64,000 nucleotides of DNA from Actinosynnema sp. ALI-1.44 (GTDB taxonomy: Bacteria > Actinomycetota > Actinomycetes > Mycobacteriales > Pseudonocardiaceae): positions 1 to 64,000 of the forward strand of contig NZ_MTQO01000039.1 in NCBI RefSeq assembly GCF_001984155.1, read 5' to 3'. A program made the translations under genes and the position numbers. Every line of letters starts with the position of its first letter. The stretch's first letter is position 1. Shown in pieces: positions 1 to 64,000 of the stretch. A model generated the notes under the pieces. The model was given only the letters and a program-made list of their open reading frames with translations, ran no database searches and was not told the DNA's origin.

Positions 1-279
1 AGAACACGGCGCGAAGACCTCCTGCTCAGAGGTCTGCTCCCGGCGAGGGACCCCGTCTTTGTCTTTCCGTCTTTTCAGACCCGGGATCTCCATTGCGGGT
101 CTGGTGACCACGCCTTACTCCTGGTCAAGGCTCGGGATCCTGTGGGGAAAGATAGCCCCTCGCCGGGTGGCAGACCTCAAAGCAGGAGGTTCTTCGCGTC
201 CTGTTTCTCCCGGCGCATACCTTCATGACCCGGGGTTGTGAGGCGCGGGCGCCTCCTGCCCGTCGACCTGCCCCAGGGA

Positions 280-356
280 ACCACGGACTATCAAGAGGAT
301 CGGTATGGCTGTCGCTGGGGCTCTTTGGGCAGGCCGACCTCTTGACAGCCCGTGGT
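280..356. repeat. Imperfect inverted repeat, 19-nt arms
   Basis: Arms at 280-298 and 338-356 are complementary at 17 of 19 positions, with about 39 nt between them. Both mismatches are A-C as read on the plus strand, so they become G-U wobbles in a minus-strand transcript. The hairpin would therefore be more stable in RNA transcribed leftward. Function unknown. Confidence 0.55.
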
Positions 357-418
357 TGGCTTCGCCCAGGCCGACGGGCAGGAGACACCCCCGAAGCCCA
401 CCCCTGCGCTAGCGCGCG

Positions 419-543
419 GCCGCAAACCCCCGCGCTTGCGCGCACGCGAGCCGCCTGCCCTGCCCTGCGTGCACGCCGCCTGCCCTGCGCACGCGCGCAA
501 GCCGCAAACCCCCTGCGCTTGCGCGCGAGCCGCCTGCCCTGCG
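419..543. repeat. GC-rich direct repeat, period about 82 bp
   Basis: A block beginning GCCGCAAACCCC and ending GAGCCGCCTGCCCTGC occurs at about 419-463 and again from 501 to about 542. A third partial copy of CCGCCTGCCCTGC lies between them, near 476. This is imperfect low-complexity duplication with no coding signal. The units are unequal and the sequence between them is not spacer-like, so it is not a CRISPR. Confidence 0.5.
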
Positions 544-659
544 CTGCGCGTTCGCCTGCGCGCCGACCTGGGCCGGGCTGCGGTTGCGGCCGCATTGACC
601 GAGTCAGGTTGCAGTCTCGTGCGTGCTGTCCTGGGTTGGTCTGCGTGTATGCCGGTTGG

Positions 660-977
660 TCAGATGACCCTGGCCTGCATTGTGGTGTAGTCGAAGTAGC
701 TTACGACGTATTCGTCGCCGAGTTCGGTGGCCAGGCGTTTGGCCAGCTCTTCTCCCATTTCGGCGAATCGGCGGCCTGCTTCTAGTGTGGGGAAGCCTGA
801 GCGGGTGGGGTCTTCGTGGTCGCGGGTGTCCTCGAAGTTGTCCGACCACTCCCAGAGGTCGGCCGCGAGGGGTTCGGAGATGGGCAGCTCGTAGAACGAG
901 AGGTTGCCTTCGCCCGCTGTTCCCGTCAGCCACAGTGGACTGCGTTCGTACCCGGCCATCAGCTTGATCGACTTCAT
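660..977 (-). CDS. Hypothetical protein, about 105 aa
   Basis: Small acidic soluble protein that I do not recognise. It starts MKSIKLMAGYE and has conserved-looking aromatic and acidic stretches (LWEWSDNFED, YVVSYFDYT) with no signal peptide or membrane segment. I chose the ATG at 977; a longer GTG-type start at 1013 adds a Gly-rich stretch that looks untranslated. It is divergent from the oxidoreductase at 1200, leaving about 220 bp of shared upstream sequence. The composition resembles small immunity-type or orphan accessory proteins, but nothing here proves a function. Confidence 0.6.
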   Translation of the reverse strand: MKSIKLMAGYERSPLWLTGTAGEGNLSFYELPISEPLAADLWEWSDNFEDTRDHEDPTRSGFPTLEAGRRFAEMGEELAKRLATELGDEYVVSYFDYTTMQARVI

Positions 978-1153
978 TTCGCCACCACCAGGTATCGCCT
1001 CGTCGCCGTCCACTGTCTGTCATGGTCTACTCGACGATCCACTCGATGGGAAGCCAATAGCCCCTGGACAGTGGATGAACAGCACCATCGGGTGATCACG
1101 GGCACAATACCCGTCGAGGCGGAACAAAGCAGCGGGCGTTATCGTCGCCCTGT

Positions 1154-1178
1154 TGAGACAAACTTTCATTCTGTCTCA
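1154..1178. promoter_or_regulatory. Operator-like inverted repeat upstream of the oxidoreductase
   Basis: Perfect 7-nt arms TGAGACA (1154-1160) and TGTCTCA (1172-1178) are separated by 11 nt. They end 21 nt before the ATG at 1200 and just upstream of the GAGGAGG ribosome site. Size and placement fit a dimeric TetR- or MarR-type repressor site. No regulator of that kind is encoded next to it. Confidence 0.5.
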
Positions 1179-1199
1179 CGACGCGAGGAGGCGTTCGAT

Positions 1200-2153
1200 A
1201 TGCGGGCCGTACAGATCACCGAGTTCGGTGGCCCCGAGGTACTCACCGTCACCGAGGTTCCTGACCCCGTCCCCGGTGAGAACGAGCTGCTCATCACGGT
1301 CGACCGGGCCGGGGTGAACTACGCGGACACCCACCAGGTCGAGGACTCCTATCTCGCGTCACCCACTCTTCCGATGATCCCCGGCGGCGAGGTGGTCGGG
1401 ACCACCGCCGACGGCAGGCGGGTCGCCGCCATCATCGGCGGCGGTGGGTATGCCGAGAAGGCAGTGATCAACAAGCACATGGCGTTCGACGTTCCCGACG
1501 GCGTCGACGACGTCTCCGCTGTCGCCCTGCTCATCCAGGGGATGACCGCGTGGTACCTGCTCAAGCGGACCACGCACTTCCAGCCCGGCGAGTCCATTGT
1601 GGTGCACGCCGCCGCCGGTGGTGTCGGGTCGCTGTCCGTCCAACTCGCCAAGTCCATGGGCGCCGGGCGGATCATCGCCACGGCCAGCACCCAGGACAAG
1701 CGCGACCTGGCCGTCAGCCTCGGCGCGGACGTCGCCATCGACCCCGCCACCCCCGACCTGGACAAGGCCATCATCGAGGCCAACGGCGGCAAGCGCGTCG
1801 ACGTCGTACTGGAGATGACCGGCGGCCGTGTCACGGACGAGAGCCTGAAAGCACTGGCCCCGTTCGGCAGGCTCGCGTTCTACGGCATGGCCAGCCGCGA
1901 GGAGCCGAAGCCGGTCGCGCCCGCCGCCCTGATGTCGTACTCGACGACCATCAGCGGATTCTGGCTGGCCCACGCGTTCCGCAATCCCCCTGTGCTGCAC
2001 CAGGCTTTCGCCGAGCTGGCCGCGGAAGTCAAGGCGGGCAAGCTGAAGGTGATCAGCGGCGGCGAGTACGCCCTCTCCGACGTCCGCACGGCGCACGAGG
2101 ACCTCCGCGCCCGTCGCACCAGCGGGAAGCTCGTCGTCAACCCCGGCAAGTAG
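1200..2153 (+). CDS. Zinc-type alcohol dehydrogenase-like / quinone oxidoreductase, 317 aa
   Basis: Medium-chain dehydrogenase/reductase of the quinone oxidoreductase (QOR) subgroup, expected to reduce quinones or enones with NADPH in the cytosol. It has an N-terminal GroES-like domain (MRAVQITEFGGPEVL, VDRAGVNYADTHQ), the nucleotide-binding motif HAAAGGVGSLSVQLAK near residues 140-155, and a typical C-terminus (TSGKLVVNP). No structural-zinc cysteine cluster is visible, as expected for QOR proteins. The ATG at 1200 follows GAGGAGG at good spacing; the frame stays open upstream but without protein-like sequence. An inverted repeat at 1154-1178 suggests repressor control. The physiological substrate is unknown. 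Confidence 0.88.
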   Translation: MRAVQITEFGGPEVLTVTEVPDPVPGENELLITVDRAGVNYADTHQVEDSYLASPTLPMIPGGEVVGTTADGRRVAAIIGGGGYAEKAVINKHMAFDVPDGVDDVSAVALLIQGMTAWYLLKRTTHFQPGESIVVHAAAGGVGSLSVQLAKSMGAGRIIATASTQDKRDLAVSLGADVAIDPATPDLDKAIIEANGGKRVDVVLEMTGGRVTDESLKALAPFGRLAFYGMASREEPKPVAPAALMSYSTTISGFWLAHAFRNPPVLHQAFAELAAEVKAGKLKVISGGEYALSDVRTAHEDLRARRTSGKLVVNPGK

Positions 2154-2209
2154 GTATCAGCACGTGGGAAACGTTGACACCCCTGCAGCCGTGCCGGTCC
2201 CATGAAGGC

Positions 2210-2674
2210 ATGGCACAGCTGACAGTGATCGTCCAGCTCACCGTCGACACCGAGCAGGCGCCCACGGTGGCCGCGCGGCTGGTCAACTCGCTGCGCAGCG
2301 CCGTCGACCTGCCCATCGACCGGATGGTCGTCGACGGTGGGCACGTCCCGCGCCAGCGTGCCCTGCCGCAGGCGAAACTGCGGATCGAGCCCGCCGCGCG
2401 ACGCGTCATCGTGCGGGACACCCCGATCGACCTGACCCGGCTGGAGTTCGACCTGCTGCTGTTCCTGTGCCTGCACCCCGGCCGGGTCCACCAGCGTTCG
2501 ACGCTGCTCGCCCAGGTCTGGGGCGTCGCCGACCACCTCGGCACCCGCACGGTCGACGTGCACATCCGCAGGCTCCGCAGCAAGATCGGCCCCGGGTTCG
2601 ACCCGATCACCACTGTCCGCGGCGTCGGCTACCTCGTCGACCGCAACGCCGGGTTCGTCATCGAGTCCGTGTGA
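2210..2674 (+). CDS. Winged-helix DNA-binding protein without receiver domain, 154 aa
   Basis: The C-terminal two thirds (about residues 55-150) is an OmpR/PhoB-type winged helix: [20 protein letters not shown], then [27 protein letters not shown], covering the recognition helix and wing. The N-terminal ~50 residues ([17 protein letters not shown]) look like a small beta-alpha domain, not a phospho-acceptor receiver, and no conserved Asp pocket is present. It is therefore probably a standalone transcription factor rather than a two-component response regulator. It starts at ATG 2210 and its last codons overlap the 3' end of mnmA on the other strand by 17 bp. Confidence 0.8.
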
Positions 2675-3734
2675 TGGTCGCGCTGCCCAGCACCAAGTCG
2701 CCCTGGTACATCACGGCAGCCTGACCGGGCGCGACACCCCGCAGCGGCTCAGCGAGCCGGATCACCAGCTCACCGTCGGTCATCTCGGCGACCGCAGCGG
2801 CCGTGCCACCGTGCGCACGGACCTGCACCACGCACTCGGTCGGGCCGTCGAGTGCTTCGCCAGAAGGCCACACAGGGCGCCCACCAGCGATTTCACTCAC
2901 TTCGAGGCGCTCAGCGGTGCCGACGCGGACGTTTCCGGACACCGGCTCCAACGACAGCACATAGCGCGGGCGACCGTCCGCCGCGGGCGCGTCGATGCCC
3001 AATCCCTTGCGCTGCCCGACCGTGAAACCGTGCACACCGGTGTGCATGCCCAGCACGGCACCGGTCGCGTCGTCGACGAGCATGCCGGGGCGCTCGCCCA
3101 GCTTGTTCGTCAGGAACTTCTGGGTGTCGCCGTCCGGGATGAAGCAGATGTCGTGGCTGTCCGGCTTCTCGGCCACCGACAGCCCGCGCTCCGCCGCCTC
3201 CGCGCGGACCTGTGGCTTGGTCGAGTCGCCGAGCGGGAACATCGCGTGCCGCAACTGCTCCGTGGTCAGCGAGGCGAGCACATAGGACTGGTCCTTCTCG
3301 GAGTCCGCGCTGCGCCGCAGCTCCGGCTTCCCGTCCACTGTGGTCAGCCGGGCGTAGTGGCCCGTGCAGACCGCGTCGAAGCCCAGCGCCATCGCCTTGT
3401 CGAGCAACGCCTCGAACTTGATCCGCTCGTTGCAGCGCAGGCACGGGTTCGGTGTGCGGCCCGCCGCGTACTCCTCGACGAAGTCCTCGATCACGTCCTC
3501 GGTGAACCGCTCGGCGAAGTCCCAGATGTAGAACGGGATGCCGAGCACGTCGGCGGCGCGCCGCGCGTCGTGCGAGTCCTCGATCGTGCAGCAGCCACGC
3601 GCGCCGGTGCGCAGCGTGCCGGGTTTCGCCGACAGGGCGAGGTGCACCCCGACGACGTCGTGCCCGGCGGCCACCGCTCGCGCCGCGGCCACAGCTGAAT
3701 CGACACCACCACTCATTGCGGCGAGCACGCGCAT
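2658..3734 (-). CDS. mnmA: tRNA-specific 2-thiouridylase MnmA, 358 aa
   Basis: Catalyses ATP-dependent 2-thiolation of the wobble uridine in certain tRNAs. Visible motifs are the PP-loop SGGVDS near residues 9-14, the catalytic cysteine in [12 protein letters not shown], the second cysteine in [10 protein letters not shown], and the C-terminal beta-barrel. Length is normal. ATG 3734 is preceded by a GGAGGC ribosome site lying inside the end of the cysteine desulfurase gene, only 2 nt away, so the two are co-transcribed and probably coupled. The desulfurase would supply the persulfide sulfur. The same pair (trmU-iscS) sits together in mycobacteria. Confidence 0.96.
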
Positions 3735-3736
3735 GC

Positions 3737-4909
3737 TCACGCCTCCTTCGTCGCGGATCGGCGCATACCGGACAGGCCCGCGTTGCGGGCCCGTTCCACG
3801 GCCGGTCCGATCGCCTGTGCCAGGGCCTGGACGTCCGCCTTCGACGACGTGTGCCCCAGTGAGAACCTGAGCGAGCCGCGGGCCGCCGCCGGATCCATGC
3901 CCATCGCGAGCAGGACATGACTCGGCTGCGCCACCCCCGCCGTGCAGGCCGAGCCGGTCGAGCACTCGATTCCCTTGGCGTCCAACAACATCAGCAAGCT
4001 GTCCCCGGCGCAGCCGGGGAACGTGAAGTGTGCGTGGGTCGGCAGGCCCGGTTCGCCGTTGAGGATCGCGTCGGGAACGGCGGCACGGACGGCGCCGACC
4101 AGCTCGTCCCTGAGCGCGGCGAGCTTCCCGGCCTGCTCGTCGCGGCGCGCCGCCACCTCGCGCATCGCCACAGCCAACGCGTGGATCGCCGGTACGTCAA
4201 CGGTTCCCGAGCGCACGTCCCGCTCCTGGCCGCCGCCGTGCAGCAACGGCGCGCACGCCACGTCCCGCCCCAGCAGCAACGCACCGATACCGATCGGGCC
4301 GCCGAGCTTGTGCCCGCTCATGGTCAACGCGCTGGCCTTCGACTCGGCGAAATCGACCGGCAGCGTGCCGACGGCCTGGACGGCGTCGGTGTGGAACGGG
4401 ATGCCACGCTCCGCGCACGCCTCGGCCAGCTCACGGACCGGGTTGACCGTGCCGACCTCGTTGTTCGCCCACATGGCCGTGACCAGCGCCACATCGTCGC
4501 CGAGTGCGGCCTTGAACGCGTCCACGTCCACCCGCCCGGTGCGGTCCACCGGCAGCCACGTCAGCTCGGCACCGTCGCGGCTCTCCAGCCACTCGGCCGC
4601 GTCGAGGACGGCGTGGTGCTCGACCGCGGACACCAACACGCGACGGCGGCCTTCCCGGCGCCTGGCCCAGTAGATGCCCTTGACCGCGAGGTTGTCACTC
4701 TCCGTGCCACCCGCGGTGAAGACGACCTCGGACGGTCGCGCGCCGAGCGTCTCCGCGATCGACTCGCGGGCCTCCTCGGCGATCCGCCTCGCCCGGCGGC
4801 CGGAGGTGTGCAGCGACGAAGCGTTGCCCCGGATGGACAATGCCTCTGTCAACGCCGCCGCTGCCTCGGGCAGCATGGGCGTGGTCGCCGCGTGGTCTAG
4901 ATAGGTCAT
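3737..4909 (-). CDS. Cysteine desulfurase (IscS/NifS family), 390 aa
   Basis: PLP enzyme that takes sulfur from cysteine for tRNA thiolation and probably Fe-S assembly. Landmarks are YLDHAATTP at the start, NNEVGT, the cofactor pocket HTDAVQAVG, the PLP lysine in SGHKLGGP, and the catalytic cysteine in STGSACTAG. Full family length. The start is ATG 4909; a GTG directly before it (4912) is an equal alternative. It is the first gene of the leftward pair with mnmA, which points to thiouridine synthesis as a main role. No iscU-like scaffold gene is adjacent. Confidence 0.94.
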
Positions 4910-4975
4910 CACCGAAGAGTGTATTCGGCGACGAGCGTCACGCCCCAGGCGACGGCCACGGCGACCACGGACGGC

Positions 4976-5701
4976 TCAGGTGCACTTGGCCGAACTGATG
5001 ATCGACACCGCGCCGACCTTGTTGTCCGGCGTGGCCGTGAACTCAAAGCGCCAGCCCGCCTTGTCGGCGATCTCCACCTGGTAGCGACCGGTGTGCTCGC
5101 TGAGCTTGAGGCCACGCGACTCGTAGGCCTTCTTCAGCTCCTCGACCGTCGAGCCCGCCCCGATGCCCTCCGCGGTCTTCGCCTCAGCCGGGGCGCCGAG
5201 CTCACGCAGGCCGTCCTTGCCGAACGACGCCCCGCCTGCCGCGGCGAACGCCTTGTCCCTGGCCTCGCGCTTCTCGGCAAGCGTCGCACTGGCTCCGGCG
5301 GCGTCGGCGTACACCTGGGCGGCGTCGGCGTGCTCCTGGGCGGACTTGCGCCTGGTGGTGTCCTTGTCCAGTTCGTCGGCCTTGGCGTTGAGCTCGCGGG
5401 CCTTGCGCTGCGCGTCGTCCTCCGCCGCCATCCTGGCCGCGTCGGGCGCCGGGCCGCCGACGTAGCTGAAGTCGGCGCAGCCGTCCAAATTGGAGGTCGG
5501 CGCGGTCGCCAGCTTGCCGGTCGCCAACGCCGCGTCCTTGCTCATGCCCGGCGTGAGGCCGCGGTAGCCCGCCACGCCGAACACCTCCGGCTTCGCGGGC
5601 GCCGCGCCACCCCCGCCCCCGCCCGCGGCGCCGTTCTCCGCTGTGCACGCCGCCGTGAACCCGACGAGGAGAACGGCAGCACAAAGGACAGTCTTGTTCA
5701 T
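4976..5701 (-). CDS. Putative secreted lipoprotein, 241 aa
   Basis: Begins with a lipoprotein signal, MNKTVLCAAVLLVGFTAAC, with the lipid-accepting cysteine near residue 19. A Gly-rich linker and a roughly 200-residue extracytoplasmic part follow. The middle is strongly helical and charged (about residues 75-140: ARELNAKADELDKDTTRRKSA), consistent with a coiled coil. The C-terminus repeats a short motif seen earlier (YRGLTPGMSKDAAL and later ESRGLKLSEH) and ends in a beta-rich part. I do not recognise a named family. It lies in the same direction as the desulfurase, 66 nt upstream. Confidence 0.75.
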   Translation of the reverse strand: MNKTVLCAAVLLVGFTAACTAENGAAGGGGGGAAPAKPEVFGVAGYRGLTPGMSKDAALATGKLATAPTSNLDGCADFSYVGGPAPDAARMAAEDDAQRKARELNAKADELDKDTTRRKSAQEHADAAQVYADAAGASATLAEKREARDKAFAAAGGASFGKDGLRELGAPAEAKTAEGIGAGSTVEELKKAYESRGLKLSEHTGRYQVEIADKAGWRFEFTATPDNKVGAVSIISSAKCT

Positions 5702-5779
5702 GTTCGTGAACCCCCTGTTGGTGACGGTGCGGAGATTAGCGAACGAGCACGTTGTCCTCCCAACCGATTACAGCTGGGT

Positions 5780-5828
5780 CACCCCGCACGGGCCGCTTGT
5801 CGGAGCGGAGACGTGCCCGCACGGGGTG
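5780..5828 (-). terminator. Hairpin downstream of the MFS gene
   Basis: Arms at 5780-5793 and 5815-5828 pair except for a 2-nt internal mismatch (CACCCCG..CGGGC against GCCCG..CGGGGTG). The site lies 8 nt past the stop of the leftward MFS transporter gene and before the lipoprotein start, which fits a stem-loop terminator of the T-tract-poor actinobacterial type. Confidence 0.5.
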
Positions 5829-5835
5829 AGTCCGT

Positions 5836-7215
5836 TCAGGCGGCCGGACCCCCAGGACTGGCCGCCCGGCCCGGTCGGACGAGCACGGCGCCGATGATGG
5901 CGACCGCGGCCATCGCGATGTCCAGGACGGCCATCGCCGGTGTCGGGCGTTGCGGGGATGCCAGCAGTGCCAGCAGGACGCCGCCGAAGCCGACGAGGAC
6001 CGCACTGAACACCCGCTCGGACACCTGCAGCGCTGCCGCGTTGGCGCCTTGTTCGTGCAGCGGCGAGTAGCGCATCGTCAGGACGCTCAGACTCGAGTAA
6101 CCCAGGCCCATTCCCGCGCTGGCGACGATCCACGCGATGAACGCCACCCAGCCCCAGCCCCATGTCGGTGTTACGAGGAGCATGCCGAGTGCGCCGACGG
6201 CCAGGAAGCCGAATCCCCATCGGACGAACACGAGCCGGTCGACATCGGGGTTGCGCGCCGGGAGCAGCGCCGCCGCCGACCACGCCAATGCGCCCACAGT
6301 CAAGGGAAGTCCGGCCATCAGCGGCGAATAGCCGTGCACCGACGTCAGCGTCAGCGTCACGTACACCTCCATCGCGGTGTACGCACCCGCCAGCAGACCG
6401 CGTGCCAGCACAGTCACCGGCAGGCCGCGTTTGGCCACCAGCGTTCCCTTGGGCAGCAACCGGAACAGCGCCGGCAGCAGAATCGCCGCACCCAGGACGC
6501 CGAGCAGCAACGTCGTGAGCGACGGGTGTTCCGCCGCCCACGTCAACGCGGCGATGCCCAGTGCCGAGGCGATCGCCGCCAGGACCAGACCACGGCGCAC
6601 TGCCCCGTTGTTCTCCACCTGCGTGGGCAGTTTGCGCACTGCGGGCAGCAGCAGGAGAGCGCCGATGAAGGCCAGCGGGACGAGCCCGAGGAAGACCCAG
6701 CGCCAACTCGCGTGTTCGGTGAGCAGCCCCGCTGCCGCGGGTCCCACGAGGGAGGGCAGCACCCACGCGGCGCTGAGCAGGCCGAAGGCGGCCGGTTGGG
6801 AGCGTTCCGGGAAGACGTACGCGATCATCACGTAGATCGCGACCGAGATCGTCCCCCCGCCGAAGCCCTGCAGCGCCCGGCCGAGCAGCAGTAGCCACAT
6901 CGAGTTCGCGAGCCCCGCCACCAGCAGGCCGACCGCGAACAGGACCACGCCGGTGTAGACGCCGAACGCCGGTCCACGCCGATCACACAGCCTGCCTGCC
7001 AGCACGTTCGCGATCAGGCTGGCCACGAGGAAAACCGTGAAGGGCCACGAGTACAGCGCGCCGCCGTCCAGGTCCGCCACCATCCGCGGCATCGCCGTGT
7101 TCACGCCGAGGTTCTCGAACGCCACGAGCGTCACCAGCAGCGTCATGCCTATCGAGACAGCGCGGTACTCGCCCGTCCACAGTGATGTCCTGGCCGGTGC
7201 CTCGGTCATGGTCAC
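5836..7215 (-). CDS. MFS drug-efflux-type transporter, 459 aa
   Basis: Major facilitator of the DHA type. Multiple hydrophobic segments run through the protein, with the loop 2-3 motif GRLCDRRGPAFGVYTG around residues 75-95 and the antiporter-like stretch GRALQGFGGGTISVAIYVMIAY near 115-140. Probably exports small hydrophobic compounds by proton antiport across the cytoplasmic membrane. The start GTG (7215) or ATG two codons later (7209) has no clear ribosome site, so the mRNA may be leaderless. A hairpin terminator follows. Substrate cannot be told from sequence. Confidence 0.88.
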   Translation of the reverse strand: MTMTEAPARTSLWTGEYRAVSIGMTLLVTLVAFENLGVNTAMPRMVADLDGGALYSWPFTVFLVASLIANVLAGRLCDRRGPAFGVYTGVVLFAVGLLVAGLANSMWLLLLGRALQGFGGGTISVAIYVMIAYVFPERSQPAAFGLLSAAWVLPSLVGPAAAGLLTEHASWRWVFLGLVPLAFIGALLLLPAVRKLPTQVENNGAVRRGLVLAAIASALGIAALTWAAEHPSLTTLLLGVLGAAILLPALFRLLPKGTLVAKRGLPVTVLARGLLAGAYTAMEVYVTLTLTSVHGYSPLMAGLPLTVGALAWSAAALLPARNPDVDRLVFVRWGFGFLAVGALGMLLVTPTWGWGWVAFIAWIVASAGMGLGYSSLSVLTMRYSPLHEQGANAAALQVSERVFSAVLVGFGGVLLALLASPQRPTPAMAVLDIAMAAVAIIGAVLVRPGRAASPGGPAA

Positions 7216-7266
7216 GCAATCGAGTCTGCAACTTCAAGCGCACTGGAAGTCAAGCCAACCTGCTTG

Positions 7267-7319
7267 GCAACCAATGTGGCCTTCGTTGCGCAAAACGCAA
7301 CGAAGGCCACATTGGTTGC
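7267..7319. terminator. Long perfect hairpin, repeat family A copy 1
   Basis: A 24-bp perfect stem (7267-7290 and 7296-7319) has loop CAAAA. The arm begins GCAACCAATGTGGCCTTCG. It sits between the MFS start and the 3' end of the leftward acyltransferase gene. Near-identical hairpins occur at 18221-18279 and 56122-56174, all next to gene 3' ends, so this is a dispersed terminator-like repeat. Confidence 0.8.
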
Positions 7320-7325
7320 AAAAAC

Positions 7326-8192
7326 TTAGGCGACTGCGAGTTTGGGGTGTTCGAACTCGGGCAGGGTCTGCGTGCGGTTGAGGGTGTCGCGGACCGCCGC
7401 CTGAGTCATCTCGGCGAGTTCCTTGCGGTTGGCGGCCTTGCTCGGCTCGATCGGGTCGAGCACGTGCACCTCCATCACCAGGCCTTTGGTCCTGGCCGTG
7501 CGGCGCAGGGACGTGATCAGTGTCTCGTCACCGATGAACGCCGGTGCCGTGGTGTCGTGGCCGTTGGTCAGCCGGTAGCGCAGCACGAACGGGATCACCG
7601 GCACGTCCGCGTCGATCGCGGCCTGGAACATCGCGGGCCGGAACCGGCCGCTGGCCAGACCGCACCACGTCGTGCCCTCCGGGGAGACGTTCACCAGCGA
7701 GCCGCCGCGCATGGCCTTCATCAACTCGTCCACCGCGCTCGGCAGCGAACGCAGGTTCTCCCTGTCCAGGTAGACCGTCCGGGCCGCACCGGCGAGCTTG
7801 CCGATGATCGGCCAGGTCGCCACCTCTTTCTTGGCCTGCGCCCGCATCGGCTGCACCGCGTTGACCGCCACGATGTCCAGCCACGAGATGTGGTTGGACG
7901 CGACCAGCGCGCCGCGCTCGGCGTCCGCGTACTCCTGCAGCACCTTCGCGCCGTGCACCTCGATCCGCACGCCGAACGCCCGCGCGATCCGGCGGAACCA
8001 CCAGCGCACCGCGCCTTCCCTGCGCCGCTTGGCCAACAGCGGCATCATCAGTGCGACGAACGGGCCGGTCAGCAGGATCACGACCGCGGTGGCCAGTCGC
8101 CACACCCGGCGTGACCTGCTGACGGTCGGTGTCTTGCCGGCCATGCAGCTGGAGCCGCACGGCGACTCCGGCTGCCAGAGGTGTCCCCTCAT
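7326..8192 (-). CDS. 1-acyl-glycerol-3-phosphate acyltransferase family protein (OlsA-like), 288 aa
   Basis: PlsC-family membrane-associated acyltransferase. It shows the NHISWLD block (HX4D catalytic motif, about residue 95), the substrate block SPEGTTW, and an N-terminal hydrophobic helix (TAVVILLTGPFVALMMPLL). ATG 8192 overlaps the stop of the upstream GNAT gene by 4 bp (ATGA), so the two are translationally coupled. In many bacteria a GNAT N-acyltransferase (OlsB) followed by a PlsC-type O-acyltransferase (OlsA) makes ornithine lipid; the mycobacterial counterparts are Rv3027c/Rv3026c. The lipid product is inferred, and a phosphatidic acid role remains possible. Confidence 0.88.
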   Translation of the reverse strand: MRGHLWQPESPCGSSCMAGKTPTVSRSRRVWRLATAVVILLTGPFVALMMPLLAKRRREGAVRWWFRRIARAFGVRIEVHGAKVLQEYADAERGALVASNHISWLDIVAVNAVQPMRAQAKKEVATWPIIGKLAGAARTVYLDRENLRSLPSAVDELMKAMRGGSLVNVSPEGTTWCGLASGRFRPAMFQAAIDADVPVIPFVLRYRLTNGHDTTAPAFIGDETLITSLRRTARTKGLVMEVHVLDPIEPSKAANRKELAEMTQAAVRDTLNRTQTLPEFEHPKLAVA

Positions 8193-8971
8193 CCTTGCTC
8201 CCCCAGGAAGAACTTGACGTACCGCGGGTCGACCTTGGCGATGTCCAGCAGTACGAACAGGTCGGCGACGTTGAAGTCGCTGTCGTGCGCGGGTGGTCCG
8301 CACACCCACGCGCCGAGCCGCAGATAACCCTTGAGCAGCGGCGGAACCAGGGTGCGCGCCGCCGGGCGGACACCGTCCGGCTGCCACGGGTGCAGCGGGC
8401 GGACGCGGTACTCAGGCGGTGACATGTGGTTGTCGCGGACCATGTTCCACACCGCGGCGGCGAGGTTCCCGCCGTCGGCGAGCGGCACGGAAGCGCAGCC
8501 CGCGAGCATGGTGCGGCCCGTGAGCAGCATGTATCTGGCGATGCCCGCCCACATCAGGCTGACGACGGAGCCCGACCGGTGATCCGGGTGCACACAGGAC
8601 CGCCCGGTCTCCACGACGCCCGGCAGCAGCTCCCGGACCCCGCCGAGGTCGAACTCGGTCTCCGAGTACAGCCTGCCCGCCGCGGCCACCCGGTCCGGCG
8701 GCAGGAAGCGGTAGGTGCTGACGATCTCGCCCGTTCGGTCCTCACGCACCACGAGGTGGTCGCAGTGCTCGTCGAACTCGTCGATGTCGAGCCCGGTGTC
8801 CGCGGACTTGAGGTTCGCGCCCATCTCCTCGGCGAACACCTGGTAGCGAAGCCGCTGAGCTGCGACGACCTCTTCGGAGTCGCGGGCGAGCAGCAGTGAG
8901 TAACGAGGTGCGTCCTCCGGCAGGTCGGATCCGGACTGTGCGGTACTGACGAGCACCTGCGCCTGAGTCAT
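8189..8971 (-). CDS. GNAT-type N-acyltransferase (OlsB-like), 260 aa
   Basis: Belongs to the acyl-ACP/ornithine N-acyltransferase branch of the GNAT fold. LRYQVFAEEMGA sits near residue 45, followed by the core VVETGRSCVHPDHRSGSVVSLMWAGIARYMLLTG and GCASVPLADGG. Expected to transfer a 3-hydroxyacyl chain to ornithine or a related amine, the first step of ornithine-type aminolipid synthesis. The downstream PlsC-type gene overlaps it by 4 bp. It starts at ATG 8971. The substrate is inferred from family and context only; mycobacteria have the same pair beside fixA/fixB. Confidence 0.82.
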   Translation of the reverse strand: MTQAQVLVSTAQSGSDLPEDAPRYSLLLARDSEEVVAAQRLRYQVFAEEMGANLKSADTGLDIDEFDEHCDHLVVREDRTGEIVSTYRFLPPDRVAAAGRLYSETEFDLGGVRELLPGVVETGRSCVHPDHRSGSVVSLMWAGIARYMLLTGRTMLAGCASVPLADGGNLAAAVWNMVRDNHMSPPEYRVRPLHPWQPDGVRPAARTLVPPLLKGYLRLGAWVCGPPAHDSDFNVADLFVLLDIAKVDPRYVKFFLGEQG

Positions 8972-9118
8972 GGAATCGTTCTACTCGCGATAGATGACCT
9001 TCGACAAGCTGACTTTCTGACTCGTCAGTGGAAAATAGGTGAATACCCTGAGATGGGGTCACTCCATAGGACGACACCGTCAGGAAGATCACTTACGGCG
9101 AGGTCGGGGAATAGAACA

Positions 9119-9147
9119 GCCCCGGCGTGACAGTGTCACACCGGGGC
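9119..9147 (-). terminator. Terminator hairpin after etfA
   Basis: Arms 9119-9132 and 9134-9147 pair over 14 positions with a single mismatch (GCCCCGGCGTGACA against TGTCACACCGGGGC). It is located 21 nt beyond the stop of etfA, in the leftward direction of the etf operon. Confidence 0.7.
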
Positions 9148-9167
9148 CTGAGCTGGGGTGATCTTGA

Positions 9168-10127
9168 TCAGCCCTTGCGCTTGCCGACCTCTTCGGTCAA
9201 CTGGGGCGCGACCTGGAAAAGGTCGCCGACGACGCCGAAGTCGGCGATTTCGAAGATCGGCGCCTCACCGTCCTTGTTGACCGCGATGATCGTCTTCGAT
9301 GTCTGCATTCCGGCGCGGTGCTGGATCGCGCCGGAGATTCCGAGCGCGATGTACAGCTGCGGCGAAACGGTCTTGCCGGTCTGCCCGACCTGGAACTGGT
9401 GCGGGTAGTAGCCGGAGTCGACCGCGGCACGAGAGGCGCCCACAGCGCCGCCCAAGGCGTCCGCGAGGGCTTCCACGACGGAGAAGTTCTCCGCACTGGC
9501 CACACCGCGGCCACCGGACACGACGACGGACGCCTCGGTGAGCTCCGGGCGGTCACCGCCGACGACCGGCTCGGTGCCGGTGATCCTGGTGACCTTGGCC
9601 GCGTCCACCGCGGGCACGTCGACAGCCGACTCGGCTGCCGCACCGTCGGCCTGCTCCGGCTCCACGCTGCCCGCACGCACCGAGATGACCGGGACACCCT
9701 TGGCGGCCTTGGCCTTCGCGGTGTACGCGCCACCGAAGACCGAGTGCGTGGTGGTGCCGTCGGCGTCCACGTCGACCGCGTCGTAGAGCAGACCGGAGCC
9801 GATCCGGATCGCCAGGCGACCCGACACCTCCTTGCCCTCGGCGGTCGCCGGTACCAGCACCGCCGCCGGGGACGCCTGCTCCACAAGGGAAGCGAGCACG
9901 TCGACCTTGGGCGTCACCAGGTAGCCGGCGGCGTCGTCGGACTCCGCCACGTAGACCTTGGCCGCGCCGTACGAGGCGAGCGCGTCCTTGACCTTGCCCG
10001 CGCTGCCGGGCGCGCCGACCACGACGGCCGACGGCTCGCCGAGCCTGCGCGCCAGCGTGAGCAGCTCGTATGTGACCTTCTTGACCTCGCCGTCGAGTTC
10101 GTCGACGAGGACCAGAACCTCTGCCAT
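9168..10127 (-). CDS. etfA: Electron transfer flavoprotein alpha subunit, 319 aa
   Basis: FAD-binding subunit of the heterodimeric ETF that takes electrons from acyl-CoA dehydrogenases and passes them to the quinone pool. Evidence: N-terminal [23 protein letters not shown], the C-terminal FAD domain with [39 protein letters not shown], and [33 protein letters not shown]. Full length. It follows etfB by 29 nt in the same operon and is closed by a hairpin at 9119-9147. Equivalent to mycobacterial fixB. Confidence 0.96.
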
Positions 10128-10156
10128 GACTGGTTTCCTCCTCGTTTCAGGCGCTG

Positions 10157-10942
10157 TCAGATGAGCTTCTGCGAGACGAGGTACTCGGCGATCTTGCTGC
10201 CGCCGTCGCCCTCGTCGGTGATCTGCTGACCGGCCGCGCGCGGCGGCTTCGGCGACGACTCGAGCACGGTCGTGGCCGCGTTGGCCAGGCCGACCTCGCC
10301 CGCGTCGATGCCGAGGTCGGCGATCGTCAGCGTGGTGACCGGCTTCTTCTTGGCGGCCATGATGCCCTTGAAGGACGGGTAGCGCGGGTCGTTGATCTTC
10401 TCACCGACGCTGATCACCGCGGGCAGGCTCGCTTCGAGGAAGGTCCGGCCGGTGTCGGTCTCCCGCTCCACCTTCACGCTGCCGCCGTCGATCTCGACCT
10501 TGCGGGCGTGGGTCAACTGGGGAAGGCCGAGCAGTTCGGCGAGCATCGCGGGGATCGCGCCGCCGACACCGTCGGTCGACTCGTTGCCCGCGATGACCAG
10601 GTCGTATCCCTCGACCGTGCCGATCGCCTTGGCGAGCACCTTCGCGGTCTGGATGATGTCGGCACCGTGCAGCGACTCGTCGCTGACGTGCACGGCCTTG
10701 TCGGCGCCCATCGAGAGGGCCTTGCGGATCGCGTCGGTGGCCCGCTCGGGCCCGACGGTCAGCACCGTCACCTCGCCGCCCTGCGCCTCTTTGATCTGCA
10801 GGGCCTCTTCCACGGCGCGCTCGTTGATCTCGTCGAGCACGGCGTCCGCCGACGCACGGTCCAAAGTGTGGTCAGCGCTCGCGAGCTTGCGCTCCGAGTA
10901 GGTGTCGGGCACCTGCTTGACCAGGACAACGATGTTTGGCAT
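10157..10942 (-). CDS. etfB: Electron transfer flavoprotein beta subunit, 261 aa
   Basis: AMP-binding partner of EtfA. It has the family start MPNIVVLVKQVPDTYSERKL, the signature region with DLVIAGNESTDGVGGAIPAMLAE, and the tail VVLESSPKPPRAAGQQI that wraps onto the alpha subunit. It is the first gene of the etfBA operon, reading away from the divergent DegV gene. A GGGAGG ribosome site lies upstream of ATG 10942 at slightly long spacing. Corresponds to mycobacterial fixA. Confidence 0.96.
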   Translation of the reverse strand: MPNIVVLVKQVPDTYSERKLASADHTLDRASADAVLDEINERAVEEALQIKEAQGGEVTVLTVGPERATDAIRKALSMGADKAVHVSDESLHGADIIQTAKVLAKAIGTVEGYDLVIAGNESTDGVGGAIPAMLAELLGLPQLTHARKVEIDGGSVKVERETDTGRTFLEASLPAVISVGEKINDPRYPSFKGIMAAKKKPVTTLTIADLGIDAGEVGLANAATTVLESSPKPPRAAGQQITDEGDGGSKIAEYLVSQKLI

Positions 10943-11067
10943 GGGTCTTCTTCGACCTCCCGGCTACTACACGTCTGCTGTTTTCTCGAGGCCTTGCTTC
11001 TCGTGTGGGTAGACGATCCCACGCCGACCCCGGACGGGCGCGGTGGCCTGCACCACGTCGGCTATGT

Positions 11068-11079
11068 TACCGGCCGGTA
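11068..11079. promoter_or_regulatory. Perfect palindrome TACCGGCCGGTA in the etfB-degV intergenic region
   Basis: A 12-bp perfect palindrome lies in the 270-bp divergent region between etfB and the DegV gene. It is followed directly by GCATCTTGG. The arrangement resembles the vapBC operator at 31250-31263, which is also followed by a TAGCAT -10-like hexamer. A plausible regulator site; no evidence for which regulator. Confidence 0.35.
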
Positions 11080-11212
11080 GCATCTTGGCCCGGTATGTCC
11101 GGCGTGACGGTACTCACGCGGGTGCCTGACGTGCACTTCATTCAGTTGGCCAGGCCAAATGGATCAACGTCGTTTGCGTCCATCCGGGTGATAACGATTA
11201 ATCTGCCTTCCT

Positions 11213-12055
11213 ATGCACGGCCGCGTAGCTGTAGTCACCGACTCCACCGCCTGCCTTCCGGCGGATCTCGCCAGGCAGTGGGGCGTGTCCGTCGCACAGA
11301 TCCAGATCAGGATCGGCGAGCAGGTCGCCGATGAGCACCACGTGCCCACCGACCACCTGATCTCCGCCATGCGCAACCGGACGCCGGTGACCACAGCACC
11401 GCCGGACCCGGGCACGTTCTACCGGCTCTACCAGCAGGTGGCGCAGAACGCGGACGCGATCGTGTCCGTGCACGTGTCGTCCAGACTCTCCGAGACCTGC
11501 AAGGCGGCCAGCCGGGCCGCCGGTCAGATGAGAATCCCCGTCCACATCGTGGACTCCGCCACGTGTGGCATGAGCCTCGGCTACGCGGTGCTCGCCGCGG
11601 CACGGGTCGCGGGCGCGGGCGGCAACCCCCGCCGGGTCATCGACGCCGCGGTCAAGCGCTGCCGCGCCAGCTCCGAGCTGATCTACGTGGACACCCTCGA
11701 CTACCTGCGCCGGGGCGGCAAGATCGGCGCGGCCGCCGCGCTGGTCGGCAACGCGTTGTCGCTCAAGCCCGTGCTCACCGTCCAGGAGGGCCAGATCGCG
11801 CCGCAGGACAAGGGCTTCGGCTCGGACCGGGCGCTGCGCAAGATGGTCGAGACGGCCGTGGCCCGCGCGGGCGAGGGCATGGTCGACATCGCCGTCGAGC
11901 ACTTCGGCAACATGGGCCGCGCGAGCACGATCCTCGAGGAGCTCAAGCCACGGCTCAACCACGTGCGCGACGCCGTCATCACCGAGGTGTCGTCGTCGAT
12001 CGGCGTCCACGTGGGGCCGGGCGCTGTCGGCATCACGGTGTCGCGAGCTGAATAG
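11213..12055 (+). CDS. DegV family fatty-acid-binding protein, 280 aa
   Basis: DegV/FakB-fold protein. It starts GRVAVVTDSTACLPADLA, has the conserved block VTTAPPDPGTFYRLYQ, IVSVHVSSRLSETCKAA, and the C-terminal domain YVDTLDYLRRGGKIGAAAALVGNALSLKPVLTV. Family members bind a single fatty acid and can present it to a fatty acid kinase (FakA); no fakA is nearby. ATG 11213 lacks a ribosome site; TAATCT a few nucleotides upstream could serve as a -10 for a leaderless message. It is inserted between etf and MGLP-type genes relative to mycobacteria. Confidence 0.92.
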   Translation: MHGRVAVVTDSTACLPADLARQWGVSVAQIQIRIGEQVADEHHVPTDHLISAMRNRTPVTTAPPDPGTFYRLYQQVAQNADAIVSVHVSSRLSETCKAASRAAGQMRIPVHIVDSATCGMSLGYAVLAAARVAGAGGNPRRVIDAAVKRCRASSELIYVDTLDYLRRGGKIGAAAALVGNALSLKPVLTVQEGQIAPQDKGFGSDRALRKMVETAVARAGEGMVDIAVEHFGNMGRASTILEELKPRLNHVRDAVITEVSSSIGVHVGPGAVGITVSRAE

Positions 12056-12383
12056 CCCGTCAGCGGTTTTTCAGATGACGCGCAGTGACGACCGGGCAGG
12101 GCCGCGTTGGCCCGTGCGGCCCAGGTCCGGCGGGCCGACCGCCCGATGGCGTCATCTCGTGGTTCCTACCCAACAGAAGGATCTCGCCTGCTCGGCGCCG
12201 TGATCAGCCCCGACGCCGGGACACCCGGACGGCGTGAATCCGGATTCCTGTTCACCCGATCGAGCGAAGCCGATTGGCACGTGGCCGATCAAGCGCAACA
12301 GTCGGTACGCTCTCGCCACGGACTTGCTCCGCATTCCTGGAATCCCGGCAGACAGAATCCCGGCTACCCACTGGGCAGAGGAA

Positions 12384-14558
12384 ATGACCTCACCGCTCCA
12401 CGACAGCTCGCGCACGCCCATCGGCCACGCCCGCACGCAGGCCGACCACGCCAGGGCGCGCGTCAAGGTGGCGCGCAAGTGGGCGTACCTGCTCAGCTCG
12501 AGCACGTATCTGCCGTATTCCCAACAGGAAGTCGACCAGGCGATGCACGAGCTCGTCGACATCGTGTTCGACGCGGCGACCGGCGAGCCGTTCAACGCCG
12601 ACCACGTGGCCGGCGTGGGGACCCGGTTGGTCGACATGCGCTGCACCGGTCCGACCAGCTTGCGTAGAACCATTGACGTGCTCGGCAAAGCCCTGCTGAC
12701 CGAGCCCGAGCTGTACCGGATCGACGACAAGCGCGCGGAGCGCGCGGTCGCGCTGCTCGGCGTGATCTCGTCGGACTACCTCGAAGCGGCCCGCCAGTTC
12801 ATCTTCGGCCAGCAGGAGGACATCAAGGAGGCGCTGGTCCGCGCCGGGGCGGACGCGCAGCGCAGGATGCGCGCGACCGAGGCCCGGTTCGACGCCGTCT
12901 TCACGGCCTCGCCGAGCGGCATCGTGCTCACCGACCTCGACGGCCGGATCCTGCGCGTCAACCAGTCGCTGCAGACCATGCTCGACCGCGCGGACTTCAC
13001 CGACGAGACGCTGTTCGACCTGGTCGACGCGGACGAGGCGCCGTTCCTGAAGGCCGCGTGCCGCGATCTGGCCGACGGCTGGGCCGAGCGGCTGCACCAG
13101 CAGCGCAAGCTGCTCCGCCCGGACGGCGAGGCGGTGCGCGCGGGCATGTCGATCTCGGTGCTGCGCGACGGCGGCACCGACCCGACCCACCTGCTGGTCA
13201 CGGTGGACGACCACACGGAGATGTCGCTGCTGCAGGGCCAGCTCAGCCACCAGTCGCTGCACGACGTGCTGACCGGGCTGCCGAACCGGCAGTACTTCTC
13301 CACCAGGCTGGAAAGCGTGCTGCGGCAAGCGGATCCGAAGTTCGGCGCGACCCTGTACCACATCGACCTCGACGCGTTCTCGTTGATCACCGACGGGCTC
13401 GGCCGCGCGGTCGGCGACCGGGTGCTGATGAACGTCGCCCAGCGGCTGAAGGCCGTGGTGGCGGGCGAGAACGCGATGGTGGCCCGGTTCGACGGCGACG
13501 AGTTCGCGATCATCGTGCAGAACACCGACACGACGCCGGACGTGATCAGCACGATCGCGTCCATCAACGAGGAGCTGGCCGAGCCGATCTACTTCGACGG
13601 CCTCGGTGTCGCCGCGTCGGCGAGCATCGGCGTCGTGCACAAGCCGAACGCGGACGCGGACGTGACCGAGCTGCTGCGGACCGCGGACATGACGCTGCGC
13701 CGCGCGAAGGCCAACGGCAGGCGCCAGTGGGGCCTGTTCGACCCGGACGAGGACACCAGGGACCGCTCGTGGTTCAGCCTCGCCGCGCAGATGCCCGGCG
13801 CGCTGGAGATGGGCGACATCAAGGTCGTCTGCCGCCCGCTCGTCCAACTGCTGGGCAACCGGACCGTCGGGTTCGAGGCGCGACTGCGCTGGGACCACGA
13901 GAACGCCGACCACGAACCCGAGACCATCTCGCACTCGCTGTGCCTCGAACTGGCCGAGCAGACCGGCCTGGTCGTGCCGCTGCGCGACGACATGCTCGAG
14001 GACGCGAGCAAACAGGTGCACTGGTGGAACGGCGAGTACGGCACCACGCTGCCGCTGGCGGTGTCGCTGACAGCCAACCAGGCCTGTGACCCCGACCTGG
14101 TCGGCGCGGTGCTGATGCGCCTGTCCCGCGCCGGGCTGGACCCGTCGCTGCTGCGGGTCGGCATGCCGGTGGCGGTGCTGATCGCCGACCGCGGCGAGGC
14201 GGTGGACAACTTCCGCATGTTGGCCGCGAACGGCATCGCGACCGAGATCCACGAGTTCGGCAGCGCGGCGGGCGACATCGGCTGCCTCGAGGACCTGCCG
14301 GCGACGTCCGTCCGGATCGCGTCCCGGCTCGTGCGCAGGCGGCGTGCCGGCACGTCCGCCCTGGTCGGCCGGACGCTGACGGACCTGATCGACGTCGTCA
14401 AGCTGGCCGGGGCGACCGTGGTCGTCGACGACATCGAGACCGCGGACGAGGCCGAGTGGTGGCGCTCGGCTGGCGTCGACCTCGGCCTTGGCCGGTACTT
14501 CGAGCCCGGCCCGGTCGACCTGCACGACTTCGACCGCGACGCCCCGCGGCCGGCGTAG
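12384..14558 (+). CDS. PAS-GGDEF-EAL protein with degenerate EAL, 724 aa
   Basis: Predicted cyclic-di-GMP signalling protein, cytosolic. A helical N-terminal region (about residues 1-160) leads to a PAS domain (FDAVFTASPSGIVLTDLDGRI), then a GGDEF domain beginning HDVLTGLPNRQYF with active-site motif DGDEF, acceptable in place of GGDEF. The C-terminal EAL domain reads FEARLRW. It lacks the usual second metal motif (HEFG instead of DDFG), the vNlS asparagine and the catalytic lysine, so phosphodiesterase activity is unlikely. ATG 12384 with AGAGGA just before it is preferred; a start at 12234 adds residues that do not look coding. The 328 bp upstream of the chosen start contain no other gene. 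Confidence 0.87.
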   Translation: MTSPLHDSSRTPIGHARTQADHARARVKVARKWAYLLSSSTYLPYSQQEVDQAMHELVDIVFDAATGEPFNADHVAGVGTRLVDMRCTGPTSLRRTIDVLGKALLTEPELYRIDDKRAERAVALLGVISSDYLEAARQFIFGQQEDIKEALVRAGADAQRRMRATEARFDAVFTASPSGIVLTDLDGRILRVNQSLQTMLDRADFTDETLFDLVDADEAPFLKAACRDLADGWAERLHQQRKLLRPDGEAVRAGMSISVLRDGGTDPTHLLVTVDDHTEMSLLQGQLSHQSLHDVLTGLPNRQYFSTRLESVLRQADPKFGATLYHIDLDAFSLITDGLGRAVGDRVLMNVAQRLKAVVAGENAMVARFDGDEFAIIVQNTDTTPDVISTIASINEELAEPIYFDGLGVAASASIGVVHKPNADADVTELLRTADMTLRRAKANGRRQWGLFDPDEDTRDRSWFSLAAQMPGALEMGDIKVVCRPLVQLLGNRTVGFEARLRWDHENADHEPETISHSLCLELAEQTGLVVPLRDDMLEDASKQVHWWNGEYGTTLPLAVSLTANQACDPDLVGAVLMRLSRAGLDPSLLRVGMPVAVLIADRGEAVDNFRMLAANGIATEIHEFGSAAGDIGCLEDLPATSVRIASRLVRRRRAGTSALVGRTLTDLIDVVKLAGATVVVDDIETADEAEWWRSAGVDLGLGRYFEPGPVDLHDFDRDAPRPA

Positions 14559-14609
14559 CGCCGATGTCATGCGTCACACTCCTGCGCGGCCTGACTGCTT
14601 ACTGACCGG

Positions 14610-14615
14610 TAGCCT
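14610..14615 (+). promoter_or_regulatory. -10-like TAGCCT for a leaderless transcript
   Basis: TAGCCT ends 6 nt before the GTG at 14622, the spacing expected when transcription begins at or near the start codon. No ribosome site is visible. The same layout occurs before genes at 31275, 37000, 44713, 49908 and 53770. Confidence 0.45.
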
Positions 14616-14621
14616 GCCGGG

Positions 14622-15410
14622 GTGACGGCTGATCCTGCTGCCCCTGATTTCTCCGGCCCCGACCTGTCCGGCTCTGCCGGGCTGCCGCTGACCGGGGAGC
14701 GGACCGTGCCCGGCATCCCGGAGGAAAATTACTGGTTCCGGCGTCACGAGGCGGCGTACCTCATGCTGGCGCCGTACTGCCGGGACGCGGTCGTTCTCGA
14801 GGCCGGGTGTGGCGAAGGTTACGGCGCGGATCTGCTCGCCCGGGACGCTCGTGCGGTGATCGGGCTCGACTACGACGTGCTGACCACGCTGCACGTGGCC
14901 CGCAAGTACCCGCAGGTGCGCATGCTGCGTGGCAACCTCGTGATGCTGCCGTTCGCCGACGCGTCCATCGACGTGGTGGCGAACCTCCAGGTCATCGAGC
15001 ACCTGTGGGAGCAGGAGCGGTTCCTGGCCGAATGCCTGCGGGTGCTCAGGCCCGGTGGCAGGCTGCTGGTCACGACGCCCAACCGGATCACGTTCTCCCC
15101 TGGCCGGGACACACCGCTCAACCCGTTCCACACTCGTGAACTCAGCGGCGCCGAGTTGACCGAACTGCTGGTCGGCGCCGGTTTCCGGGTCGAGGTCATG
15201 GCCGGGCTGCGGCACGGTCCCGCGTTGCTCGACGCCGACGCCCGGTTCGGGTCGATCATCCAGGCGCAGATGGACGTCGCCGTGTCCGGCGGGCCGTGGC
15301 CCGCGGATCTGCTGGCGAGCGTCGAAGCGGTCACCAGCGCGGACTTCGAGATCGTCGAGTCCGATGTGGACGCCAGCCTCGATCTGGTCGGGGTGGCGAT
15401 CAAGCCTTGA
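14622..15410 (+). CDS. SAM-dependent methyltransferase, MGLP-type (Rv3030-like), 262 aa
   Basis: Class I methyltransferase. It has the SAM motif VLEAGCGEGYGADLLA near residue 68, VIGLDYD, the post-I/II block VVANLQVIEHLWEQERFLAECLRVLRPGGRLLVTTPN, and a family-specific opening (GERTVPGIPEENYWFRRHEAAYLML). It starts the rightward operon methyltransferase-GH57-GT4, with a TTGA overlap to the next gene. In M. tuberculosis the equivalent Rv3030-Rv3032 are linked to 6-O-methylglucose lipopolysaccharide. By that analogy it may O-methylate a cytosolic glucan; the reaction is inferred. Confidence 0.88.
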   Translation: MTADPAAPDFSGPDLSGSAGLPLTGERTVPGIPEENYWFRRHEAAYLMLAPYCRDAVVLEAGCGEGYGADLLARDARAVIGLDYDVLTTLHVARKYPQVRMLRGNLVMLPFADASIDVVANLQVIEHLWEQERFLAECLRVLRPGGRLLVTTPNRITFSPGRDTPLNPFHTRELSGAELTELLVGAGFRVEVMAGLRHGPALLDADARFGSIIQAQMDVAVSGGPWPADLLASVEAVTSADFEIVESDVDASLDLVGVAIKP

Positions 15411-16924
15411 GTGAGCCGATCGGAACGTTCTGCCTCGTCCTGCACAGCCACCTGCCGTGGCTGGCCAACCACGGTTCATGGCCGGTCGGCGAGGAATGGC
15501 TCTACCAGGCGTGGGCGCACTCTTACATGCCCGTTTTCGAGTTGCTGCAACGGTTCGCCGACAAGGGCGAAGAGGACGTGCTCACGCTCGGTGTGACGCC
15601 GGTGCTCGCTGCCCAACTCGATGACCCGTACTGCCTGCGTGGTTTCCATGACTGGCTGGGCAACTGGCAGTTGCGGGCGCGGTACGCCGCTGTCCGCTGG
15701 CGCCAGGACGACCCGCTGCTCAAGGACCTGGCCGCGAGCGAGCACCGCGCGTCGGAACAGGCGCTGACCGCGTTCGAAACCCAATGGCGGCACGGCTTTT
15801 CGCCGGTGCTGCGGCGGTTCGTCGACGCTGGCACGATCGAACTGCTCGGCGGCCCGGCCACGCATCCGTTCCAGCCCCTGCTCGACCCGAGGATCCGGGA
15901 CTACGCCCTGCGGCTCGGCCTGACCGACACGCGGATCAGGACCGGGCGGCAGCCGGAAGGCATCTGGGCGCCCGAATGCGGTTACGCACCAGGCATGGAG
16001 TCGACCTACGCCGCCGCGGGCGTCCAGCGGTTCCTGGTCGACGGCCCGTCCCTGCGCGGTGACACCGCGGCGGCGCGCACGGTCGGCGACTCCGACGTCG
16101 TCTGCTTCGGACGCGATCTCGAAGTCACGTACCGGGTCTGGTCGCCGAAAGCCGGGTATCCCGGCCACGCGGACTACCGCGACTTCCACACGTACGACCA
16201 CCCGTCCGGGCTCAAACCGTCACGGGTGACGGGAAAGCACATCGAGCCGTGGGACAAGGCCCCTTACGACCCGCGGCGCGCGGCTGTGGCCGTTGAAAAG
16301 CATGCGGACGACTTCGTGGACACAGTGGTCCGGCGGTTGCGCGGACTGCCGGAGCGTTCCCTTGTCGTCGCCGCGTACGACACCGAGCTTTTCGGACACT
16401 GGTGGCACGAGGGCCCGGCGTGGCTGGAGGCGGTCCTGCGCAAGCTGCCCGAGGCCGGTGTCCGGGTGACGACGTTGAAGGGCGCGTTGGACGCCGGTCA
16501 CCTCGGCCCGCGGGTGGACCTGCCCGCGTCGTCGTGGGGATCCGGCAAGGACTGGCGGGTCTGGGACGGCGAGCAGGTCGCCGACCTGGTGTCGGCGGGT
16601 GCGGACCTGCAGCGCGACTTGCTGTCCGTGATGGACACCTTCACCACGACGGCACGGGACCTCGCGGCCGACCAGCTGGTCAGGGAGGCCTTGCTGGCGT
16701 TGTCGAGCGACTGGGCGTTCATGGTGACCAAGGACTCCGCGGCGGACTACGCCCGGCGCCGTGCCAAGGTGCACACCGAACGGTTCGGTGAGCTGGCGGA
16801 ACTGCTCCGGTTGGGACACGCGGACCGCGCGCTTGCCCGAGCGGGCGAGCTCGCGGCTGAGGATTTCCTGTTCGGCCATCTGGATGCCCGTAAACTACCA
16901 AGCGGATGTTTGGCATACCCGTAG
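15407..16924 (+). CDS. GH57 glucan branching enzyme/amylase-type protein (Rv3031-like), 505 aa
   Basis: Glycoside hydrolase family 57 with central catalytic barrel and C-terminal helical domain. Motifs are LHSHLPW near the start, GIWAPECGY with the catalytic glutamate near residue 189, and AAYDTELFGHWWHEGP with the catalytic aspartate near residue 326. Likely branches or rearranges alpha-1,4-glucan, possibly the MGLP precursor. The TTG at 15407 overlaps the methyltransferase stop (TTGA), and the frame before it does not look coding. Length is close to the mycobacterial protein. Which acceptor glucan it uses is not visible in sequence. Confidence 0.9.
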   Translation: MSEPIGTFCLVLHSHLPWLANHGSWPVGEEWLYQAWAHSYMPVFELLQRFADKGEEDVLTLGVTPVLAAQLDDPYCLRGFHDWLGNWQLRARYAAVRWRQDDPLLKDLAASEHRASEQALTAFETQWRHGFSPVLRRFVDAGTIELLGGPATHPFQPLLDPRIRDYALRLGLTDTRIRTGRQPEGIWAPECGYAPGMESTYAAAGVQRFLVDGPSLRGDTAAARTVGDSDVVCFGRDLEVTYRVWSPKAGYPGHADYRDFHTYDHPSGLKPSRVTGKHIEPWDKAPYDPRRAAVAVEKHADDFVDTVVRRLRGLPERSLVVAAYDTELFGHWWHEGPAWLEAVLRKLPEAGVRVTTLKGALDAGHLGPRVDLPASSWGSGKDWRVWDGEQVADLVSAGADLQRDLLSVMDTFTTTARDLAADQLVREALLALSSDWAFMVTKDSAADYARRRAKVHTERFGELAELLRLGHADRALARAGELAAEDFLFGHLDARKLPSGCLAYP

Positions 16925-16961
16925 TCGGCTCCACCGCAGGAGATGCGAGGATCAAGCCCTT

Positions 16962-18212
16962 ATGCGCGTGTTGATGTTGTCTTGGGAGTACCCGCCGGTG
17001 GTGGTCGGCGGACTGGGCAGACACGTGTACGCGCTGGCCAAGCACATGTCCGACGCGGGACACGACGTCGTCGTGCTGTGCCGCGAACAGGCGGGCACCG
17101 ACGTGACCACGCACCCGACGTCCGACGAGGTGGTCGAGGGTGTTCGGGTGATCCGGGTCGCCGAGGACCCGCCGCACCTGGTGTTCGAGCGCGACCTGGT
17201 GGCGTGGACGCTCGCGATGGGGCACGCCATGGTCCGTGCGGGCCTCGCCCTGCTCAAGGACTGGCGACCGGACGTCATCCACGCGCACGACTGGCTGGTG
17301 ACGCACCCGGCCGTGGCGCTGGCCGAGGAAACCGGCAAGCCACTGGTGGCCACGATCCACGCCACCGAGGCCGGGCGGCACAGCGGCTGGCTGTCCCAAC
17401 CCCTGAACCAGCAGGTCCATTCGGTGGAATGGTGGCTGGCCAACCGGGCCGACGCGCTGGTGACGTGTTCCGCGGCGATGCGCGCCGAGGTGGCGCACCT
17501 GTTCGAGGTCGACCCGGCGGACATCACCGTGATCCACAACGGGATCGAGCCACGGCCGTGGCGCGTGCCCACGGCGACCGTGCGCGCCACGCACGAGCAG
17601 TACAGCCCCGGCGGCGGCCCGATGCTGCTGTTCTTCGGGCGTCTGGAGTGGGAGAAGGGCGTCCAGGACCTGGTCGCCGCGTTGCCCCGGATCCGTCGTT
17701 CACACCCCGGCACACGACTCGTCGTCGCCGGGAAGGGCCGTCACGCGGCTGAGCTCGTGAAGGACGCGCGCAAGGCGCGTGTGCTGCGCTCTGTCGATTT
17801 CGTTGGACACCTGTCGGACCGTCAGCTCGCCGCCGCCCTTGCCGCCGCTGACGTGGTTGTCCTGCCCAGCCGCTACGAGCCGTTCGGGATCGTCGCCCTG
17901 GAAGCGGCGGCTGCCGGTGCGCCTCTCGTCGCCTCCACAGCGGGTGGACTGGGCGAGGTCGTGGTGCACGGCGAAACCGGGCTGTCGTTCGCCCCCGGCG
18001 ACGTGGAGGGCATCACGGCGTCGGTGCGGGCCGTGCTGGACGACCCGGCAGCCGCCAAACGCCGGACTCGTGCGGCCAAGGCACGGCTCACGAGCGACTT
18101 CGACTGGGCCACGATCGCGGCCGCCACCATCGACGTCTACCGCCGCGCGCGGGTGGCGAACCACGAGCCCCTCGGCCGCCCGAAGATCGCCACCGGCAAC
18201 GCGTTCATCTGA
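16962..18212 (+). CDS. GT4 alpha-glucan glycosyltransferase (Rv3032-like), 416 aa
   Basis: Glycosyltransferase with two Rossmann domains. It shows the donor-domain glycine loop WEYPPVVVGGLGRHV at residues 8-22, HAHDWLV, FFGRLEWEKGVQDLV, and the EX7E motif in SRYEPFGIVALEA. Rv3032 of M. tuberculosis elongates alpha-1,4-glucan of MGLP and contributes to glycogen; this gene matches it in length and neighbours. It starts at ATG 16962, 37 nt past the GH57 stop, and ends at a family A hairpin. Donor identity (UDP- or ADP-glucose) is not decided. Confidence 0.9.
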   Translation: MRVLMLSWEYPPVVVGGLGRHVYALAKHMSDAGHDVVVLCREQAGTDVTTHPTSDEVVEGVRVIRVAEDPPHLVFERDLVAWTLAMGHAMVRAGLALLKDWRPDVIHAHDWLVTHPAVALAEETGKPLVATIHATEAGRHSGWLSQPLNQQVHSVEWWLANRADALVTCSAAMRAEVAHLFEVDPADITVIHNGIEPRPWRVPTATVRATHEQYSPGGGPMLLFFGRLEWEKGVQDLVAALPRIRRSHPGTRLVVAGKGRHAAELVKDARKARVLRSVDFVGHLSDRQLAAALAAADVVVLPSRYEPFGIVALEAAAAGAPLVASTAGGLGEVVVHGETGLSFAPGDVEGITASVRAVLDDPAAAKRRTRAAKARLTSDFDWATIAAATIDVYRRARVANHEPLGRPKIATGNAFI

Positions 18213-18220
18213 CGCTCGTC

Positions 18221-18279
18221 TTGGCAACCAATGTGGCCTTCGTAGCGTTCTTCGCAACGAAGGCCACATTGGTTGCCAA
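18221..18279. terminator. Long hairpin between convergent genes, repeat family A copy 2
   Basis: 27-nt arms at 18221-18247 and 18253-18279 pair with one mismatch, and an A-run follows on the plus strand. The arm core GCAACCAATGTGGCCTTCG is shared with the hairpins at 7267 and 56122. It lies between the GT4 gene (plus) and the acyltransferase (minus), so it can terminate both. Confidence 0.85.
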
Positions 18280-18291
18280 AAAACTGGGGGG

Positions 18292-19047
18292 TTAGGCGTC
18301 GTCGAGGATTTTCTGGACGGCTTCGCGGGCCTTGCGGTCCATGTCCGCGATCGCCGCGCGGCGCTCGGCCTTGGCCTCGTAGTCCGCGAGCCGGTCGCGC
18401 ACGACCTTCGCCGGGGTGCCCACCGCGATCGCGTAGTCCGGGATCTGGCCGCGGACCACCGAATGCGCGCCCAGCACGCAGCCACGGCCGATCCTGGTGC
18501 CCTTCAGCACGGACACCTTCGTACCGATCCACGTGTCCGGGCCGATCCGGACCGGGGACTTCACGATCCCCTGGTCCTTGATGGGCATGTGGATGTCGTC
18601 GACGACGTGGTCGAAGTCGCAGATGTACACCCAGTCGGCGACCAGCGACGCGTCACCGAACTCGATGTCGAGGTAGCAGTTGACCACGTTGGCGCGGCCG
18701 AACACGGCCTTGTCGCCGATCCGCAGGGAGCCCTCGTGGCAGCGGATGGCGTTGCCGTCGCCGATGTGCACCCAGCGGCCGATCTCCATCCGGCCGTAGC
18801 CCGGGCGGCAGTGGATCTCCACGTTCTTGCCGAGGAACACCATGCCGCGCAGGATGATGTGCGGGTTGAGCAGCCGGAACTTCAGCAGCCGGTAGTAGCG
18901 GACCAGGTACCAGGGCGTGTAGGCCCGGTTGCGCACCACCCAGCGCAGCGAGTCCACGGTGAGGAATCTGGCCTGCTGCGGGTCGCGTCGCACGCGCCAC
19001 CAGCCGCGTGCCCGCGCGGCCAACGGCGAACCCCACATCGAAGTCAT
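18292..19047 (-). CDS. Left-handed beta-helix acyltransferase (Rv3034c-like), 251 aa
   Basis: Hexapeptide-repeat acyltransferase. Repeats run from about residue 80 (GKNVEIHCRPGYGRMEIG, RWVHIGDGNAI) to the core RIGPDTWIGTKVSVLKGTRIG and GAHSVVRGQIPDYAIAVGTPAKVVRDR. Such enzymes transfer acetyl or other acyl groups from CoA to sugars. In mycobacteria the counterpart next to Rv3032 is proposed to acylate MGLP; here it lies convergent to the GT4 gene. ATG 19047 is preferred over a TTG three codons upstream (19056) and an ATG three codons downstream (19038). Confidence 0.86.
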   Translation of the reverse strand: MTSMWGSPLAARARGWWRVRRDPQQARFLTVDSLRWVVRNRAYTPWYLVRYYRLLKFRLLNPHIILRGMVFLGKNVEIHCRPGYGRMEIGRWVHIGDGNAIRCHEGSLRIGDKAVFGRANVVNCYLDIEFGDASLVADWVYICDFDHVVDDIHMPIKDQGIVKSPVRIGPDTWIGTKVSVLKGTRIGRGCVLGAHSVVRGQIPDYAIAVGTPAKVVRDRLADYEAKAERRAAIADMDRKAREAVQKILDDA

Positions 19048-19108
19048 GCCTGACAACGTAGATGACCATACCGGCGCTCACCGCACAGCCCTGTCGCCGA
19101 AGTCACTC

Positions 19109-21565
19109 TCAGATGACATCCACTGTGCAGAAGATCCGGAGGTTCTCGGCCGCGGCCTTCGTCGCCGGGTGGGCCGCGCCCAGGCTCCTGCGCAGGCTCG
19201 TCACGCTGCTGCGCTGCAACTCGGCGGACTCGTCCAACTGGCCGAGGCCACGCAGGTGCAGCGCGAGGTTCGTGGCGACGGCGTCGATGTGCGGGTGGTC
19301 GTCAGGCAGGACGCGCTGCGACCGTTCCAGGGTGTCCCGGCCGAGGTCGCGGGCCGCCGCGTATTGCCCCGCCCTGGCCAGGTCGTTGGCCAGGTTGGCC
19401 GCGCACACCAGGCTGAACGGGTGGTCGTCGCCGAGTGCCGCGCGCATCCGGTTCATCGCCTTCTCGTTCAGGCCGCGCGCGGTGGACAACTCGCCGAGGA
19501 CGTGCAGCGTCACGGCCAGGTTCGTCGCCGCGGCGAGTGTGAACGGGTGGTACTGGCCCCACGTCCGCTGTCCCAACTGGTGGGCGTGCAGGCCCAGCCT
19601 GCGGGCTTCCTCGAGGCGGCCGAGCGCGCGCAGGGTCACCGCGACGTTCATGGCCGCGGCGATGGCCTCCGGACCGTCCTCGCCGTAGCGTCCGGTCAGT
19701 CCGTCCAACGCGACCTGGCCGAGCGGCAGCGCGTTCGCGGCGTCACCGGCCAGCCGCCGCGCGCTGGCGAGGGTCTTGGTGGCGTGCAACGTCATCGGGT
19801 GCCGGACGCCGCCGTGTTCCCGCGAGCGCAGGACCACGTCCTCCTGGACCTGGCAGGCCTCGAGCCAGCCGCCGCACGCGATCAGGTCGAGCGCGAGACT
19901 GTTCAAAGAGCACAGTGTGGCGCCGTGGTTCTCGCCCAGGACAACGACTTTACGGCGAGCTGTCCGCTCGTCGAGCTCACGCGCCGCTTCGAGACAACCG
20001 GACAGGCGCAGCGCAGCGGTGTACGTTCCCGCCGCGTCGAGGGTATCCGGGTCGTCCTCGCCGAACTTGCCGCGTGTGCGTTGGTAGGCGTCCTTCGCCC
20101 ACGCCAACGCGGCCTCGAACTGCCCTGCGGCACAAAGGTCTTCGGCCAGTGACCGGATCGACAGGATCGTGTCCTCGTCGTCGGCGCCGAGGTGCTCACG
20201 GGCACGCACCACGGTGAACTCGCCGATCCTCGCGGCTTCTTCCGGCTGACCGGCCAGACGCGTCGTCCTCGCCAGCCACCGCGACGCGACCAACGCGTCC
20301 CTCGTGGTTTCCCGCCAACGCTCCACCAGGCCGGCCGCGAGCGCCCGCGCGTCCGCGGGATCGCCCCAGGTGGCCAGGAACGCGACGGTGTTGATCGCGA
20401 GACGCCGGATCCTCGGGTCCGCGGAGGCGATCGCGTCGCTGGCGAGCACGTGCGGCAGCAGATCCGCGTACCTGGACCAGTTGCCGGCTTCGCACGGGTT
20501 GCCGGGGTCCGCGCTCGCCAGCACCAGCTGGGCGTCCAGGCGCAGCTCTTCGGCGGGTTCCGGGCGGTACGTCAACCGGAAGGTGTCGGTGCGGTGGTCG
20601 ACTTCGGCCAGTCCGGTCGAGGTGAGCTGGCGGATCGCCCGGCCGAGCAGCACCGGGTCGCGCAACACCGTCGCCGCGAAGCCCGGCAGGGACGGCAGGT
20701 CCGGCGCACCCGCGAACACGCCGCGCGAGATGGGCCCGTCGGCGAAGAAGGCACAGATCCTGACCAGGTCCGTGATCTGTTCGGGGTCCGGTTGTCTTCG
20801 TGGCCACGGCACGTCGACGGCGTCACGCGCCGGAGTTCGCGCGGTGACGAGGACCTGCCCCGGCCCGGCAGGCAGGAACGGCCGGACGTCGTCCACCCGG
20901 CAGGCGTTGTCGAAGATCAACAGGCTGCCCCGCACGCGCAGCGCGTCGAGGACTGCGGGAACAGCCGCCCGCGCGCTGGGACCGACCGGCAGTTTCAGCC
21001 GGACCGCCAGTTTGACCAGCGCGATCCGGATCAGCGCCGGGTGCGCCGACGGGATCCACCACACCACCTCGTGCTCGGCGGCCCGCCGGTGGGCGTACTC
21101 CGCGGCCAGCTCGGACCGGCCCGCACCCGTCAGCACGGCAAGCGGATGATCCTCCACCGCCGCCAGCAGGTGCCCTGGCGCGGTGAACCCGGCGGCTCGC
21201 GGCGGCACGTCACCCCACACCACCGGCTGCTCGGTCCGCACGGCACCGCGCTGGCGCGGCACGTCACCACTGAGCATCTGCCGCGCCCACGAGACCGCCC
21301 GTGATCTCGGTTCCAGCTCGCTCAGAACGCGCAGGAACGTCGACAACGCGCCCGGGTGCTGGTCGCATGCGAGCAGGATGCTGTAGATGTGCTGGCGGGT
21401 CGATGGGAAATGCCTGACCTGCAAGGGCAGGCCGAGGTACTGCCCGACCAGGTCGAGGCACAGGCCCCGGCCGACCGGGTCGCGCAGGATCTGCACCTGT
21501 TCGAGGGTTTCCACCACCGAGTGCCAGACATCACGCCGCCGTCCCAAACCAGCCAACGGCCACAC
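19109..21565 (-). CDS. EAD2-like / degenerate STAND NTPase / TPR protein, 818 aa
   Basis: Large multidomain protein resembling conflict-system and FxSxx-system TPR proteins. Residues ~15-98 look like effector-associated domain 2 (VVETLEQVQILRDPVGRGLC through FLRVLSELEPRSRAV). Residues ~128-330 resemble an NB-ARC/STAND ATPase. The P-loop is degenerate, LTGAGRSELA at 146-155, with Arg where Lys is expected; a Walker B-like LLIFDNA remains near 215-221. From ~400 to the end are tetratricopeptide repeats (GDDHPFSLVCAANLANDLARAG type). GTG 21565 has a strong GGAGGTG five nt upstream. It follows the cyclase-like gene by 46 nt in the same direction. Probably a sensor or adaptor; ATP hydrolysis is doubtful. 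Confidence 0.82.
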   Translation of the reverse strand: MWPLAGLGRRRDVWHSVVETLEQVQILRDPVGRGLCLDLVGQYLGLPLQVRHFPSTRQHIYSILLACDQHPGALSTFLRVLSELEPRSRAVSWARQMLSGDVPRQRGAVRTEQPVVWGDVPPRAAGFTAPGHLLAAVEDHPLAVLTGAGRSELAAEYAHRRAAEHEVVWWIPSAHPALIRIALVKLAVRLKLPVGPSARAAVPAVLDALRVRGSLLIFDNACRVDDVRPFLPAGPGQVLVTARTPARDAVDVPWPRRQPDPEQITDLVRICAFFADGPISRGVFAGAPDLPSLPGFAATVLRDPVLLGRAIRQLTSTGLAEVDHRTDTFRLTYRPEPAEELRLDAQLVLASADPGNPCEAGNWSRYADLLPHVLASDAIASADPRIRRLAINTVAFLATWGDPADARALAAGLVERWRETTRDALVASRWLARTTRLAGQPEEAARIGEFTVVRAREHLGADDEDTILSIRSLAEDLCAAGQFEAALAWAKDAYQRTRGKFGEDDPDTLDAAGTYTAALRLSGCLEAARELDERTARRKVVVLGENHGATLCSLNSLALDLIACGGWLEACQVQEDVVLRSREHGGVRHPMTLHATKTLASARRLAGDAANALPLGQVALDGLTGRYGEDGPEAIAAAMNVAVTLRALGRLEEARRLGLHAHQLGQRTWGQYHPFTLAAATNLAVTLHVLGELSTARGLNEKAMNRMRAALGDDHPFSLVCAANLANDLARAGQYAAARDLGRDTLERSQRVLPDDHPHIDAVATNLALHLRGLGQLDESAELQRSSVTSLRRSLGAAHPATKAAAENLRIFCTVDVI

Positions 21566-21611
21566 GGTCTCACCTCCGTGTCCTGTCCAGCACGCCCGAA
21601 TTGGGAATAGC

Positions 21612-22583
21612 TCAGTCGACCGAATCCGACAACAGCAGCCGCTCGATACCCTCCAATCGGCGTACTCCCCCGGAGTCGCCGTCCAGTTGGCGCACTGCCT
21701 CGATCAAGTCGAACAATCCCTGCTCGTACAGCAGGCAGGTCCGCACGAGCGCGAAGACGTGCAGCCTGGTGGCCGCGTGGTACGGCACGGCGTTGGCGAT
21801 GTGCCGCGGCAGCATGTCGATCAACATCGTCCGCCCGGCGGCGTCGCGGACGAAGGGCAGTTCCAGCAAGGCGTCCACGATCTCCGACAGCGGCATCACC
21901 CGTGCGCGCGGCTGTTCGTGCCCCGCCATCGATGCCCGGGACATCGACGCCCGGGCCACCGGCACCTGGGCCACCGGGGCGTGGGCCATCGACGCCTGGG
22001 ACGCGGGCGAGTGGGCGACGTCCGGCAACCGCAGCCACGCCACCGTGTGCGTCTGCTTCACCGACACGGCGATCCGCTGGTAGGAAGCCGGATCCGCGGC
22101 GGGATCCTGTTCGATCACGTCGCGGTAGAACTCGTCCGACGCGATCAGCGCGAGCAGCCCGCCGCTGTCGGCGAGCGCCGACTTGGCCTGACCGGCGTCC
22201 AGCAGCCGGAACGTCAGGTTCACCGCGTGGCTGACGACTCCCTCGGAGTCCGCGTAGACCTCGCCGTGGTGTAACGCGACCCGCAACTGCACGCGGGCTT
22301 CGGCCGCGTGCACCGAATTGTACCGGCGCAGCGCCGACAGCAGCCTGGTGTGCCACTGGTCGACCAGCCAGACCTTGGGGAAGTCTGCGGGGATGAGGAT
22401 CATCGCGCCGTCGCCGCGGTCCTCGTGGTAGAGCGCCTTCCACAGGATCCCGGCCTCGTCGAAGGCCGCTCTGAGCATGTCGTACAGGCCCTCGTGCACC
22501 GCCCGCAGGTGGATCATGGTGCGCATCGGGTCGGTGAAGGACGCGACGTCGACAGCGACGATCGCCCGGTGTTGTGTGGTCAC
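21612..22583 (-). CDS. Class III nucleotide-cyclase-like protein with C-terminal EAD2-like domain, 323 aa
   Basis: The N-terminal ~185 residues resemble a class III cyclase catalytic domain. AVDVASFTD (Asp12) and HEDRGDGAMIL (Asp58) match the two metal aspartates, and HAVNLTFRLLD (Asn122, Arg126) matches the transition-state pair. A Pro/Ala/Met-rich repeat linker (about 189-222) connects to residues ~233-318, which look like effector-associated domain 2 (VDALLELPFVRDAAGRTMLI through DLIEAVRQLDG). Product and nucleotide preference are unknown. The EAD2-like domain presumably docks on the matching domain of the next gene. GTG 22583 has GGGGAG at suitable distance. Divergent from a Crp/Fnr regulator. 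Confidence 0.82.
   Translation of the reverse strand: MTTQHRAIVAVDVASFTDPMRTMIHLRAVHEGLYDMLRAAFDEAGILWKALYHEDRGDGAMILIPADFPKVWLVDQWHTRLLSALRRYNSVHAAEARVQLRVALHHGEVYADSEGVVSHAVNLTFRLLDAGQAKSALADSGGLLALIASDEFYRDVIEQDPAADPASYQRIAVSVKQTHTVAWLRLPDVAHSPASQASMAHAPVAQVPVARASMSRASMAGHEQPRARVMPLSEIVDALLELPFVRDAAGRTMLIDMLPRHIANAVPYHAATRLHVFALVRTCLLYEQGLFDLIEAVRQLDGDSGGVRRLEGIERLLLSDSVD
21928..22010. repeat. Degenerate in-frame short repeat (linker of the cyclase-like protein)
   Basis: Five to six imperfect units of about 15 nt, each of the type GCCCGGGACATCGAC / GCCTGGGCCACCGG, encode an Ala/Met/Ser/Val/Pro linker (MAHAPVAQVPVARASM). Units of 15 nt keep the frame, so copy number can change without breaking the protein. 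Confidence 0.6.
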
Positions 22584-22693
22584 GACGGATCACTCCCCAT
22601 AATCGCCGTCCCAAGCCGGTGGTGGGTCAACCATAGCTGGCAACCAGGTGAGAATTGTTGTGTTCCGCCTCGTCGGCTTGGCAACCTGAACTG

Positions 22694-23362
22694 GTGGACC
22701 CAAGCCCGGACAGCTTCTGGGGGAGCCTGGCGATCGCGGAACGCCACGCGCTCGAGCAGATCTCCGCTCGGCGCCAGTACGCTCCCGGTGAGTACCTGTG
22801 CCACGAGGGCGACCAGTCCAAGCACGCGTTCATCCTGATCTCCGGGCACGTCCAGGTGATCTACTACACCGAGGACGGCCGTGAGCTGGTGGTCGCGCTG
22901 CGCACCGCCGGCGACATCCTCGGCGAGGTGGCGGCGTTGCACGGACTGCCACGCACGGCCACCCTGCGCGCGCTCGACAAGGTCGAAGCGATCACCGTGC
23001 CCAGCAACAGGTTCACCCATCTGTGTCAAACACGGGCGAAACTGACGTGGACCCTGCTCGGCGTGCAGTACGCGCGATTCGGCGGGACGACCGGTCGCCA
23101 CGCCGAATACGGCGGCGGCAGCGCGAGCCAGCGCGTGTACACCCAACTCGCCCAGATGGCGGTGGAACACGACAAGGGCGACGGCAATCCGATCGAAATC
23201 AAAGCTGGGATGACCCAACAGCAACTCGCGGACAGCGCGGCCACATCACGCGAGTCGTACGCCAGGGCGCTGCGCGTCCTGCGTGACAAGGGCATCATCA
23301 GCACCGGGCGCAGCTGGATCCGCGTGCACAAGCTGGCGGAACTGCGCAGAATGGCCCGTTGA
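22694..23362 (+). CDS. Crp/Fnr family transcriptional regulator, 222 aa
   Basis: The N-terminal cyclic-nucleotide-binding fold (about residues 15-125) includes RQYAPGEYLCHEGDQSKHAFILISGHVQV and DILGEVAALHGLPRTATLRAL, a phosphate-binding-cassette-like segment. The C-terminal winged helix has GMTQQQLADSAATSRESYARALRVLRDKGII near 172-202. It therefore could respond to a cyclic nucleotide. GTG 22694 is preferred over a TTG at 22655; neither has a strong ribosome site. It is divergent from the cyclase-like gene over 110 bp that carries an 8-bp inverted repeat (22611-22618/22674-22681). A perfect palindrome just downstream of its stop is a possible target. Confidence 0.88.
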   Translation: MDPSPDSFWGSLAIAERHALEQISARRQYAPGEYLCHEGDQSKHAFILISGHVQVIYYTEDGRELVVALRTAGDILGEVAALHGLPRTATLRALDKVEAITVPSNRFTHLCQTRAKLTWTLLGVQYARFGGTTGRHAEYGGGSASQRVYTQLAQMAVEHDKGDGNPIEIKAGMTQQQLADSAATSRESYARALRVLRDKGIISTGRSWIRVHKLAELRRMAR

Positions 23363-23366
23363 GCCC

Positions 23367-23388
23367 CTCTGTGTCAGCTGACACAGAG
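23367..23388. promoter_or_regulatory. Perfect 22-bp palindrome resembling a Crp-type site
   Basis: The core TGTGTCAGCTGACACA matches the TGTGA-N6-TCACA pattern of Crp/GlxR-type sites at 8 of 10 half-site positions, and symmetry extends to CTCTG/CAGAG. It begins 4 nt after the Crp/Fnr gene stop and lies about 53 bp before the small membrane protein start. Best read as an operator for that gene; a terminator is less likely because there is no loop or T-run. Confidence 0.55.
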
Positions 23389-23441
23389 AATCCGCGCCAT
23401 TCCGGGTTTCATTTCACTACGAGACCCGAGGAGGGGGCGCA

Positions 23442-23699
23442 ATGGACCCGTTTCTTCCAGCTCCGGACCCAGGCCGGTGGCGCCGCGGATTCTTCGCCGC
23501 GTGCATCGCGATCCCGTTCACGGCCATGCAGATCTGGGCGATCACGGTGGTGCTGAGCACCGCGACCATCGAAGGCGCCGCCGGGCTCGCTTTCCTGTTG
23601 GCGGTCGGCGGATCGGCGGTGGCCGTGGTCGACGGTTGGCGGTGGGCGTGGCGGCTCGGCCGCAACTCGGCCGAAGGAGTACCCGAACCAGCGCGGTGA
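23442..23699 (+). CDS. Small membrane protein, 85 aa
   Basis: Two predicted transmembrane helices (about residues 17-39, FFAACIAIPFTAMQIWAITVVL, and 44-66, EGAAGLAFLLAVGGSAVAVV) are followed by a short charged tail. No family recognised. ATG 23442 has a GAGGAGGGGG ribosome site. It lies downstream of the Crp/Fnr regulator and the palindrome at 23367-23388, so it may be controlled by that regulator and belong to the cyclase/STAND cassette. Confidence 0.7.
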   Translation: MDPFLPAPDPGRWRRGFFAACIAIPFTAMQIWAITVVLSTATIEGAAGLAFLLAVGGSAVAVVDGWRWAWRLGRNSAEGVPEPAR

Positions 23700-23822
23700 C
23701 GCGCCCGTGGTGAAGAGCAGGACCGTCGACCCGAGGGGGGCCGACGGTCCCGCTACCCCCGGTCATCAGTGAGCGAGCAGGCAAGGTAGCGGTGGGCTCA
23801 CCGGCAGTTCTACCGCCATTCA

Positions 23823-23896
23823 GGTCACTCGCGTCGGGGGCGAGTGACCATCTGCGTCTCGTCGGCGGGGCGCGGGGCTGACACCGCCCCGCCGAC
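23823..23896. terminator. Two adjacent hairpins between convergent genes
   Basis: First stem: GGTCACTCG (23823-23831) with CGAGTGACC (23841-23849), 9 bp perfect. Second stem: GTCGGCGGGGCG (23861-23872) with CGCCCCGCCGAC (23885-23896), 12 bp perfect. They lie between the plus-strand small membrane gene and the minus-strand gene ending at 23956, and so can stop transcription from both sides. Confidence 0.7.
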
Positions 23897-23955
23897 GAGG
23901 CAGACCACCGGTTCCCGGCGCGATATCGCTGGACGCGCGATCGCGGACGTGACCA

Positions 23956-25116
23956 CTAGGTGCGCTCCGCCTGGCACAGCAAAGCTGTCGGGGTGGTCCC
24001 GATTCTGGTCAGCACCACCGTCGCCTCCTGGTTTCCCTTGAGTTTCAGGCGGGGGCGCAGGGTGTTCGGGTCGACGTCCACGCCCCGCACCAGGATTTCC
24101 AGTCGGCCGACGCCTCGGTCCGCCAGCAGCCCGCGGAGCGATTTCTCGTTGTAGCGGCCGTGTTCCAGCACCCTGAACGCGCGGATCCCGGGCGGCGGGG
24201 TGTCCCCCGTCAGGTAGGCGATCCGGGGGTCCAGTTGGGCCAGACCGTGCCGTGCCGCGTAGTGCTGGACGAGGCCCGCGCGGACCACCGCGCCGTCCGG
24301 GTCGACGATCCACTCCGCCGGCGCCGTCACCGGGCAGTCCGCCGGTTCCGCGTCCGTGACCGTCCACGACTCCATAGTGGACTTGATGACCGTCGCGCGG
24401 CGGGTCACGCCTTGCGTGGCAAGGGATCCGGTCCACAGACAGGCTTCCTTCACCTGCCCGTCCAACGACACCAGCTCGATCTCCCCCGCCCACGGGACGT
24501 CCTGCGGGTCGATCCCCGGCGCGCACTTCACCGCCATGTCCCGCGTCCGGTAGACCTCGGCCAGTTCGTTCAGCGGTGGGGTGAAATCCGCTGGACGCCA
24601 ACGCCTTCTGCCCGACGAGTCCCGCCTGGCCGGGTCGGCGAGGATGACCGCGTCCCGGGTGACCGGGCGCAGGGCGTCCGCTTGGACGACGTGCGCACCG
24701 GTGTTGTGCCGTGCCATCGCCAGCCTGACGAGGTCCAGGTCTGATCCGACCGCCACGTCCGCGACCGGCGTGAGGTGTTCCAGTTCCGTGCCGATGGAAC
24801 ACGTGACGTCGTGCACCGCACGCCCTTCGAAGCGGTGCGCCCTGTGCCTGGCCACCTGCCATGGCGTTGCCTGTTGCAGCGCGTCGTCGGTGAACAGCCA
24901 GTCCACCGGATCTTCTACTTTGGACTGGGCTTTTCGGCGCAGCAGCACGGTTTCCACCAGCATGGCGGCCTTCTCGCCTGCCGTTCGGCGTGCCGCGGCG
25001 ACGTCGGCGAGGTGGCTCGCCGACGTCAACGCCAGGGTGTCGATCTCCGCCAGCGCCGCGACACCCGCGTCCGACCGCAGGTAGGCGACGTCATCGACGG
25101 TGAAGCCGTATCCCAC
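23956..25116 (-). CDS. THUMP-like / class I methyltransferase-fold protein (Rv3037c-like), 386 aa
   Basis: The central Rossmann fold has VHDVTCSIGTELEHLTPVADVAVGSDLDLVRLAMARHN (SAM-site-like) and VILADPARRDSSGRRRW, followed by a C-terminal domain with GQVKEACLWTGSLA and RAFRVLEHGRYNEKSLRGLLADRGVGRLEILVRGVDVD, as in actinobacterial THUMP-like-domain proteins. Its mycobacterial counterpart lies in the MGLP region, so a role in glucan methylation has been discussed, while the fold also fits RNA modification. It is last in a leftward run behind a second methyltransferase, whose stop is 3 nt upstream of its start. Confidence 0.8.
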   Translation of the reverse strand: MGYGFTVDDVAYLRSDAGVAALAEIDTLALTSASHLADVAAARRTAGEKAAMLVETVLLRRKAQSKVEDPVDWLFTDDALQQATPWQVARHRAHRFEGRAVHDVTCSIGTELEHLTPVADVAVGSDLDLVRLAMARHNTGAHVVQADALRPVTRDAVILADPARRDSSGRRRWRPADFTPPLNELAEVYRTRDMAVKCAPGIDPQDVPWAGEIELVSLDGQVKEACLWTGSLATQGVTRRATVIKSTMESWTVTDAEPADCPVTAPAEWIVDPDGAVVRAGLVQHYAARHGLAQLDPRIAYLTGDTPPPGIRAFRVLEHGRYNEKSLRGLLADRGVGRLEILVRGVDVDPNTLRPRLKLKGNQEATVVLTRIGTTPTALLCQAERT

Positions 25117-25119
25117 GGG

Positions 25120-26073
25120 TCACGGCTTGGTGCCGGTGATCATCACGTTGTAGAACAGCTCGCGCGGCGCGATCCCGCGCAGGATGTTCTCGTCGACCCA
25201 GGACAGGCGCTGCCAGGCCCGGTAGGCGAACATCCGCCAGCCGAAGGTCAGCTTCTCCTGCGGCACAGCGGCCTCGAAGGTCCGCACCGGCCAGCCGAAC
25301 AGGGCCGCGGCCAGCTCCTCGGTCTTCGCCTTGACGTTCGCGCCGCCCGCGTCCCGCACCAGCTGCTCCAACTCGGTCGGGTCGAAGGTGTGCAGGTCCA
25401 CGACCGCTTCCAGCGCCGCGGCCCGGGAGGACTCGTCCAGTTCCTCCTGCGGCCTGCGCCACGAGTTCAGCGCGGGCAGCTTCGTGACGTTCGTGGTCAG
25501 CCACCAGGTGAGCTGGCCGAGTTTGCGGGCGTAGGTGTTGCCGATCTTCGTCGGCTCACCGGCGAACACGAACCGGCCGCCCGGCTTGAGCACGCGCAGC
25601 ACCTCGCGGAACGCCGTCGGCAGGTCCGGGATGTGGTGCAGTACCGCGTGCCCGACGACCAGGTCGAAGCTGTCGTCGTCGTACGGGATCCGCTCCGCGT
25701 CGGCGACACGGCCGTCCACGTCCAGGCCGAGGTTCCTGGCGTTGTTCAGCGCCACCTGCACCATTCCCGGCGACAGGTCGGTGACCGAGCCCTTCTTGAT
25801 CACGCCGCCCTGCATCAGGTTGAGCAGGAAGAAACCCGTGCCGCACCCCAGTTCCAGCGCTGTCTCGTACGGCCAGCCGTCCTTGCCCGCCACGGACTCG
25901 AACCGGCCCGTCGCGTACTCGATGCAGCGTTCGTCGTACGAGATCGACCACTTCTCGTCGTACGTGCCCGCTTCCCAGTCGTGGTAGAGCACGTTCGCGA
26001 GCTTCGGGTCCTGCCAGGCCGCCTCGACCTCTTCGGCCGTCGCGTGCGGGTTGGGCGCTGGGTCACTTGCCAC
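25120..26073 (-). CDS. Class I SAM-dependent methyltransferase (Rv3038c-like), 317 aa
   Basis: The methyltransferase domain spans about residues 60-190: ALELGCGTGFFLLNLMQGGV (motif I), VTDLSPGMV, the VVGHAVLHHIPDLPTAFREVLRVLKPGGRFVFAGEP block. A C-terminal ~110 residues of unknown fold (TFGWRMFAYRAWQRLSWVDENILRGI) are conserved in actinobacteria as far as I recall. GTG 26073 lies inside the end of the enoyl-CoA hydratase gene (11-bp overlap), so the genes are coupled. Substrate unknown; it occupies the same place in mycobacteria next to echA17. Confidence 0.86.
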   Translation of the reverse strand: MASDPAPNPHATAEEVEAAWQDPKLANVLYHDWEAGTYDEKWSISYDERCIEYATGRFESVAGKDGWPYETALELGCGTGFFLLNLMQGGVIKKGSVTDLSPGMVQVALNNARNLGLDVDGRVADAERIPYDDDSFDLVVGHAVLHHIPDLPTAFREVLRVLKPGGRFVFAGEPTKIGNTYARKLGQLTWWLTTNVTKLPALNSWRRPQEELDESSRAAALEAVVDLHTFDPTELEQLVRDAGGANVKAKTEELAAALFGWPVRTFEAAVPQEKLTFGWRMFAYRAWQRLSWVDENILRGIAPRELFYNVMITGTKP

Positions 26074-26842
26074 TGAACGTCGCCTTTCCTGGGCCGTTGG
26101 CGATGAAGGACTCCATCCCGGCAGTCCGGTCCTCGGTGGAGAACAGTCCCGTGAACAACGCCGTCTCCAGGCGAAGACCCGCGGTCAGGTCGCCGTCGAG
26201 GCCGCCGTCGATCGCGGCCTTCGCCGCGGCGAGCGCGCGGCTCGCGGCGCCGGTGAACTGGCCTGCCCACTTCACGGCGGCGGTGTAGACGTCGTCCGGC
26301 GCGACGACCTCGTCGACCATGCCGATCCGGAGCGCTTCCTCGGCCTCGACGAACCGGCCGGTGTACACCAGGTCCTTGGTCCGGCTCGGACCGATCAGCC
26401 GCGCGAGCCGCTGCGTGCCGCCCGCGCCGGGGATGATGCCGAGCAGGATCTCCGGCTGGCCGACTTTGACGTTGTCGCCCGCGATCCGCCGGTCGCAGCA
26501 CAGCGCGAGCTCGTAGCCGCCGCCCAGCGCGTACCCGGTGATCGCCGCGACGGTCGGCTTCGGCAGCTCCGCGACGATGGTCAGCGTCCTGGACAGCTCC
26601 GGGGCGTAGTCGGCGATGTCCGTATGCCCCATCTTGGCGAACTCCTTGACGTCCGCGCCCGCCGCGAACACCTTCGGACCGCCGTAGACGATCACGGAGC
26701 TGACGTCCGGCCGTTCACCTGCCTCGATCGCCACCTCCCGCAACTCGGCCTGGAGCTGCCGGTTCAACGCGTTCATCGGCGGCCGGTCCAGCCGGATGGT
26801 GCCGATCCCGTCCGCTACCTCGAGCTTGACGAACTCACCCAT
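26063..26842 (-). CDS. Enoyl-CoA hydratase/isomerase family protein (EchA17-like), 259 aa
   Basis: Crotonase-fold enzyme that hydrates trans-2-enoyl-CoA. Landmarks: IRLDRPPMNALNRQLQAEL at the start, oxyanion-hole segments AAGADVKEFAKMG and ALGGGYELALCCDRRIAG, and QPEILLGIIPGAGGTQRLARLIG carrying the catalytic glutamate position. Full family length with ATG 26842. First of three overlapping or abutting leftward genes. The etfBA genes in the same region would serve acyl-CoA oxidation, but no acyl-CoA dehydrogenase is in the window. Confidence 0.92.
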   Translation of the reverse strand: MGEFVKLEVADGIGTIRLDRPPMNALNRQLQAELREVAIEAGERPDVSSVIVYGGPKVFAAGADVKEFAKMGHTDIADYAPELSRTLTIVAELPKPTVAAITGYALGGGYELALCCDRRIAGDNVKVGQPEILLGIIPGAGGTQRLARLIGPSRTKDLVYTGRFVEAEEALRIGMVDEVVAPDDVYTAAVKWAGQFTGAASRALAAAKAAIDGGLDGDLTAGLRLETALFTGLFSTEDRTAGMESFIANGPGKATFSGK

Positions 26843-26870
26843 GCTCGGAGGTTACCTCCCAGTAGGCCCA

Positions 26871-27683
26871 TCAGGCGCGCCGGGCGAAGAAGCGGCCGCC
26901 CGAGCGCTGGAGCTTCAACCGCTGGCCGAAGGTGGCCGACAGGTTCGCACTGGTCAGCACGTCGTCGATCAGTCCCTGTGCGACGACGTCGCCCGCCGAG
27001 AGCAGCATCAGGTGCGTGAAGCCCGGCGGGATCTCCTCGACGTGGTGGGTGACCAGGACGGTCGCGGGCGCGTCCGCGTCGAGCGCCAGCTCGGTGAGCC
27101 GGGCGACCAGGTCCTCCCGGCCGCCGAGGTCCAGCCCGGCCGCGGGCTCGTCCAGCAATAACAACTCGGGGTCGGTCATCAGGGCGCGGGCGATGATCGT
27201 GCGCTTCCGCTCGCCCTCCGACAATGTGCCGAACACGCGGTCGGCGAACCGGCCGATGCCGAGGCCGTCGAGCAGCTGCTGCGCGCGGCCGATGTCGAGC
27301 GACTCGTACTCCTCGCGCCACCGCCCCATGACGGCGTACCCCGCGCTGACGACGACGTCGATGACCTTCTCGTCCGGGGGGATCCGGTTCGCCGTCGCGG
27401 CGGAGCAGAACCCGATCCGCGGCCGCAGCTCGAACATGTCGACCCTGCCGAGCTGCTCGCCGAGCACGTGGACCGTGCCGCTGGACGGGTGTGTCTCGGC
27501 GGCGGCCATCCGCAGCAGGGTCGTCTTGCCCGCGCCGTTGCCACCGAGGATCACCCAGCGTTCGTCGAGCTCCACGCTCCAGTTGATCCCGGTGAGCAGC
27601 TTGCTGCCGCCCCGGCGCACGCCGACATCGGCCATGTGCACCACAAGGTCGTCGATGTTCTCCGGAACGCTCTGCTCGCTCAC
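26871..27683 (-). CDS. ABC transporter ATP-binding protein (Rv3041c-like), 270 aa
   Basis: Single ABC ATPase with Walker A GGNGAGKTTLL (about residues 48-58), signature LSEGERKRTIIARAL and Walker B LLLLDEPAAGLD, then the H-loop THHVEEIP. The sequence pattern (MADVGVRRGGSKLLTGINWSVELDERWVI) resembles standalone ModF-like ATPases. No permease gene is adjacent, so its partner is unknown. It sits 28 nt upstream of the enoyl-CoA hydratase; the NUDIX gene found at this place in M. tuberculosis is missing. Confidence 0.9.
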   Translation of the reverse strand: MSEQSVPENIDDLVVHMADVGVRRGGSKLLTGINWSVELDERWVILGGNGAGKTTLLRMAAAETHPSSGTVHVLGEQLGRVDMFELRPRIGFCSAATANRIPPDEKVIDVVVSAGYAVMGRWREEYESLDIGRAQQLLDGLGIGRFADRVFGTLSEGERKRTIIARALMTDPELLLLDEPAAGLDLGGREDLVARLTELALDADAPATVLVTHHVEEIPPGFTHLMLLSAGDVVAQGLIDDVLTSANLSATFGQRLKLQRSGGRFFARRA

Positions 27684-27929
27684 ACGTTCATTCTGTCGTC
27701 AACCCCTTGACCGGCACCCAACCGGGGGTGGTCGATCACGGCAGGGGATCGCGCACATTCACCGTGAGCGGCACGGGTGTGGTGACCGACAGCACAGTGC
27801 GGCCGTTTTCGGCGACCTGCGGTTATGCCCCTACGTCGACCGTTACGCGCCCTTGACTTGATGCTCCGAACGGCTGGCGTGGGTGATCGACCGGGTATCC
27901 CTGTCGGTGATCCTTGCGAAGATGGGTAC

Positions 27930-30050
27930 GTGCCGACTTCGCCACGTGAGTTCCCGAGCCTGCTCGCCGGACGACCGTTCCCGCTGGGGGCGCACCCGGA
28001 GTCCGGCGGTGTGCGCTTCGCCGTGGCGTCGTCGGTCGCCGAGGCGGTCGAGGTCTGCCTGATCAGCGAGGACGGCACCGAACGCCGGGTCGAACTGGCC
28101 GAGCACACGTTCGGGATCTGGCACGGCATCGTGCCCGCTGTCATGCACGGCCAGCGGTACGGCTACCGCGTGCACGGGCCGTACGACCCGGGCCGCGGGA
28201 TCCGGTGCAATCCGGCGAAGCTGCTGGTGGACCCGTACGCCCGGCGGATCACCGGTGACGTGACGCGGATTTCCGACACGCTGGACTACGTCGGCGAGCT
28301 CATGGACGGCGTCCCGTCACGGGTCGATTCACTCGGCGCTGTGCCGTTGTCCGTGGTGACCTCCCTCGGCGGCGCCGACACCGGCCGCAAGCCCGAGGTG
28401 CCGTTCGAGGAGACGATCGCCTACGAACTGCACGTACGCGGTTTCACCAAGCAGAATCCCGAGGTCCCGGAGAAGCAGCGCGGCACCTATCTCGGGTTGG
28501 CGCATCCCGCTGTCGTCGAGTACCTCGTACGGCTGGGCGTGACCGCTGTCGAACTGCTGCCGGTCCACGCCATCAGCTCGGAACCCGGCCTGCGGGACAC
28601 CGGCCGCAGCAACTACTGGGGCTATTCGACGCTCGGTTTCTTCGCACCGCACAGCGGTTACGCGAGCGAACCCGGCCGGGAGATCGAGGAGTTCCGCACC
28701 ATGGTCGCCGCGCTGCACGCGGCGGGCATCGAGGTCATCCTCGACGTCGTCTACAACCACACCTGCGAGGGCGGGGCGGGCGGGCCGTCGCTGTCGTTCC
28801 GCGGCCTGGACGCCCCGGCTTACTACGTGCTCGGCCCGGACGGCTACGACCGGGACATCACAGGCTGCGGCAACACGCTCAACGGCGGTTCGCCGACCGT
28901 GGTGCGGATGGTCACGGACTCCCTGCGGTACTTCGCGGGTGAACTCGGTGTCGACGGCTTCCGGTTCGACCTGACCAGCGCGCTGGGACGGCCGAACGGC
29001 GGCGCGTTCGACCCGAACTCGCCGCTGCTGACCGCGATCGCGGCGGATCCGTTGCTGTCGCGGTGCAAGCTGATCGCCGAACCGTGGGACGCGACCGGCG
29101 AGGGGTACCGCGTCGGCGGATTTGGTCCACAGTGGACGGAGTGGAACGGCCGGTACCGCGACACCGTCAGGGACTTCTGGCGCGGCGCCGTCGGCGTGCG
29201 CGACCTGGCGTACCGGTTGTCGGGCTCGTCGGACCTGTACGCGCTCAACCGCAGGCGACCGTGGGCGTCGATCAACTTCATCACGGCGCACGACGGCTTC
29301 ACGTTGCGCGATCTGGTGTCGTACAACGACAAGCACAACGAAGCCAACGGCGAGGACGGCCGGGACGGCACGGACGACAACCGTTCGTGGAACTGCGGTG
29401 TCGAAGGCGAGACCGACGACAAGGAGATCCGCGCGTTGCGTGCCCGCCAGGCCCGCAACCTCGTCGCGACGCTGCTGCTGTCCACCGGGACGCCGATGCT
29501 GGTCGCGGGCGACGAACGCTGGCGCACCCAGGGCGGCAACAACAACGCGTACTGCCTGGACAACGAGACCTCCTGGGTCAGTTGGGAACGCGGCGACGAC
29601 GAACTGGACATGACCGCCTTCGTCCGGCACGCGATCAGCCTGCGTGTCAACGCGCCCGCGCTGCGCCAGCCGCACTTCTTCGACGGCAGGCCGACCCGTT
29701 CCGGCGAGCCGGACCTGGTCTGGTTCCGGCCGGACGGACACCCGATGTCGGACGAGAACTGGTTCGACGACGGCGCCCGCTCGTTGGGCATGTGGATCGA
29801 CGGCTCGGAGTCGCTGTCCCGCACCCGGGACGGTGAACTGGTGTCGGACGACTCGTGGCTGCTGATCCTGCACGCGGGCGGCGACGCGATGGACTTCACG
29901 CTGCCGTCCGGGAGTTACGGCGACGACTTCGAACCGGTGCTGGACACCGGCTCGCCGGACGGCAAACCGGTGGAGCCGCAGCCCCTGGAGCCCGGCGCGA
30001 CGATCACCGTCCCGGCGCGCTCACTACTACTGCTGCGCGCTCGGCGCTGA
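27930..30050 (+). CDS. glgX: Glycogen debranching enzyme GlgX, 706 aa
   Basis: GH13 isoamylase-type enzyme that cleaves alpha-1,6 branches of glycogen, usually after phosphorylase trimming. An N-terminal CBM48-like domain (PFPLGAHPESGGVRFAVASS) precedes the barrel: VILDVVYNHTCEG (region I), GFRFDLTSALGR with the nucleophile Asp, LIAEPWDATGEGY with the acid Glu, and FITAHDGFTLRDLV. GTG 27930 gives the expected N-terminus; longer frames do not look coding. The 246 bp upstream of it hold no gene. It belongs functionally with glgP (33362) and the GlgE cluster. Confidence 0.93.
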   Translation: MPTSPREFPSLLAGRPFPLGAHPESGGVRFAVASSVAEAVEVCLISEDGTERRVELAEHTFGIWHGIVPAVMHGQRYGYRVHGPYDPGRGIRCNPAKLLVDPYARRITGDVTRISDTLDYVGELMDGVPSRVDSLGAVPLSVVTSLGGADTGRKPEVPFEETIAYELHVRGFTKQNPEVPEKQRGTYLGLAHPAVVEYLVRLGVTAVELLPVHAISSEPGLRDTGRSNYWGYSTLGFFAPHSGYASEPGREIEEFRTMVAALHAAGIEVILDVVYNHTCEGGAGGPSLSFRGLDAPAYYVLGPDGYDRDITGCGNTLNGGSPTVVRMVTDSLRYFAGELGVDGFRFDLTSALGRPNGGAFDPNSPLLTAIAADPLLSRCKLIAEPWDATGEGYRVGGFGPQWTEWNGRYRDTVRDFWRGAVGVRDLAYRLSGSSDLYALNRRRPWASINFITAHDGFTLRDLVSYNDKHNEANGEDGRDGTDDNRSWNCGVEGETDDKEIRALRARQARNLVATLLLSTGTPMLVAGDERWRTQGGNNNAYCLDNETSWVSWERGDDELDMTAFVRHAISLRVNAPALRQPHFFDGRPTRSGEPDLVWFRPDGHPMSDENWFDDGARSLGMWIDGSESLSRTRDGELVSDDSWLLILHAGGDAMDFTLPSGSYGDDFEPVLDTGSPDGKPVEPQPLEPGATITVPARSLLLLRARR

Positions 30051-30109
30051 GTCCGTCCAGCAGGTGAGAGCACTTTTCCGTCGACGTCGACGCATGGCAA
30101 CATGCGCTT

Positions 30110-30205
30110 ATGGCCCGGTCGTTGCTCACATGGCGCGACCGCACAGTTGACCTCCAGAAGCTCAACTTGTGCGGGTGTACCGCCGCGCGGTACGGGTCGC
30201 TCTGA
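30110..30205 (+). CDS. Leader peptide, 31 aa, with Cys-Gly-Cys
   Basis: Short reading frame MARSLLTWRDRTVDLQKL, ending NLCGCTAARYGSL, placed 66 nt upstream of the cysteine dioxygenase start. Its features (Arg/Leu-rich start, DLQKLNLC, two cysteine codons near the end) match putative leader peptides upstream of sulfur genes in actinobacteria. In mycobacteria, Cys-rich leaders of this kind act as cysteine-responsive attenuators. There is no ribosome site; CAACAT six nt before the ATG could be a -10 for a leaderless RNA. Regulation by Cys-tRNA supply is an inference. Confidence 0.65.
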   Translation: MARSLLTWRDRTVDLQKLNLCGCTAARYGSL

Positions 30206-30271
30206 CGTTTTCTCTCCGTGCCGCGTGTCGCTTCCCCCACACACCCGACACTCGTTGCCTGGAGAATCGCC

Positions 30272-30841
30272 ATGACCGCGTCTGTCACCGACGTCGAGCT
30301 GCATGGACAGATCACCGACCCGCTGCTGCCGGACCTGCTGCACCCGGAGCGGACTTTGTGGACGCCCCGCGAGCTGTGCGACCTGACCTCGACGGTGGCG
30401 TCCGAGCTGACGACGTCACTGCTCGGCATCCTGGAGTACGCGCCGGAGCAGCGCTGGTGGGCCCGGCTGGCGTTGACCGAGGGCGTCGAACTGTGGTTGC
30501 TGTCGTGGCTGCCCGGCCAGCAGACTGAACCCCATGACCACGGTGGCGCGGCGGGATCGTTCACAGTGCTGACCGGTGAACTGGCCGAGTTCTACCGGTA
30601 CCCGGGCGGGCCGATCCGCAGCCAGTCGCACGACGTCGGCTCGGCGATCGGGTTCGGCGCCGGACGAGCACACCAGGTGCTGAACCTGTCCAAGGGGCCC
30701 GCGGCGAGCGTGCACGCGTACTCGCCGCCGCTCGTGCCCACCCGGGAGTACGCCAGCCTCGCCGACATCCCCGCGGAGATCCCGCCGCTGCCCGCCCACC
30801 GGTCACTGGCCGACCTGCGAAAGGAACCAGTCGAACCGTGA
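30272..30841 (+). CDS. Cysteine dioxygenase family protein, 189 aa
   Basis: Cupin-fold thiol dioxygenase that oxidises cysteine to its sulfinate with non-haem iron. The iron ligands are visible: PHDHGGAAGSF (two histidines) and RAHQVLNLS (third). ATG 30272 follows a GGAGA ribosome site. Its stop overlaps the GTG of the rhodanese gene by 4 bp. With the upstream Cys-containing leader this forms a cysteine catabolism/sulfur operon. Related enzymes act on 3-mercaptopropionate or other thiols, so substrate is probable rather than certain. Confidence 0.9.
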   Translation: MTASVTDVELHGQITDPLLPDLLHPERTLWTPRELCDLTSTVASELTTSLLGILEYAPEQRWWARLALTEGVELWLLSWLPGQQTEPHDHGGAAGSFTVLTGELAEFYRYPGGPIRSQSHDVGSAIGFGAGRAHQVLNLSKGPAASVHAYSPPLVPTREYASLADIPAEIPPLPAHRSLADLRKEPVEP

Positions 30842-31230
30842 GCACGATCGACGACATCCTCGCCGGAGCACGCGCGGGCCTCCAGCGCGTCGACCCGTCC
30901 CCAGCCCTGCTGGACGACCCGGAAACCCTGATCGTGGACATCCGCCCGGCGCACAACCGCGCCGCCGAGGGAGAGATCCCCGGCTCGGTGGTGATCGAGC
31001 GGATCGTGCTGGAATGGCGGCTCGACCCGACCGGTGACCACCGCATCGACGGCTTCGACGCCGACACGCGTGCCGTTGTCGTGTGCAACGAGGGGTACTC
31101 CTCCAGCCTCGCCGCCCGCGACCTGCAGGCCGTGGGCCTGGCTCGGGCCACGGACCTCGTCGGCGGGTTCCGCGGCTGGAAGGCGGCCGGACTGCCCACC
31201 CGACAAGGCGGGACGCCGCCGATCACCTGA
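30838..31230 (+). CDS. Rhodanese-like sulfurtransferase, 130 aa
   Basis: Single rhodanese domain with the catalytic cysteine in VVVCNEGYSSSLAARDL near residue 82 and the substrate loop NEGYSS. It also has the N-terminal LIVDIRPAHNRAAEGEIPGSVVIER and C-terminal VGGFRGWKAAGLP signatures. The GTG start overlaps the cysteine dioxygenase stop (GTGA). Probably handles persulfide or sulfite arising from cysteine oxidation; the acceptor is not known. Confidence 0.92.
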   Translation: MSTIDDILAGARAGLQRVDPSPALLDDPETLIVDIRPAHNRAAEGEIPGSVVIERIVLEWRLDPTGDHRIDGFDADTRAVVVCNEGYSSSLAARDLQAVGLARATDLVGGFRGWKAAGLPTRQGGTPPIT

Positions 31231-31249
31231 TCGTGCAGGTCAGAGGGGT

Positions 31250-31267
31250 TACCACCGGTGGTAGCAT
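31250..31267 (+). promoter_or_regulatory. vapBC promoter with palindromic operator
   Basis: The perfect palindrome TACCACCGGTGGTA (31250-31263) overlaps a -10-like TAGCAT (31262-31267). The GTG of the antitoxin follows 7 nt later, without a ribosome site. An antitoxin or toxin-antitoxin complex bound here would cover the promoter, the usual autorepression design. Confidence 0.65.
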
Positions 31268-31274
31268 TTGCCGT

Positions 31275-31604
31275 GTGACTGCTCTTTCGTGGGATGCCGG
31301 GGCGTCTGAGAACGCCCCCGCCGTGACCCGCGCCGAGTACTTGAGGCTGCTGAGTGAGGAGGACAAGCTCTCTTCGCTGGGCAAAGCGCGCAAGGTCAGC
31401 GTCTCACTGCCGGAAGGGCTCACCGCAGCCATCCAGCAACGAGTCGGCAAGGGCGAGTTCAGCCACTACATCGCGGTGGCAGTCGCGCTGCAACTGGAGC
31501 AGGACCTTCTCCACGAACTCGCTGCCGAACTGCGTGTGGAACACGGCCCGGTGGACGAAGAGCATCTGGCCGAGGCGAGGGCAGCATGGCCGGACGCGGA
31601 GTAG
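31275..31604 (+). CDS. VapB-like antitoxin, 109 aa
   Basis: Small protein with a ribbon-helix-helix-like centre (ARKVSVSLPEGLTAAIQQRVGKGEFSHYIAVAVALQLEQDLL, about residues 37-77) for DNA binding. The acidic C-terminal tail (VEHGPVDEEHLAEARAAWPDAE) is typical of the toxin-wrapping part. It starts at GTG 31275 on a probably leaderless transcript. The toxin gene begins 19 nt before its stop. Expected to neutralise the adjacent PIN RNase and repress its own promoter through the palindrome at 31250. Confidence 0.8.
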   Translation: MTALSWDAGASENAPAVTRAEYLRLLSEEDKLSSLGKARKVSVSLPEGLTAAIQQRVGKGEFSHYIAVAVALQLEQDLLHELAAELRVEHGPVDEEHLAEARAAWPDAE

Positions 31605-32020
31605 CAGCGGGCGGCACCCTCGTTCTCGACGGCGAGGGTTTGTCGAAACTCGCCCAAGGTGACTCACGGGTGCGAGCCTTTCTTGACGTGGCACGCGAAC
31701 GCCGAGCGCATGTGGTCGTCAGCGCGATAACGTTGACGGAAGTGCTTCGCGGTAAACCCCGGGACGCAGCGGTACACCGGGCGCTGTCACGGGTTCGCAC
31801 CCTGCCGGTCAGCCCGGAACTTGGCCGCGCGGCCGGGGAACTTCTCGGCGCCACCGGGCTTTCGGGCCACCGCTGTGCGATCGACTCCGTGGTCGCCGCG
31901 ACCGCGTTGAGCTCGGCGCGTCCGGTCGTCGTGCTCACCAGCGACCCCGACGACATGAGTCGGCTTTTGGACGAACCGGACACGCCCAAGAGTCAACGGG
32001 TTGCGGTCGTCCACGTGTGA
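31586..32020 (+). CDS. PIN-domain toxin, VapC-like RNase, 144 aa
   Basis: PIN-fold ribonuclease. Acidic metal ligands are seen in LVLDGEGLSKLA, SAITLTEVLRG, HRCAIDSVVAATAL and TSDPDDM, the order expected for PIN domains. It overlaps the antitoxin by 19 bp, so translation is coupled. A VapC toxin would cut a specific RNA, often a tRNA or rRNA loop; the target cannot be predicted. The pair is an accessory insertion between the sulfur operon and glucan genes. Confidence 0.85.
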   Translation: MAGRGVAAGGTLVLDGEGLSKLAQGDSRVRAFLDVARERRAHVVVSAITLTEVLRGKPRDAAVHRALSRVRTLPVSPELGRAAGELLGATGLSGHRCAIDSVVAATALSSARPVVVLTSDPDDMSRLLDEPDTPKSQRVAVVHV

Positions 32021-32022
32021 CT

Positions 32023-32238
32023 TCAGGACTTGCCGGTGCGGTTCTTGACCGGCCACCGGCGGCCCCACCTGCGGCCCCACCGGTTGCGCATCCGGACGAC
32101 TCGTTGCCGCTCGCGTCGAGCGCTCTGCCGCTCGCGGGGCTGCTTGGGCTGGTGCCCGGCGGCGCAGCCGCTGGTGGCCGTGAACATCCCGGCGACCAAC
32201 CCGGCGGCCGTCACGAGCACTGCTCTCCTCGATGTCAT
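32023..32238 (-). CDS. Very small Tat/lipoprotein-like protein with Trp/Arg tail, 71 aa
   Basis: Short gene convergent with the toxin gene (2 nt between stops). It begins MTSRRAVLVTAAGLVAGMF, a twin-arginine-like signal ending in a lipobox-like ATSGC near residue 25. The remaining ~45 residues are highly basic with a tandem motif (NRWGRRWGRRW). ATG 32238 has an AGGGAG site. No family recognised. The Trp/Arg tail could bind phospholipid or nucleic acid, which is speculative. Small size means the coding call itself is moderate. Confidence 0.5.
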   Translation of the reverse strand: MTSRRAVLVTAAGLVAGMFTATSGCAAGHQPKQPRERQSARRERQRVVRMRNRWGRRWGRRWPVKNRTGKS

Positions 32239-32344
32239 GCTCCCTAGGACGCCGGAAGGGCGGTCGGAGTTGATCGGGATCGGGAATCGCCGGGAGCGGC
32301 TGCCCTGATGGACACCCCAGTGGACATGGGGAACGGGCCGATGG

Positions 32345-33358
32345 GTGCGTAACGTCCGTCGAGTGCGGGTTGTTCGCTTCGGAACGTATCCGGCGATCTT
32401 GGTGGCTGTCGCCGCCATCGAGCAGTCGATCGCCGGAGTGCTGTTTGCCCTGGTCGGGATGGTCGTGACCGCAGCGGTCGGCCAACTCGGCCTGCTCGTC
32501 GGCACGCGGGCGCACAGCGTGGTCGCCGGTGTCGGGCCGCGGCTGGCGGAGTGGCGGTCGGCCAGGCGCACGGTGGTCCTGCGGGCGTTCCCATTGCCGA
32601 TCTCGGTCGAGGTCGGGACCCGCAAGAAGCGGGCGGTGATGGTGTCCGTCGGCGCCGTGGCGGTGACTGTCGCGCTGTTCGCGCTGCTCACCGACTATGT
32701 GTTCGCGCTCGGCGGGCTCGCCGCGTTGGTCAGCGCGGCGTTGGTCGAGCGGCGAGAAGTTGACACCCCCTGCGTGTCGCAGGTGGTCGAGTTGGTTCAA
32801 GCCGGTGAGCTGGACGCGGCCGAGCGGCTCGTCAGCCAGTTGACCGTGGCGAACCCGACAGCGAGGACCATCCGGGCATCCCGGGTCCTCGTGTTGGAGG
32901 CACGCGGGCGCTACGGCGAGGCGCTGGCGCTCGCGATCGGGATGTCCGAGGCCGAGGGGCAGGACGCGGCCGCCGCCATGGCGGCGGTCGCGGGGCTCAC
33001 CGGCGCGGCGATCGAAGCGGGCCAGCTGGATGCCCATCAGGGCCTCCCGGTCGCGGCCCGTGCCCTCAACGAGGCCGTCGAGCTGGGCAAACCGAGCTAC
33101 ATGCTGGACGGCGTCCGCGCGTTGATCGCGCTGCTCGCCGGGGACCCGCAGCTGGCCGTGCGGCTCGCGCGGACGGCGTGCAGGAACAACGACGGCTCAC
33201 TGGGCCGCGCCGACGACCTCGCCACGCTCGCGCGTGCGTACATGGCGGCCGGTGACAACTCGAAAGCCCGCGCGACGCTGGCGAAGGCCGAGCGGCTGGT
33301 GCCGTGGTGGCCGCGGGTCGCGTTGACCCGCAGCCGCCTCGACCTCGCCCAAGCCTGA
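32345..33358 (+). CDS. Membrane-anchored TPR-like protein, 337 aa
   Basis: Unrecognised protein. The N-terminal part has hydrophobic segments near residues 13-55 (FGTYPAILVAVAAIEQSIAGVLFALVG... region) and again near 97-140 (VMVSVGAVAVTVALFALLTDYVF). The C-terminal half is Ala/Leu-rich helical repeats like tetratricopeptides (VELVQAGELDAAERLVSQL, RGRYGEALALAIG, ARAYMAAGDNSKARATLAKAE). Probably a membrane-tethered scaffold facing the cytosol. GTG 32345 has GGGAACGGG upstream. Tail-to-tail with glgP, 3 nt between stops. Confidence 0.75.
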   Translation: MRNVRRVRVVRFGTYPAILVAVAAIEQSIAGVLFALVGMVVTAAVGQLGLLVGTRAHSVVAGVGPRLAEWRSARRTVVLRAFPLPISVEVGTRKKRAVMVSVGAVAVTVALFALLTDYVFALGGLAALVSAALVERREVDTPCVSQVVELVQAGELDAAERLVSQLTVANPTARTIRASRVLVLEARGRYGEALALAIGMSEAEGQDAAAAMAAVAGLTGAAIEAGQLDAHQGLPVAARALNEAVELGKPSYMLDGVRALIALLAGDPQLAVRLARTACRNNDGSLGRADDLATLARAYMAAGDNSKARATLAKAERLVPWWPRVALTRSRLDLAQA

Positions 33359-33361
33359 CGC

Positions 33362-35947
33362 CTAGTTGGCCAGGATCACCCGGCCGAGTTCCGCCGCGGA
33401 CGACAGCAGTTCGTGCTTGGGCAGCACCCGCACGGTGTAGCCCAGCGCTCCCGCGTGGGGCAACGGCAACTCCGCGACGTACGTGCCGTCGCTGTCCGGC
33501 TTCATCGGCACCGTGACCACGTCGACCAGGTCATCCGTGTCGCCGACGCGGCCGACGACCGCCTGGACCTCCACGTCCGCCGACTGCAGGCCGGCCAGTT
33601 CGACCGACGACCGCACCTGGACCCGCTCGCCGATCACCGGGGCCTTGCCGTCCGGCAGCGTCAGCTCGCTGTCGGTCACGCGGACGTGGTGCCACGCCGC
33701 GTCGATCCGGCTCCGGTAGGCCGCCAGGTCCTTGGCCTGCCGGAAGCCGTCGCCCGCCGCCTGCGCCGCGGACGTCGCCGCCGGTGCGTAGAACGACTCG
33801 ACGTACTCCCGGACCATCCGCGTCGCCTGGACCTTCGGCCCCAGCGACGCCAGCGTGTGCCGCACCAGCTCCATCCACTTGGCCGGCACGCCGTCCCCGC
33901 CGCGGTCGTAGTACGTCGGCACGACCTGCGAGCCGAGCAGGTCGTACAGCGCCGACGCCTCGAGGTCGTCACGGCGGACCGGGTCGGTGACGCCGTCGGC
34001 GGTCGGGATCGCCCAGCCGTTGCGGCCGTCGTACAGCTCGTCCCACCAGCCGTCCCGGATGGACAGGTTGAGGCCGCCGTTGAGCGCCGCCTTCATGCCG
34101 GACGTCCCGCAGGCCTCCAGCGGGCGCATCGGGTTGTTCAGCCAGACGTCACAGCCCCAGTACAGGTACCGGGCCATCGACATGTCGTAGTCCGGCAGGA
34201 ACACGATCCGGTGCCGCACGTCCGGGTCGTCGGCGAACCGGACGATCTGCTGGATCAGCGCCTTGCCGCCGTCGTCGGCCGGGTGCGACTTGCCCGCGAC
34301 CACCAGCTGCACCGGCCGGTCGGAGTCGAGCAGCAGCGCCTTCAACCGCGCGGGGTCCCGCAGCATCAGGGTGAGCCGCTTGTACGTGGGCACGCGCCGG
34401 GCGAACCCGACGGTCAGCACGTCCGGGTCGAACACCGACTCGGTCCACGACAGCTCCAACGCGGACGCGCCGCGCTGCAGCCACGCCTCCCGCACCCGCC
34501 GCCGGACCTCGCGGACGAGGCGTTCCCGCAGCCCGCAGCGCAGTTCCCAGAGCAGCGCGTCGGTGACCGGCTGGAACCCGGTCAGCCCGACCTCGCTGTC
34601 CACTTCGGACTCGCCGAGCAGCTTGGAGATCTCGCGGGCGGCCCACGTCGGGCCGTGCACACCGTTGGTCACCGACTTGATCGGCACCTCGTGCGTGTCG
34701 AAACCCGGCCACAGCCCGCCGAACATCGACCGGCTGACCTCGCCGTGCAGTTTGGAGACACCGTTGGCGCGCTGGGCGAGCCGCAGGCCCATGTGCGCCA
34801 TGTTGAACATGCCGACGTTCTCCTCGGCGCCCAGCGCGAGGACGCGTTGCACGTCCAGCCCTGGCAACAAGTTGCCACCGCCGAAGTAGTGCCGGACGAG
34901 GTCGACGGGGAACCGGTCGATCCCGGCGGGCACCGGCGTGTGCGTGGTGAACACGGTGCCCGCTCGGACCGCCGACAGCGCCTGGTCGAAGTCGAGCCCC
35001 TCGGCCGCCATCAGCTCGCGGACGCGCTCAAGGCCGAGGAATCCCGCGTGTCCCTCGTTGGTGTGAAAAACCTCGGGCTGGGGGTGCCCGGTCAGTTCGC
35101 AGTACGTCCGGACCGCGCGCACGCCGCCGATCCCGGCGAGGATCTCCTGGCGGATGCGGTGGTCCTGGTCGCCGCCGTACAGCCGGTCGGTGACGCCACG
35201 CAGGTCGGCGTCGTTCTCGTCGACGTCCGAGTCGAGCAGCAGCAACGGCACGCGTCCGACGTTGGCCTTCCAGATCCGCGCACGCAGCACGCGTCCACCG
35301 GGCATGGAGACGTGCACGAGCAGCGGCACGCCGGACGGCTCGGTCAGCGGCTCCAGCGGCAGGCCGCGCGGGTCGACCACCGGGTAGTGCTCGACCTGCC
35401 AGCCCTCGGCCGACAGCGACTGGCGGAAGTAGCCGGAGCGGTAGAGCAGGCCGACGCCGATCAGCGGCACGCCCATGTCGGACGCGGCTTTCATGTGGTC
35501 CCCGGCGAGGATGCCGAGGCCGCCGGAGTAGTTCGGCAGTGCCTCGGTGACGCCGAACTCCATCGAGAAGTACGCGATCGACCTGGGCAGCCGGGTGGCC
35601 GACGGGTCACCGCCCGCGCGGTGGGTGAGCTCCTCCTGCCTGCGCTGGTACCAGCGGTCGCTGGTCATGTACCGCCGCAGGTCGTCGGAGATGGCGCGGA
35701 CGCGCATCATGAACTCGTCGTCCGCGGCGAGCTGCCGCAGCCGCTCCGCAGGCGTCTGCTCGAGCATCCGCAACGGGTCGCCACCCAGCTCCTCCCACGC
35801 TTTCGGGTCGACCGCTGCGAAGAGGTCCTGGGTGGGCGGATGCCAGGTCCAGCGCAGGTTGTTGGCCAGGATGCCCAGGTCGGCCAGTGATTCCGGCAGA
35901 CCGGCACGAACGGCGAATCGACGCACAGCTTTCACCCCGAGCACCAT
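33362..35947 (-). CDS. glgP: Alpha-glucan phosphorylase GlgP, 861 aa
   Basis: GT35 phosphorylase of the actinobacterial alpha-glucan family, releasing glucose-1-phosphate from glycogen non-reducing ends. It has the N-terminal NNLRWTWHPPTQDLF region, the SMEFGVTEALPNYSGGLGILAGD active-site loop, and the PLP lysine in ACGTSGMKAALNGGLNLS near residue 655. ATG 35947 gives a length close to that of mycobacterial GlgP. In mycobacteria glgP is directly divergent from glgE; here an oxidoreductase, TetR and nucleotidyltransferase-like gene lie between them. Confidence 0.94.
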   Translation of the reverse strand: MVLGVKAVRRFAVRAGLPESLADLGILANNLRWTWHPPTQDLFAAVDPKAWEELGGDPLRMLEQTPAERLRQLAADDEFMMRVRAISDDLRRYMTSDRWYQRRQEELTHRAGGDPSATRLPRSIAYFSMEFGVTEALPNYSGGLGILAGDHMKAASDMGVPLIGVGLLYRSGYFRQSLSAEGWQVEHYPVVDPRGLPLEPLTEPSGVPLLVHVSMPGGRVLRARIWKANVGRVPLLLLDSDVDENDADLRGVTDRLYGGDQDHRIRQEILAGIGGVRAVRTYCELTGHPQPEVFHTNEGHAGFLGLERVRELMAAEGLDFDQALSAVRAGTVFTTHTPVPAGIDRFPVDLVRHYFGGGNLLPGLDVQRVLALGAEENVGMFNMAHMGLRLAQRANGVSKLHGEVSRSMFGGLWPGFDTHEVPIKSVTNGVHGPTWAAREISKLLGESEVDSEVGLTGFQPVTDALLWELRCGLRERLVREVRRRVREAWLQRGASALELSWTESVFDPDVLTVGFARRVPTYKRLTLMLRDPARLKALLLDSDRPVQLVVAGKSHPADDGGKALIQQIVRFADDPDVRHRIVFLPDYDMSMARYLYWGCDVWLNNPMRPLEACGTSGMKAALNGGLNLSIRDGWWDELYDGRNGWAIPTADGVTDPVRRDDLEASALYDLLGSQVVPTYYDRGGDGVPAKWMELVRHTLASLGPKVQATRMVREYVESFYAPAATSAAQAAGDGFRQAKDLAAYRSRIDAAWHHVRVTDSELTLPDGKAPVIGERVQVRSSVELAGLQSADVEVQAVVGRVGDTDDLVDVVTVPMKPDSDGTYVAELPLPHAGALGYTVRVLPKHELLSSAAELGRVILAN

Positions 35948-35993
35948 ACTTACCGCCGGGCGCGATCTTGAAGACCGTTCCGCTGTGGACCCG

Positions 35994-36941
35994 TCAGGAC
36001 AGGTCGACCACGACCTTGCCCCGGACACCGCCCTGTTCGAGCGCGCGGTGCGCGGCGGCGATGTCCGACAACGGGAACACACGATCGACGTACGGGCGGA
36101 TCGCCCCGGCCGTGACCCAGCGGCCGAGTTCGGCCAGCAGTGCCGCGGTCGGGTCGCCGCTGAAGGCGTGGATCCGGCGGTGGCGGCGAATCGACTGCGC
36201 CGCGATGTAGCCGACCGAGCGGGCGGGGTGGTCGACGTCGAACGCGATCGCGACCATCCGTCCGCGCCGGGCGAGCAACCGGTGGACGGCGGGCAGCCCG
36301 GTGCCGACCGTGTCGAGGATGACGTCGAAGGGACCGAGGTCGCCGGGTGCGCGGTAGTCGACGAGCTCGTCGGCGCCGAGTTCCTTCAGCATGTCCAGGT
36401 TGGCCGCGCTCGCCAGCCCGGTCACGTGCGCGCCCATCGCCTTCCCGAGTTGCACGGCGACGTAGCCGACGCCGCCGGTCGCGCCCCGCACGAGAAGGCG
36501 CTCGCCGGGCTCGAGCGCGGCCTTGTCGCGAAACGCGGTGATCGCCGTGGTCCCGGCCAGCAGGGCGGCAGCCCGCAGCTCGTCGATCCCGGCGGGGATG
36601 TGGTCGATCCGTTCGGGTGGGACGACGACGTACTCGGCGGCCGAGCCCAGCCGCCGGCCGACGGAGCCCCAGACGAGGTCGCCCGCGGCGAACCTGCTCG
36701 TCCCCGGCTCGACGACCTCGCCTGCCAGGTCGACCCCCATCCGCTGGGGGAACTTGTTGCCCGTGACCAGGCGCACCTTCCCGGCGCGCGCGGTGAGTTC
36801 GCCACCGTTGACCGACACGGCGCGCACCCGCACCAGGACCTCGCCGGGTCCTGGCCGTGGCACGGGTCCGGTGGTCACCGACAACACCTCGGGCGGCCCG
36901 TAACGGTCGAACGTCGCGTAACGCATTGAAGTGGAAGACAT
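35994..36941 (-). CDS. Zinc-type alcohol dehydrogenase-like oxidoreductase, 315 aa
   Basis: Medium-chain dehydrogenase/reductase resembling quinone oxidoreductases: YATFDRYGPPEVLSV, VRVRAVSVNGGELTARAG, and the NADPH site VRGATGGVGYVAVQLGKAMGAHVTGLAS. ATG 36941 lies 6 nt after TAGAAC, consistent with a leaderless mRNA; ATG 36926 is an alternative. It is divergent from a TetR regulator, and an exact 12-nt inverted repeat spans both starts, so this is probably the regulated target. Likely reduces enones or quinones, perhaps in detoxification; substrate unknown. Confidence 0.87.
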   Translation of the reverse strand: MSSTSMRYATFDRYGPPEVLSVTTGPVPRPGPGEVLVRVRAVSVNGGELTARAGKVRLVTGNKFPQRMGVDLAGEVVEPGTSRFAAGDLVWGSVGRRLGSAAEYVVVPPERIDHIPAGIDELRAAALLAGTTAITAFRDKAALEPGERLLVRGATGGVGYVAVQLGKAMGAHVTGLASAANLDMLKELGADELVDYRAPGDLGPFDVILDTVGTGLPAVHRLLARRGRMVAIAFDVDHPARSVGYIAAQSIRRHRRIHAFSGDPTAALLAELGRWVTAGAIRPYVDRVFPLSDIAAAHRALEQGGVRGKVVVDLS

Positions 36942-36992
36942 GCTCCAGTTCTACCCAGGAAACCGGAAAGGGTCTTCCACTTCCCCTAAAGT
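36928..36992. promoter_or_regulatory. Divergent promoter region with 12-nt inverted operator halves
   Basis: GAAGTGGAAGAC (36928-36939) and its exact complement GTCTTCCACTTC (36972-36983) flank the divergent starts of the oxidoreductase and TetR genes. The right arm lies just before TAAAGT (36987-36992), a -10-like hexamer 7 nt before the TetR GTG. The left arm covers the first codons of the oxidoreductase. Binding of the TetR protein at both arms would shut both genes. Confidence 0.65.
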
Positions 36993-36999
36993 GAGAGAC

Positions 37000-37629
37000 G
37001 TGCCGACGACATTGCCTCCCTTGCGCACGGACGCGGCCGCCAACCGCGTCAAGATCCTCGACACGGCGCGAGCGGTCTTCGCCACCGAAGGGCTCGACGT
37101 CCCGATGAGCGAGATCGCCCGCCGCGCGGGCCTCGGCGTCGCGACGCTGTACCGCCGGTTCCCCACCAAGGAGGACCTGGTCGCGGCGGCCTTCGCCGAA
37201 CAGATGATCAAATGCGGCGGCATGCTCGATGCCGCACTGGCCGACCCTGACCCGTGGCGCGCGTTCTGCCAGGTGGTCGAGGAGGTCTGTGCGATGCAGG
37301 CACGGGACCGGGGCTTCGCGAAGGCGTTCGTCACGGCGTTCCCGCACGCGAAGGAGTTCCAGGCGCAGCGCGAACAGGCCGAACGGGGACTGGCCGAACT
37401 GGTGGCCCGTGCCCAGGCGGCCGGGGTGCTCCGCCGCGACTTCCACATGGGCGACGTGGCACTCGTCCTCCAGGCCAACGGCGGCATCCAGGCCGGGTCG
37501 CCCGAGGCGACGGCGGCCGCGTCGCGGCGGCTGGTGGCATACCTGCTCCAGTCGTTCCGCGCGGACAACGCAGGCAACACCGCACCGCTGCCCCGGCCCG
37601 TCGCGATCCCGTTCGAGGCCGCCCTGTAG
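37000..37629 (+). CDS. TetR family transcriptional regulator, 209 aa
   Basis: The N-terminal helix-turn-helix (about residues 13-58: NRVKILDTARAVFATEGLDV, MSEIARRAGLGVATLYRRFPTKEDLVAAAF) is typical of TetR repressors. The C-terminal ligand domain has RDRGFAKAFVTAFPH, as in the sub-group with the SBF-like C-terminal fold. GTG 37000 is preferred over the upstream ATG at 36931, which would place the operator inside the gene. Divergent from the oxidoreductase it likely represses; the inducer is unknown. Confidence 0.9.
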   Translation: MPTTLPPLRTDAAANRVKILDTARAVFATEGLDVPMSEIARRAGLGVATLYRRFPTKEDLVAAAFAEQMIKCGGMLDAALADPDPWRAFCQVVEEVCAMQARDRGFAKAFVTAFPHAKEFQAQREQAERGLAELVARAQAAGVLRRDFHMGDVALVLQANGGIQAGSPEATAAASRRLVAYLLQSFRADNAGNTAPLPRPVAIPFEAAL

Positions 37630-37677
37630 CGAAAACCAGTACGCGTCCGCCCTGGTAAGACGGTACAAATCCGGGTC

Positions 37678-38292
37678 ATGAAGCACTCGTCTCCCCAGTT
37701 CGCCGCGATCGCCGAGCGGAGCACGATCCTGCGCGTACAGGTGGGCTCCGGGGTGCACGGCACAGCCATCCAGGGCCAGGACGACCGGGACGAAATGGGC
37801 ATCTGCGTCGAACCGCCCGAGTACGTCGTCGGCCTGGAACGCTTCGACGACCTCGGCCGGGAACTGCGCGCGAAGCCGGAGATCGTGCTGTCGCGGCAGG
37901 CGGGCATGCGCTTCATCGGCTACCTGCGCTCGCAGCGGGCGGGCATGCTCGGGCACCGCAAGCACACGAACCGGCCGGAGCTGATCGAGAAGTACGGCTT
38001 CGACGCCAAGTACGCGATGCACATGGTCCGGCTCGGCGTGCAGGGGGTCGAACTGCTGGAGACCGGCCGGATCACCCTGCCGATCCCCGAGCCGTGGCTG
38101 GCGTGGCTGCGGGATCTGCGGCAGGGCAAGCACACCAAGGACGAGGCGCTGGCCGCGGCCGACGAGCTGGAAGCCGAGCTGGAGAAGCTGATCACGACGT
38201 CACCCCTGCCGGAACGCCCCGACCGCGATCTTGCGAACGCCTGGTTACGACAGGCTTACCAACGCGTTTGGAGCAGCCCCATTACACGCTGA
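37678..38292 (+). CDS. Nucleotidyltransferase-like protein, possibly internally shortened, 204 aa
   Basis: Resembles actinobacterial proteins of the DNA polymerase beta-type nucleotidyltransferase superfamily: [25 protein letters not shown] (GS motif followed by DxD-like acids), then [32 protein letters not shown] and a charged C-terminus. Compared with the family as I remember it, about 45-50 residues between VVGLERF (near residue 62) and the [17 protein letters not shown] helix seem to be missing, with reading frame kept. It may be inactive. Substrate of the family is not established. The 3' end lies shortly before glgE. Confidence 0.7.
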
Positions 38293-38345
38293 GGGCGCTG
38301 ACACGGCAGACTAGAGGCAGAACCCCACACCTGAGGAGCGCCTCT

Positions 38346-40313
38346 GTGAGCGGTCGTCTCGGCATCGACAATGTCTCCCCGTCTGTCGACTGTGGCCGAT
38401 ACCCGGTCAAAGCCGTTGTCGGAGAACATGTTCCGATCCAGGCGACGGTGTGGCGGGAAGGCCACGACGCGGTCGCCGCGACCGTCGCCTGGCGCGGACC
38501 GACCGACACCGCCGCCCGGCAGACCCGGATGGCGCCGCACCCGACCGAGCCGGACGAGTTCGTCGCCGTCATCGTCCCGGACACCGAGGGGCTGTGGACG
38601 TACCGCGTCGACGCGTGGAGTGACCCGTGGTCGACGTGGAAGCACGCGGTCGAGGTGAAGGTCGGCGCCGCGCAGACGCCCGAGGAGCTGTGGAACGACC
38701 TGGAGAGCGGGGCCCGCTTGCTCGAGCGGGTTTCCCGCCGCCCCAACCGCAACGGCGAGAAGCGGTTGCTGACGTCCGCCGCGCAGGCCCTGCGTGACAC
38801 CGAGCGGCCGTTGCCCGCCCGGATCGCCGAGGCGCTGTCCGAGCCGGTGCACAAGATCATGACCAGCCACCCGGTCAGGGAGCTGGTCACCCGGGGCAAG
38901 ACGATCCGCGTGTGGGTCGACCGGAAACGCGCCCTGTTCGGCTCGTGGTACGAGTTCTTCCCGCGCTCCACCGGCGGCGTCGACGAGTCGGGCAAGGCGG
39001 TGCACGGTACGTTCGCCACGGCCGCGAACGAGCTCGAACGGGTCGCGTCGATGGGCTTCGACGTGGTCTACCTGCCGCCGATCCACCCGATCGGCAAGGT
39101 CAACCGCAAGGGTCCGAACAACAGCGTCATCTCCGTGCCCGAGGACGTCGGCTCGGTCTGGGCGATCGGCTCGGACGAGGGCGGCCACGACGCGGTCCAC
39201 CCGCAGCTCGGCACGCTCGCGGACTTCAAGGACTTCGTGGCCCGCACCCACGAGCTGGGCATGGAGGTCGCGCTCGACCTGGCGTTGCAGTGCGCGCCGG
39301 ACCACCCGTGGGTCAAGGCGCACCCGGAGTGGTTCACCACACGCCCGGACGGCACGATCGCGTACGCCGAGAACCCGCCGAAGAAGTACCAGGACATCTA
39401 CCCGCTGAACTTCGACAACGACCCCCGCGGGCTGTACTCGGAGGTCCTGCGGGTGGTGACGCACTGGGTGGAGAGCGGGGTGCGGATCTTCAGGGTCGAC
39501 AACCCGCACACCAAGCCACCGGACTTCTGGCACTGGCTGATCAGCCAGGTCAAGTCCACCCACCCGGACGTGCTGTTCCTGTCCGAGGCGTTCACCCGCC
39601 CGGCCCGCCTCTACGGCCTCGCCCGGCTCGGCTTCACCCAGTCCTACACGTACTTCACCTGGCGGACGGGCAAGCACGAGCTGATCGAGTTCGGCCAGGA
39701 GCTGGTCAAGCACGCCGACGAGGCCAGGCCGAACCTGTTCGTCAACACGCCGGACATCCTGCACGCGTCGCTGCAGGAAGGCGGGCCCGGCATGTTCGCG
39801 TTGCGTGCCGCGCTGGCCGCGACCTTCGCGCCGACCTGGGGCGTGTACTCCGGCTACGAGCTGTTCGAGTACGAACCGGTCAGGCAGGGCAGCGAGGAGT
39901 ACCTGGACTCGGAGAAGTACCAGTTGCGGCCGCGTGACTGGGAGCAGGCGTTGGCCGACGGCCGTTCGCTGGAGCCGTGGATCCGGCGGCTGAACGCGAT
40001 CCGCCGTGCCCACCCGGCGCTCCAGCAGCTGCGCACCCTGCGTTTCCACAACGTCGACAACGACGCCGTGCTCGCATACTCCAAAGTGGACCCGGCGACC
40101 GGCGACACGGTCGTCGTCGTGCTCAGCCTCGACCCGTTCAACACCACCGAGGCCATGGTCTGGCTGGACATGCCGGAGCTCGGCATGCGCTGGCACGACC
40201 GGTTCACCGCGTTCGACGAGGTGACCGGGCAGACGTGGGACTGGGGCCAGTCGAACTACGTCCGGCTGGAACCGTGGAACGCCGTGGCGCACATCATCTC
40301 GGTCCAGCGCTGA
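38346..40313 (+). CDS. glgE: Maltose-1-phosphate maltosyltransferase GlgE, 655 aa
   Basis: GH13 subfamily 3 enzyme that extends alpha-1,4-glucan with maltosyl units from maltose-1-phosphate. An N-terminal beta domain precedes [53 protein letters not shown] (nucleophile Asp) and [16 protein letters not shown] (acid Glu), all characteristic of GlgE. GTG 38346 has GAGGAG upstream. It works with treS and maltokinase (trehalose to maltose to maltose-1-phosphate) and with glgB as brancher. Family members are validated drug targets in mycobacteria. Confidence 0.96.
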
Positions 40314-40329
40314 AGTCCTTGCCGTTGAC

Positions 40330-40640
40330 GACGGCCACCCGCAGACCCGGGTGGCCTTCGACGGGCGCGGGCTCTGCACCGCGGCGTAGTTGCCCGCCGC
40401 GTCCTTGTAGTAGCCGACGATCTTCAGACCCCGGCCGTCCGGCGGGTTCGCCCCCGTCGCTGCCCTTGCGCGTCGCCGCACTTGACCCTGACCGGGCCGC
40501 CGTTCACCTCGGTGGTGCGCTAGCCTTCCGGGTTCACCCAGGTCGTCGTGGACTCCGTGCGTTCGGAGACGGCTTCGACCCGCTTGCCAGAGGACCCGTG
40601 AGCGAGCCCCCGACAGGCCACGCTCACACCGATGCCTGAC
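40330..40640 (-). pseudogene. Remnant of an RHS/LamG-type polymorphic protein N-terminus
   Basis: Read leftward from about 40615, one frame gives SSGKRVEAVSERTESTTTWV then NPEG, an in-frame stop, and RTTEVNGGPVRVKCGDAQ. After a frame change come GLKIVGYYKDAAGNYAAV and, after another, [12 protein letters not shown]. The phrase KRVEAVSERTESTTTWVNPEG is like the N-terminal region of large actinobacterial LamG/RHS polymorphic-toxin-type proteins. A stop plus at least two frameshifts in about 300 bp mark it as a decayed fragment. The family assignment rests on memory of the motif only. Confidence 0.5.
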
Positions 40641-40899
40641 TCGGCAATTCCGCGATTGGGATCAAAACAGAAATCGGCCATTCAGGTGAGACTCCGGCCA
40701 CCCAGTCCACTGTGCGTAGTCCGGACCATCCCTCCAAAGTAGACACGCCGAGCGACGGCGGGAACACCGAAAGTCGCCACCCGGCATTCGGCGCGGCGCG
40801 GGCAATTCCGCGCCCGGAACCGAATCGGCCGGAATCGGAGCGAAACACCAACAGGACCGAAAGCGCCGCTCTTAGAAGCGGCACAGTGGACATGTTCCG

Positions 40900-41230
40900 C
40901 ACTGCCGGAACGCCGTATCCCGACGTACGCCCGGCGCGTGGTGGCACCAGTGCCTTGCACGGGCAACGTCTGGGACCGCTGCACCGAGAACGGCTTCCAG
41001 CGGGAGTTCACGCGCACGAGGTGCTACAACGGATTCCAGTCGCCGTTCGAACAGATCGTCGCGGCACGGGGCCGAGGCATTCCGCGCGTGACCGGTGAAT
41101 GGTTCGGCGGCAAAGTGCAGACGTTCTCTCCGGGGTCGAGGATTTCCACAACTACAGTTGGTCCGGCGAGGGCAGCGCGACGAAGGACCGACCAGTGCTT
41201 GGAATGTTCACCCCTCGTTTCCGAAGAAAT
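40900..41230 (+). pseudogene. Possible frameshifted coding remnant
   Basis: One frame (from about 40938) gives TGNVWDRCTENGFQREFTRT, CYNGFQSPFEQIVAARG and GEWFGGKVQTF. It continues in a different frame as VEDFHNYSWSGEGSATKDRP and VLGMFTPRF. Composition looks protein-like in both pieces and they join end to end, suggesting one frameshifted gene, but I do not recognise it. The rest of 40640-41454 shows no intact gene. Confidence 0.3.
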
Positions 41231-41433
41231 CGCGCGGGCCCAGGCCGCCATCGGAGGCAAGCCTCCCGTCACCAGGCTGACCCACCTCCCTGGACATCAC
41301 GTCCGGACACCCGACACACCCGGCGACACGACCGGGGACCGGAAAGCACCAAAGGGGACCGTAGTTCGCCCACGCGGCGGTTGACCGCTAGAGTCCGCTC
41401 ACCGCCAGAGCATTCGCTGTTCAAGCAGCCGCG

Positions 41434-41452
41434 CTTTGGGGTACCACCAAAG
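41434..41452. promoter_or_regulatory. Short inverted repeat at the treS start
   Basis: CTTTGG (41434-41439) and CCAAAG (41447-41452) are separated by 7 nt and end at the GTG/ATG start of treS. It could be an operator or a hairpin at the 5' end of the treS-maltokinase message. Confidence 0.3.
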
Positions 41453-41454
41453 TG

Positions 41455-43271
<1,817 letters not shown>

Positions 43272-43275
<4 letters not shown>

Positions 43276-44630
43276 CGGAGCCGGTGCTGCGGATGCTGGC
43301 CGAACAACTGCCGACGTGGCTGCCCACCCAGCGGTGGTTCGGCGGCAAGGATCGACCGGTGACCGAGGCCCGGCCGGTCCGCGTGATCGCGTTGTCGGAC
43401 AAGGACCCCAGACTGGTGCACGCCCTGGTCGAGGTCATGCAGGACGACCGCAAGGCGGTCTACCAGCTGCTGCTCGGCAGCCGCGAGCAGCCACCGGAGC
43501 ACCTGGCCGGCGTCTGGGTCGACAGCGACGGCACCCACTGGTACGAGGCGACCGCGGACCCGGAGCTGATGACGTTCCTGCTCGACGCGATGGCCGAGCA
43601 GGGCTCCACCGGCCCGATTTCCTTCCACCGGGAGGACGACGTCGACCTCGACGAGGGGCTGCGTGGCCGGGCGGTCACCTCCGAGCAGAGCAACACGTCG
43701 CTGATCTACGGCCAGCAGTACATCCTGAAGCTGTTCCGCAAGCTGTCCGCGGGCCCGAACCCGGATCTGCGGATCCACCGCGCGCTGCACTCGGTCGGCT
43801 GCGAGCACATCGCGCAGCCGCTCGGCTGGATCTCCGACGAGGACGGCGACCGGCCGACTTTGGGGATGCTGCAGCAGTTCCTCGCCGACGCGGCGGACGG
43901 CTGGGCGATGGCGACCACGAGCGTGCGCGACCTGATGGCCGAAGGCGACCTGCACGCCGACGAGGTCGGCGGCGACTTCGCCGGTGAGGCGCGCCGCCTC
44001 GGCGCGGCCGTGGCGGCGGTGCACGCGGACCTGGCTCGTGCGCTGGACTCCCGCCCGATCGAGCCGGGCGAGCTCGACGCGGCCGTCGACGCGATGCACC
44101 GCAGGCTGGACAGCGTCATGGCGGCGGTGCCGGACCTGGCGGATCTGGCGGACGCCATCCGCCAGGTGTTCGACCAGGCGCGGGGCGCGGCGGACAGCGG
44201 CGTCCCGATCCAGCACGTGCACGGCGACCTGCACCTGGGCCAGGTGCTGCGCACGGTCAACGGCTGGGTGCTGATCGACTTCGAAGGCGAACCGGCGGCG
44301 CCGGTGAGCGAACGCCTCGCGCCTCGGTCGCCACTGCGCGACGTGGCCGGGATGCTCAGGTCGTTCGACTACGCGGCACACCAACTGCTTGTCGGACAGC
44401 AGGAAGACCACCAGCTCGCGGTGCGCGCCCAGGAGTGGACCAGCCGCAACCGCGGCGCGTTCTGCGACGGCTACGCGGAGATCTCCCCCAACGGGGACCC
44501 CCGCGACCACGAGGTCCTGTTGCGCGCGCTCGAGTTGGACAAGGCCATCTACGAGGTGGCGTACGAACAGGCAAACCGCCCGGACTGGCTGCAGATCCCC
44601 CTGACCTCCATAGCCAGGATCGCCTCGTGA
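43272..44630 (+). CDS. mak: Maltokinase, 452 aa
   Basis: Phosphorylates maltose to maltose-1-phosphate with ATP. An N-terminal cap domain ([18 protein letters not shown]) leads to the eukaryotic-like kinase fold: [18 protein letters not shown] (lysine), [29 protein letters not shown] (catalytic loop and metal aspartate). Called pep2 in older literature. Overlaps treS by 4 bp, and its stop codon lies inside the left arm of a family B hairpin, so the treS-mak message probably ends there. Feeds GlgE. Confidence 0.95.
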
Positions 44631-44670
44631 GTGTTCACCGGGGTTCTGACCCGCTTGAACACTCACGAGG
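44623..44670 (+). terminator. Hairpin at the maltokinase 3' end, repeat family B copy 1
   Basis: Arms CCTCGTGAGTGTTCA (44623-44637) and TGAACACTCACGAGG (44656-44670) pair perfectly over 15 bp, with an inner GGGT/ACCC stem. The left arm includes the maltokinase stop codon. Same family as 46889-46934 and 54763-54808. Confidence 0.8.
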
Positions 44671-44699
44671 TGTGACCTGCGACCAAGCCCTCCGACCAC

Positions 44700-44705
44700 T
44701 AGGAT
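44700..44705 (+). promoter_or_regulatory. -10-like TAGGAT for leaderless glgB
   Basis: TAGGAT is followed after 7 nt by the GTG of glgB with no ribosome site. Since a hairpin separates it from maltokinase, glgB probably has its own promoter. Confidence 0.5.
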
Positions 44706-44712
44706 CACCCAA

Positions 44713-46884
44713 GTGAAAGCACTCGATCCGGCCCCGCCGGCCGAGGACGTCGACCGCCTGCTCGCCGGCGCACACCACGATCCGCACTCCGTGCTCGGCA
44801 TACACCCGCACCCCGCAGGCGCGGTGGTGCGCGCGCTGCGGCCCGGCGCGAGCTCCGTGACCGTCCTCGCCGGGGATCTCAAGCAGGAGCTGGACGAAGT
44901 GGCGCCCGGCCTGTTCGCCGCGGTCCTGAAGCAGACACCGACCGAGTACTTGTTCGAGGTCACGTACGGCGACAAGGCCGAACTGGTCGACGACCCGTAC
45001 CGCTGGCTGCCCACGCTGGGCGAACTGGACCTGCACCTGCTCGCCGAAGGGCGGCATGAGCGGCTGTGGACCGTCATGGGCGCGCATGTGCGCTCCTACG
45101 ACACCCCTGTCGGGCCCGTGGTGGGCACGTCGTTCGCCGTGTGGGCGCCGAATGCCCGTGGTGTCAGGGTTTGCGGCGACTTCGACGGCTGGGACGGCCG
45201 GGCCAACCCGATGCGTTCACTGGGCTCGTCGGGGGTCTGGGAGCTGTTCGTGCCCGGCCTGCCGCAGGGCAGCCGCTACAAGTTCCGGATGCTCGGCAAG
45301 GACAACCACTGGCACGAGAAGGCCGACCCGTTGGCCTTCAGCGCCGAGCCGCCACCCGCGACGGCGTCCATCGTGTCTACTTCGGACTACGAGTGGACCG
45401 ACGGCGAGTGGGTCGCCGAGCGCGAGCGCACGGACTGGTGGCGCCGCCCGGTCAGCAAGTACGAGGTGCACCTCGGTTCGTGGCGGCCCGGCCTCGGCTA
45501 CCGCGAGCTGGCCGAACAGCTGGCCGACTACGTCACCGAACTCGGGTTCACGCACGTCGAACTGATGCCGGTGGCCCAGCACCCGTTCAGCGGGTCATGG
45601 GGCTACCAGGTCACGTCCTACTACGCGCCGATGTCCCGTTTCGGCGGCCCGGACGACTTCCGGTTCTTCGTCGACCACCTGCACTCCCGCGGCATCGGCG
45701 TAATCATGGACTGGGTGCCCGCGCACTTCCCGAAGGACTCGTGGGCGCTGGCCCGGTTCGACGGCCAGCCGCTGTACGAGCACGCGGACCCGCGCCGCGG
45801 CGAGCACCCGGACTGGGGCACGCTCGTCTTCGACTTCGGCCGCAACGAGGTCCGCAACTTCCTGGTGGCGAACGCGCTGTACTGGCTGGAGGAGTTCCAC
45901 ATCGACGGCCTGCGCGTCGACGCGGTCGCCTCGATGCTCTACCTGGACTACTCGCGCCAGGAAGGCCAGTGGCTGCCCAACGAGCACGGCGGCAGGGAGA
46001 ACCTGGACGCGGTGCGGTTCCTCCAGGAGCTGAACGCGACTGTCTACAGGCGACACCCCGGCGCGATGATGGTCGCCGAGGAGTCGACGGCGTGGCCCGG
46101 CGTGACCCGTCCGACGCACCTCGGCGGACTGGGTTTCGGCTTCAAGTGGAACATGGGCTGGATGCACGACACCCTCAACTACCTGCACCATGACCCGGTG
46201 CACCGCTCCTTCCACCACAACGAGATCACGTTCTCGCTGGTGTACGCGTGGAGCGAGAACTACGTCCTGCCGTTGTCGCACGACGAGGTCGTGCACGGCA
46301 AAGGCTCGCTGTGGACTCGCATGCCCGGCGACGACTGGAACAAGGCCGCGGGTGTCCGCGCGCTGCTGGCCTTCATGTGGGCGCACCCCGGCAAGCAGAT
46401 GTTGTTCATGGGTGGCGAGTTCGGCCAGGTCGACGAGTGGTCGGAGTCCCGTTCGCTGGACTGGCACCTGCTGGACGATCCGCTGCACGCGGGGATCCGC
46501 AAGCTGGTCGGCGACCTCAACACGGTCTACCGGGACAACTCGGCGATGTTCGCGGCCGACACGGCACCGGAGGGCTTCTCGTGGATCGACGCGAACGACG
46601 CCGCCGGGAACGTGCTGTCCTTCGTCCGGATCGACCCGGCCGACGACAGCACGGTCGTGTGCATCGCGAACTTCGCGGGCATGCCGCACAACGACTACCG
46701 CGTCGGCCTGCCCAAGACGGGCCACTGGCGTGAAGTCCTGAACACGGACGCGCAGACGTACGGCGGGTCGGGCGTGGGCAACTACGGCGACGTCGAAGCC
46801 ACCGGCAGGCCCTGGCACGGCCGACCGGCGTCCGCCGTGCTGCAACTCCCGCCGCAGGGCGTCATCTGGCTGGTACCCGCGTAA
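44713..46884 (+). CDS. glgB: 1,4-alpha-glucan branching enzyme GlgB, 723 aa
   Basis: GH13 subfamily 9. The N-terminal domain ([18 protein letters not shown]) is followed by a CBM48 ([25 protein letters not shown]) and the barrel with [25 protein letters not shown]. Catalytic residues are the Asp in [15 protein letters not shown] and the Glu in [27 protein letters not shown] 44713 is probably a leaderless start. It introduces the alpha-1,6 branches into glucan built by GlgE; full length, flanked on both sides by family B hairpins. Confidence 0.97.
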
Positions 46885-46888
46885 CCCA

Positions 46889-46934
46889 CTCGTGAGTGTT
46901 TAGGCCGGTTCTAACCCGCTTGAACACTCGCGAT
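46889..46934 (+). terminator. Hairpin after glgB, repeat family B copy 2
   Basis: Arms CTCGTGAGTGTT (46889-46900) and AACACTCGCGAT (46923-46934), 10 of 12 paired, with inner GGTT/AACC. It starts 5 nt past the glgB stop. The most diverged of the three family B copies. Confidence 0.7.
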
Positions 46935-46960
46935 GGCCCGGGAGATGGCAGGCTGTAGGC

Positions 46961-48364
46961 GTGACTGCGCACGACTATGACTTGATCGTCATCGGATCCG
47001 GGCCCGGCGGGCAGAAGGCCGCGATCGCCGCCGCCAAACTCGGCAAACGAGTCGCCATCGTGGACAAGCACGACATGATCGGCGGCGTCTGCGTCAACAC
47101 GGGCACCATCCCGTCGAAGACGTTGCGCGAGGCGGTGTTGTACCTGACCGGAATGGCGCAGCGGGAGCTGTACGGCGCGAGCTACCGGGTCAAACAGGAC
47201 ATCACGATCGCCGACCTGCTGTCCCGCACGCAGCACGTGATCGGCCGGGAGGTCGAGGTCGTGCGCGCGCAGTTGCTGCGCAACCACGTCGACATCATCG
47301 ACGGGCTCGCGAAGTTCGTCGACCCGCACACCGTCGCGGTCGAGGGGCGTGCGCGCACGGCGATCAGCGGCGACAAGATCGTGATCGCCACCGGGACGCG
47401 TCCGGCCAGACCGAACGCCGTCGACTTCGACGAGGCGAGGGTGCTCGACTCCGACGAGATCCTGCAGATGGAGACCATTCCCGCGTCCATGGTCGTGGTC
47501 GGCGCCGGTGTGATCGGCATCGAGTACGCGTCGATGTTCGCCGCGCTCGGCTGCCGGGTGACCGTGGTCGAACAGCGGGAACGGATGCTGGAGTTCTGCG
47601 ACCCGGAGATCGTCGAGTCGCTCAAGTTCCACCTGCGCGACCTGGCGGTGACGTTCCGCTTCGGCGAGAAGGTCGTCGACGTCGCCGTGAACGAGCACGC
47701 CACGGTGACCACGCTGGCCAGCGGCAAGCGGATCCCGGCGGAAGCGGTGATGTACTCGGCGGGCCGTCAGGGCGTGACCGACGAACTCGCGCTGGACAAG
47801 GCCGGTCTCGAAGCGGACAAGCGCGGCAGGCTGGAGGTCGGCCCGCACTTCCAGACGCCGGTCGGCCACATCTACGCGGTCGGTGACGTGATCGGCTTTC
47901 CCGCGCTGGCCGCCACCTCGATGGACCAGGGCAGGCTCGCGGCGTACCACGCGTTCGACGAACCGGCCAACGAACTGGCGGCACTGCAACCCATCGGCAT
48001 CTACACGATTCCGGAGATCTCGTACGTCGGCGCGACCGAGGCGGAACTGACCACGTCATCGGTGCCGTACGAGACTGGTACGGCAAGGTACCGCGAGCTC
48101 GCCAGGGGCCAGATCGCCGGTGACTCGTACGGGATGCTGAAACTGCTCGTGTCCACAACAGACCGCAAGCTCCTCGGCGTGCACGTGTTCGGCACGGGTG
48201 CGACGGATCTGGTGCACATCGGGCAGGCCGTGATGGGCTGCGGCGGCACCGTCGACTACCTCGTCGACGCGATCTTCAACTACCCGACGCTGTCGGAGGC
48301 CTACAAGGTCGCCGCGCTCGACGCGACGAACAAGATCAGGGCACTCGCCCGCTTCCAGACCTGA
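46961..48364 (+). CDS. sthA: Soluble pyridine nucleotide transhydrogenase SthA, 467 aa
   Basis: Flavoprotein passing hydride between NADPH and NAD+. It has the FAD motif [21 protein letters not shown] at residues 7-27. In the region where related disulfide reductases have CX4C it reads [13 protein letters not shown], with only one cysteine, which distinguishes SthA from lipoamide dehydrogenase and mercuric reductase. The second Rossmann motif is [20 protein letters not shown], and the C-terminal FAD loop [24 protein letters not shown] 46961 is used. Full length, monocistronic between a family B hairpin and the metalloprotease genes. Confidence 0.94.
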
Positions 48365-48443
48365 TCCGCACTTCGGGGCGCCGATATCGGTTCGGCACAT
48401 GATCGGTCCCCCTCAAGGGCACGAGAACAGGCACACTTGAGGG

Positions 48444-49841
48444 GTGATCCGGTCGTTCGGCGTAGTCAGTGCGGTGCTCGTCAGTGCTGTCGTGTTGTCC
48501 GCGTGCACGGTCTCGGTGCAGGGCACGCCCTTGGGCGCCGGCCGCGTGCTCAACCCCGACAACCAGGAGGACATCGACACGTCCTTCATCAACAACACCG
48601 ACGGCGGCGAGATCGACAAGCTCGCCGGCACGGTGGTCAAGGACGTGGAGAAGTTCTGGGAGGACGGTTATCCCGCCACGTTCGACGGCAAGCGGTGGGA
48701 GCCGTTGCGCGGCGGGTACTACTCGGTGGACACGAGTGACAAGGCCGCCCCGCCGCCACCGTGCACCGACCAGGCCTCGGACGTGGAGGGCAACGCCTTC
48801 TACTGCCCGTCGGCCGACGTCATCGCGTGGGACCGCGCGTCGCTGCTGCCCGTGCTGAAGGAGAAGTTCGGCGAGGCTGCGGTGATGCTGGTGCTGGCGC
48901 ACGAAATGGGCCACGCGGTGCAGCGTCGGGCGGGCATCACGCAGCAGAAACAACGCAGCGACCCCCAGCGTTACCCGACGATCCTGCTCGAATCGCAGGC
49001 CGACTGCTACGCGGGCTCATTCGTCCGCTGGGTGTCCGACGGCAAGGCCGCGAACCTGCGACTGGACCGGGAGTCGCTCGACCCGGCGCTCGAGGCGATG
49101 GTCCTGTTCAAGGACCCGGTCGGCACCGAGCAGACCGCCGAGGGCGCGCACGGTGACGCCTTCGACCGCGTCTCGGCGTTCCAGGACGGGTTCGAGAAGG
49201 GCGCGAAGCTCTGCTCGGAGATCACGGTCGACAACCGGGTGTTCACCCAGCGCGGGTTCATCAGCAGGCAGGACGAGGCCACCGGCGGCAACCTGCCGTT
49301 CGACCAGGCCGTCCAGCAGCTCGAACCGGACCTGAACGCGTTCATGAAGAGCGCCGCGGACAAGCTCGGCAAGCAGTGGCCCACGCCGAAGCTGGACAAG
49401 GTGACCAGCGCGCCGCGGTGCAGCAAGGGCGACCAGGGCCCGGTGGCGTACTGCCCGGACGACAAGACCATCGACATGCAGACCAAGGGCAAGCTGACCG
49501 ACCTGCACACCAAGATCGGCGACTGGGCCACCGGGACGATCGTGAGCAGCCGGTACGCCGTCGGCCTGCTCGCCGTGCTGGACAAGCCGCTGACCGGCGC
49601 CGAAGCGCAGCGGACAGTGCTGTGCGTCTCCGGCGCGTACAGCAAGTTCCTACTCACGAGGGAAGGCAACGGCGTGTTCACGCTGTCGCCGGGTGACCTG
49701 GACGAAGCGGTCCAGGTGCTGCTGGGTTACGACTACCCCGCGCGGGATGTCGACGGCAAGGCACCGGCGACCGGATTCGAACGCGTAGCAGCGTTCCGGA
49801 CAGGCGCGGTGGACGGACTCAACGCCTGCGACCTGCGCTGA
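48444..49841 (+). CDS. Neutral zinc metallopeptidase-like lipoprotein, copy 1, 465 aa
   Basis: Exported lipoprotein: the signal MIRSFGVVSAVLVSAVVLSAC has lipobox LSAC. The body holds a zinc-metallopeptidase site HEMGHAVQRR near residue 153, then ESQADCYAGSFVRW with the downstream acidic ligand position, and YCPSADVIAWD. It belongs to the neutral zinc metallopeptidase group common in actinobacteria; natural substrates are unknown. Start is GTG 48444. The next gene is a paralogue in the same order, pointing to a tandem duplication. Acts at the outer face of the membrane. Confidence 0.87.
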   Translation: MIRSFGVVSAVLVSAVVLSACTVSVQGTPLGAGRVLNPDNQEDIDTSFINNTDGGEIDKLAGTVVKDVEKFWEDGYPATFDGKRWEPLRGGYYSVDTSDKAAPPPPCTDQASDVEGNAFYCPSADVIAWDRASLLPVLKEKFGEAAVMLVLAHEMGHAVQRRAGITQQKQRSDPQRYPTILLESQADCYAGSFVRWVSDGKAANLRLDRESLDPALEAMVLFKDPVGTEQTAEGAHGDAFDRVSAFQDGFEKGAKLCSEITVDNRVFTQRGFISRQDEATGGNLPFDQAVQQLEPDLNAFMKSAADKLGKQWPTPKLDKVTSAPRCSKGDQGPVAYCPDDKTIDMQTKGKLTDLHTKIGDWATGTIVSSRYAVGLLAVLDKPLTGAEAQRTVLCVSGAYSKFLLTREGNGVFTLSPGDLDEAVQVLLGYDYPARDVDGKAPATGFERVAAFRTGAVDGLNACDLR

Positions 49842-49895
49842 CGTAACTGTTGCCACCTTTGTCCCGATTGCCGCGTGCCATGTCGTGGTGACCGC

Positions 49896-49901
49896 TAGGG
49901 T
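49896..49901 (+). promoter_or_regulatory. -10-like TAGGGT for the second metallopeptidase gene
   Basis: TAGGGT is followed after 6 nt by the GTG at 49908 with no ribosome site, indicating a leaderless message and separate expression from copy 1. Confidence 0.45.
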
Positions 49902-49907
49902 GCCCCC

Positions 49908-51356
49908 GTGCGGTCATATCTCCCGTTGGCGCTCGCAGGCGCCGTACTTGTGCTGGTCAGCTGCGCGTCACCGGTGCCTGGCAACCCCAAAGCCGAGGGT
50001 GATGTCGACCCGGGCTCGGTCGCCGGCCTGCCCGTGACGAACGACGACCAAGTACGCAGTGGACCCCGTGACGGCGCCCCCAAGGTGGACCTGACAGCTG
50101 AGAACGCCGACAACGGCGACATGGATCAGCTCGCGTTGGGTGCGCTCGCCGATCTGTACGAGTACTGGGGCGAACGGATGCCCGCGGACTTCGAGGGCCA
50201 GAAGTTCGAGCCGCTGGCGCGGCTGGTGTCGTACGACTCGAAGGGCAAGGCGCTGCGGATCTGCCAGACGTCGACGGCCGGGCTGGTCAACGCCTTCTAC
50301 TGCAGCCTCGACGACAGCATCGCGTGGGACCGCGGTGTGCTGTTGCCGGACCTGGACAAGCAGTTCGGAAAGATGTCCGCGGTGACGGTGCTCGCCCACG
50401 AGGTCGGGCACGCCGTCCAGTTCAAACTCGGGCCCAAGAGCGGCATCACGCAGGCCACGAAGACGATCGTGAAGGAACAGCAGGCCGACTGCTACGCGGG
50501 CGGCTTCTTCCGGTGGATCGCCGACGGCAAGTCCAAGCGGTTCCAGATCTCCACCGGTGAGGGCCTCAACAAGATCCTCGCCACCATGTTCTTCATCCGC
50601 GACCCCGCGGGCACCGACGCGAACAAGCAGGGCGCGCACGGTCTGGCGTGGGACCGGGTGTACGCGTTCCAGGCCGGGTTCAGCAACGGCCCGAAGACGT
50701 GCGCGAAGATGGACCAGAAAGAGGTCGACGCCCGGATCAGCGAGGAGAAGTTCGCCGAACGGGACAAGAACCAGGGCAACGTGAAGGTCGACGCGGACAA
50801 GATCCGCAAGATCAAGATCAGCCTGGACGAGGCGTTCAAGGCCAGCGGCGCCAAGCTGCCCGAGCTCAAGGACAACGGCTCGCGCTGCCAGGACGGCAAG
50901 TCCACCGAACCGGTCGCGTACTGCCCGTCGGACAACACTGTGGTGCTGGACGGCAAGAAACTCGCGGCGCTCGGCACACCGCCGAAACGCGGCCAGGAGA
51001 TCGGTGAGGACGGCGTGGGCATCGGCGACTTCGCGGCGTTCGCGGAAATCGCGTCCCGCTACACGATGGCCATCCAGAAGAACAGCAACCTCCCGCTCGA
51101 CAACGAGAAAGCCGCGCTGCGCACAGCGTGTCTGACGGGCGCGTGGGCGAAGGTCGCGGAGCGGCCCGCGTCCGGCGAGAACGTGCTGCGGATGTCCCCG
51201 GGTGACCTCGACGAGGCCGTCGCGGAGATGCTGATGGGCAAGAGCCTGATCGCCGCCGACATCAACGGCGACCCGGTGAAGGCCGGTTTCGCCAGGGTCG
51301 AGGCATTCCGGATCGGTTACACCAACGCCAAGGAATGCACCGCCCGCTTCGCCTGA
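49908..51356 (+). CDS. Neutral zinc metallopeptidase-like lipoprotein, copy 2, 482 aa
   Basis: Paralogue of the preceding gene with the same layout. The lipoprotein signal is MRSYLPLALAGAVLVLVSC, with HEVGHAVQFK (HExxH) near residue 164, then EQQADCYAGGFFRWIADGKSKRFQI and the shared C-terminal ending LRMSPGDLDEAVAEML. The two differ widely in the middle, so the duplication is old. GTG 49908 is probably leaderless. A strong terminator follows at 51373. Function unknown; surface protein processing is the usual guess for the family. Confidence 0.87.
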   Translation: MRSYLPLALAGAVLVLVSCASPVPGNPKAEGDVDPGSVAGLPVTNDDQVRSGPRDGAPKVDLTAENADNGDMDQLALGALADLYEYWGERMPADFEGQKFEPLARLVSYDSKGKALRICQTSTAGLVNAFYCSLDDSIAWDRGVLLPDLDKQFGKMSAVTVLAHEVGHAVQFKLGPKSGITQATKTIVKEQQADCYAGGFFRWIADGKSKRFQISTGEGLNKILATMFFIRDPAGTDANKQGAHGLAWDRVYAFQAGFSNGPKTCAKMDQKEVDARISEEKFAERDKNQGNVKVDADKIRKIKISLDEAFKASGAKLPELKDNGSRCQDGKSTEPVAYCPSDNTVVLDGKKLAALGTPPKRGQEIGEDGVGIGDFAAFAEIASRYTMAIQKNSNLPLDNEKAALRTACLTGAWAKVAERPASGENVLRMSPGDLDEAVAEMLMGKSLIAADINGDPVKAGFARVEAFRIGYTNAKECTARFA

Positions 51357-51372
51357 TCCCCCGCTCACCACC

Positions 51373-51404
51373 GGCCCCTGTCGCGTTCCGGCGCGACAGG
51401 GGCC
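51373..51404 (+). terminator. Rho-independent-type terminator
   Basis: A 12-bp perfect stem GGCCCCTGTCGC (51373-51384) / GCGACAGGGGCC (51393-51404) is followed by GTTTTCGTT. It lies 16 nt after the stop of the second metallopeptidase gene and is the clearest classical terminator in the window. Confidence 0.85.
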
Positions 51405-51411
51405 GTTTTCG

Positions 51412-51930
51412 TTATTCGCCTGTCTCGCCGTCGATCTGCTCACGCAGGAAATCGGCGTGCCCGTTGTGCCGGGCGTATTCCTCGATCATGTGCGCAACGA
51501 CCCAGCGGGTGCTGACCGTGCCCATCTTGGGGTGTTCGAAGGTGTGGTCGAGCGACACACCGGCCAGTGCCGCCCGGCTTTTGTCCATGGCCGCCAGCAG
51601 GTGGGCATAGTCCTCTTCCGCCGTTTCGGCCGACGCGTCGGTGAATTCGAAGTCGTCGGGCGCGACGTCGAAGAACCGGAACTCCGGGGGTTCGCCCGCC
51701 ACCCGCTGGACGAACCAGCCAGCTTCGACGTCGGTCATGTGCCGGACGAGTCCGATCAGGGACAAGGGCGAGGGCGACACGCCCCGCCGGGCCAGCTGTT
51801 CACCGGTCAGGCCGGAGCACTTCCACAACAGGGTCGCGCGCTGGTACTCGAGGAATTCCAGCAGGACGGCGCGCTCGTCGCCGACGAACGGGCCGTCGGG
51901 CCTGGCTACTTCGGGGGCGGTCCAAGACAT
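51412..51930 (-). CDS. DinB family protein, 172 aa
   Basis: Four-helix-bundle DinB/DUF664-type protein. The opening helix is FVGDERAVLLEFLEYQRATLLWKCSGLTGEQLARRGVSPSPLSLIGLVRHMTDVEAGWF, with the histidine of the usual metal triad in VRHMTDVE, and the later VVAHMIEEYARHNGHADFLREQIDG supplies the other two. Family members bind metal and often act as thiol-dependent transferases. The actual reaction is unknown. ATG 51930 is 17 nt downstream of the MarR gene stop, in the same direction. Confidence 0.87.
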   Translation of the reverse strand: MSWTAPEVARPDGPFVGDERAVLLEFLEYQRATLLWKCSGLTGEQLARRGVSPSPLSLIGLVRHMTDVEAGWFVQRVAGEPPEFRFFDVAPDDFEFTDASAETAEEDYAHLLAAMDKSRAALAGVSLDHTFEHPKMGTVSTRWVVAHMIEEYARHNGHADFLREQIDGETGE

Positions 51931-51947
51931 ACCCCGCAGTCAAGCAC

Positions 51948-52451
51948 TCAGTCGGTGAAGTCGCCGACCGATTTCCGCACCCGGGCAAGCAGATCCGACA
52001 GCTGCCTGGTCTGCCGGGAGGTCAGGCCGCGCAGCCCGAAGTCGATGTCGGTGACGGCCTTTGTCGCGGCTTCCCGCCGATCCCGGCCCGCCTGCGTGAT
52101 CTCGGTCAGCGTCGTGCGGCGGTCAGTGGGGTGCGGGGTGCGCTTGACCAGACCGTCGGCTTCGAGGCGGTCGACGATGTTCGTGACGCTCGTCGGGTGC
52201 AGTTGCAGCCGTTCACCCATCACCCGCATCGGGAGGCTGCCGCGCTTGGAGAACGACAGCAGCACCAGCGCCTCGTAGCGGGCGAAAGTCAGGCCGTGCG
52301 GACGTAGTGCGCCGTCCACGGCGGACTGGATGATCTGCTGCACCCGCATGACGCCGGTCACCGCGGCCATCGCCTCCGACGGTCCGATTCGCTCCTCCCA
52401 CAGTTCGGCTGCGCGGGCGATCGGGTCGAACGGCAACGGGCGAGACGTCAT
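51948..52451 (-). CDS. MarR family transcriptional regulator, 167 aa
   Basis: Winged-helix repressor with helical dimerisation ends. DNA-binding region: [72 protein letters not shown] 52451 lies 8 nt from a -10-like TAGCTT (leftward) and there is no ribosome site. Divergent from the thiamine-binding-like gene over 58 bp and upstream of the DinB gene, it probably controls one or both. The ligand is unknown. Confidence 0.9.
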
Positions 52452-52509
52452 GGCGCAAAAAGCTACCAGCAGGTATCCATACGGACAGCGAAGCGGAAAG
52501 GAGAGCCAC

Positions 52510-52806
52510 ATGCTCGTGGCGTTCAGCGTCGCACCACTCGGTGGTGAGTCCGACAGTGTGGCCGAGGCGGTCGCACGAGCCGTCAAGGTGGTGCGTGAGT
52601 CCGGTCTGCCCAACCGCACGAGCGCGATGTTCACCGAGATAGAGGGCGAATGGGACGAGGTCATGGCGGTGGTCAAGAAGGCCGTCGACGTCCTGCAGGC
52701 CGACGCGCCCCGGGTCAGCCTCGTGCTCAAAGCGGACATCCGGCCGGGTCACACCGACCAGCTCACGGCCAAGGTCGAGCGGGTGGAGCGCTACCTTGCC
52801 CAGTAA
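52510..52806 (+). CDS. MTH1187/YkoF-type thiamine-binding family protein, 98 aa
   Basis: Small ferredoxin-fold protein of the MTH1187 family. It starts [33 protein letters not shown], with [28 protein letters not shown] and a C-terminal [25 protein letters not shown]. Relatives bind thiamine or HMP-type ligands. ATG 52510 has AAAGGAGAG upstream. It overlaps the next gene by 11 bp if the TTG start of that gene is right. Role in the cell not established. Confidence 0.87.
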
Positions 52807-53659
52807 CCCCGGTGGTCACAGCCGCGGCATGTGGCTGCTGTTCGAGACCTACCACGACGTCACCTACTTCACACCGGAGTCCCGCGCCGCCACGGACGCG
52901 CTGGGCTGCAAGGGCGGGTGGATGGGCTACTTCGGCATGCGAGCCGCACCGCTCGGCGCGGTCGCGCCCGAGATAGTCGTTTCGTCGTTCTACAACTTCC
53001 ACCCGTGGATGGTCCGGCGCGCAATTCCGGACGCGTGGCAGGTCGCGTCGCCCGAGCAGTACCTCGAAACACGCCTCAAGGGCGCCGACGGCGCGCTCAC
53101 GCGGATGCTGGGCGACCGTGACGTGACCGAGGCGGCCGAACTGGCGCTGGAAGCGGCGCGGAACGCGCCGACCGCCGGTCGGCCGCTCGGCGCGGCCAAC
53201 GCCATCCTGGCGGTGCCCGAACAGCCCCGTCTCAAGCTGTGGCACGCCACGACCGTCCTGCGTGAGTCCAGGGGCGACGGGCACGTGGCCGCGCTGGTCG
53301 CCGCGCCGCTGGACCCGGTGGAGACCCTGGTGCTGTTCGCGGCGGACCAGGGTGTCGACCCGGCGTACATGCGTGTGGCCCGTGGGTGGTCCGAAGAGGA
53401 ATGGGCGGCGGCCGGGGACCGGCTCGCCGACCGCGGACTGATCCGGGACAGCGTGATCACCGAGGCCGGGACCGCGTTGCGGGCGGACATCGAACGCCGG
53501 ACCGACGAGGCCGCCGAGTACCCGTGGCGCGCGCTGGGCGACGAGAAGACGCGGCGGCTGGCCGAGCTGATGCGGCCGCTCGCGCTCGCGCTGGGCGCGC
53601 AGAACGCGGCGATGCGGCAGAACCCGATGGCGCTCGACGTCGTCAAAGAGTTGTCCTGA
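52796..53659 (+). CDS. SCO6745-type conserved helical protein, 287 aa
   Basis: Actinobacterial conserved protein of the SCO6745 type: [42 protein letters not shown] near the start and [23 protein letters not shown] near the end. A winged-helix-like segment ([17 protein letters not shown] then [14 protein letters not shown]) suggests nucleic acid or protein binding. TTG 52796 has GGAG at good spacing inside the upstream gene; ATG 52829 is an alternative start with no ribosome site. Biochemical function unknown. Confidence 0.82.
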
Positions 53660-53727
53660 GGTGTCCTGAGCTGTCCTGAACAGCGGCGATCGGATGTGGT
53701 GCCGCACACACCTGGCGTTGTGCGGCA
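53650..53727 (+). repeat. Triple 10-bp tandem repeat and hairpin after the SCO6745-type gene
   Basis: TTGTCCTGAG, GTGTCCTGAG and CTGTCCTGAA follow one another at exactly 10-bp spacing (53651-53680), the first containing the stop codon. A further 8-bp hairpin, TGCCGCAC/GTGCGGCA (53700-53707/53720-53727), may terminate transcription before the thioredoxin-like gene. Confidence 0.5.
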
Positions 53728-53757
53728 GCCCGCCCTGACCTGGGCAACGGAACGTGC

Positions 53758-53763
53758 CAGGAT
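53758..53763 (+). promoter_or_regulatory. -10-like CAGGAT for the thioredoxin-TPR gene
   Basis: CAGGAT ends 6 nt before the GTG at 53770, with no ribosome site, as in the other leaderless-looking starts of this window. Confidence 0.35.
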
Positions 53764-53769
53764 AGATGT

Positions 53770-54756
53770 GTGACAAGGCCAAATCCACGTCAGACGGCCG
53801 CCATGTCCGCGGCTCTGTCCGGCGCCGTCGACCTGTCGGCGCTCAAGGCGCGGGCGGATGCCGCACGTCAGGCGCCCACCAGGCCCGCGGCAGCCGCTCC
53901 GGCGGACGGTGACGCGCCCGCGGCGGGCGGTCCGTTCGTCTTCGACGTCACCGAGGCGACCTTCCAGGCGGACGTGGTCGAGCGTTCGCTGCAGGTCCCG
54001 GTGGTCGTCGACCTGTGGGCCGAATGGTGTGGCCCGTGCAAGCAGCTGTCACCGGTGCTCGAACGGCTCGCCAACGCGAGCGGCGGCGCCTGGGTGCTCG
54101 CCAAGGTCGACGTCGACGCCAACCCGCGGATCGCGCAGCTGTTCGGCGTCCAGTCGATCCCGACGATCGTGGCGATCGCGGGCGGCCAGCCGGTCGACGC
54201 GTTCTCCGGGGCGCAGCCCGAGCCGCAGATCCGCCAGTGGATCTCCGCGCTGCTGGACGCGTTGCGCGACCGCCTGCCGGGCATCGCGGCCGCCGAGGCA
54301 GGCGCCGCCCAGGGTGGCGAAGCCCCCGAGCCGGTCGAAGAGCCGGTGGACCCGCGGCTGGTGGCGGCCGAGGACGCGTTCGAACGCGGCGACTTCGCCG
54401 CGGCCGAGCAGGCCTACCAGCAGATCCTCGACGTCGAGCCGGGCAACGAGGAGGTCAAGGCCGCGTTGGCGCAGGTGCGGTTCACCGCGCGCGCCGAGGC
54501 GGCCGACCCGAGCGCGGTCGGCAAGGCGGACGCGGACCCGTCGGACGTCGACGCCCAGCTCGCGGCCGCCGATGTCGAGGTGGCGCAGCAGCAGGTCGAC
54601 GCGGCGTTCGCCCGGTTGATCAGCGCCGTCCGCAACACCGCGGGCGACGACAGGGACAAAGTGCGCTCTCACCTGGTCGAGCTGTTCGGGCTGTTCCCGA
54701 GCGACGACCCGAGGGTGGCCAAGGCCCGTCGCGACCTGGCCAGCGCCCTGTTCTGA
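53770..54756 (+). CDS. Thioredoxin-TPR co-chaperone-like protein (CnoX/YbbN type), 328 aa
   Basis: After a Pro/Ala-rich N-terminal tail (about 1-55), residues ~57-165 form a thioredoxin domain with a complete active site, [18 protein letters not shown], and the cis-proline QSIPTIVAI. The C-terminal ~130 residues are TPR-like ([35 protein letters not shown]). This matches CnoX/YbbN, a redox-active holdase. The intact CGPC suggests reducing or mixed-disulfide activity. A homologous gene lies near glgB-glgE in mycobacteria (Rv1324). Confidence 0.9.
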
Positions 54757-54762
54757 CCACCT

Positions 54763-54808
54763 CTCGTGAGTGTTTTGGCCGGTTGGAACCGGCCAGAACA
54801 CTCACGAG
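54763..54808. terminator. Long hairpin between convergent genes, repeat family B copy 3
   Basis: 22-nt arms at 54763-54784 and 54787-54808 pair with one mismatch (CTCGTGAGTGTTTTGGCC against GGCCAGAACACTCACGAG plus GGTT/AACC). It sits between the thioredoxin-TPR gene (plus) and the kinase-like gene (minus), 3 nt from the latter's stop. Confidence 0.85.
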
Positions 54809-54811
54809 GGG

Positions 54812-55510
54812 TCAGAGGACGGCGCGGATCACGAAGTCCTTGCCCTCCGGTCCGGCGCTGAGTTGTCCGTCCACAAGGGCCACCCGTTCCCGCAGGCCGA
54901 TCAGGCCGTAGCCGGAACCGCGCCGCGGCGCGCCCGCCCCCCGCTCGTTGCGGACCTCGATCACGATCCGGTCCGGCTCGTACTCCATCGTCAGCTGCAC
55001 CCAGCCGGTGCCGTACTTCCTCGCGTTGGCAATGGATTCCTGGACGACCCGGTACACCGTCACGTCGACGGGCGCGGGCAGCGACCGCTGTTCGCCGACC
55101 ACCGTGACCTCGACGCGGTCGTCGAGCAGGCTGTCCAGATCCAGGTCCAGCACGGGATCACGCAGCACGCCGAGCAGCGAACCGAGTTCCTCGAGCACTT
55201 TGGTGCTGGCCGCACGGATCGCCGCGCTTTCCCGTCCGGTTCGGACCGCGTTGCCCAGCGCGGCACCCGCGAGCAGTGCCGCGGGGATCAGCGGGCCGAA
55301 TCCGCTCCACCAGTCACCGGCGACAAATGTGGCAGCCACCGCAAATCCGGCGATGGCAACCAAAACAGAAACAGCCGCCGTCCGGCGGCCGACCGAGACG
55401 CCAGTGAAATACGCCGCGAGCAGCACAAGCAGCGAAGCCCACACCACGAGGCCGAACTTCGACGCCACCACCGCTCCGGCGGTCACGGCAATGAGAACCG
55501 CAACGCTCAC
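54812..55510 (-). CDS. Histidine kinase-like ATPase lacking the H-box, 232 aa
   Basis: N-terminal transmembrane helices (VSVAVLIAVTAGAVVASKF, and more to about residue 95) are followed directly by a short helix ending LEELGSLLGVLRD and a HATPase domain (N-box VYRVVQESIANARKYG, G-box GYGLIGLRERV). In NarL-type kinases an ELHD-type H-box helix of about 50-55 residues precedes the LLGVLRD segment; here it is missing, so there is no phospho-accepting histidine. No response regulator is adjacent. GTG 55510 is preferred; a longer frame to 55615 has Cys-rich, non-family sequence. Probably a non-canonical or inactive kinase. Confidence 0.78.
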   Translation of the reverse strand: MSVAVLIAVTAGAVVASKFGLVVWASLLVLLAAYFTGVSVGRRTAAVSVLVAIAGFAVAATFVAGDWWSGFGPLIPAALLAGAALGNAVRTGRESAAIRAASTKVLEELGSLLGVLRDPVLDLDLDSLLDDRVEVTVVGEQRSLPAPVDVTVYRVVQESIANARKYGTGWVQLTMEYEPDRIVIEVRNERGAGAPRRGSGYGLIGLRERVALVDGQLSAGPEGKDFVIRAVL

Positions 55511-55690
55511 ACCACAAAAGTACGGCGAATCACCCCTGCGGGCACACGAATGCCCCGAGAGGTCACAACCATCGTGTCCAAAGTATATCCGGCAGTCGGA
55601 CATCGGGTGACACATCGGTCAGCGGCACCCGCCACGCCCATCCGGCGGAGAAACCCGCACGGGCCGCGCCAACAGTGGGACAGTGGCGCC

Positions 55691-56077
55691 GTGGAATTCG
55701 TGTATCGAGTGCTCGCCTCGGCCGTCGCCGTCTGGGCGGCGACCATCCTGCCGGGGATCAACCTGCTCACCGGGTCGACGGGTGCCCGCATCGGCACCCT
55801 GATCGGCGTCGCGCTGCTGTTCGGCCTGGTCAACCTGATCCTCAAGCCGATAGCCAAGATCGTGGGCTGCGTCGGGTACATCCTCACGCTCGGCCTGCTC
55901 GGCCTGGTGGTCAACGGCCTGCTGTTCTGGTTCACCGGCTGGCTGGCCGTCGAACTGGACCTGCCCTTCGAGGTGACCGGCTTCTGGGCGGGTTTCTTCG
56001 GCGCGATCATCGTGGGAATCGTCAGCTTCGTGCTGACGCTCCCGTTGCACCTGAAGAAGCTGACCACCCGCGGTTAG
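55691..56077 (+). CDS. Phage-holin-family (YvlD-like) membrane protein, 128 aa
   Basis: Four hydrophobic helices: VYRVLASAVAVWAATILPGI, IGTLIGVALLFGLVNLIL, VGYILTLGLLGLVVNGLLFW, and FWAGFFGAIIVGIVSFVLTL, with the conserved LILKPIAKIVG loop. Members are annotated as phage holin family 4 superfamily IV, but chromosomal copies like this one are ordinary membrane proteins of unknown function rather than prophage lysis genes. GTG 55691. Convergent with the ABC exporter across a family A hairpin. Confidence 0.87.
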   Translation: MEFVYRVLASAVAVWAATILPGINLLTGSTGARIGTLIGVALLFGLVNLILKPIAKIVGCVGYILTLGLLGLVVNGLLFWFTGWLAVELDLPFEVTGFWAGFFGAIIVGIVSFVLTLPLHLKKLTTRG

Positions 56078-56121
56078 CCGCCCGATACGGCCGGTGTCCG
56101 GTTTTGCACCGGAAAAAGCGT

Positions 56122-56174
56122 GCAACCAATGTGGCTTTCGTTGCGCCAAACGCCACGAAGGCCACATTGGTTGC
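56122..56174. terminator. Long hairpin between convergent genes, repeat family A copy 3
   Basis: 24-nt arms at 56122-56145 and 56151-56174 pair with two mismatches. The arm begins GCAACCAATGTGGCTTTCG. It separates the holin-like gene (plus) from the ABC permease (minus) and ends 6 nt from the permease stop. Confidence 0.85.
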
Positions 56175-56179
56175 CCGGG

Positions 56180-57226
56180 TCAGTTGCCTTCCCAGCGGAA
56201 CACCTTGGCCGCGATGAAGCCGACGACCAGTGTGAACCCGAGCAGGATCCCGCCGGGCAACAGCAACGCCTCGATCCCCTTGCCGCGGACGAGGAAGTCC
56301 TGCATGCCGTCGTTCATGTGCCGCAACGGGAAGATCTGCGAGACGGTCTGCAGCCAGCCCGGTGCCCGGTCGATCGGGAAGAACGTGCCGGACAGGAACG
56401 CCATCGGCAGCACCACGATCTGCGCGGCGGCCGTCGACGCTTCCTCGGTCTTGGCGAAGGACCCGATCAGCATCCCGATGGTGAAGAAAGCCAGCGCGCC
56501 CAACAGGAAGACCGGGATGGCCAGCCACCACGTGCCCGCCAGTCTCAGCCCGAACATCGGCAGGCTGGCGATCCCGACGAACACCACAGCCTGCACGACG
56601 GCGATGCCGAGCGTGACGCCGACACGGGACAGCAGCACGGACGTCGGCGACACCGGGGCGAGCCACAACCTTCGCAGCACCTGTTTCTTGCGCCACTGCA
56701 CGAACGTCATCGCCGTGCCGAACACGCCTGCCGACGCCACCGCCCAGCTGAGGATGCCCGGCGTCAGGTACTGGATCGCGTTCAGCGAGCTGTCCTCGAC
56801 CTGGCTCTGCCGCAGGCTGAACCGGGGCGGCTGGCCGGTTGCGGCGATGTTGGCCTTGTCGACCACACTGGACACCAGCCCGTTGACGATCCCCGCCTTG
56901 GTCTGGTCGCTCGCGGCGAACCGCAGTTGCACGTCGGTGCCGTTCACGATCACCGCGCCGGGCAGGTCACCGGACTTCACCTTCTCGATGGCCGCGTCCG
57001 CGTTGTCGAAGGACTGCGTCTCGACCGCCGGGATCTGCCTGAGCGCCTGCGCGACCGGGCTGTCGCCGACCACCGCGAGTTTGATCTTGTCGGTGCCCGA
57101 GTCCCGGAACAGCAAGCCGAAGATGACCAGGAACATCAACGGGAACAGCAGGATGAAGAACAGTGCGGCCTTGTCGCGGACGAAGGCCTTCGCACCGGCG
57201 ACGGACAGGCTCTTGAACGCACTCAT
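56180..57226 (-). CDS. ABC-2 type exporter permease, 348 aa
   Basis: Membrane subunit of a drug-type ABC exporter. One N-terminal helix (AALFFILLFPLMFLVIFGLLF), a large extracytoplasmic domain (about residues 45-150), then five C-terminal helices with ABC-2 features (QYLTPGILSWAVASAGVFG, VVLPMAFLSGTFFPIDRAPGWLQTVSQIFPLRHMNDGMQ). ATG 57226 overlaps the ATPase stop by 4 bp. The transported molecule is unknown. Confidence 0.93.
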   Translation of the reverse strand: MSAFKSLSVAGAKAFVRDKAALFFILLFPLMFLVIFGLLFRDSGTDKIKLAVVGDSPVAQALRQIPAVETQSFDNADAAIEKVKSGDLPGAVIVNGTDVQLRFAASDQTKAGIVNGLVSSVVDKANIAATGQPPRFSLRQSQVEDSSLNAIQYLTPGILSWAVASAGVFGTAMTFVQWRKKQVLRRLWLAPVSPTSVLLSRVGVTLGIAVVQAVVFVGIASLPMFGLRLAGTWWLAIPVFLLGALAFFTIGMLIGSFAKTEEASTAAAQIVVLPMAFLSGTFFPIDRAPGWLQTVSQIFPLRHMNDGMQDFLVRGKGIEALLLPGGILLGFTLVVGFIAAKVFRWEGN

Positions 57227-58137
57227 GCCCGGTACTCCCGTCCGGTCAGCTCGAGGAACACGTCCTCGAGGGTGGCGGTGCGGACCTGGAGCCCGTCGAG
57301 GGTTCCGCGTTCGGCCAGCGCACCGAGCACCGGCGCGGGCTTGCGGGTGGAGATGGTCAACGTCGTCCCGTCGTCTGTCGCGTCGTCGACTCCGGCGAAG
57401 CCGCGGACCTCGTCCAGTCGCAGCGCGCCGTGTTCGAGCATGATGTGGGTGGGCGCGTCCAGCCCTCGAACCAGCGCCGCGGGTGTGTCCATCGCCAGGA
57501 TGGTGCCGTGGTCCATGATCGCCACGCGGTCGCACAGCACCTCGGCCTCGTCGAGGTAGTGCGTGGTGTACACGATCGTCTTGCCCCGTGAGCGAATTTC
57601 CCGCAGCACGTCCCAGAGGTTGCGCCTCGCCTGCGGGTCCAGCGCGGCCGTCGGCTCGTCGAGGAAGACGATGTCCGGGTCGTGCGCCAGTGCGCACGCG
57701 ATCGACAGCCGCTGCCGCTGGCCGCCGGAGAGCTTGTCCTCCCTGGTGTCGGCCTTGTCGGCCAGGCCGACCACCTCGAGCATCTCGTCGATGTTCCTGG
57801 TGCCGGAGCCGTACAGCGAGGAGAACGTCTCCAACTGCTCCCGTGCGGTCAGCTTGTCGAAGAAGGCGGACGCCTGCAGCTGGACGCCGATCCTCGGCAG
57901 CAGGTCCACTTTGCGCGGCCACGGGTTCTGGCCGAGCAGCGTCACGCTGCCCGCGTCGGGCTCGCGCAGCCCCTCGACCATCTCCAGCGTGGTCGTCTTG
58001 CCCGCGCCGTTCGGCCCCAGTATGCCGAAGAACTCGCCTTCGGCCACGGTGAACGACACGCCGTCGACAGCGGTGAGATCCCCGTAGCTCTTGCGGATAC
58101 CGGAGACGACGATCGCATCTCCCCCATTACCGGTCAT
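57223..58137 (-). CDS. ABC exporter ATP-binding protein, 304 aa
   Basis: DrrA/CcmA-type ATPase: Walker A GPNGAGKTTTLEM near residue 44, Q-loop GVQLQASAFFDKLT, signature LSGGQRQRLSIACAL, Walker B DIVFLDEPTAALD, H-loop YTTHYLDEAEVL, and a C-terminal extension (about 220-304). Translationally coupled to the permease by an ATGA overlap. ATG 58137 is chosen because homology-like sequence begins there. Drug resistance or lipid export are possible roles. Confidence 0.95.
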   Translation of the reverse strand: MTGNGGDAIVVSGIRKSYGDLTAVDGVSFTVAEGEFFGILGPNGAGKTTTLEMVEGLREPDAGSVTLLGQNPWPRKVDLLPRIGVQLQASAFFDKLTAREQLETFSSLYGSGTRNIDEMLEVVGLADKADTREDKLSGGQRQRLSIACALAHDPDIVFLDEPTAALDPQARRNLWDVLREIRSRGKTIVYTTHYLDEAEVLCDRVAIMDHGTILAMDTPAALVRGLDAPTHIMLEHGALRLDEVRGFAGVDDATDDGTTLTISTRKPAPVLGALAERGTLDGLQVRTATLEDVFLELTGREYRA

Positions 58138-58225
58138 GGGGGCAAGGTAACCCGCCCCGCGCGCGAATCGCGTGCGGGGCGGCCCACTCGATACAAATAT
58201 CAGCCGTTCGATTAGTCCGTTCGGC

Positions 58226-61200
58226 CTACCCCGCCGCCACGGTGAACACGTGCAGCGTTCCACCGGATACAGAGGGCGGCAAAGTGACGCTCCTGACCTG
58301 TTTGGACGGATCGAGGCCCACCGGCTCGGTCGCGAACACGTAGGTGTTCAACCCCTGTGATGATCCGTTGACCGAGTTGCGGTACGAGGACGTGACCGCG
58401 ACCCGGTTGCCGAACGACGGCTGCTGCCCGCCGCCGCCCAGCGTCCAGTCGGAGAACCCGATCTGCGCCTGCTGCGTGGAACCGTCGGTGTAGGTGATGG
58501 CGAGCTGGCCGGACGCGGTGCCGTTGGCAGCGCTGCCCAGGAAAGCCAGCTTGGTCGCGCCTGCCGCCGCCTGGACGTTCACCGTCTGTCCGTTCGCGAT
58601 CACGTTGTCCGGCTCCCCGACGTCGGTGACCGGCCACGTGTGCGTCAGACCGTCCACTGTGACCGTCCCGCCTGGCTTGAGCCCGCCGTTGGCCAACGCG
58701 TTGGCCGAGTAGCTGAAGCCGACGTTGTCGAAGTTCGCCACCGACATCGCGTTGTCCGGGGATATCCCGACGTTGTCGTAGGCAGATCGCAGACTCCCGG
58801 GCTGGGCAACCAGGATCTGCAGCGTCGCGCTCTGCAACGCGCCCTGCGGCCCGTTGAACTTCACGACGACCTGGTAGGTGGCCTCCGGGGTGCCCGGCTC
58901 GACGCGGACCGCCACCGATCTGCCCGCCTTGGCACCCGGCGGGACGATCAGCTCGCTGCCGCCAGGGATGACCGAGATTCCCGGCGGTCCCGGCGCTGTC
59001 CACGTCAGCTTCGCGCCGTCACCGGAGAAGTCCTGCGCCCCGATCTCCACGAACCCGGTCGTGCCCGCCGGGAGGACGAGCCGCCCGGGGGAGACGTAGC
59101 CGCGCTGGCCGACTTCGGCGTCCCGGAAGGACGGTGGCGCGTCGCCGGGCCCCGCGCCCCACGTGGACGGGGTGGCGGACATCGTGAAGTCGACCGTACC
59201 GCCGCGTTCCACAAAGGACTCCGGCAGCCACGTCCTGGTCGACGGCCGGTCGTTGAACCGCAGGCTCTCGACGTAGGGCGTCTTCGAGTTCGCGCCCTTG
59301 CCGCGGATGGTCAGCTTGGCCCCGTTCGGCCTGGTCACCACGATCTCCTCGAACAGCGGGCCATTGAGCACGAGTTCGGCCCGGCCGGGGATCATCGGGT
59401 ACATCCCCATCGCCGCCCACACGTACCACGAGGACAGCTGGCCGAGGTCGTCGTTGCCGACCAGACCGTTCTCCTTGGGGCTGTACAACTCCGTCAAAAC
59501 CTTGCGGGTGATCTGCTGCGTCTTCTGCGGCGCACCGGCGTAGTTGTAGAGCCAGGTGACGTGTGAGTTCGGTTCGTTGCCCATGAACGCGAACGGTTTT
59601 CCCGGTCCCGCGTTGAGCTCCTTGAAGAACGTGTCGAGCCGGTTCACCACGGTCGCGTCGCCACCCATGGCGTTGAACAGGCCACGCGGGTTGTACGGGA
59701 CCATCCACGCGTACTGTGCGCCGTTTCCTTCGACCCAGCCATCGCTGCTGGCCGGGTTGAAGGACGTGAACGAGCCGTCCTTGTTGCGCGGGTTGAGGTA
59801 ACCGTTGCCAGGGTTGTAGAGGTTCTGCCAGTTCTGGGCGCGTTTCATGAACGCGCTCCAGGTCGCGGTGTCGCCGAGCCTGCGTGCCAGTTCGGCGATC
59901 GCGAAGTCCGCACTGGTGTACTCCAGTGTGGTCGCGGCCGGGCCCCACACGTTCGGTGCGCCCATCGGGACGTAGCCGAGCGACTGGTAGTCCTCAAGAC
60001 CGGGACGTTCGACGTATCCCTGGGTCGGCTGGGTCGCCCCGCGCAGCATCAGCAACAACGCCTTGGACGCGTCGAAATCCTTGGCGCCGAAGGCGTACGC
60101 CGTCGACACGATGATGTGGTACGGGTCGCCGTTCATCACGCCGGTGTACCCGTTGGCCACCGTCCAGCGGTCCCACGCCCCGCCTTGCTCGGCGTAGAGC
60201 ATCATCGACCGCGCGATGTCCGACGCTTCCTTCGGCGCCAGCAGGGCGAGCAGCTGGAACTGCGAGCGGTAGACGTCCCAGCCGGAGAAGTTCGTGTACA
60301 CCGGGCGGTCGGTGGTGTGGACGCGGCCGTCGAACCCGGCGTAGCGGCCGTCCGCGTCGGAGAAGACGTTCGGCTGGATCAACGCGTGGTAGAGCGAGGT
60401 GTAGAAGGTCGTCCGCTCGTCCGGTGTGCCGCCTTTGACCTGGATCTGGTTCAGCTTGGCGTTCCACGCAGCCCGTGCGTCGCCCTTGACCTGGTCGAAC
60501 GTGCCGTTCTCGGCCGCAAGGTTGCCCTTGGCGCCGTCGACGGACACAAACGACAGTCCCACTCGGACGTTGACGGTGTCGGACTCGAAGGAGTCGAACG
60601 TCACGAACCCGCCCGAGCCGGGTCCGGACACCGTGGTGTCCATCGGCGCGAGCGAGCGCTTGGCGGGCTTCCCGGCCCGGTCGGTGGTTTTCGGCGCGTC
60701 GACCGCGTCGAGGTCCACCTTCGGCGGCGAGCCGCCGCGTTCCGCGCGCTTGCCCTGCGTGACCGTGCCGTTCTTCCACGTGCCGACCGATTCGAACGGC
60801 CGGTCGAACTGGGCGTGGAAGTAGACGCGGTAGCGGTGGTTCGCACCGCAGAACTTGCCACTGGTCGCCCAGCCGCTGATGGAGTCCGTGCCGATCACGG
60901 TCTCCGCGTCCTCGGTGCCCGCGACCGAGCCGGACGTGTTGACCAGCAAGGTCGACATCGCGCCTGCGGGGAACCGCAGGCGTCCCGCACCGGTGCGTTG
61001 GGTCGCCGTGAGCTCGACCTTCGCGCCGGAGCCGAGCGTCACGCCGTAGTACCCGGGCGTCGCGGTCTCGTTGGCGCGGTTGAACTTCGCGATGTATCGG
61101 TTCGGGTCCGCCGCCGGGGACGTGGTCACCTGGCCGACGAACGGCATGAACGGGATGTCCTGGTACGTACTACATCCTGCACCGGACAGGTGGGTCAGGC

Positions 61201-61492
61201 TGAAGCCCTTGATCCTGGTGTCGTCGTAGTAATAACCGCCGTGCTGGTGTGTGACGGTGTCCGGGCTCCACTGCACCATCCCGAACGGCACCACCGCGCC
61301 GGGGAACGTGTTGCCCGCGCCGCCGCCCGTGCCGTGGTCGGCACCACCTGGTTTCGTTCCGACATAGGGGTTCACGAACTTCGCTAAGTCCTCGACGGCC
61401 GCTCGCGACTGGCTCGTCGCCGCAGGGGCGCTGACCACCCCTAACGCGACCCCCAGGGTCACCATCGCCGCCAACCATCTGCTGCGTGACAT
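58226..61492 (-). CDS. Secreted GH92 alpha-mannosidase, 1088 aa
   Basis: Exported glycoside hydrolase family 92. The signal peptide (MSRSRWLAAMVTLGVALGVV, cleavage near APAAT) is followed by the N-terminal beta-sandwich (FVNPYVGTKPGGADHGTGGGAGNTFPGAVVPFGMVQWSPD), the (alpha/alpha)6 barrel with YTNFSGWDVYRSQFQL, FMGNEPNSHVTWLYNYAG, GNDDLGQLSSWYVWAAMGMYP, then a NEW3-type bacterial Ig-like domain (about 790-870) and a C-terminal beta domain. Enzymes of the family release mannose from alpha-mannans by a calcium-dependent inverting mechanism. ATG 61492 is divergent from lacI; an operator candidate lies 27 bp upstream. Confidence 0.93.
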   Translation of the reverse strand: MSRSRWLAAMVTLGVALGVVSAPAATSQSRAAVEDLAKFVNPYVGTKPGGADHGTGGGAGNTFPGAVVPFGMVQWSPDTVTHQHGGYYYDDTRIKGFSLTHLSGAGCSTYQDIPFMPFVGQVTTSPAADPNRYIAKFNRANETATPGYYGVTLGSGAKVELTATQRTGAGRLRFPAGAMSTLLVNTSGSVAGTEDAETVIGTDSISGWATSGKFCGANHRYRVYFHAQFDRPFESVGTWKNGTVTQGKRAERGGSPPKVDLDAVDAPKTTDRAGKPAKRSLAPMDTTVSGPGSGGFVTFDSFESDTVNVRVGLSFVSVDGAKGNLAAENGTFDQVKGDARAAWNAKLNQIQVKGGTPDERTTFYTSLYHALIQPNVFSDADGRYAGFDGRVHTTDRPVYTNFSGWDVYRSQFQLLALLAPKEASDIARSMMLYAEQGGAWDRWTVANGYTGVMNGDPYHIIVSTAYAFGAKDFDASKALLLMLRGATQPTQGYVERPGLEDYQSLGYVPMGAPNVWGPAATTLEYTSADFAIAELARRLGDTATWSAFMKRAQNWQNLYNPGNGYLNPRNKDGSFTSFNPASSDGWVEGNGAQYAWMVPYNPRGLFNAMGGDATVVNRLDTFFKELNAGPGKPFAFMGNEPNSHVTWLYNYAGAPQKTQQITRKVLTELYSPKENGLVGNDDLGQLSSWYVWAAMGMYPMIPGRAELVLNGPLFEEIVVTRPNGAKLTIRGKGANSKTPYVESLRFNDRPSTRTWLPESFVERGGTVDFTMSATPSTWGAGPGDAPPSFRDAEVGQRGYVSPGRLVLPAGTTGFVEIGAQDFSGDGAKLTWTAPGPPGISVIPGGSELIVPPGAKAGRSVAVRVEPGTPEATYQVVVKFNGPQGALQSATLQILVAQPGSLRSAYDNVGISPDNAMSVANFDNVGFSYSANALANGGLKPGGTVTVDGLTHTWPVTDVGEPDNVIANGQTVNVQAAAGATKLAFLGSAANGTASGQLAITYTDGSTQQAQIGFSDWTLGGGGQQPSFGNRVAVTSSYRNSVNGSSQGLNTYVFATEPVGLDPSKQVRSVTLPPSVSGGTLHVFTVAAG

Positions 61493-61518
61493 GTACCCGA
61501 TCGCCTCCCGGATTGACT

Positions 61519-61530
61519 GACAACCTTGTC
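61519..61530. promoter_or_regulatory. LacI-type operator candidate, GH92 side
   Basis: GACAACCTTGTC, symmetric GACAA/TTGTC with 2 central bases, lies 27 bp upstream of the mannosidase start. The same half-sites recur at 61652-61663. Confidence 0.5.
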
Positions 61531-61649
61531 GGTATCAACCGTTCGTATCGGTCACACTGCGCAGCGTTGCCACGTTCGTCAACCCCTCACTGTTGACCCT
61601 GGAGTAACCGTTGACATGGTCAGTGGCTGGCGTGATACTCGGCGCCACC

Positions 61650-62681
61650 ATGACAACGTTGTCGGAACCAGGGACACGCAAGGTCCGCCGTGCGACCATG
61701 AGCGACGTCGCGCGGCTCGCCGGCGTGAGCATCAAAACTGTCTCCAGGGTGGTCAACGACGAGCCAGGTGTCCACCCCGACACCGCTGAGCGCGTGCTGG
61801 CCGCGATCGAACAGCTGGGATTCCGCCGCAACCTCGGCGCCCGCAACCTGCGCAGGGGCATGTCCACCGGGACCATCGGCCTGGTGCTCGAGGACGTCGG
61901 CAACCCGTTCTACTCGGTGCTGACCAGAGCGGTCGAAGAGGTGGCGCGGACGTTCGGCAGACAGGTGCTGACCGGGTCGTCGGCCGAGGACCCGGCCAGG
62001 GAACGCGAACTGGCGCTGGAGTTCTGCTCACGCCGGGTGGACGGGCTGATCGTCGTCCCCGCCGGGGTGCAGCACGGTTACCTGGTTCCGGAGATGCGCG
62101 CGGGCACGCCGGTCGTGTTCGTCGACCGGCCCGCGGGCGACGTCGTGGCCGACACCGTGCTGGTCGACAACCTCGGCGGCACCGCGGCGGTGGTGGACCA
62201 CCTGGCCGGGCACGGCCACAAGCGGATCGCCTTCCTCGGCGACGCGCCGGACATCTTCACCGCGAGCGAACGCTTGCGCGGCTTTCGCGAGGGCTGCGCC
62301 AAGGCCGGGATCGCCTACGACGAGAAGCTCGTGGTGATGGGGCCGCACTCGGACGCGGGCGTGGCGGGTTCGGTGCGCCGCCTGGTGTCCGGTGCCGACC
62401 CCGCGACCGCGTTGATCACCGGCAACAACCGGATCACCATCATGGTGTTGCGTGCGTTGAGCGCGCTGGACGCGCGGCCCGCACTGGCCGGGTTCGACGA
62501 CTTCGAACTGGCCGATCTGCTCGACCCGCCGGTGACCGTGCTCGCGCACGACATCGGCGCGATGGGCCGGGCCGCCGCCGAGTTGCTGTTCGCCCGGATG
62601 GAGGGCGACACGTCACCGCCGCGCAGGATCGTGCTGCCGGCCACCATCATCCCTCGCGGATCGGGAGAGGTACGCCCTTGA
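61650..62681 (+). CDS. LacI family transcriptional regulator, 343 aa
   Basis: The N-terminal LacI helix-turn-helix (TMSDVARLAGVSIKTVSRVVNDEPGVHPDTAERVLAAIEQLGFRRN) includes the hinge helix, followed by a periplasmic-binding-protein-like sensor (TIGLVLEDVGNPFYSVLTRAVEE, VDGLIVVPAGVQHGYLV, LAGFDDFELADLLDPPVTVLAHD). ATG 61650; the palindrome at 61652 covers its first codons, implying autorepression. manA follows with a TTGA overlap. Likely senses mannose or a derivative and controls both directions of the locus. Confidence 0.93.
   Translation: MTTLSEPGTRKVRRATMSDVARLAGVSIKTVSRVVNDEPGVHPDTAERVLAAIEQLGFRRNLGARNLRRGMSTGTIGLVLEDVGNPFYSVLTRAVEEVARTFGRQVLTGSSAEDPARERELALEFCSRRVDGLIVVPAGVQHGYLVPEMRAGTPVVFVDRPAGDVVADTVLVDNLGGTAAVVDHLAGHGHKRIAFLGDAPDIFTASERLRGFREGCAKAGIAYDEKLVVMGPHSDAGVAGSVRRLVSGADPATALITGNNRITIMVLRALSALDARPALAGFDDFELADLLDPPVTVLAHDIGAMGRAAAELLFARMEGDTSPPRRIVLPATIIPRGSGEVRP
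61652..61663. promoter_or_regulatory. LacI-type operator candidate, perfect palindrome GACAACGTTGTC
   Basis: A 12-bp perfect palindrome with central CG, the hallmark of LacI-family sites, overlaps codons 1-5 of the regulator gene. It shares GACAA/TTGTC half-sites with 61519-61530. The centres are 133 bp apart, so looping or independent repression of both divergent genes is possible. Confidence 0.6.
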
Positions 62682-63724
62682 ACAGCCCAGATGTTCCGGC
62701 AGACGTCGCAGCGGGGTCGAACCCGGTCTGGCTGCCGGCCAACCAGCCGACGCAGTTCTACGCGGGCGGCGACTCGATCGAGGCGCTCAGAGGCGTCGGC
62801 AACGCACGCACCGACCACGGACCGGAGGACTGGGTCGGGTCGACGACCACGCGATACGGCAAGGAAACCGACGGCCTGACCATGCTGGGCAACGGTCAGT
62901 GGCTGCGCGACGCGGTGCGGCAACACCCGGAGAACTGGCTGGGCACGGCGCATTCGGCCAGGTTCGGCGGCGATCCCGCGGTGCTGGTGAAGCTGCTCGA
63001 CGCCGGGCAGCGGCTGCCGGTGCACTGCCACCCGTCGGACGCGTTCGCCCGGAAGCACATGGGCTCGCACTTCGGCAAGACCGAGGCGTGGATCATCGTC
63101 GGCACACCGGACGACGGCGGCAACGTCCACATCGGATTCCGCGGTGACGAGTCCGGCGCCACCGTCGCCGACTGGGTGGCCGAGCAGGACACCGCGGCGA
63201 TGCTCGACGCGCTGAACCCGGTCACGGTCCGCCCCGGTGACACGGTGTTCGTCCCGGCCGGTCTGCCGCACGCGATCGGCGCGGGGGTCTTCATCGTGGA
63301 ACTCCAGCAGCCGACCGACCTGTCGGTCACGCTGGAGTGGAAGGACTTCCTCGACTCGGAGGCAGGCGGTCACCTCGGCTTCGGCTACGACGTCGTGCTC
63401 GACTGCGTCGACCGGTCCGGCTGGGACGCCGACCGGCTCAAGCAGATCGTCCGGCGCACCGAGGACTCGTCCCCGGTGACGGACCTGCTGGGCCCGGACG
63501 CGGCGAGCTTCTTCCGCGCACAACGCATCCGCGGCGGCGCCGCCCTCGACGCGTCGTTCTCGATCCTGGTGGCGCTCGAAGGCTCGGGCACGATCCGGAC
63601 CGAGACCGGTGACGTGCCTGTGGCCAAGGGCGACACGTACGTGTTCCCGCACGCGGCGGGGCAGGCCACTGTGGAAGGTGACATCGTTGCCATTCGCTGT
63701 CTGCCACCGGAGGTGGCAGAGTGA
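62678..63724 (+). CDS. manA: Mannose-6-phosphate isomerase, class I, 348 aa
   Basis: Type I phosphomannose isomerase converting mannose-6-phosphate to fructose-6-phosphate. Cupin metal site: QRLPVHCHPSDAFARKHMG (two His) and GKTEAWIIVG (Glu), followed by VRPGDTVFVPAGLPHAIGAGVFIVELQQPTDLSVTLEW containing the later His. TTG 62678 overlaps the lacI stop (TTGA), and the downstream ABC ATPase overlaps its own stop (GTGA), so three genes are tightly coupled. It could use other sugar phosphates, but the mannosidase next door supports mannose. Confidence 0.9.
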   Translation: MNSPDVPADVAAGSNPVWLPANQPTQFYAGGDSIEALRGVGNARTDHGPEDWVGSTTTRYGKETDGLTMLGNGQWLRDAVRQHPENWLGTAHSARFGGDPAVLVKLLDAGQRLPVHCHPSDAFARKHMGSHFGKTEAWIIVGTPDDGGNVHIGFRGDESGATVADWVAEQDTAAMLDALNPVTVRPGDTVFVPAGLPHAIGAGVFIVELQQPTDLSVTLEWKDFLDSEAGGHLGFGYDVVLDCVDRSGWDADRLKQIVRRTEDSSPVTDLLGPDAASFFRAQRIRGGAALDASFSILVALEGSGTIRTETGDVPVAKGDTYVFPHAAGQATVEGDIVAIRCLPPEVAE

Positions 63725-64000
63725 CACCGGTCCTTCAGGCACAGAACATCGTCAAGCGGTACGGCTCGGTCGAGGCTCTGCGCGGCGCGTCGTTCGAAGT
63801 CGGGCGGGGCGAGGTCGTCGCGCTGATCGGCGACAACGGCGCAGGGAAGTCCACGCTGGTGAAATGCCTGTCCGGGGCGGAGATCCCCACCTCGGGCACG
63901 ATCCTGCTGGAGGGTGAGCCGGTCACACTCGACTCGCCGGTGGCCGCGCGCAGGCTGGGCATCGAGACGGTGTACCAGGACCTGGCGGTCGCACCGCACC
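63721..64000 (+). CDS. Sugar ABC transporter ATP-binding protein, partial (runs off window)
   Basis: The first ~93 residues are visible: KRYGSVEALRGASFEVGRGEVVALIGDNGAGKSTLVKCLSGAEIPTSG with Walker A GDNGAGKST, then LGIETVYQDLAVAPH (Q-loop). This is the pattern of CUT2-class sugar ATPases (FrcA/RbsA/XylG-like). GTG 63721 overlaps the manA stop by 4 bp. Permease and binding-protein genes would be expected beyond 64000. Probably imports mannose or a related monosaccharide released by the GH92 enzyme. Confidence 0.88.
   Translation, partial: MTPVLQAQNIVKRYGSVEALRGASFEVGRGEVVALIGDNGAGKSTLVKCLSGAEIPTSGTILLEGEPVTLDSPVAARRLGIETVYQDLAVAPH

Follow-up and report, generated by a model that had tools for sequence, protein, structure and literature searches.

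We lean toward reading this locus as a collapsed VMAP ternary (MoxR–vWA) conflict or signaling system, joined to a putative circuit that would run from protein docking through a cyclic nucleotide (cNMP) and a Crp protein to a membrane protein. Judged by sequence comparison, the locus is not new as a kind but a reduced, stripped-down form of the VMAP ternary system. The preliminary description had called the cassette undescribed; that does not hold for such a reduced system, and coupling of signaling domains through EADs had already been proposed (excerpts of Kaur et al. 2020, PMC7159879). A limited literature search returned no account of an arm made up of Crp and the membrane protein, nor of an EAD2-STAND–cyclase pair lacking VMAP. 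The window, a stretch of 64,000 nucleotides, comes from a soil actinobacterium, and the features discussed below are as follows.

19109..21565, minus strand: EAD2–degenerate NB-ARC–TPR protein, 818 aa (Pfam EAD2 and TPRs, NF040586, TPR tree)
20831..21193, minus strand: remnant of an NB-ARC, residues ~125-245 (altered P-loop, followed by a gap of ~90 aa)
21272..21514, minus strand: EAD2, VMAP-side subfamily (EAD2 tree)
21612..22583, minus strand: class III nucleotidyl cyclase domain with C-terminal EAD2, 323 aa (PDB cyclase profile matches, EAD2, family alignment)
21651..21878, minus strand: EAD2, cyclase-side subfamily (Pfam, EAD2 tree)
22026..22571, minus strand: cyclase domain, residues 5-186, with D12, D58, N122, R126 and E54 (family alignment, PDB profile)
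22584..22693, no strand: promoter region between the divergent cyclase and Crp genes, without a good operator match
22694..23362, plus strand: Crp/Fnr-type regulator, 222 aa (PF00027 and PF13545, codon scoring, 4i02 alignment)
23367..23388, plus strand: 22-bp perfect palindrome CTCTGTGTCAGCTGACACAGAG, operator-like, 5' of the membrane-protein gene (conserved among loci)
23404..23427, plus strand: candidate hairpin immediately 5' of the Shine-Dalgarno sequence (eight-congener consensus fold, without shuffle control)
23442..23699, plus strand: 85-aa protein, two hydrophobic stretches, recurrently found beside Crp (hydrophobicity, neighborhoods)

The open reading frames lie where the preliminary description had placed them, and all the parts it claimed are present: the cyclase-EAD2 protein, the EAD2–degenerate NB-ARC–TPR protein, the divergent Crp, the palindrome and the small membrane protein. 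Its finer claims also stood, namely EAD2 on both partners, TPRs on the 818-aa protein, cyclase catalytic residues at 12, 58, 122 and 126, a TGTG..CACA palindrome before the membrane-protein gene, two putative helices in that protein, and a Crp predicted to be able in principle to bind a cNMP. Rfam gave no match at gathering score across positions 18000-26000.

A fuller version of the locus, L218 of Amycolatopsis xylanica, is collinear with the window. It encodes the membrane protein and Crp on one side and, on the other, cyclase-EAD2, EAD2-VMAP, an AAA ATPase and a SAV_2336-NB-ARC-TPR protein. Each window piece has an L218 counterpart in equal order and orientation, with identities of 48% (Crp), 59% (membrane protein), 55% (cyclase), 48% (cyclase EAD2), 51% (VMAP EAD2), 47% (NB-ARC) and 46% (TPR). 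What differs is the middle, which is gone here, and the VMAP-type EAD2 runs directly into the large component's NB-ARC-TPR end; the same direct fusion occurs in six of the eight sampled genomes with the window's genus label. On this comparison we read the 818-aa protein as a putative fusion of a VMAP EAD2 with the NB-ARC-TPR end of the ternary large component. In the TPR tree, the window clade falls with the large components of L218, L054 and L220 (support 100, nine-sequence group); by domain scan L218 and L054 are complete relatives, and L220 is alike by gene order.

The window thus shares its cyclase-EAD2 and NB-ARC-TPR components with VMAP ternary systems, but it is without the VMAP core, AAA ATPase and SAV_2336 part and has a Crp–operator–membrane protein arm attached (excerpts of Kaur et al., PMC7159879). 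VMAP-M and VMAP-C matched none of the scanned window proteins, so that only the EAD2 is left, and both domains are present in L054, L089, L139 and L218. There is no MoxR-type AAA ATPase among the eight window proteins scanned; an AAA_5 protein occupies that operon position in L054, L089 and L218, and from the position and the excerpts of Kaur et al. (PMC7159879) we infer that it is MoxR. Likewise, of the large component the window retains just an NB-ARC-TPR end. The large components of L218 and L054 contain SAV_2336_NTERM and have no Pfam vWA match, so they would correspond to the vWA component of Kaur et al. by operon position. The same excerpts note that a CRP-like, cNMP-recognizing factor is sometimes linked to related stand-alone peptide-processing systems.

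The EAD2 (PF19956) of the 818-aa STAND-like protein spans residues 18-98 (E 9.3e-19, above the Pfam cut-off) and is followed by a remnant NB-ARC and by TPRs found by Pfam. The protein scores 505 bits against the FxSxx-COOH TPR protein model (NF040586, cut-off 300), but the best stretch covers profile positions 249-827, and where the N-terminal part of the profile is missing the window protein has its EAD2; no radical-SAM match was found among the eight cassette and neighbor proteins scanned. No Pfam NB-ARC match was obtained at E ≤ 1, and the protein lacks the intact P-loop and GLPL/ARC region by which we recognized a STAND NTPase. The P-loop had been described as degenerate, with Arg for Lys. 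The substitution is real in the window protein, but Lys is kept in four of six orthologues, which rules out the Arg as a defining trait of the family; all six have lost the first Gly of the P-loop and carry the ~90-aa NB-ARC deletion.

The cyclase protein carries its EAD2 at residues 236-311 (PF19956, E 5.9e-24, above the Pfam cut-off). Its N-terminal domain has no Pfam match, and a profile of 55 such domains matched the solved class III cyclases 3mr7 (E 1.6e-5) and 5d0g (E 5.9e-5) and the natriuretic peptide receptor (E 3.2e-5). Among 69 non-redundant cyclase domains, counting only those that have the position, D12 is present in 63/63, D58 in 68/68, R126 in 69/69 and N122 in 43/69; profile similarity together with both metal Asp residues, the Asn and the Arg identifies a class III cyclase. 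Such cyclases work as dimers, and E54 occupies what we take to be the purine-selecting position. A query of genome contigs with the single cyclase protein found no relatives, and an alignment query found 249, of which the best 80 were kept.

A core component and a signaling enzyme encoded by adjacent genes each bear an EAD2, which makes the two proteins a candidate EAD2-coupled pair. The plain like-like association proposed in the preliminary description is not supported, as the window's two EAD2s fall in two subfamilies. The EAD2 tree separated 46 cyclase-side from 44 VMAP/STAND-side sequences with none misplaced, and the EAD2 of the STAND-like protein grouped with the L218 VMAP EAD2 (support 95). 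Bootstrap support for the branch that splits the subfamilies is only 65, which weighs against our main reading.

The Crp protein, for which codon scoring prefers a GTG start at 22694, combines a cNMP-binding domain (PF00027) with a Crp helix-turn-helix (PF13545). When it is aligned to the solved catabolite activator 4i02, GE, Arg and Thr are conserved, as are the recognition residues R-E...R; we take these to be ligand and DNA contacts, respectively. Nowhere else in the genome does the core of the palindrome, TGTGTC-N4-GACACA, occur exactly. Sites with one mismatch total nine, at chance level compared with seven for a reversed control, and a wider regulon was looked for in the window's genome and not found, a result that counts against the main reading. 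Across loci, an operator-like site with ≤2 mismatches occurs in 46/50, as well as in L218 and L222, which lie outside its definition set, and in all 15 loci measured its dyad centre is 60-69 bp before the membrane-protein ATG. The 260 nt upstream of Crp hold no good match (best, 4 mismatches). The 85-aa protein at 23442-23699 shows two hydrophobic peaks; it has no Pfam match and a single sub-threshold NCBIfam match (SdpB family, E 0.0057). The cyclase may dock onto the STAND-like scaffold, and it probably switches on the membrane protein by way of a dedicated regulator.

From these parts we infer the following chain. The TPR array would bind a trigger, and the STAND-like protein would act as a scaffold and not as an ATP-driven switch, because its NB-ARC is broken. 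The scaffold's VMAP-side EAD2 would dock the cyclase-side EAD2, and docking would bring cyclase domains together and so raise the level of a 3',5'-cyclic nucleotide, possibly cGMP. The Crp encoded divergently would bind this nucleotide, act at the single palindrome and alter how strongly the presumed output, the two-helix membrane protein, is expressed. This protein could act in stress or at the envelope just as well as by forming a toxic pore.

Linkage across genomes bears on whether the two halves of this chain belong together. Counting the window, a membrane-protein gene lies within 1.5 kb in 28 of the 30 best Crp matches and a cyclase-domain gene in 23, where about 0.4% would be expected by chance (estimated from the window's own genome). 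The cyclase gene may be divergent from Crp, upstream in the same direction, or downstream. This linkage of Crp, membrane protein and cyclase recurs across genus labels. The preliminary description had treated the cassette as a single accessory block, which is not supported: the Crp and membrane-protein genes are fixed among congeners and the cyclase and STAND genes are variable, both of the latter being absent from two congeners (G147 and G114). An exclusive tie of the membrane protein to the cassette is likewise rejected. Crp and the membrane protein form a more widespread pair, their genes separated by a conserved operator. An adjacent cyclase is missing from all sampled loci of g17 (three), g22 (five), g23 (three) and g32 (one) and from 4/16 g8 loci; from the cyclase side, Crp lies within 2.5 kb in 12 of the best 80 of 249 relatives. 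These counts speak against the main reading. The loci without an adjacent cyclase suggest that Crp and the membrane protein might answer the general cNMP pool while the cyclase–STAND pair merely adjoins them, as does the placement of the operator-like site only before the membrane-protein gene. The excess of nearby cyclases and the variety of orientations argue the other way, and we consider such unrelated neighbors unlikely.

The collapsed-system reading must also be weighed against action of the STAND-like protein in trans, by recruiting other EAD2 proteins of the cell or by drawing cyclases away from VMAPs in the manner of a decoy or dominant negative. Contig C51 of the window's genome carries two further EAD2 genes, of VMAP size, which the EAD2 tree places on its VMAP side. 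Moreover, two of six STAND-bearing genomes have separately lost the cyclase, by deletion or breakage, with STAND, Crp and membrane protein intact; there the STAND-like protein must use another EAD2 partner or act otherwise, and these losses are evidence against the main reading. In the other four genomes, however, the STAND gene is directly downstream of a cyclase with an EAD2 of the complementary subfamily, and we regard action in trans as doubtful.

A third alternative is abortive anti-phage defense, in which cNMP made upon infection would switch on the membrane protein and the cell would die. The parent systems were proposed to counter invaders (excerpts of Kaur et al. 2020, PMC7159879), and the window resembles Pycsar, which pairs a pyrimidine cyclase with a cNMP-binding effector, in encoding a class III cyclase alongside a protein that binds cNMP and a membrane part. 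The cNMP-binding domain of Crp matches PADLOC Pycsar effector models (1.4e-11 to 9.7e-8), and through this part Crp, not the cyclase, matches a PADLOC PycC model (1.2e-10). The cyclase itself had no PycC match at E ≤ 1 and no convincing PADLOC match (best 0.04, PtuA), and the STAND-like and membrane proteins had none at E ≤ 1. Unlike Pycsar, the window has a DNA-binding Crp as receptor and a separate membrane protein, and transcription would presumably be slow for abortive infection. The membrane protein is kept in 8/8 congeners and is the most constrained of the four genes (dN/dS 0.03-0.06, five within-clade pairs), unlike a fast-changing conflict effector, which also tells against our main reading. 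Abortive defense seems to us rather improbable. The mycobacterial Rv0386 family likewise combines a class III cyclase, an NB-ARC and a transcription output, but in one polypeptide with a LuxR helix-turn-helix (excerpts of PMC4452763); in the window the proteins are separate, a Crp provides the output, and the cyclase and NB-ARC proteins are presumably joined via EAD2.

Least probable by some distance is a decaying relic, a collapsed STAND/cyclase pair on its way out with little present function: the repeated cyclase loss, the NB-ARC damage in all six orthologues and the relaxation of residues 245-345 after the NB-ARC (dN/dS 0.57 in one of two pairs, a point against the main reading too) are set against STAND frames free of internal stops in 6/6 genomes and purifying selection on the TPRs, both EAD2s (0.02-0.19) and the cyclase domain (0.13-0.17; linker, 0.76-0.95; two within-clade pairs each).

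More tentatively, the Crp–operator–two-helix protein arm could be a general, unrecognized output of STAND/VMAP-controlled cyclases in Pseudonocardiaceae, with the Kibdelosporangium-group version as its minimal form. If so, this would be a circuit akin to Pycsar that signals by way of transcription. In the Kibdelosporangium-group form, a TPR scaffold with a dead NTPase would control the cyclase directly through the pairing of two dedicated EAD2 subfamilies, and would need no VMAP, MoxR or vWA. Signal flow through the large VMAP ternary systems has been proposed from genome comparison. The four-gene natural reduction retains the cyclase, an EAD2 from each of the two subfamilies, a dedicated receptor and a single operator-like site, so that a few small proteins would suffice to test the proposed EAD2 coupling and to identify the cyclic nucleotide and its target. 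Loci ranging from full through collapsed and cyclase-less to Crp and membrane protein only form a natural series that reveals which parts are dispensable.

The four genes and the palindrome of the cassette are present as the preliminary description had placed them, as checked by open reading frame, domain content and palindrome symmetry:

19109..21565, minus strand, STAND-like protein (EAD2, NB-ARC remnant, TPR)
21612..22583, minus strand, cyclase-EAD2 protein
22694..23362, plus strand, Crp protein
23367-23388, palindrome
23442..23699, plus strand, membrane protein

The cassette lies in a genome of 11.7 Mb (54 contigs), and its G+C content (0.66-0.72 per kb) is level with that of its flanks. 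The VMAP ternary (MoxR–vWA) system, EAD2 and EAD2-bearing cyclases are already in print, as is an association of CRP with related systems for peptide processing (Kaur et al., 2020, PMC7159879). In the literature searched, which included few subscription-journal papers, we found no description of the collapsed form, of two EAD2 subfamilies, or of a Crp–operator–membrane-protein arm.

Other genera often place the cyclase first in an operon of VMAP ternary type that encodes cyclase-EAD2, EAD2-VMAP, an AAA ATPase and a ~1400-aa SAV_2336/NB-ARC/TPR protein. Operon position is our ground for equating the AAA protein with MoxR and the large one with the vWA component; no Pfam vWA match was seen in the large components of the scanned ternary-type operons. 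The fuller counterpart of the cassette is L218 of Amycolatopsis xylanica (6903-15589), the only complete EAD2-type locus of this layout among the loci seen: membrane protein and Crp, then, divergently, cyclase-EAD2, EAD2-VMAP, AAA ATPase and the SAV_2336/NB-ARC/TPR protein. All pieces of the window cassette map there collinearly. Residues 11-99 of the STAND-like protein match the L218 VMAP EAD2, and residues 111-244 plus 266-816 match the end of the large component, the two parts being separated by ~3.9 kb of L218. Lentzea loci have a similar order, but their cyclase, EAD2 and VMAP share one gene. In a TPR tree (45 of 61 non-redundant sequences), the window clade joins L218 and two further loci, L054 and L220, with support of 100 for the nine sequences, and in the EAD2 tree the STAND-like EAD2 groups with the L218 VMAP EAD2 (support 95). 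We infer that the start of VMAP became joined to the end of the large component through an internal deletion; assembly from separate pieces could conceivably have given the same protein.

Pfam places EAD2 at the N terminus of the STAND-like protein (residues 18-98) and TPRs at its C terminus, in agreement with the initial reading, and the model NF040586 matches it with 505 bits. It is matched over its full length in 6 of 297 family genomes (up to three candidates scored per genome), all carrying the window's genus label, for which eight genomes were sampled. Among the matches listed from 345 genomes sampled across the class (E ≤ 1e-60, with two candidates per genome scored), only the window's own begins before query residue 218. 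Relative to the large components of ternary systems, all six orthologues are missing the P-loop's first Gly and ~90 aa that include the GDLPLA (GLPL-like) stretch. The degenerate P-loop with Arg for Lys, noted initially, holds for the window and G065; the other four orthologues keep Lys.

The sole Pfam match of the cyclase protein is its C-terminal EAD2. We built a profile from this protein and 54 relatives drawn from 80 cyclase loci (the best 80 of 249 relatives; 25 left out), excluding L259, another of the 80, for a stop codon. All five distinct PDB sequences matched at E ≤ 1e-3 are class III cyclases, three being versions of one natriuretic peptide receptor. Across 69 non-redundant domains, counted where the position is present, three of the catalytic residues previously read as kept are invariant (D12, 63/63; D58, 68/68; R126, 69/69); position 122 is Asn in 43/69 and position 54 is Glu in 46/68. 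E54 lines up with a Glu in the guanylate cyclase motif of the receptor, a residue that selects guanine; cGMP as the product would be a guess. Cyclase matches occur in 134 of 297 family genomes (E ≤ 1e-10), and the window's own genome has 12 (E < 1e-12, the query included). Relatives within STAND proteins of this genome include single chains of 1060 aa (cyclase–NB-ARC–TPR, L071) and 1232 aa (cyclase–nSTAND1–WD40, L074). Its contig C45 carries another cyclase–Crp gene pair, a distant one (L081). Stand-alone ~200-aa cyclases upstream of Crp (L129, L130, L175-L178) have Asp in place of Asn122 and make up a distinct subfamily that is perhaps altered.

In a tree of 90 EAD2 domains, the 46 of the cyclase side and the 44 of the VMAP/STAND side fall apart with none misplaced, at a branch support of only 65; the sides of loci L126 and L181 were assigned, and fused cyclase-EAD2-VMAP proteins put on the VMAP side, after the first tree was viewed. 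The window cassette holds one EAD2 from each subfamily. This is the opposite, in our set, of the tendency stated by Kaur et al. (PMC7159879) for EADs of adjacent genes to be closer to one another. Contig C51 of the same genome carries two EAD2 proteins of VMAP size (L082), with a ~340-aa protein and then a large component after each; the two EAD2 proteins are possible trans partners of the STAND-like protein.

When the 30 top Crp matches of the family sample are taken, the window's own among them, the membrane-protein gene lies within 1.5 kb in 28 and a cyclase-domain gene in 23, a decayed copy in G163 counted; many of the 30 are closely related and are not independent events. The chance of a cyclase gene within 1.5 kb of a random site in the window's genome is ~0.4%. 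Cyclase and Crp are divergent in Kibdelosporangium, Lentzea, Kutzneria and Solihabitans; the cyclase is upstream in the same direction in the Amycolatopsis label g16 and downstream in genus label g26. Seen from the cyclase (best 80 of 249 relatives), 36 loci have a TPR component no more than 9 kb downstream, two collapsed Kibdelosporangium loci included; Crp lies within 2.5 kb at 7 of these and at 5 of the remaining 44.

Directly 3' of Crp and 5' of the membrane-protein gene is an operator-like site, TGnG[TG]CAnnTGACnCA, found with ≤2 mismatches at 46 of 50 loci under nine genus labels (0 mismatches at 35; missed at L180, L181, L182 and L183), and upstream of Crp at 1 of 50 (L127). These counts are descriptive, since similarity and manual choice rather than chance determined the loci, and these same loci served for drawing the consensus by eye. 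Both L218 and L222, outside the consensus set, have the site. Its dyad centre lies 60-69 bp 5' of the membrane-protein ATG at all 15 loci measured. Aligned with the solved catabolite activator 4i02, Crp keeps the pocket GE, Arg and Thr/Thr, consistent with its proposed ability in principle to bind a cyclic nucleotide, and, in the recognition helix, R-E...R; these are contact positions. The exact palindrome core occurs once in the genome, which suggests a dedicated rather than global regulator.

In an unrooted tree of six flanking genes, G147 and G114 stand apart from the other six congeners. Both have Crp and the membrane protein, with no tblastn match (E ≤ 1e-3) to the cyclase or STAND protein in the 15-16 kb examined; in G114, Crp adjoins the acetyltransferase gene that borders STAND in the window. 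G093 (L125) has a large deletion leaving 25 codons of the cyclase EAD2 end, and G163 (L126) a broken cyclase frame with an internal deletion; each keeps STAND, Crp and membrane protein. Because G131, the sister of G093, has an intact cyclase, two independent losses offer the simplest account.

The domains, residues, gene order, conservation and operator-like site observed here can be fitted to a circuit whose enzymatic and defence steps are predicted from sequence: the two cassette proteins would dock through EAD2, the cyclase would be activated, its putative cyclic nucleotide would bind Crp, and Crp would switch on the membrane protein, which may then act as effector. The double loss of the cyclase counts against a tight circuit, as do the loci where Crp and the membrane protein have no cyclase beside them.

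dN/dS by region, for window–G027, then G065–G131
STAND EAD2: 0.02, 0.11
NB-ARC remnant: 0.22, 0.19
STAND residues 245-345: 0.17, 0.57
TPR: 0.21, 0.19
Cyclase domain: 0.17, 0.13
Cyclase linker: 0.95, 0.76
Cyclase EAD2: 0.10, 0.19
Crp: 0.18, 0.13
Membrane protein: 0.05, 0.06

A consensus fold of eight congeners predicts a hairpin (GGGTTTC...GAGACCC, window 23404-23427) directly 5' of the membrane-protein Shine-Dalgarno sequence, a possible candidate for translational control of that gene.
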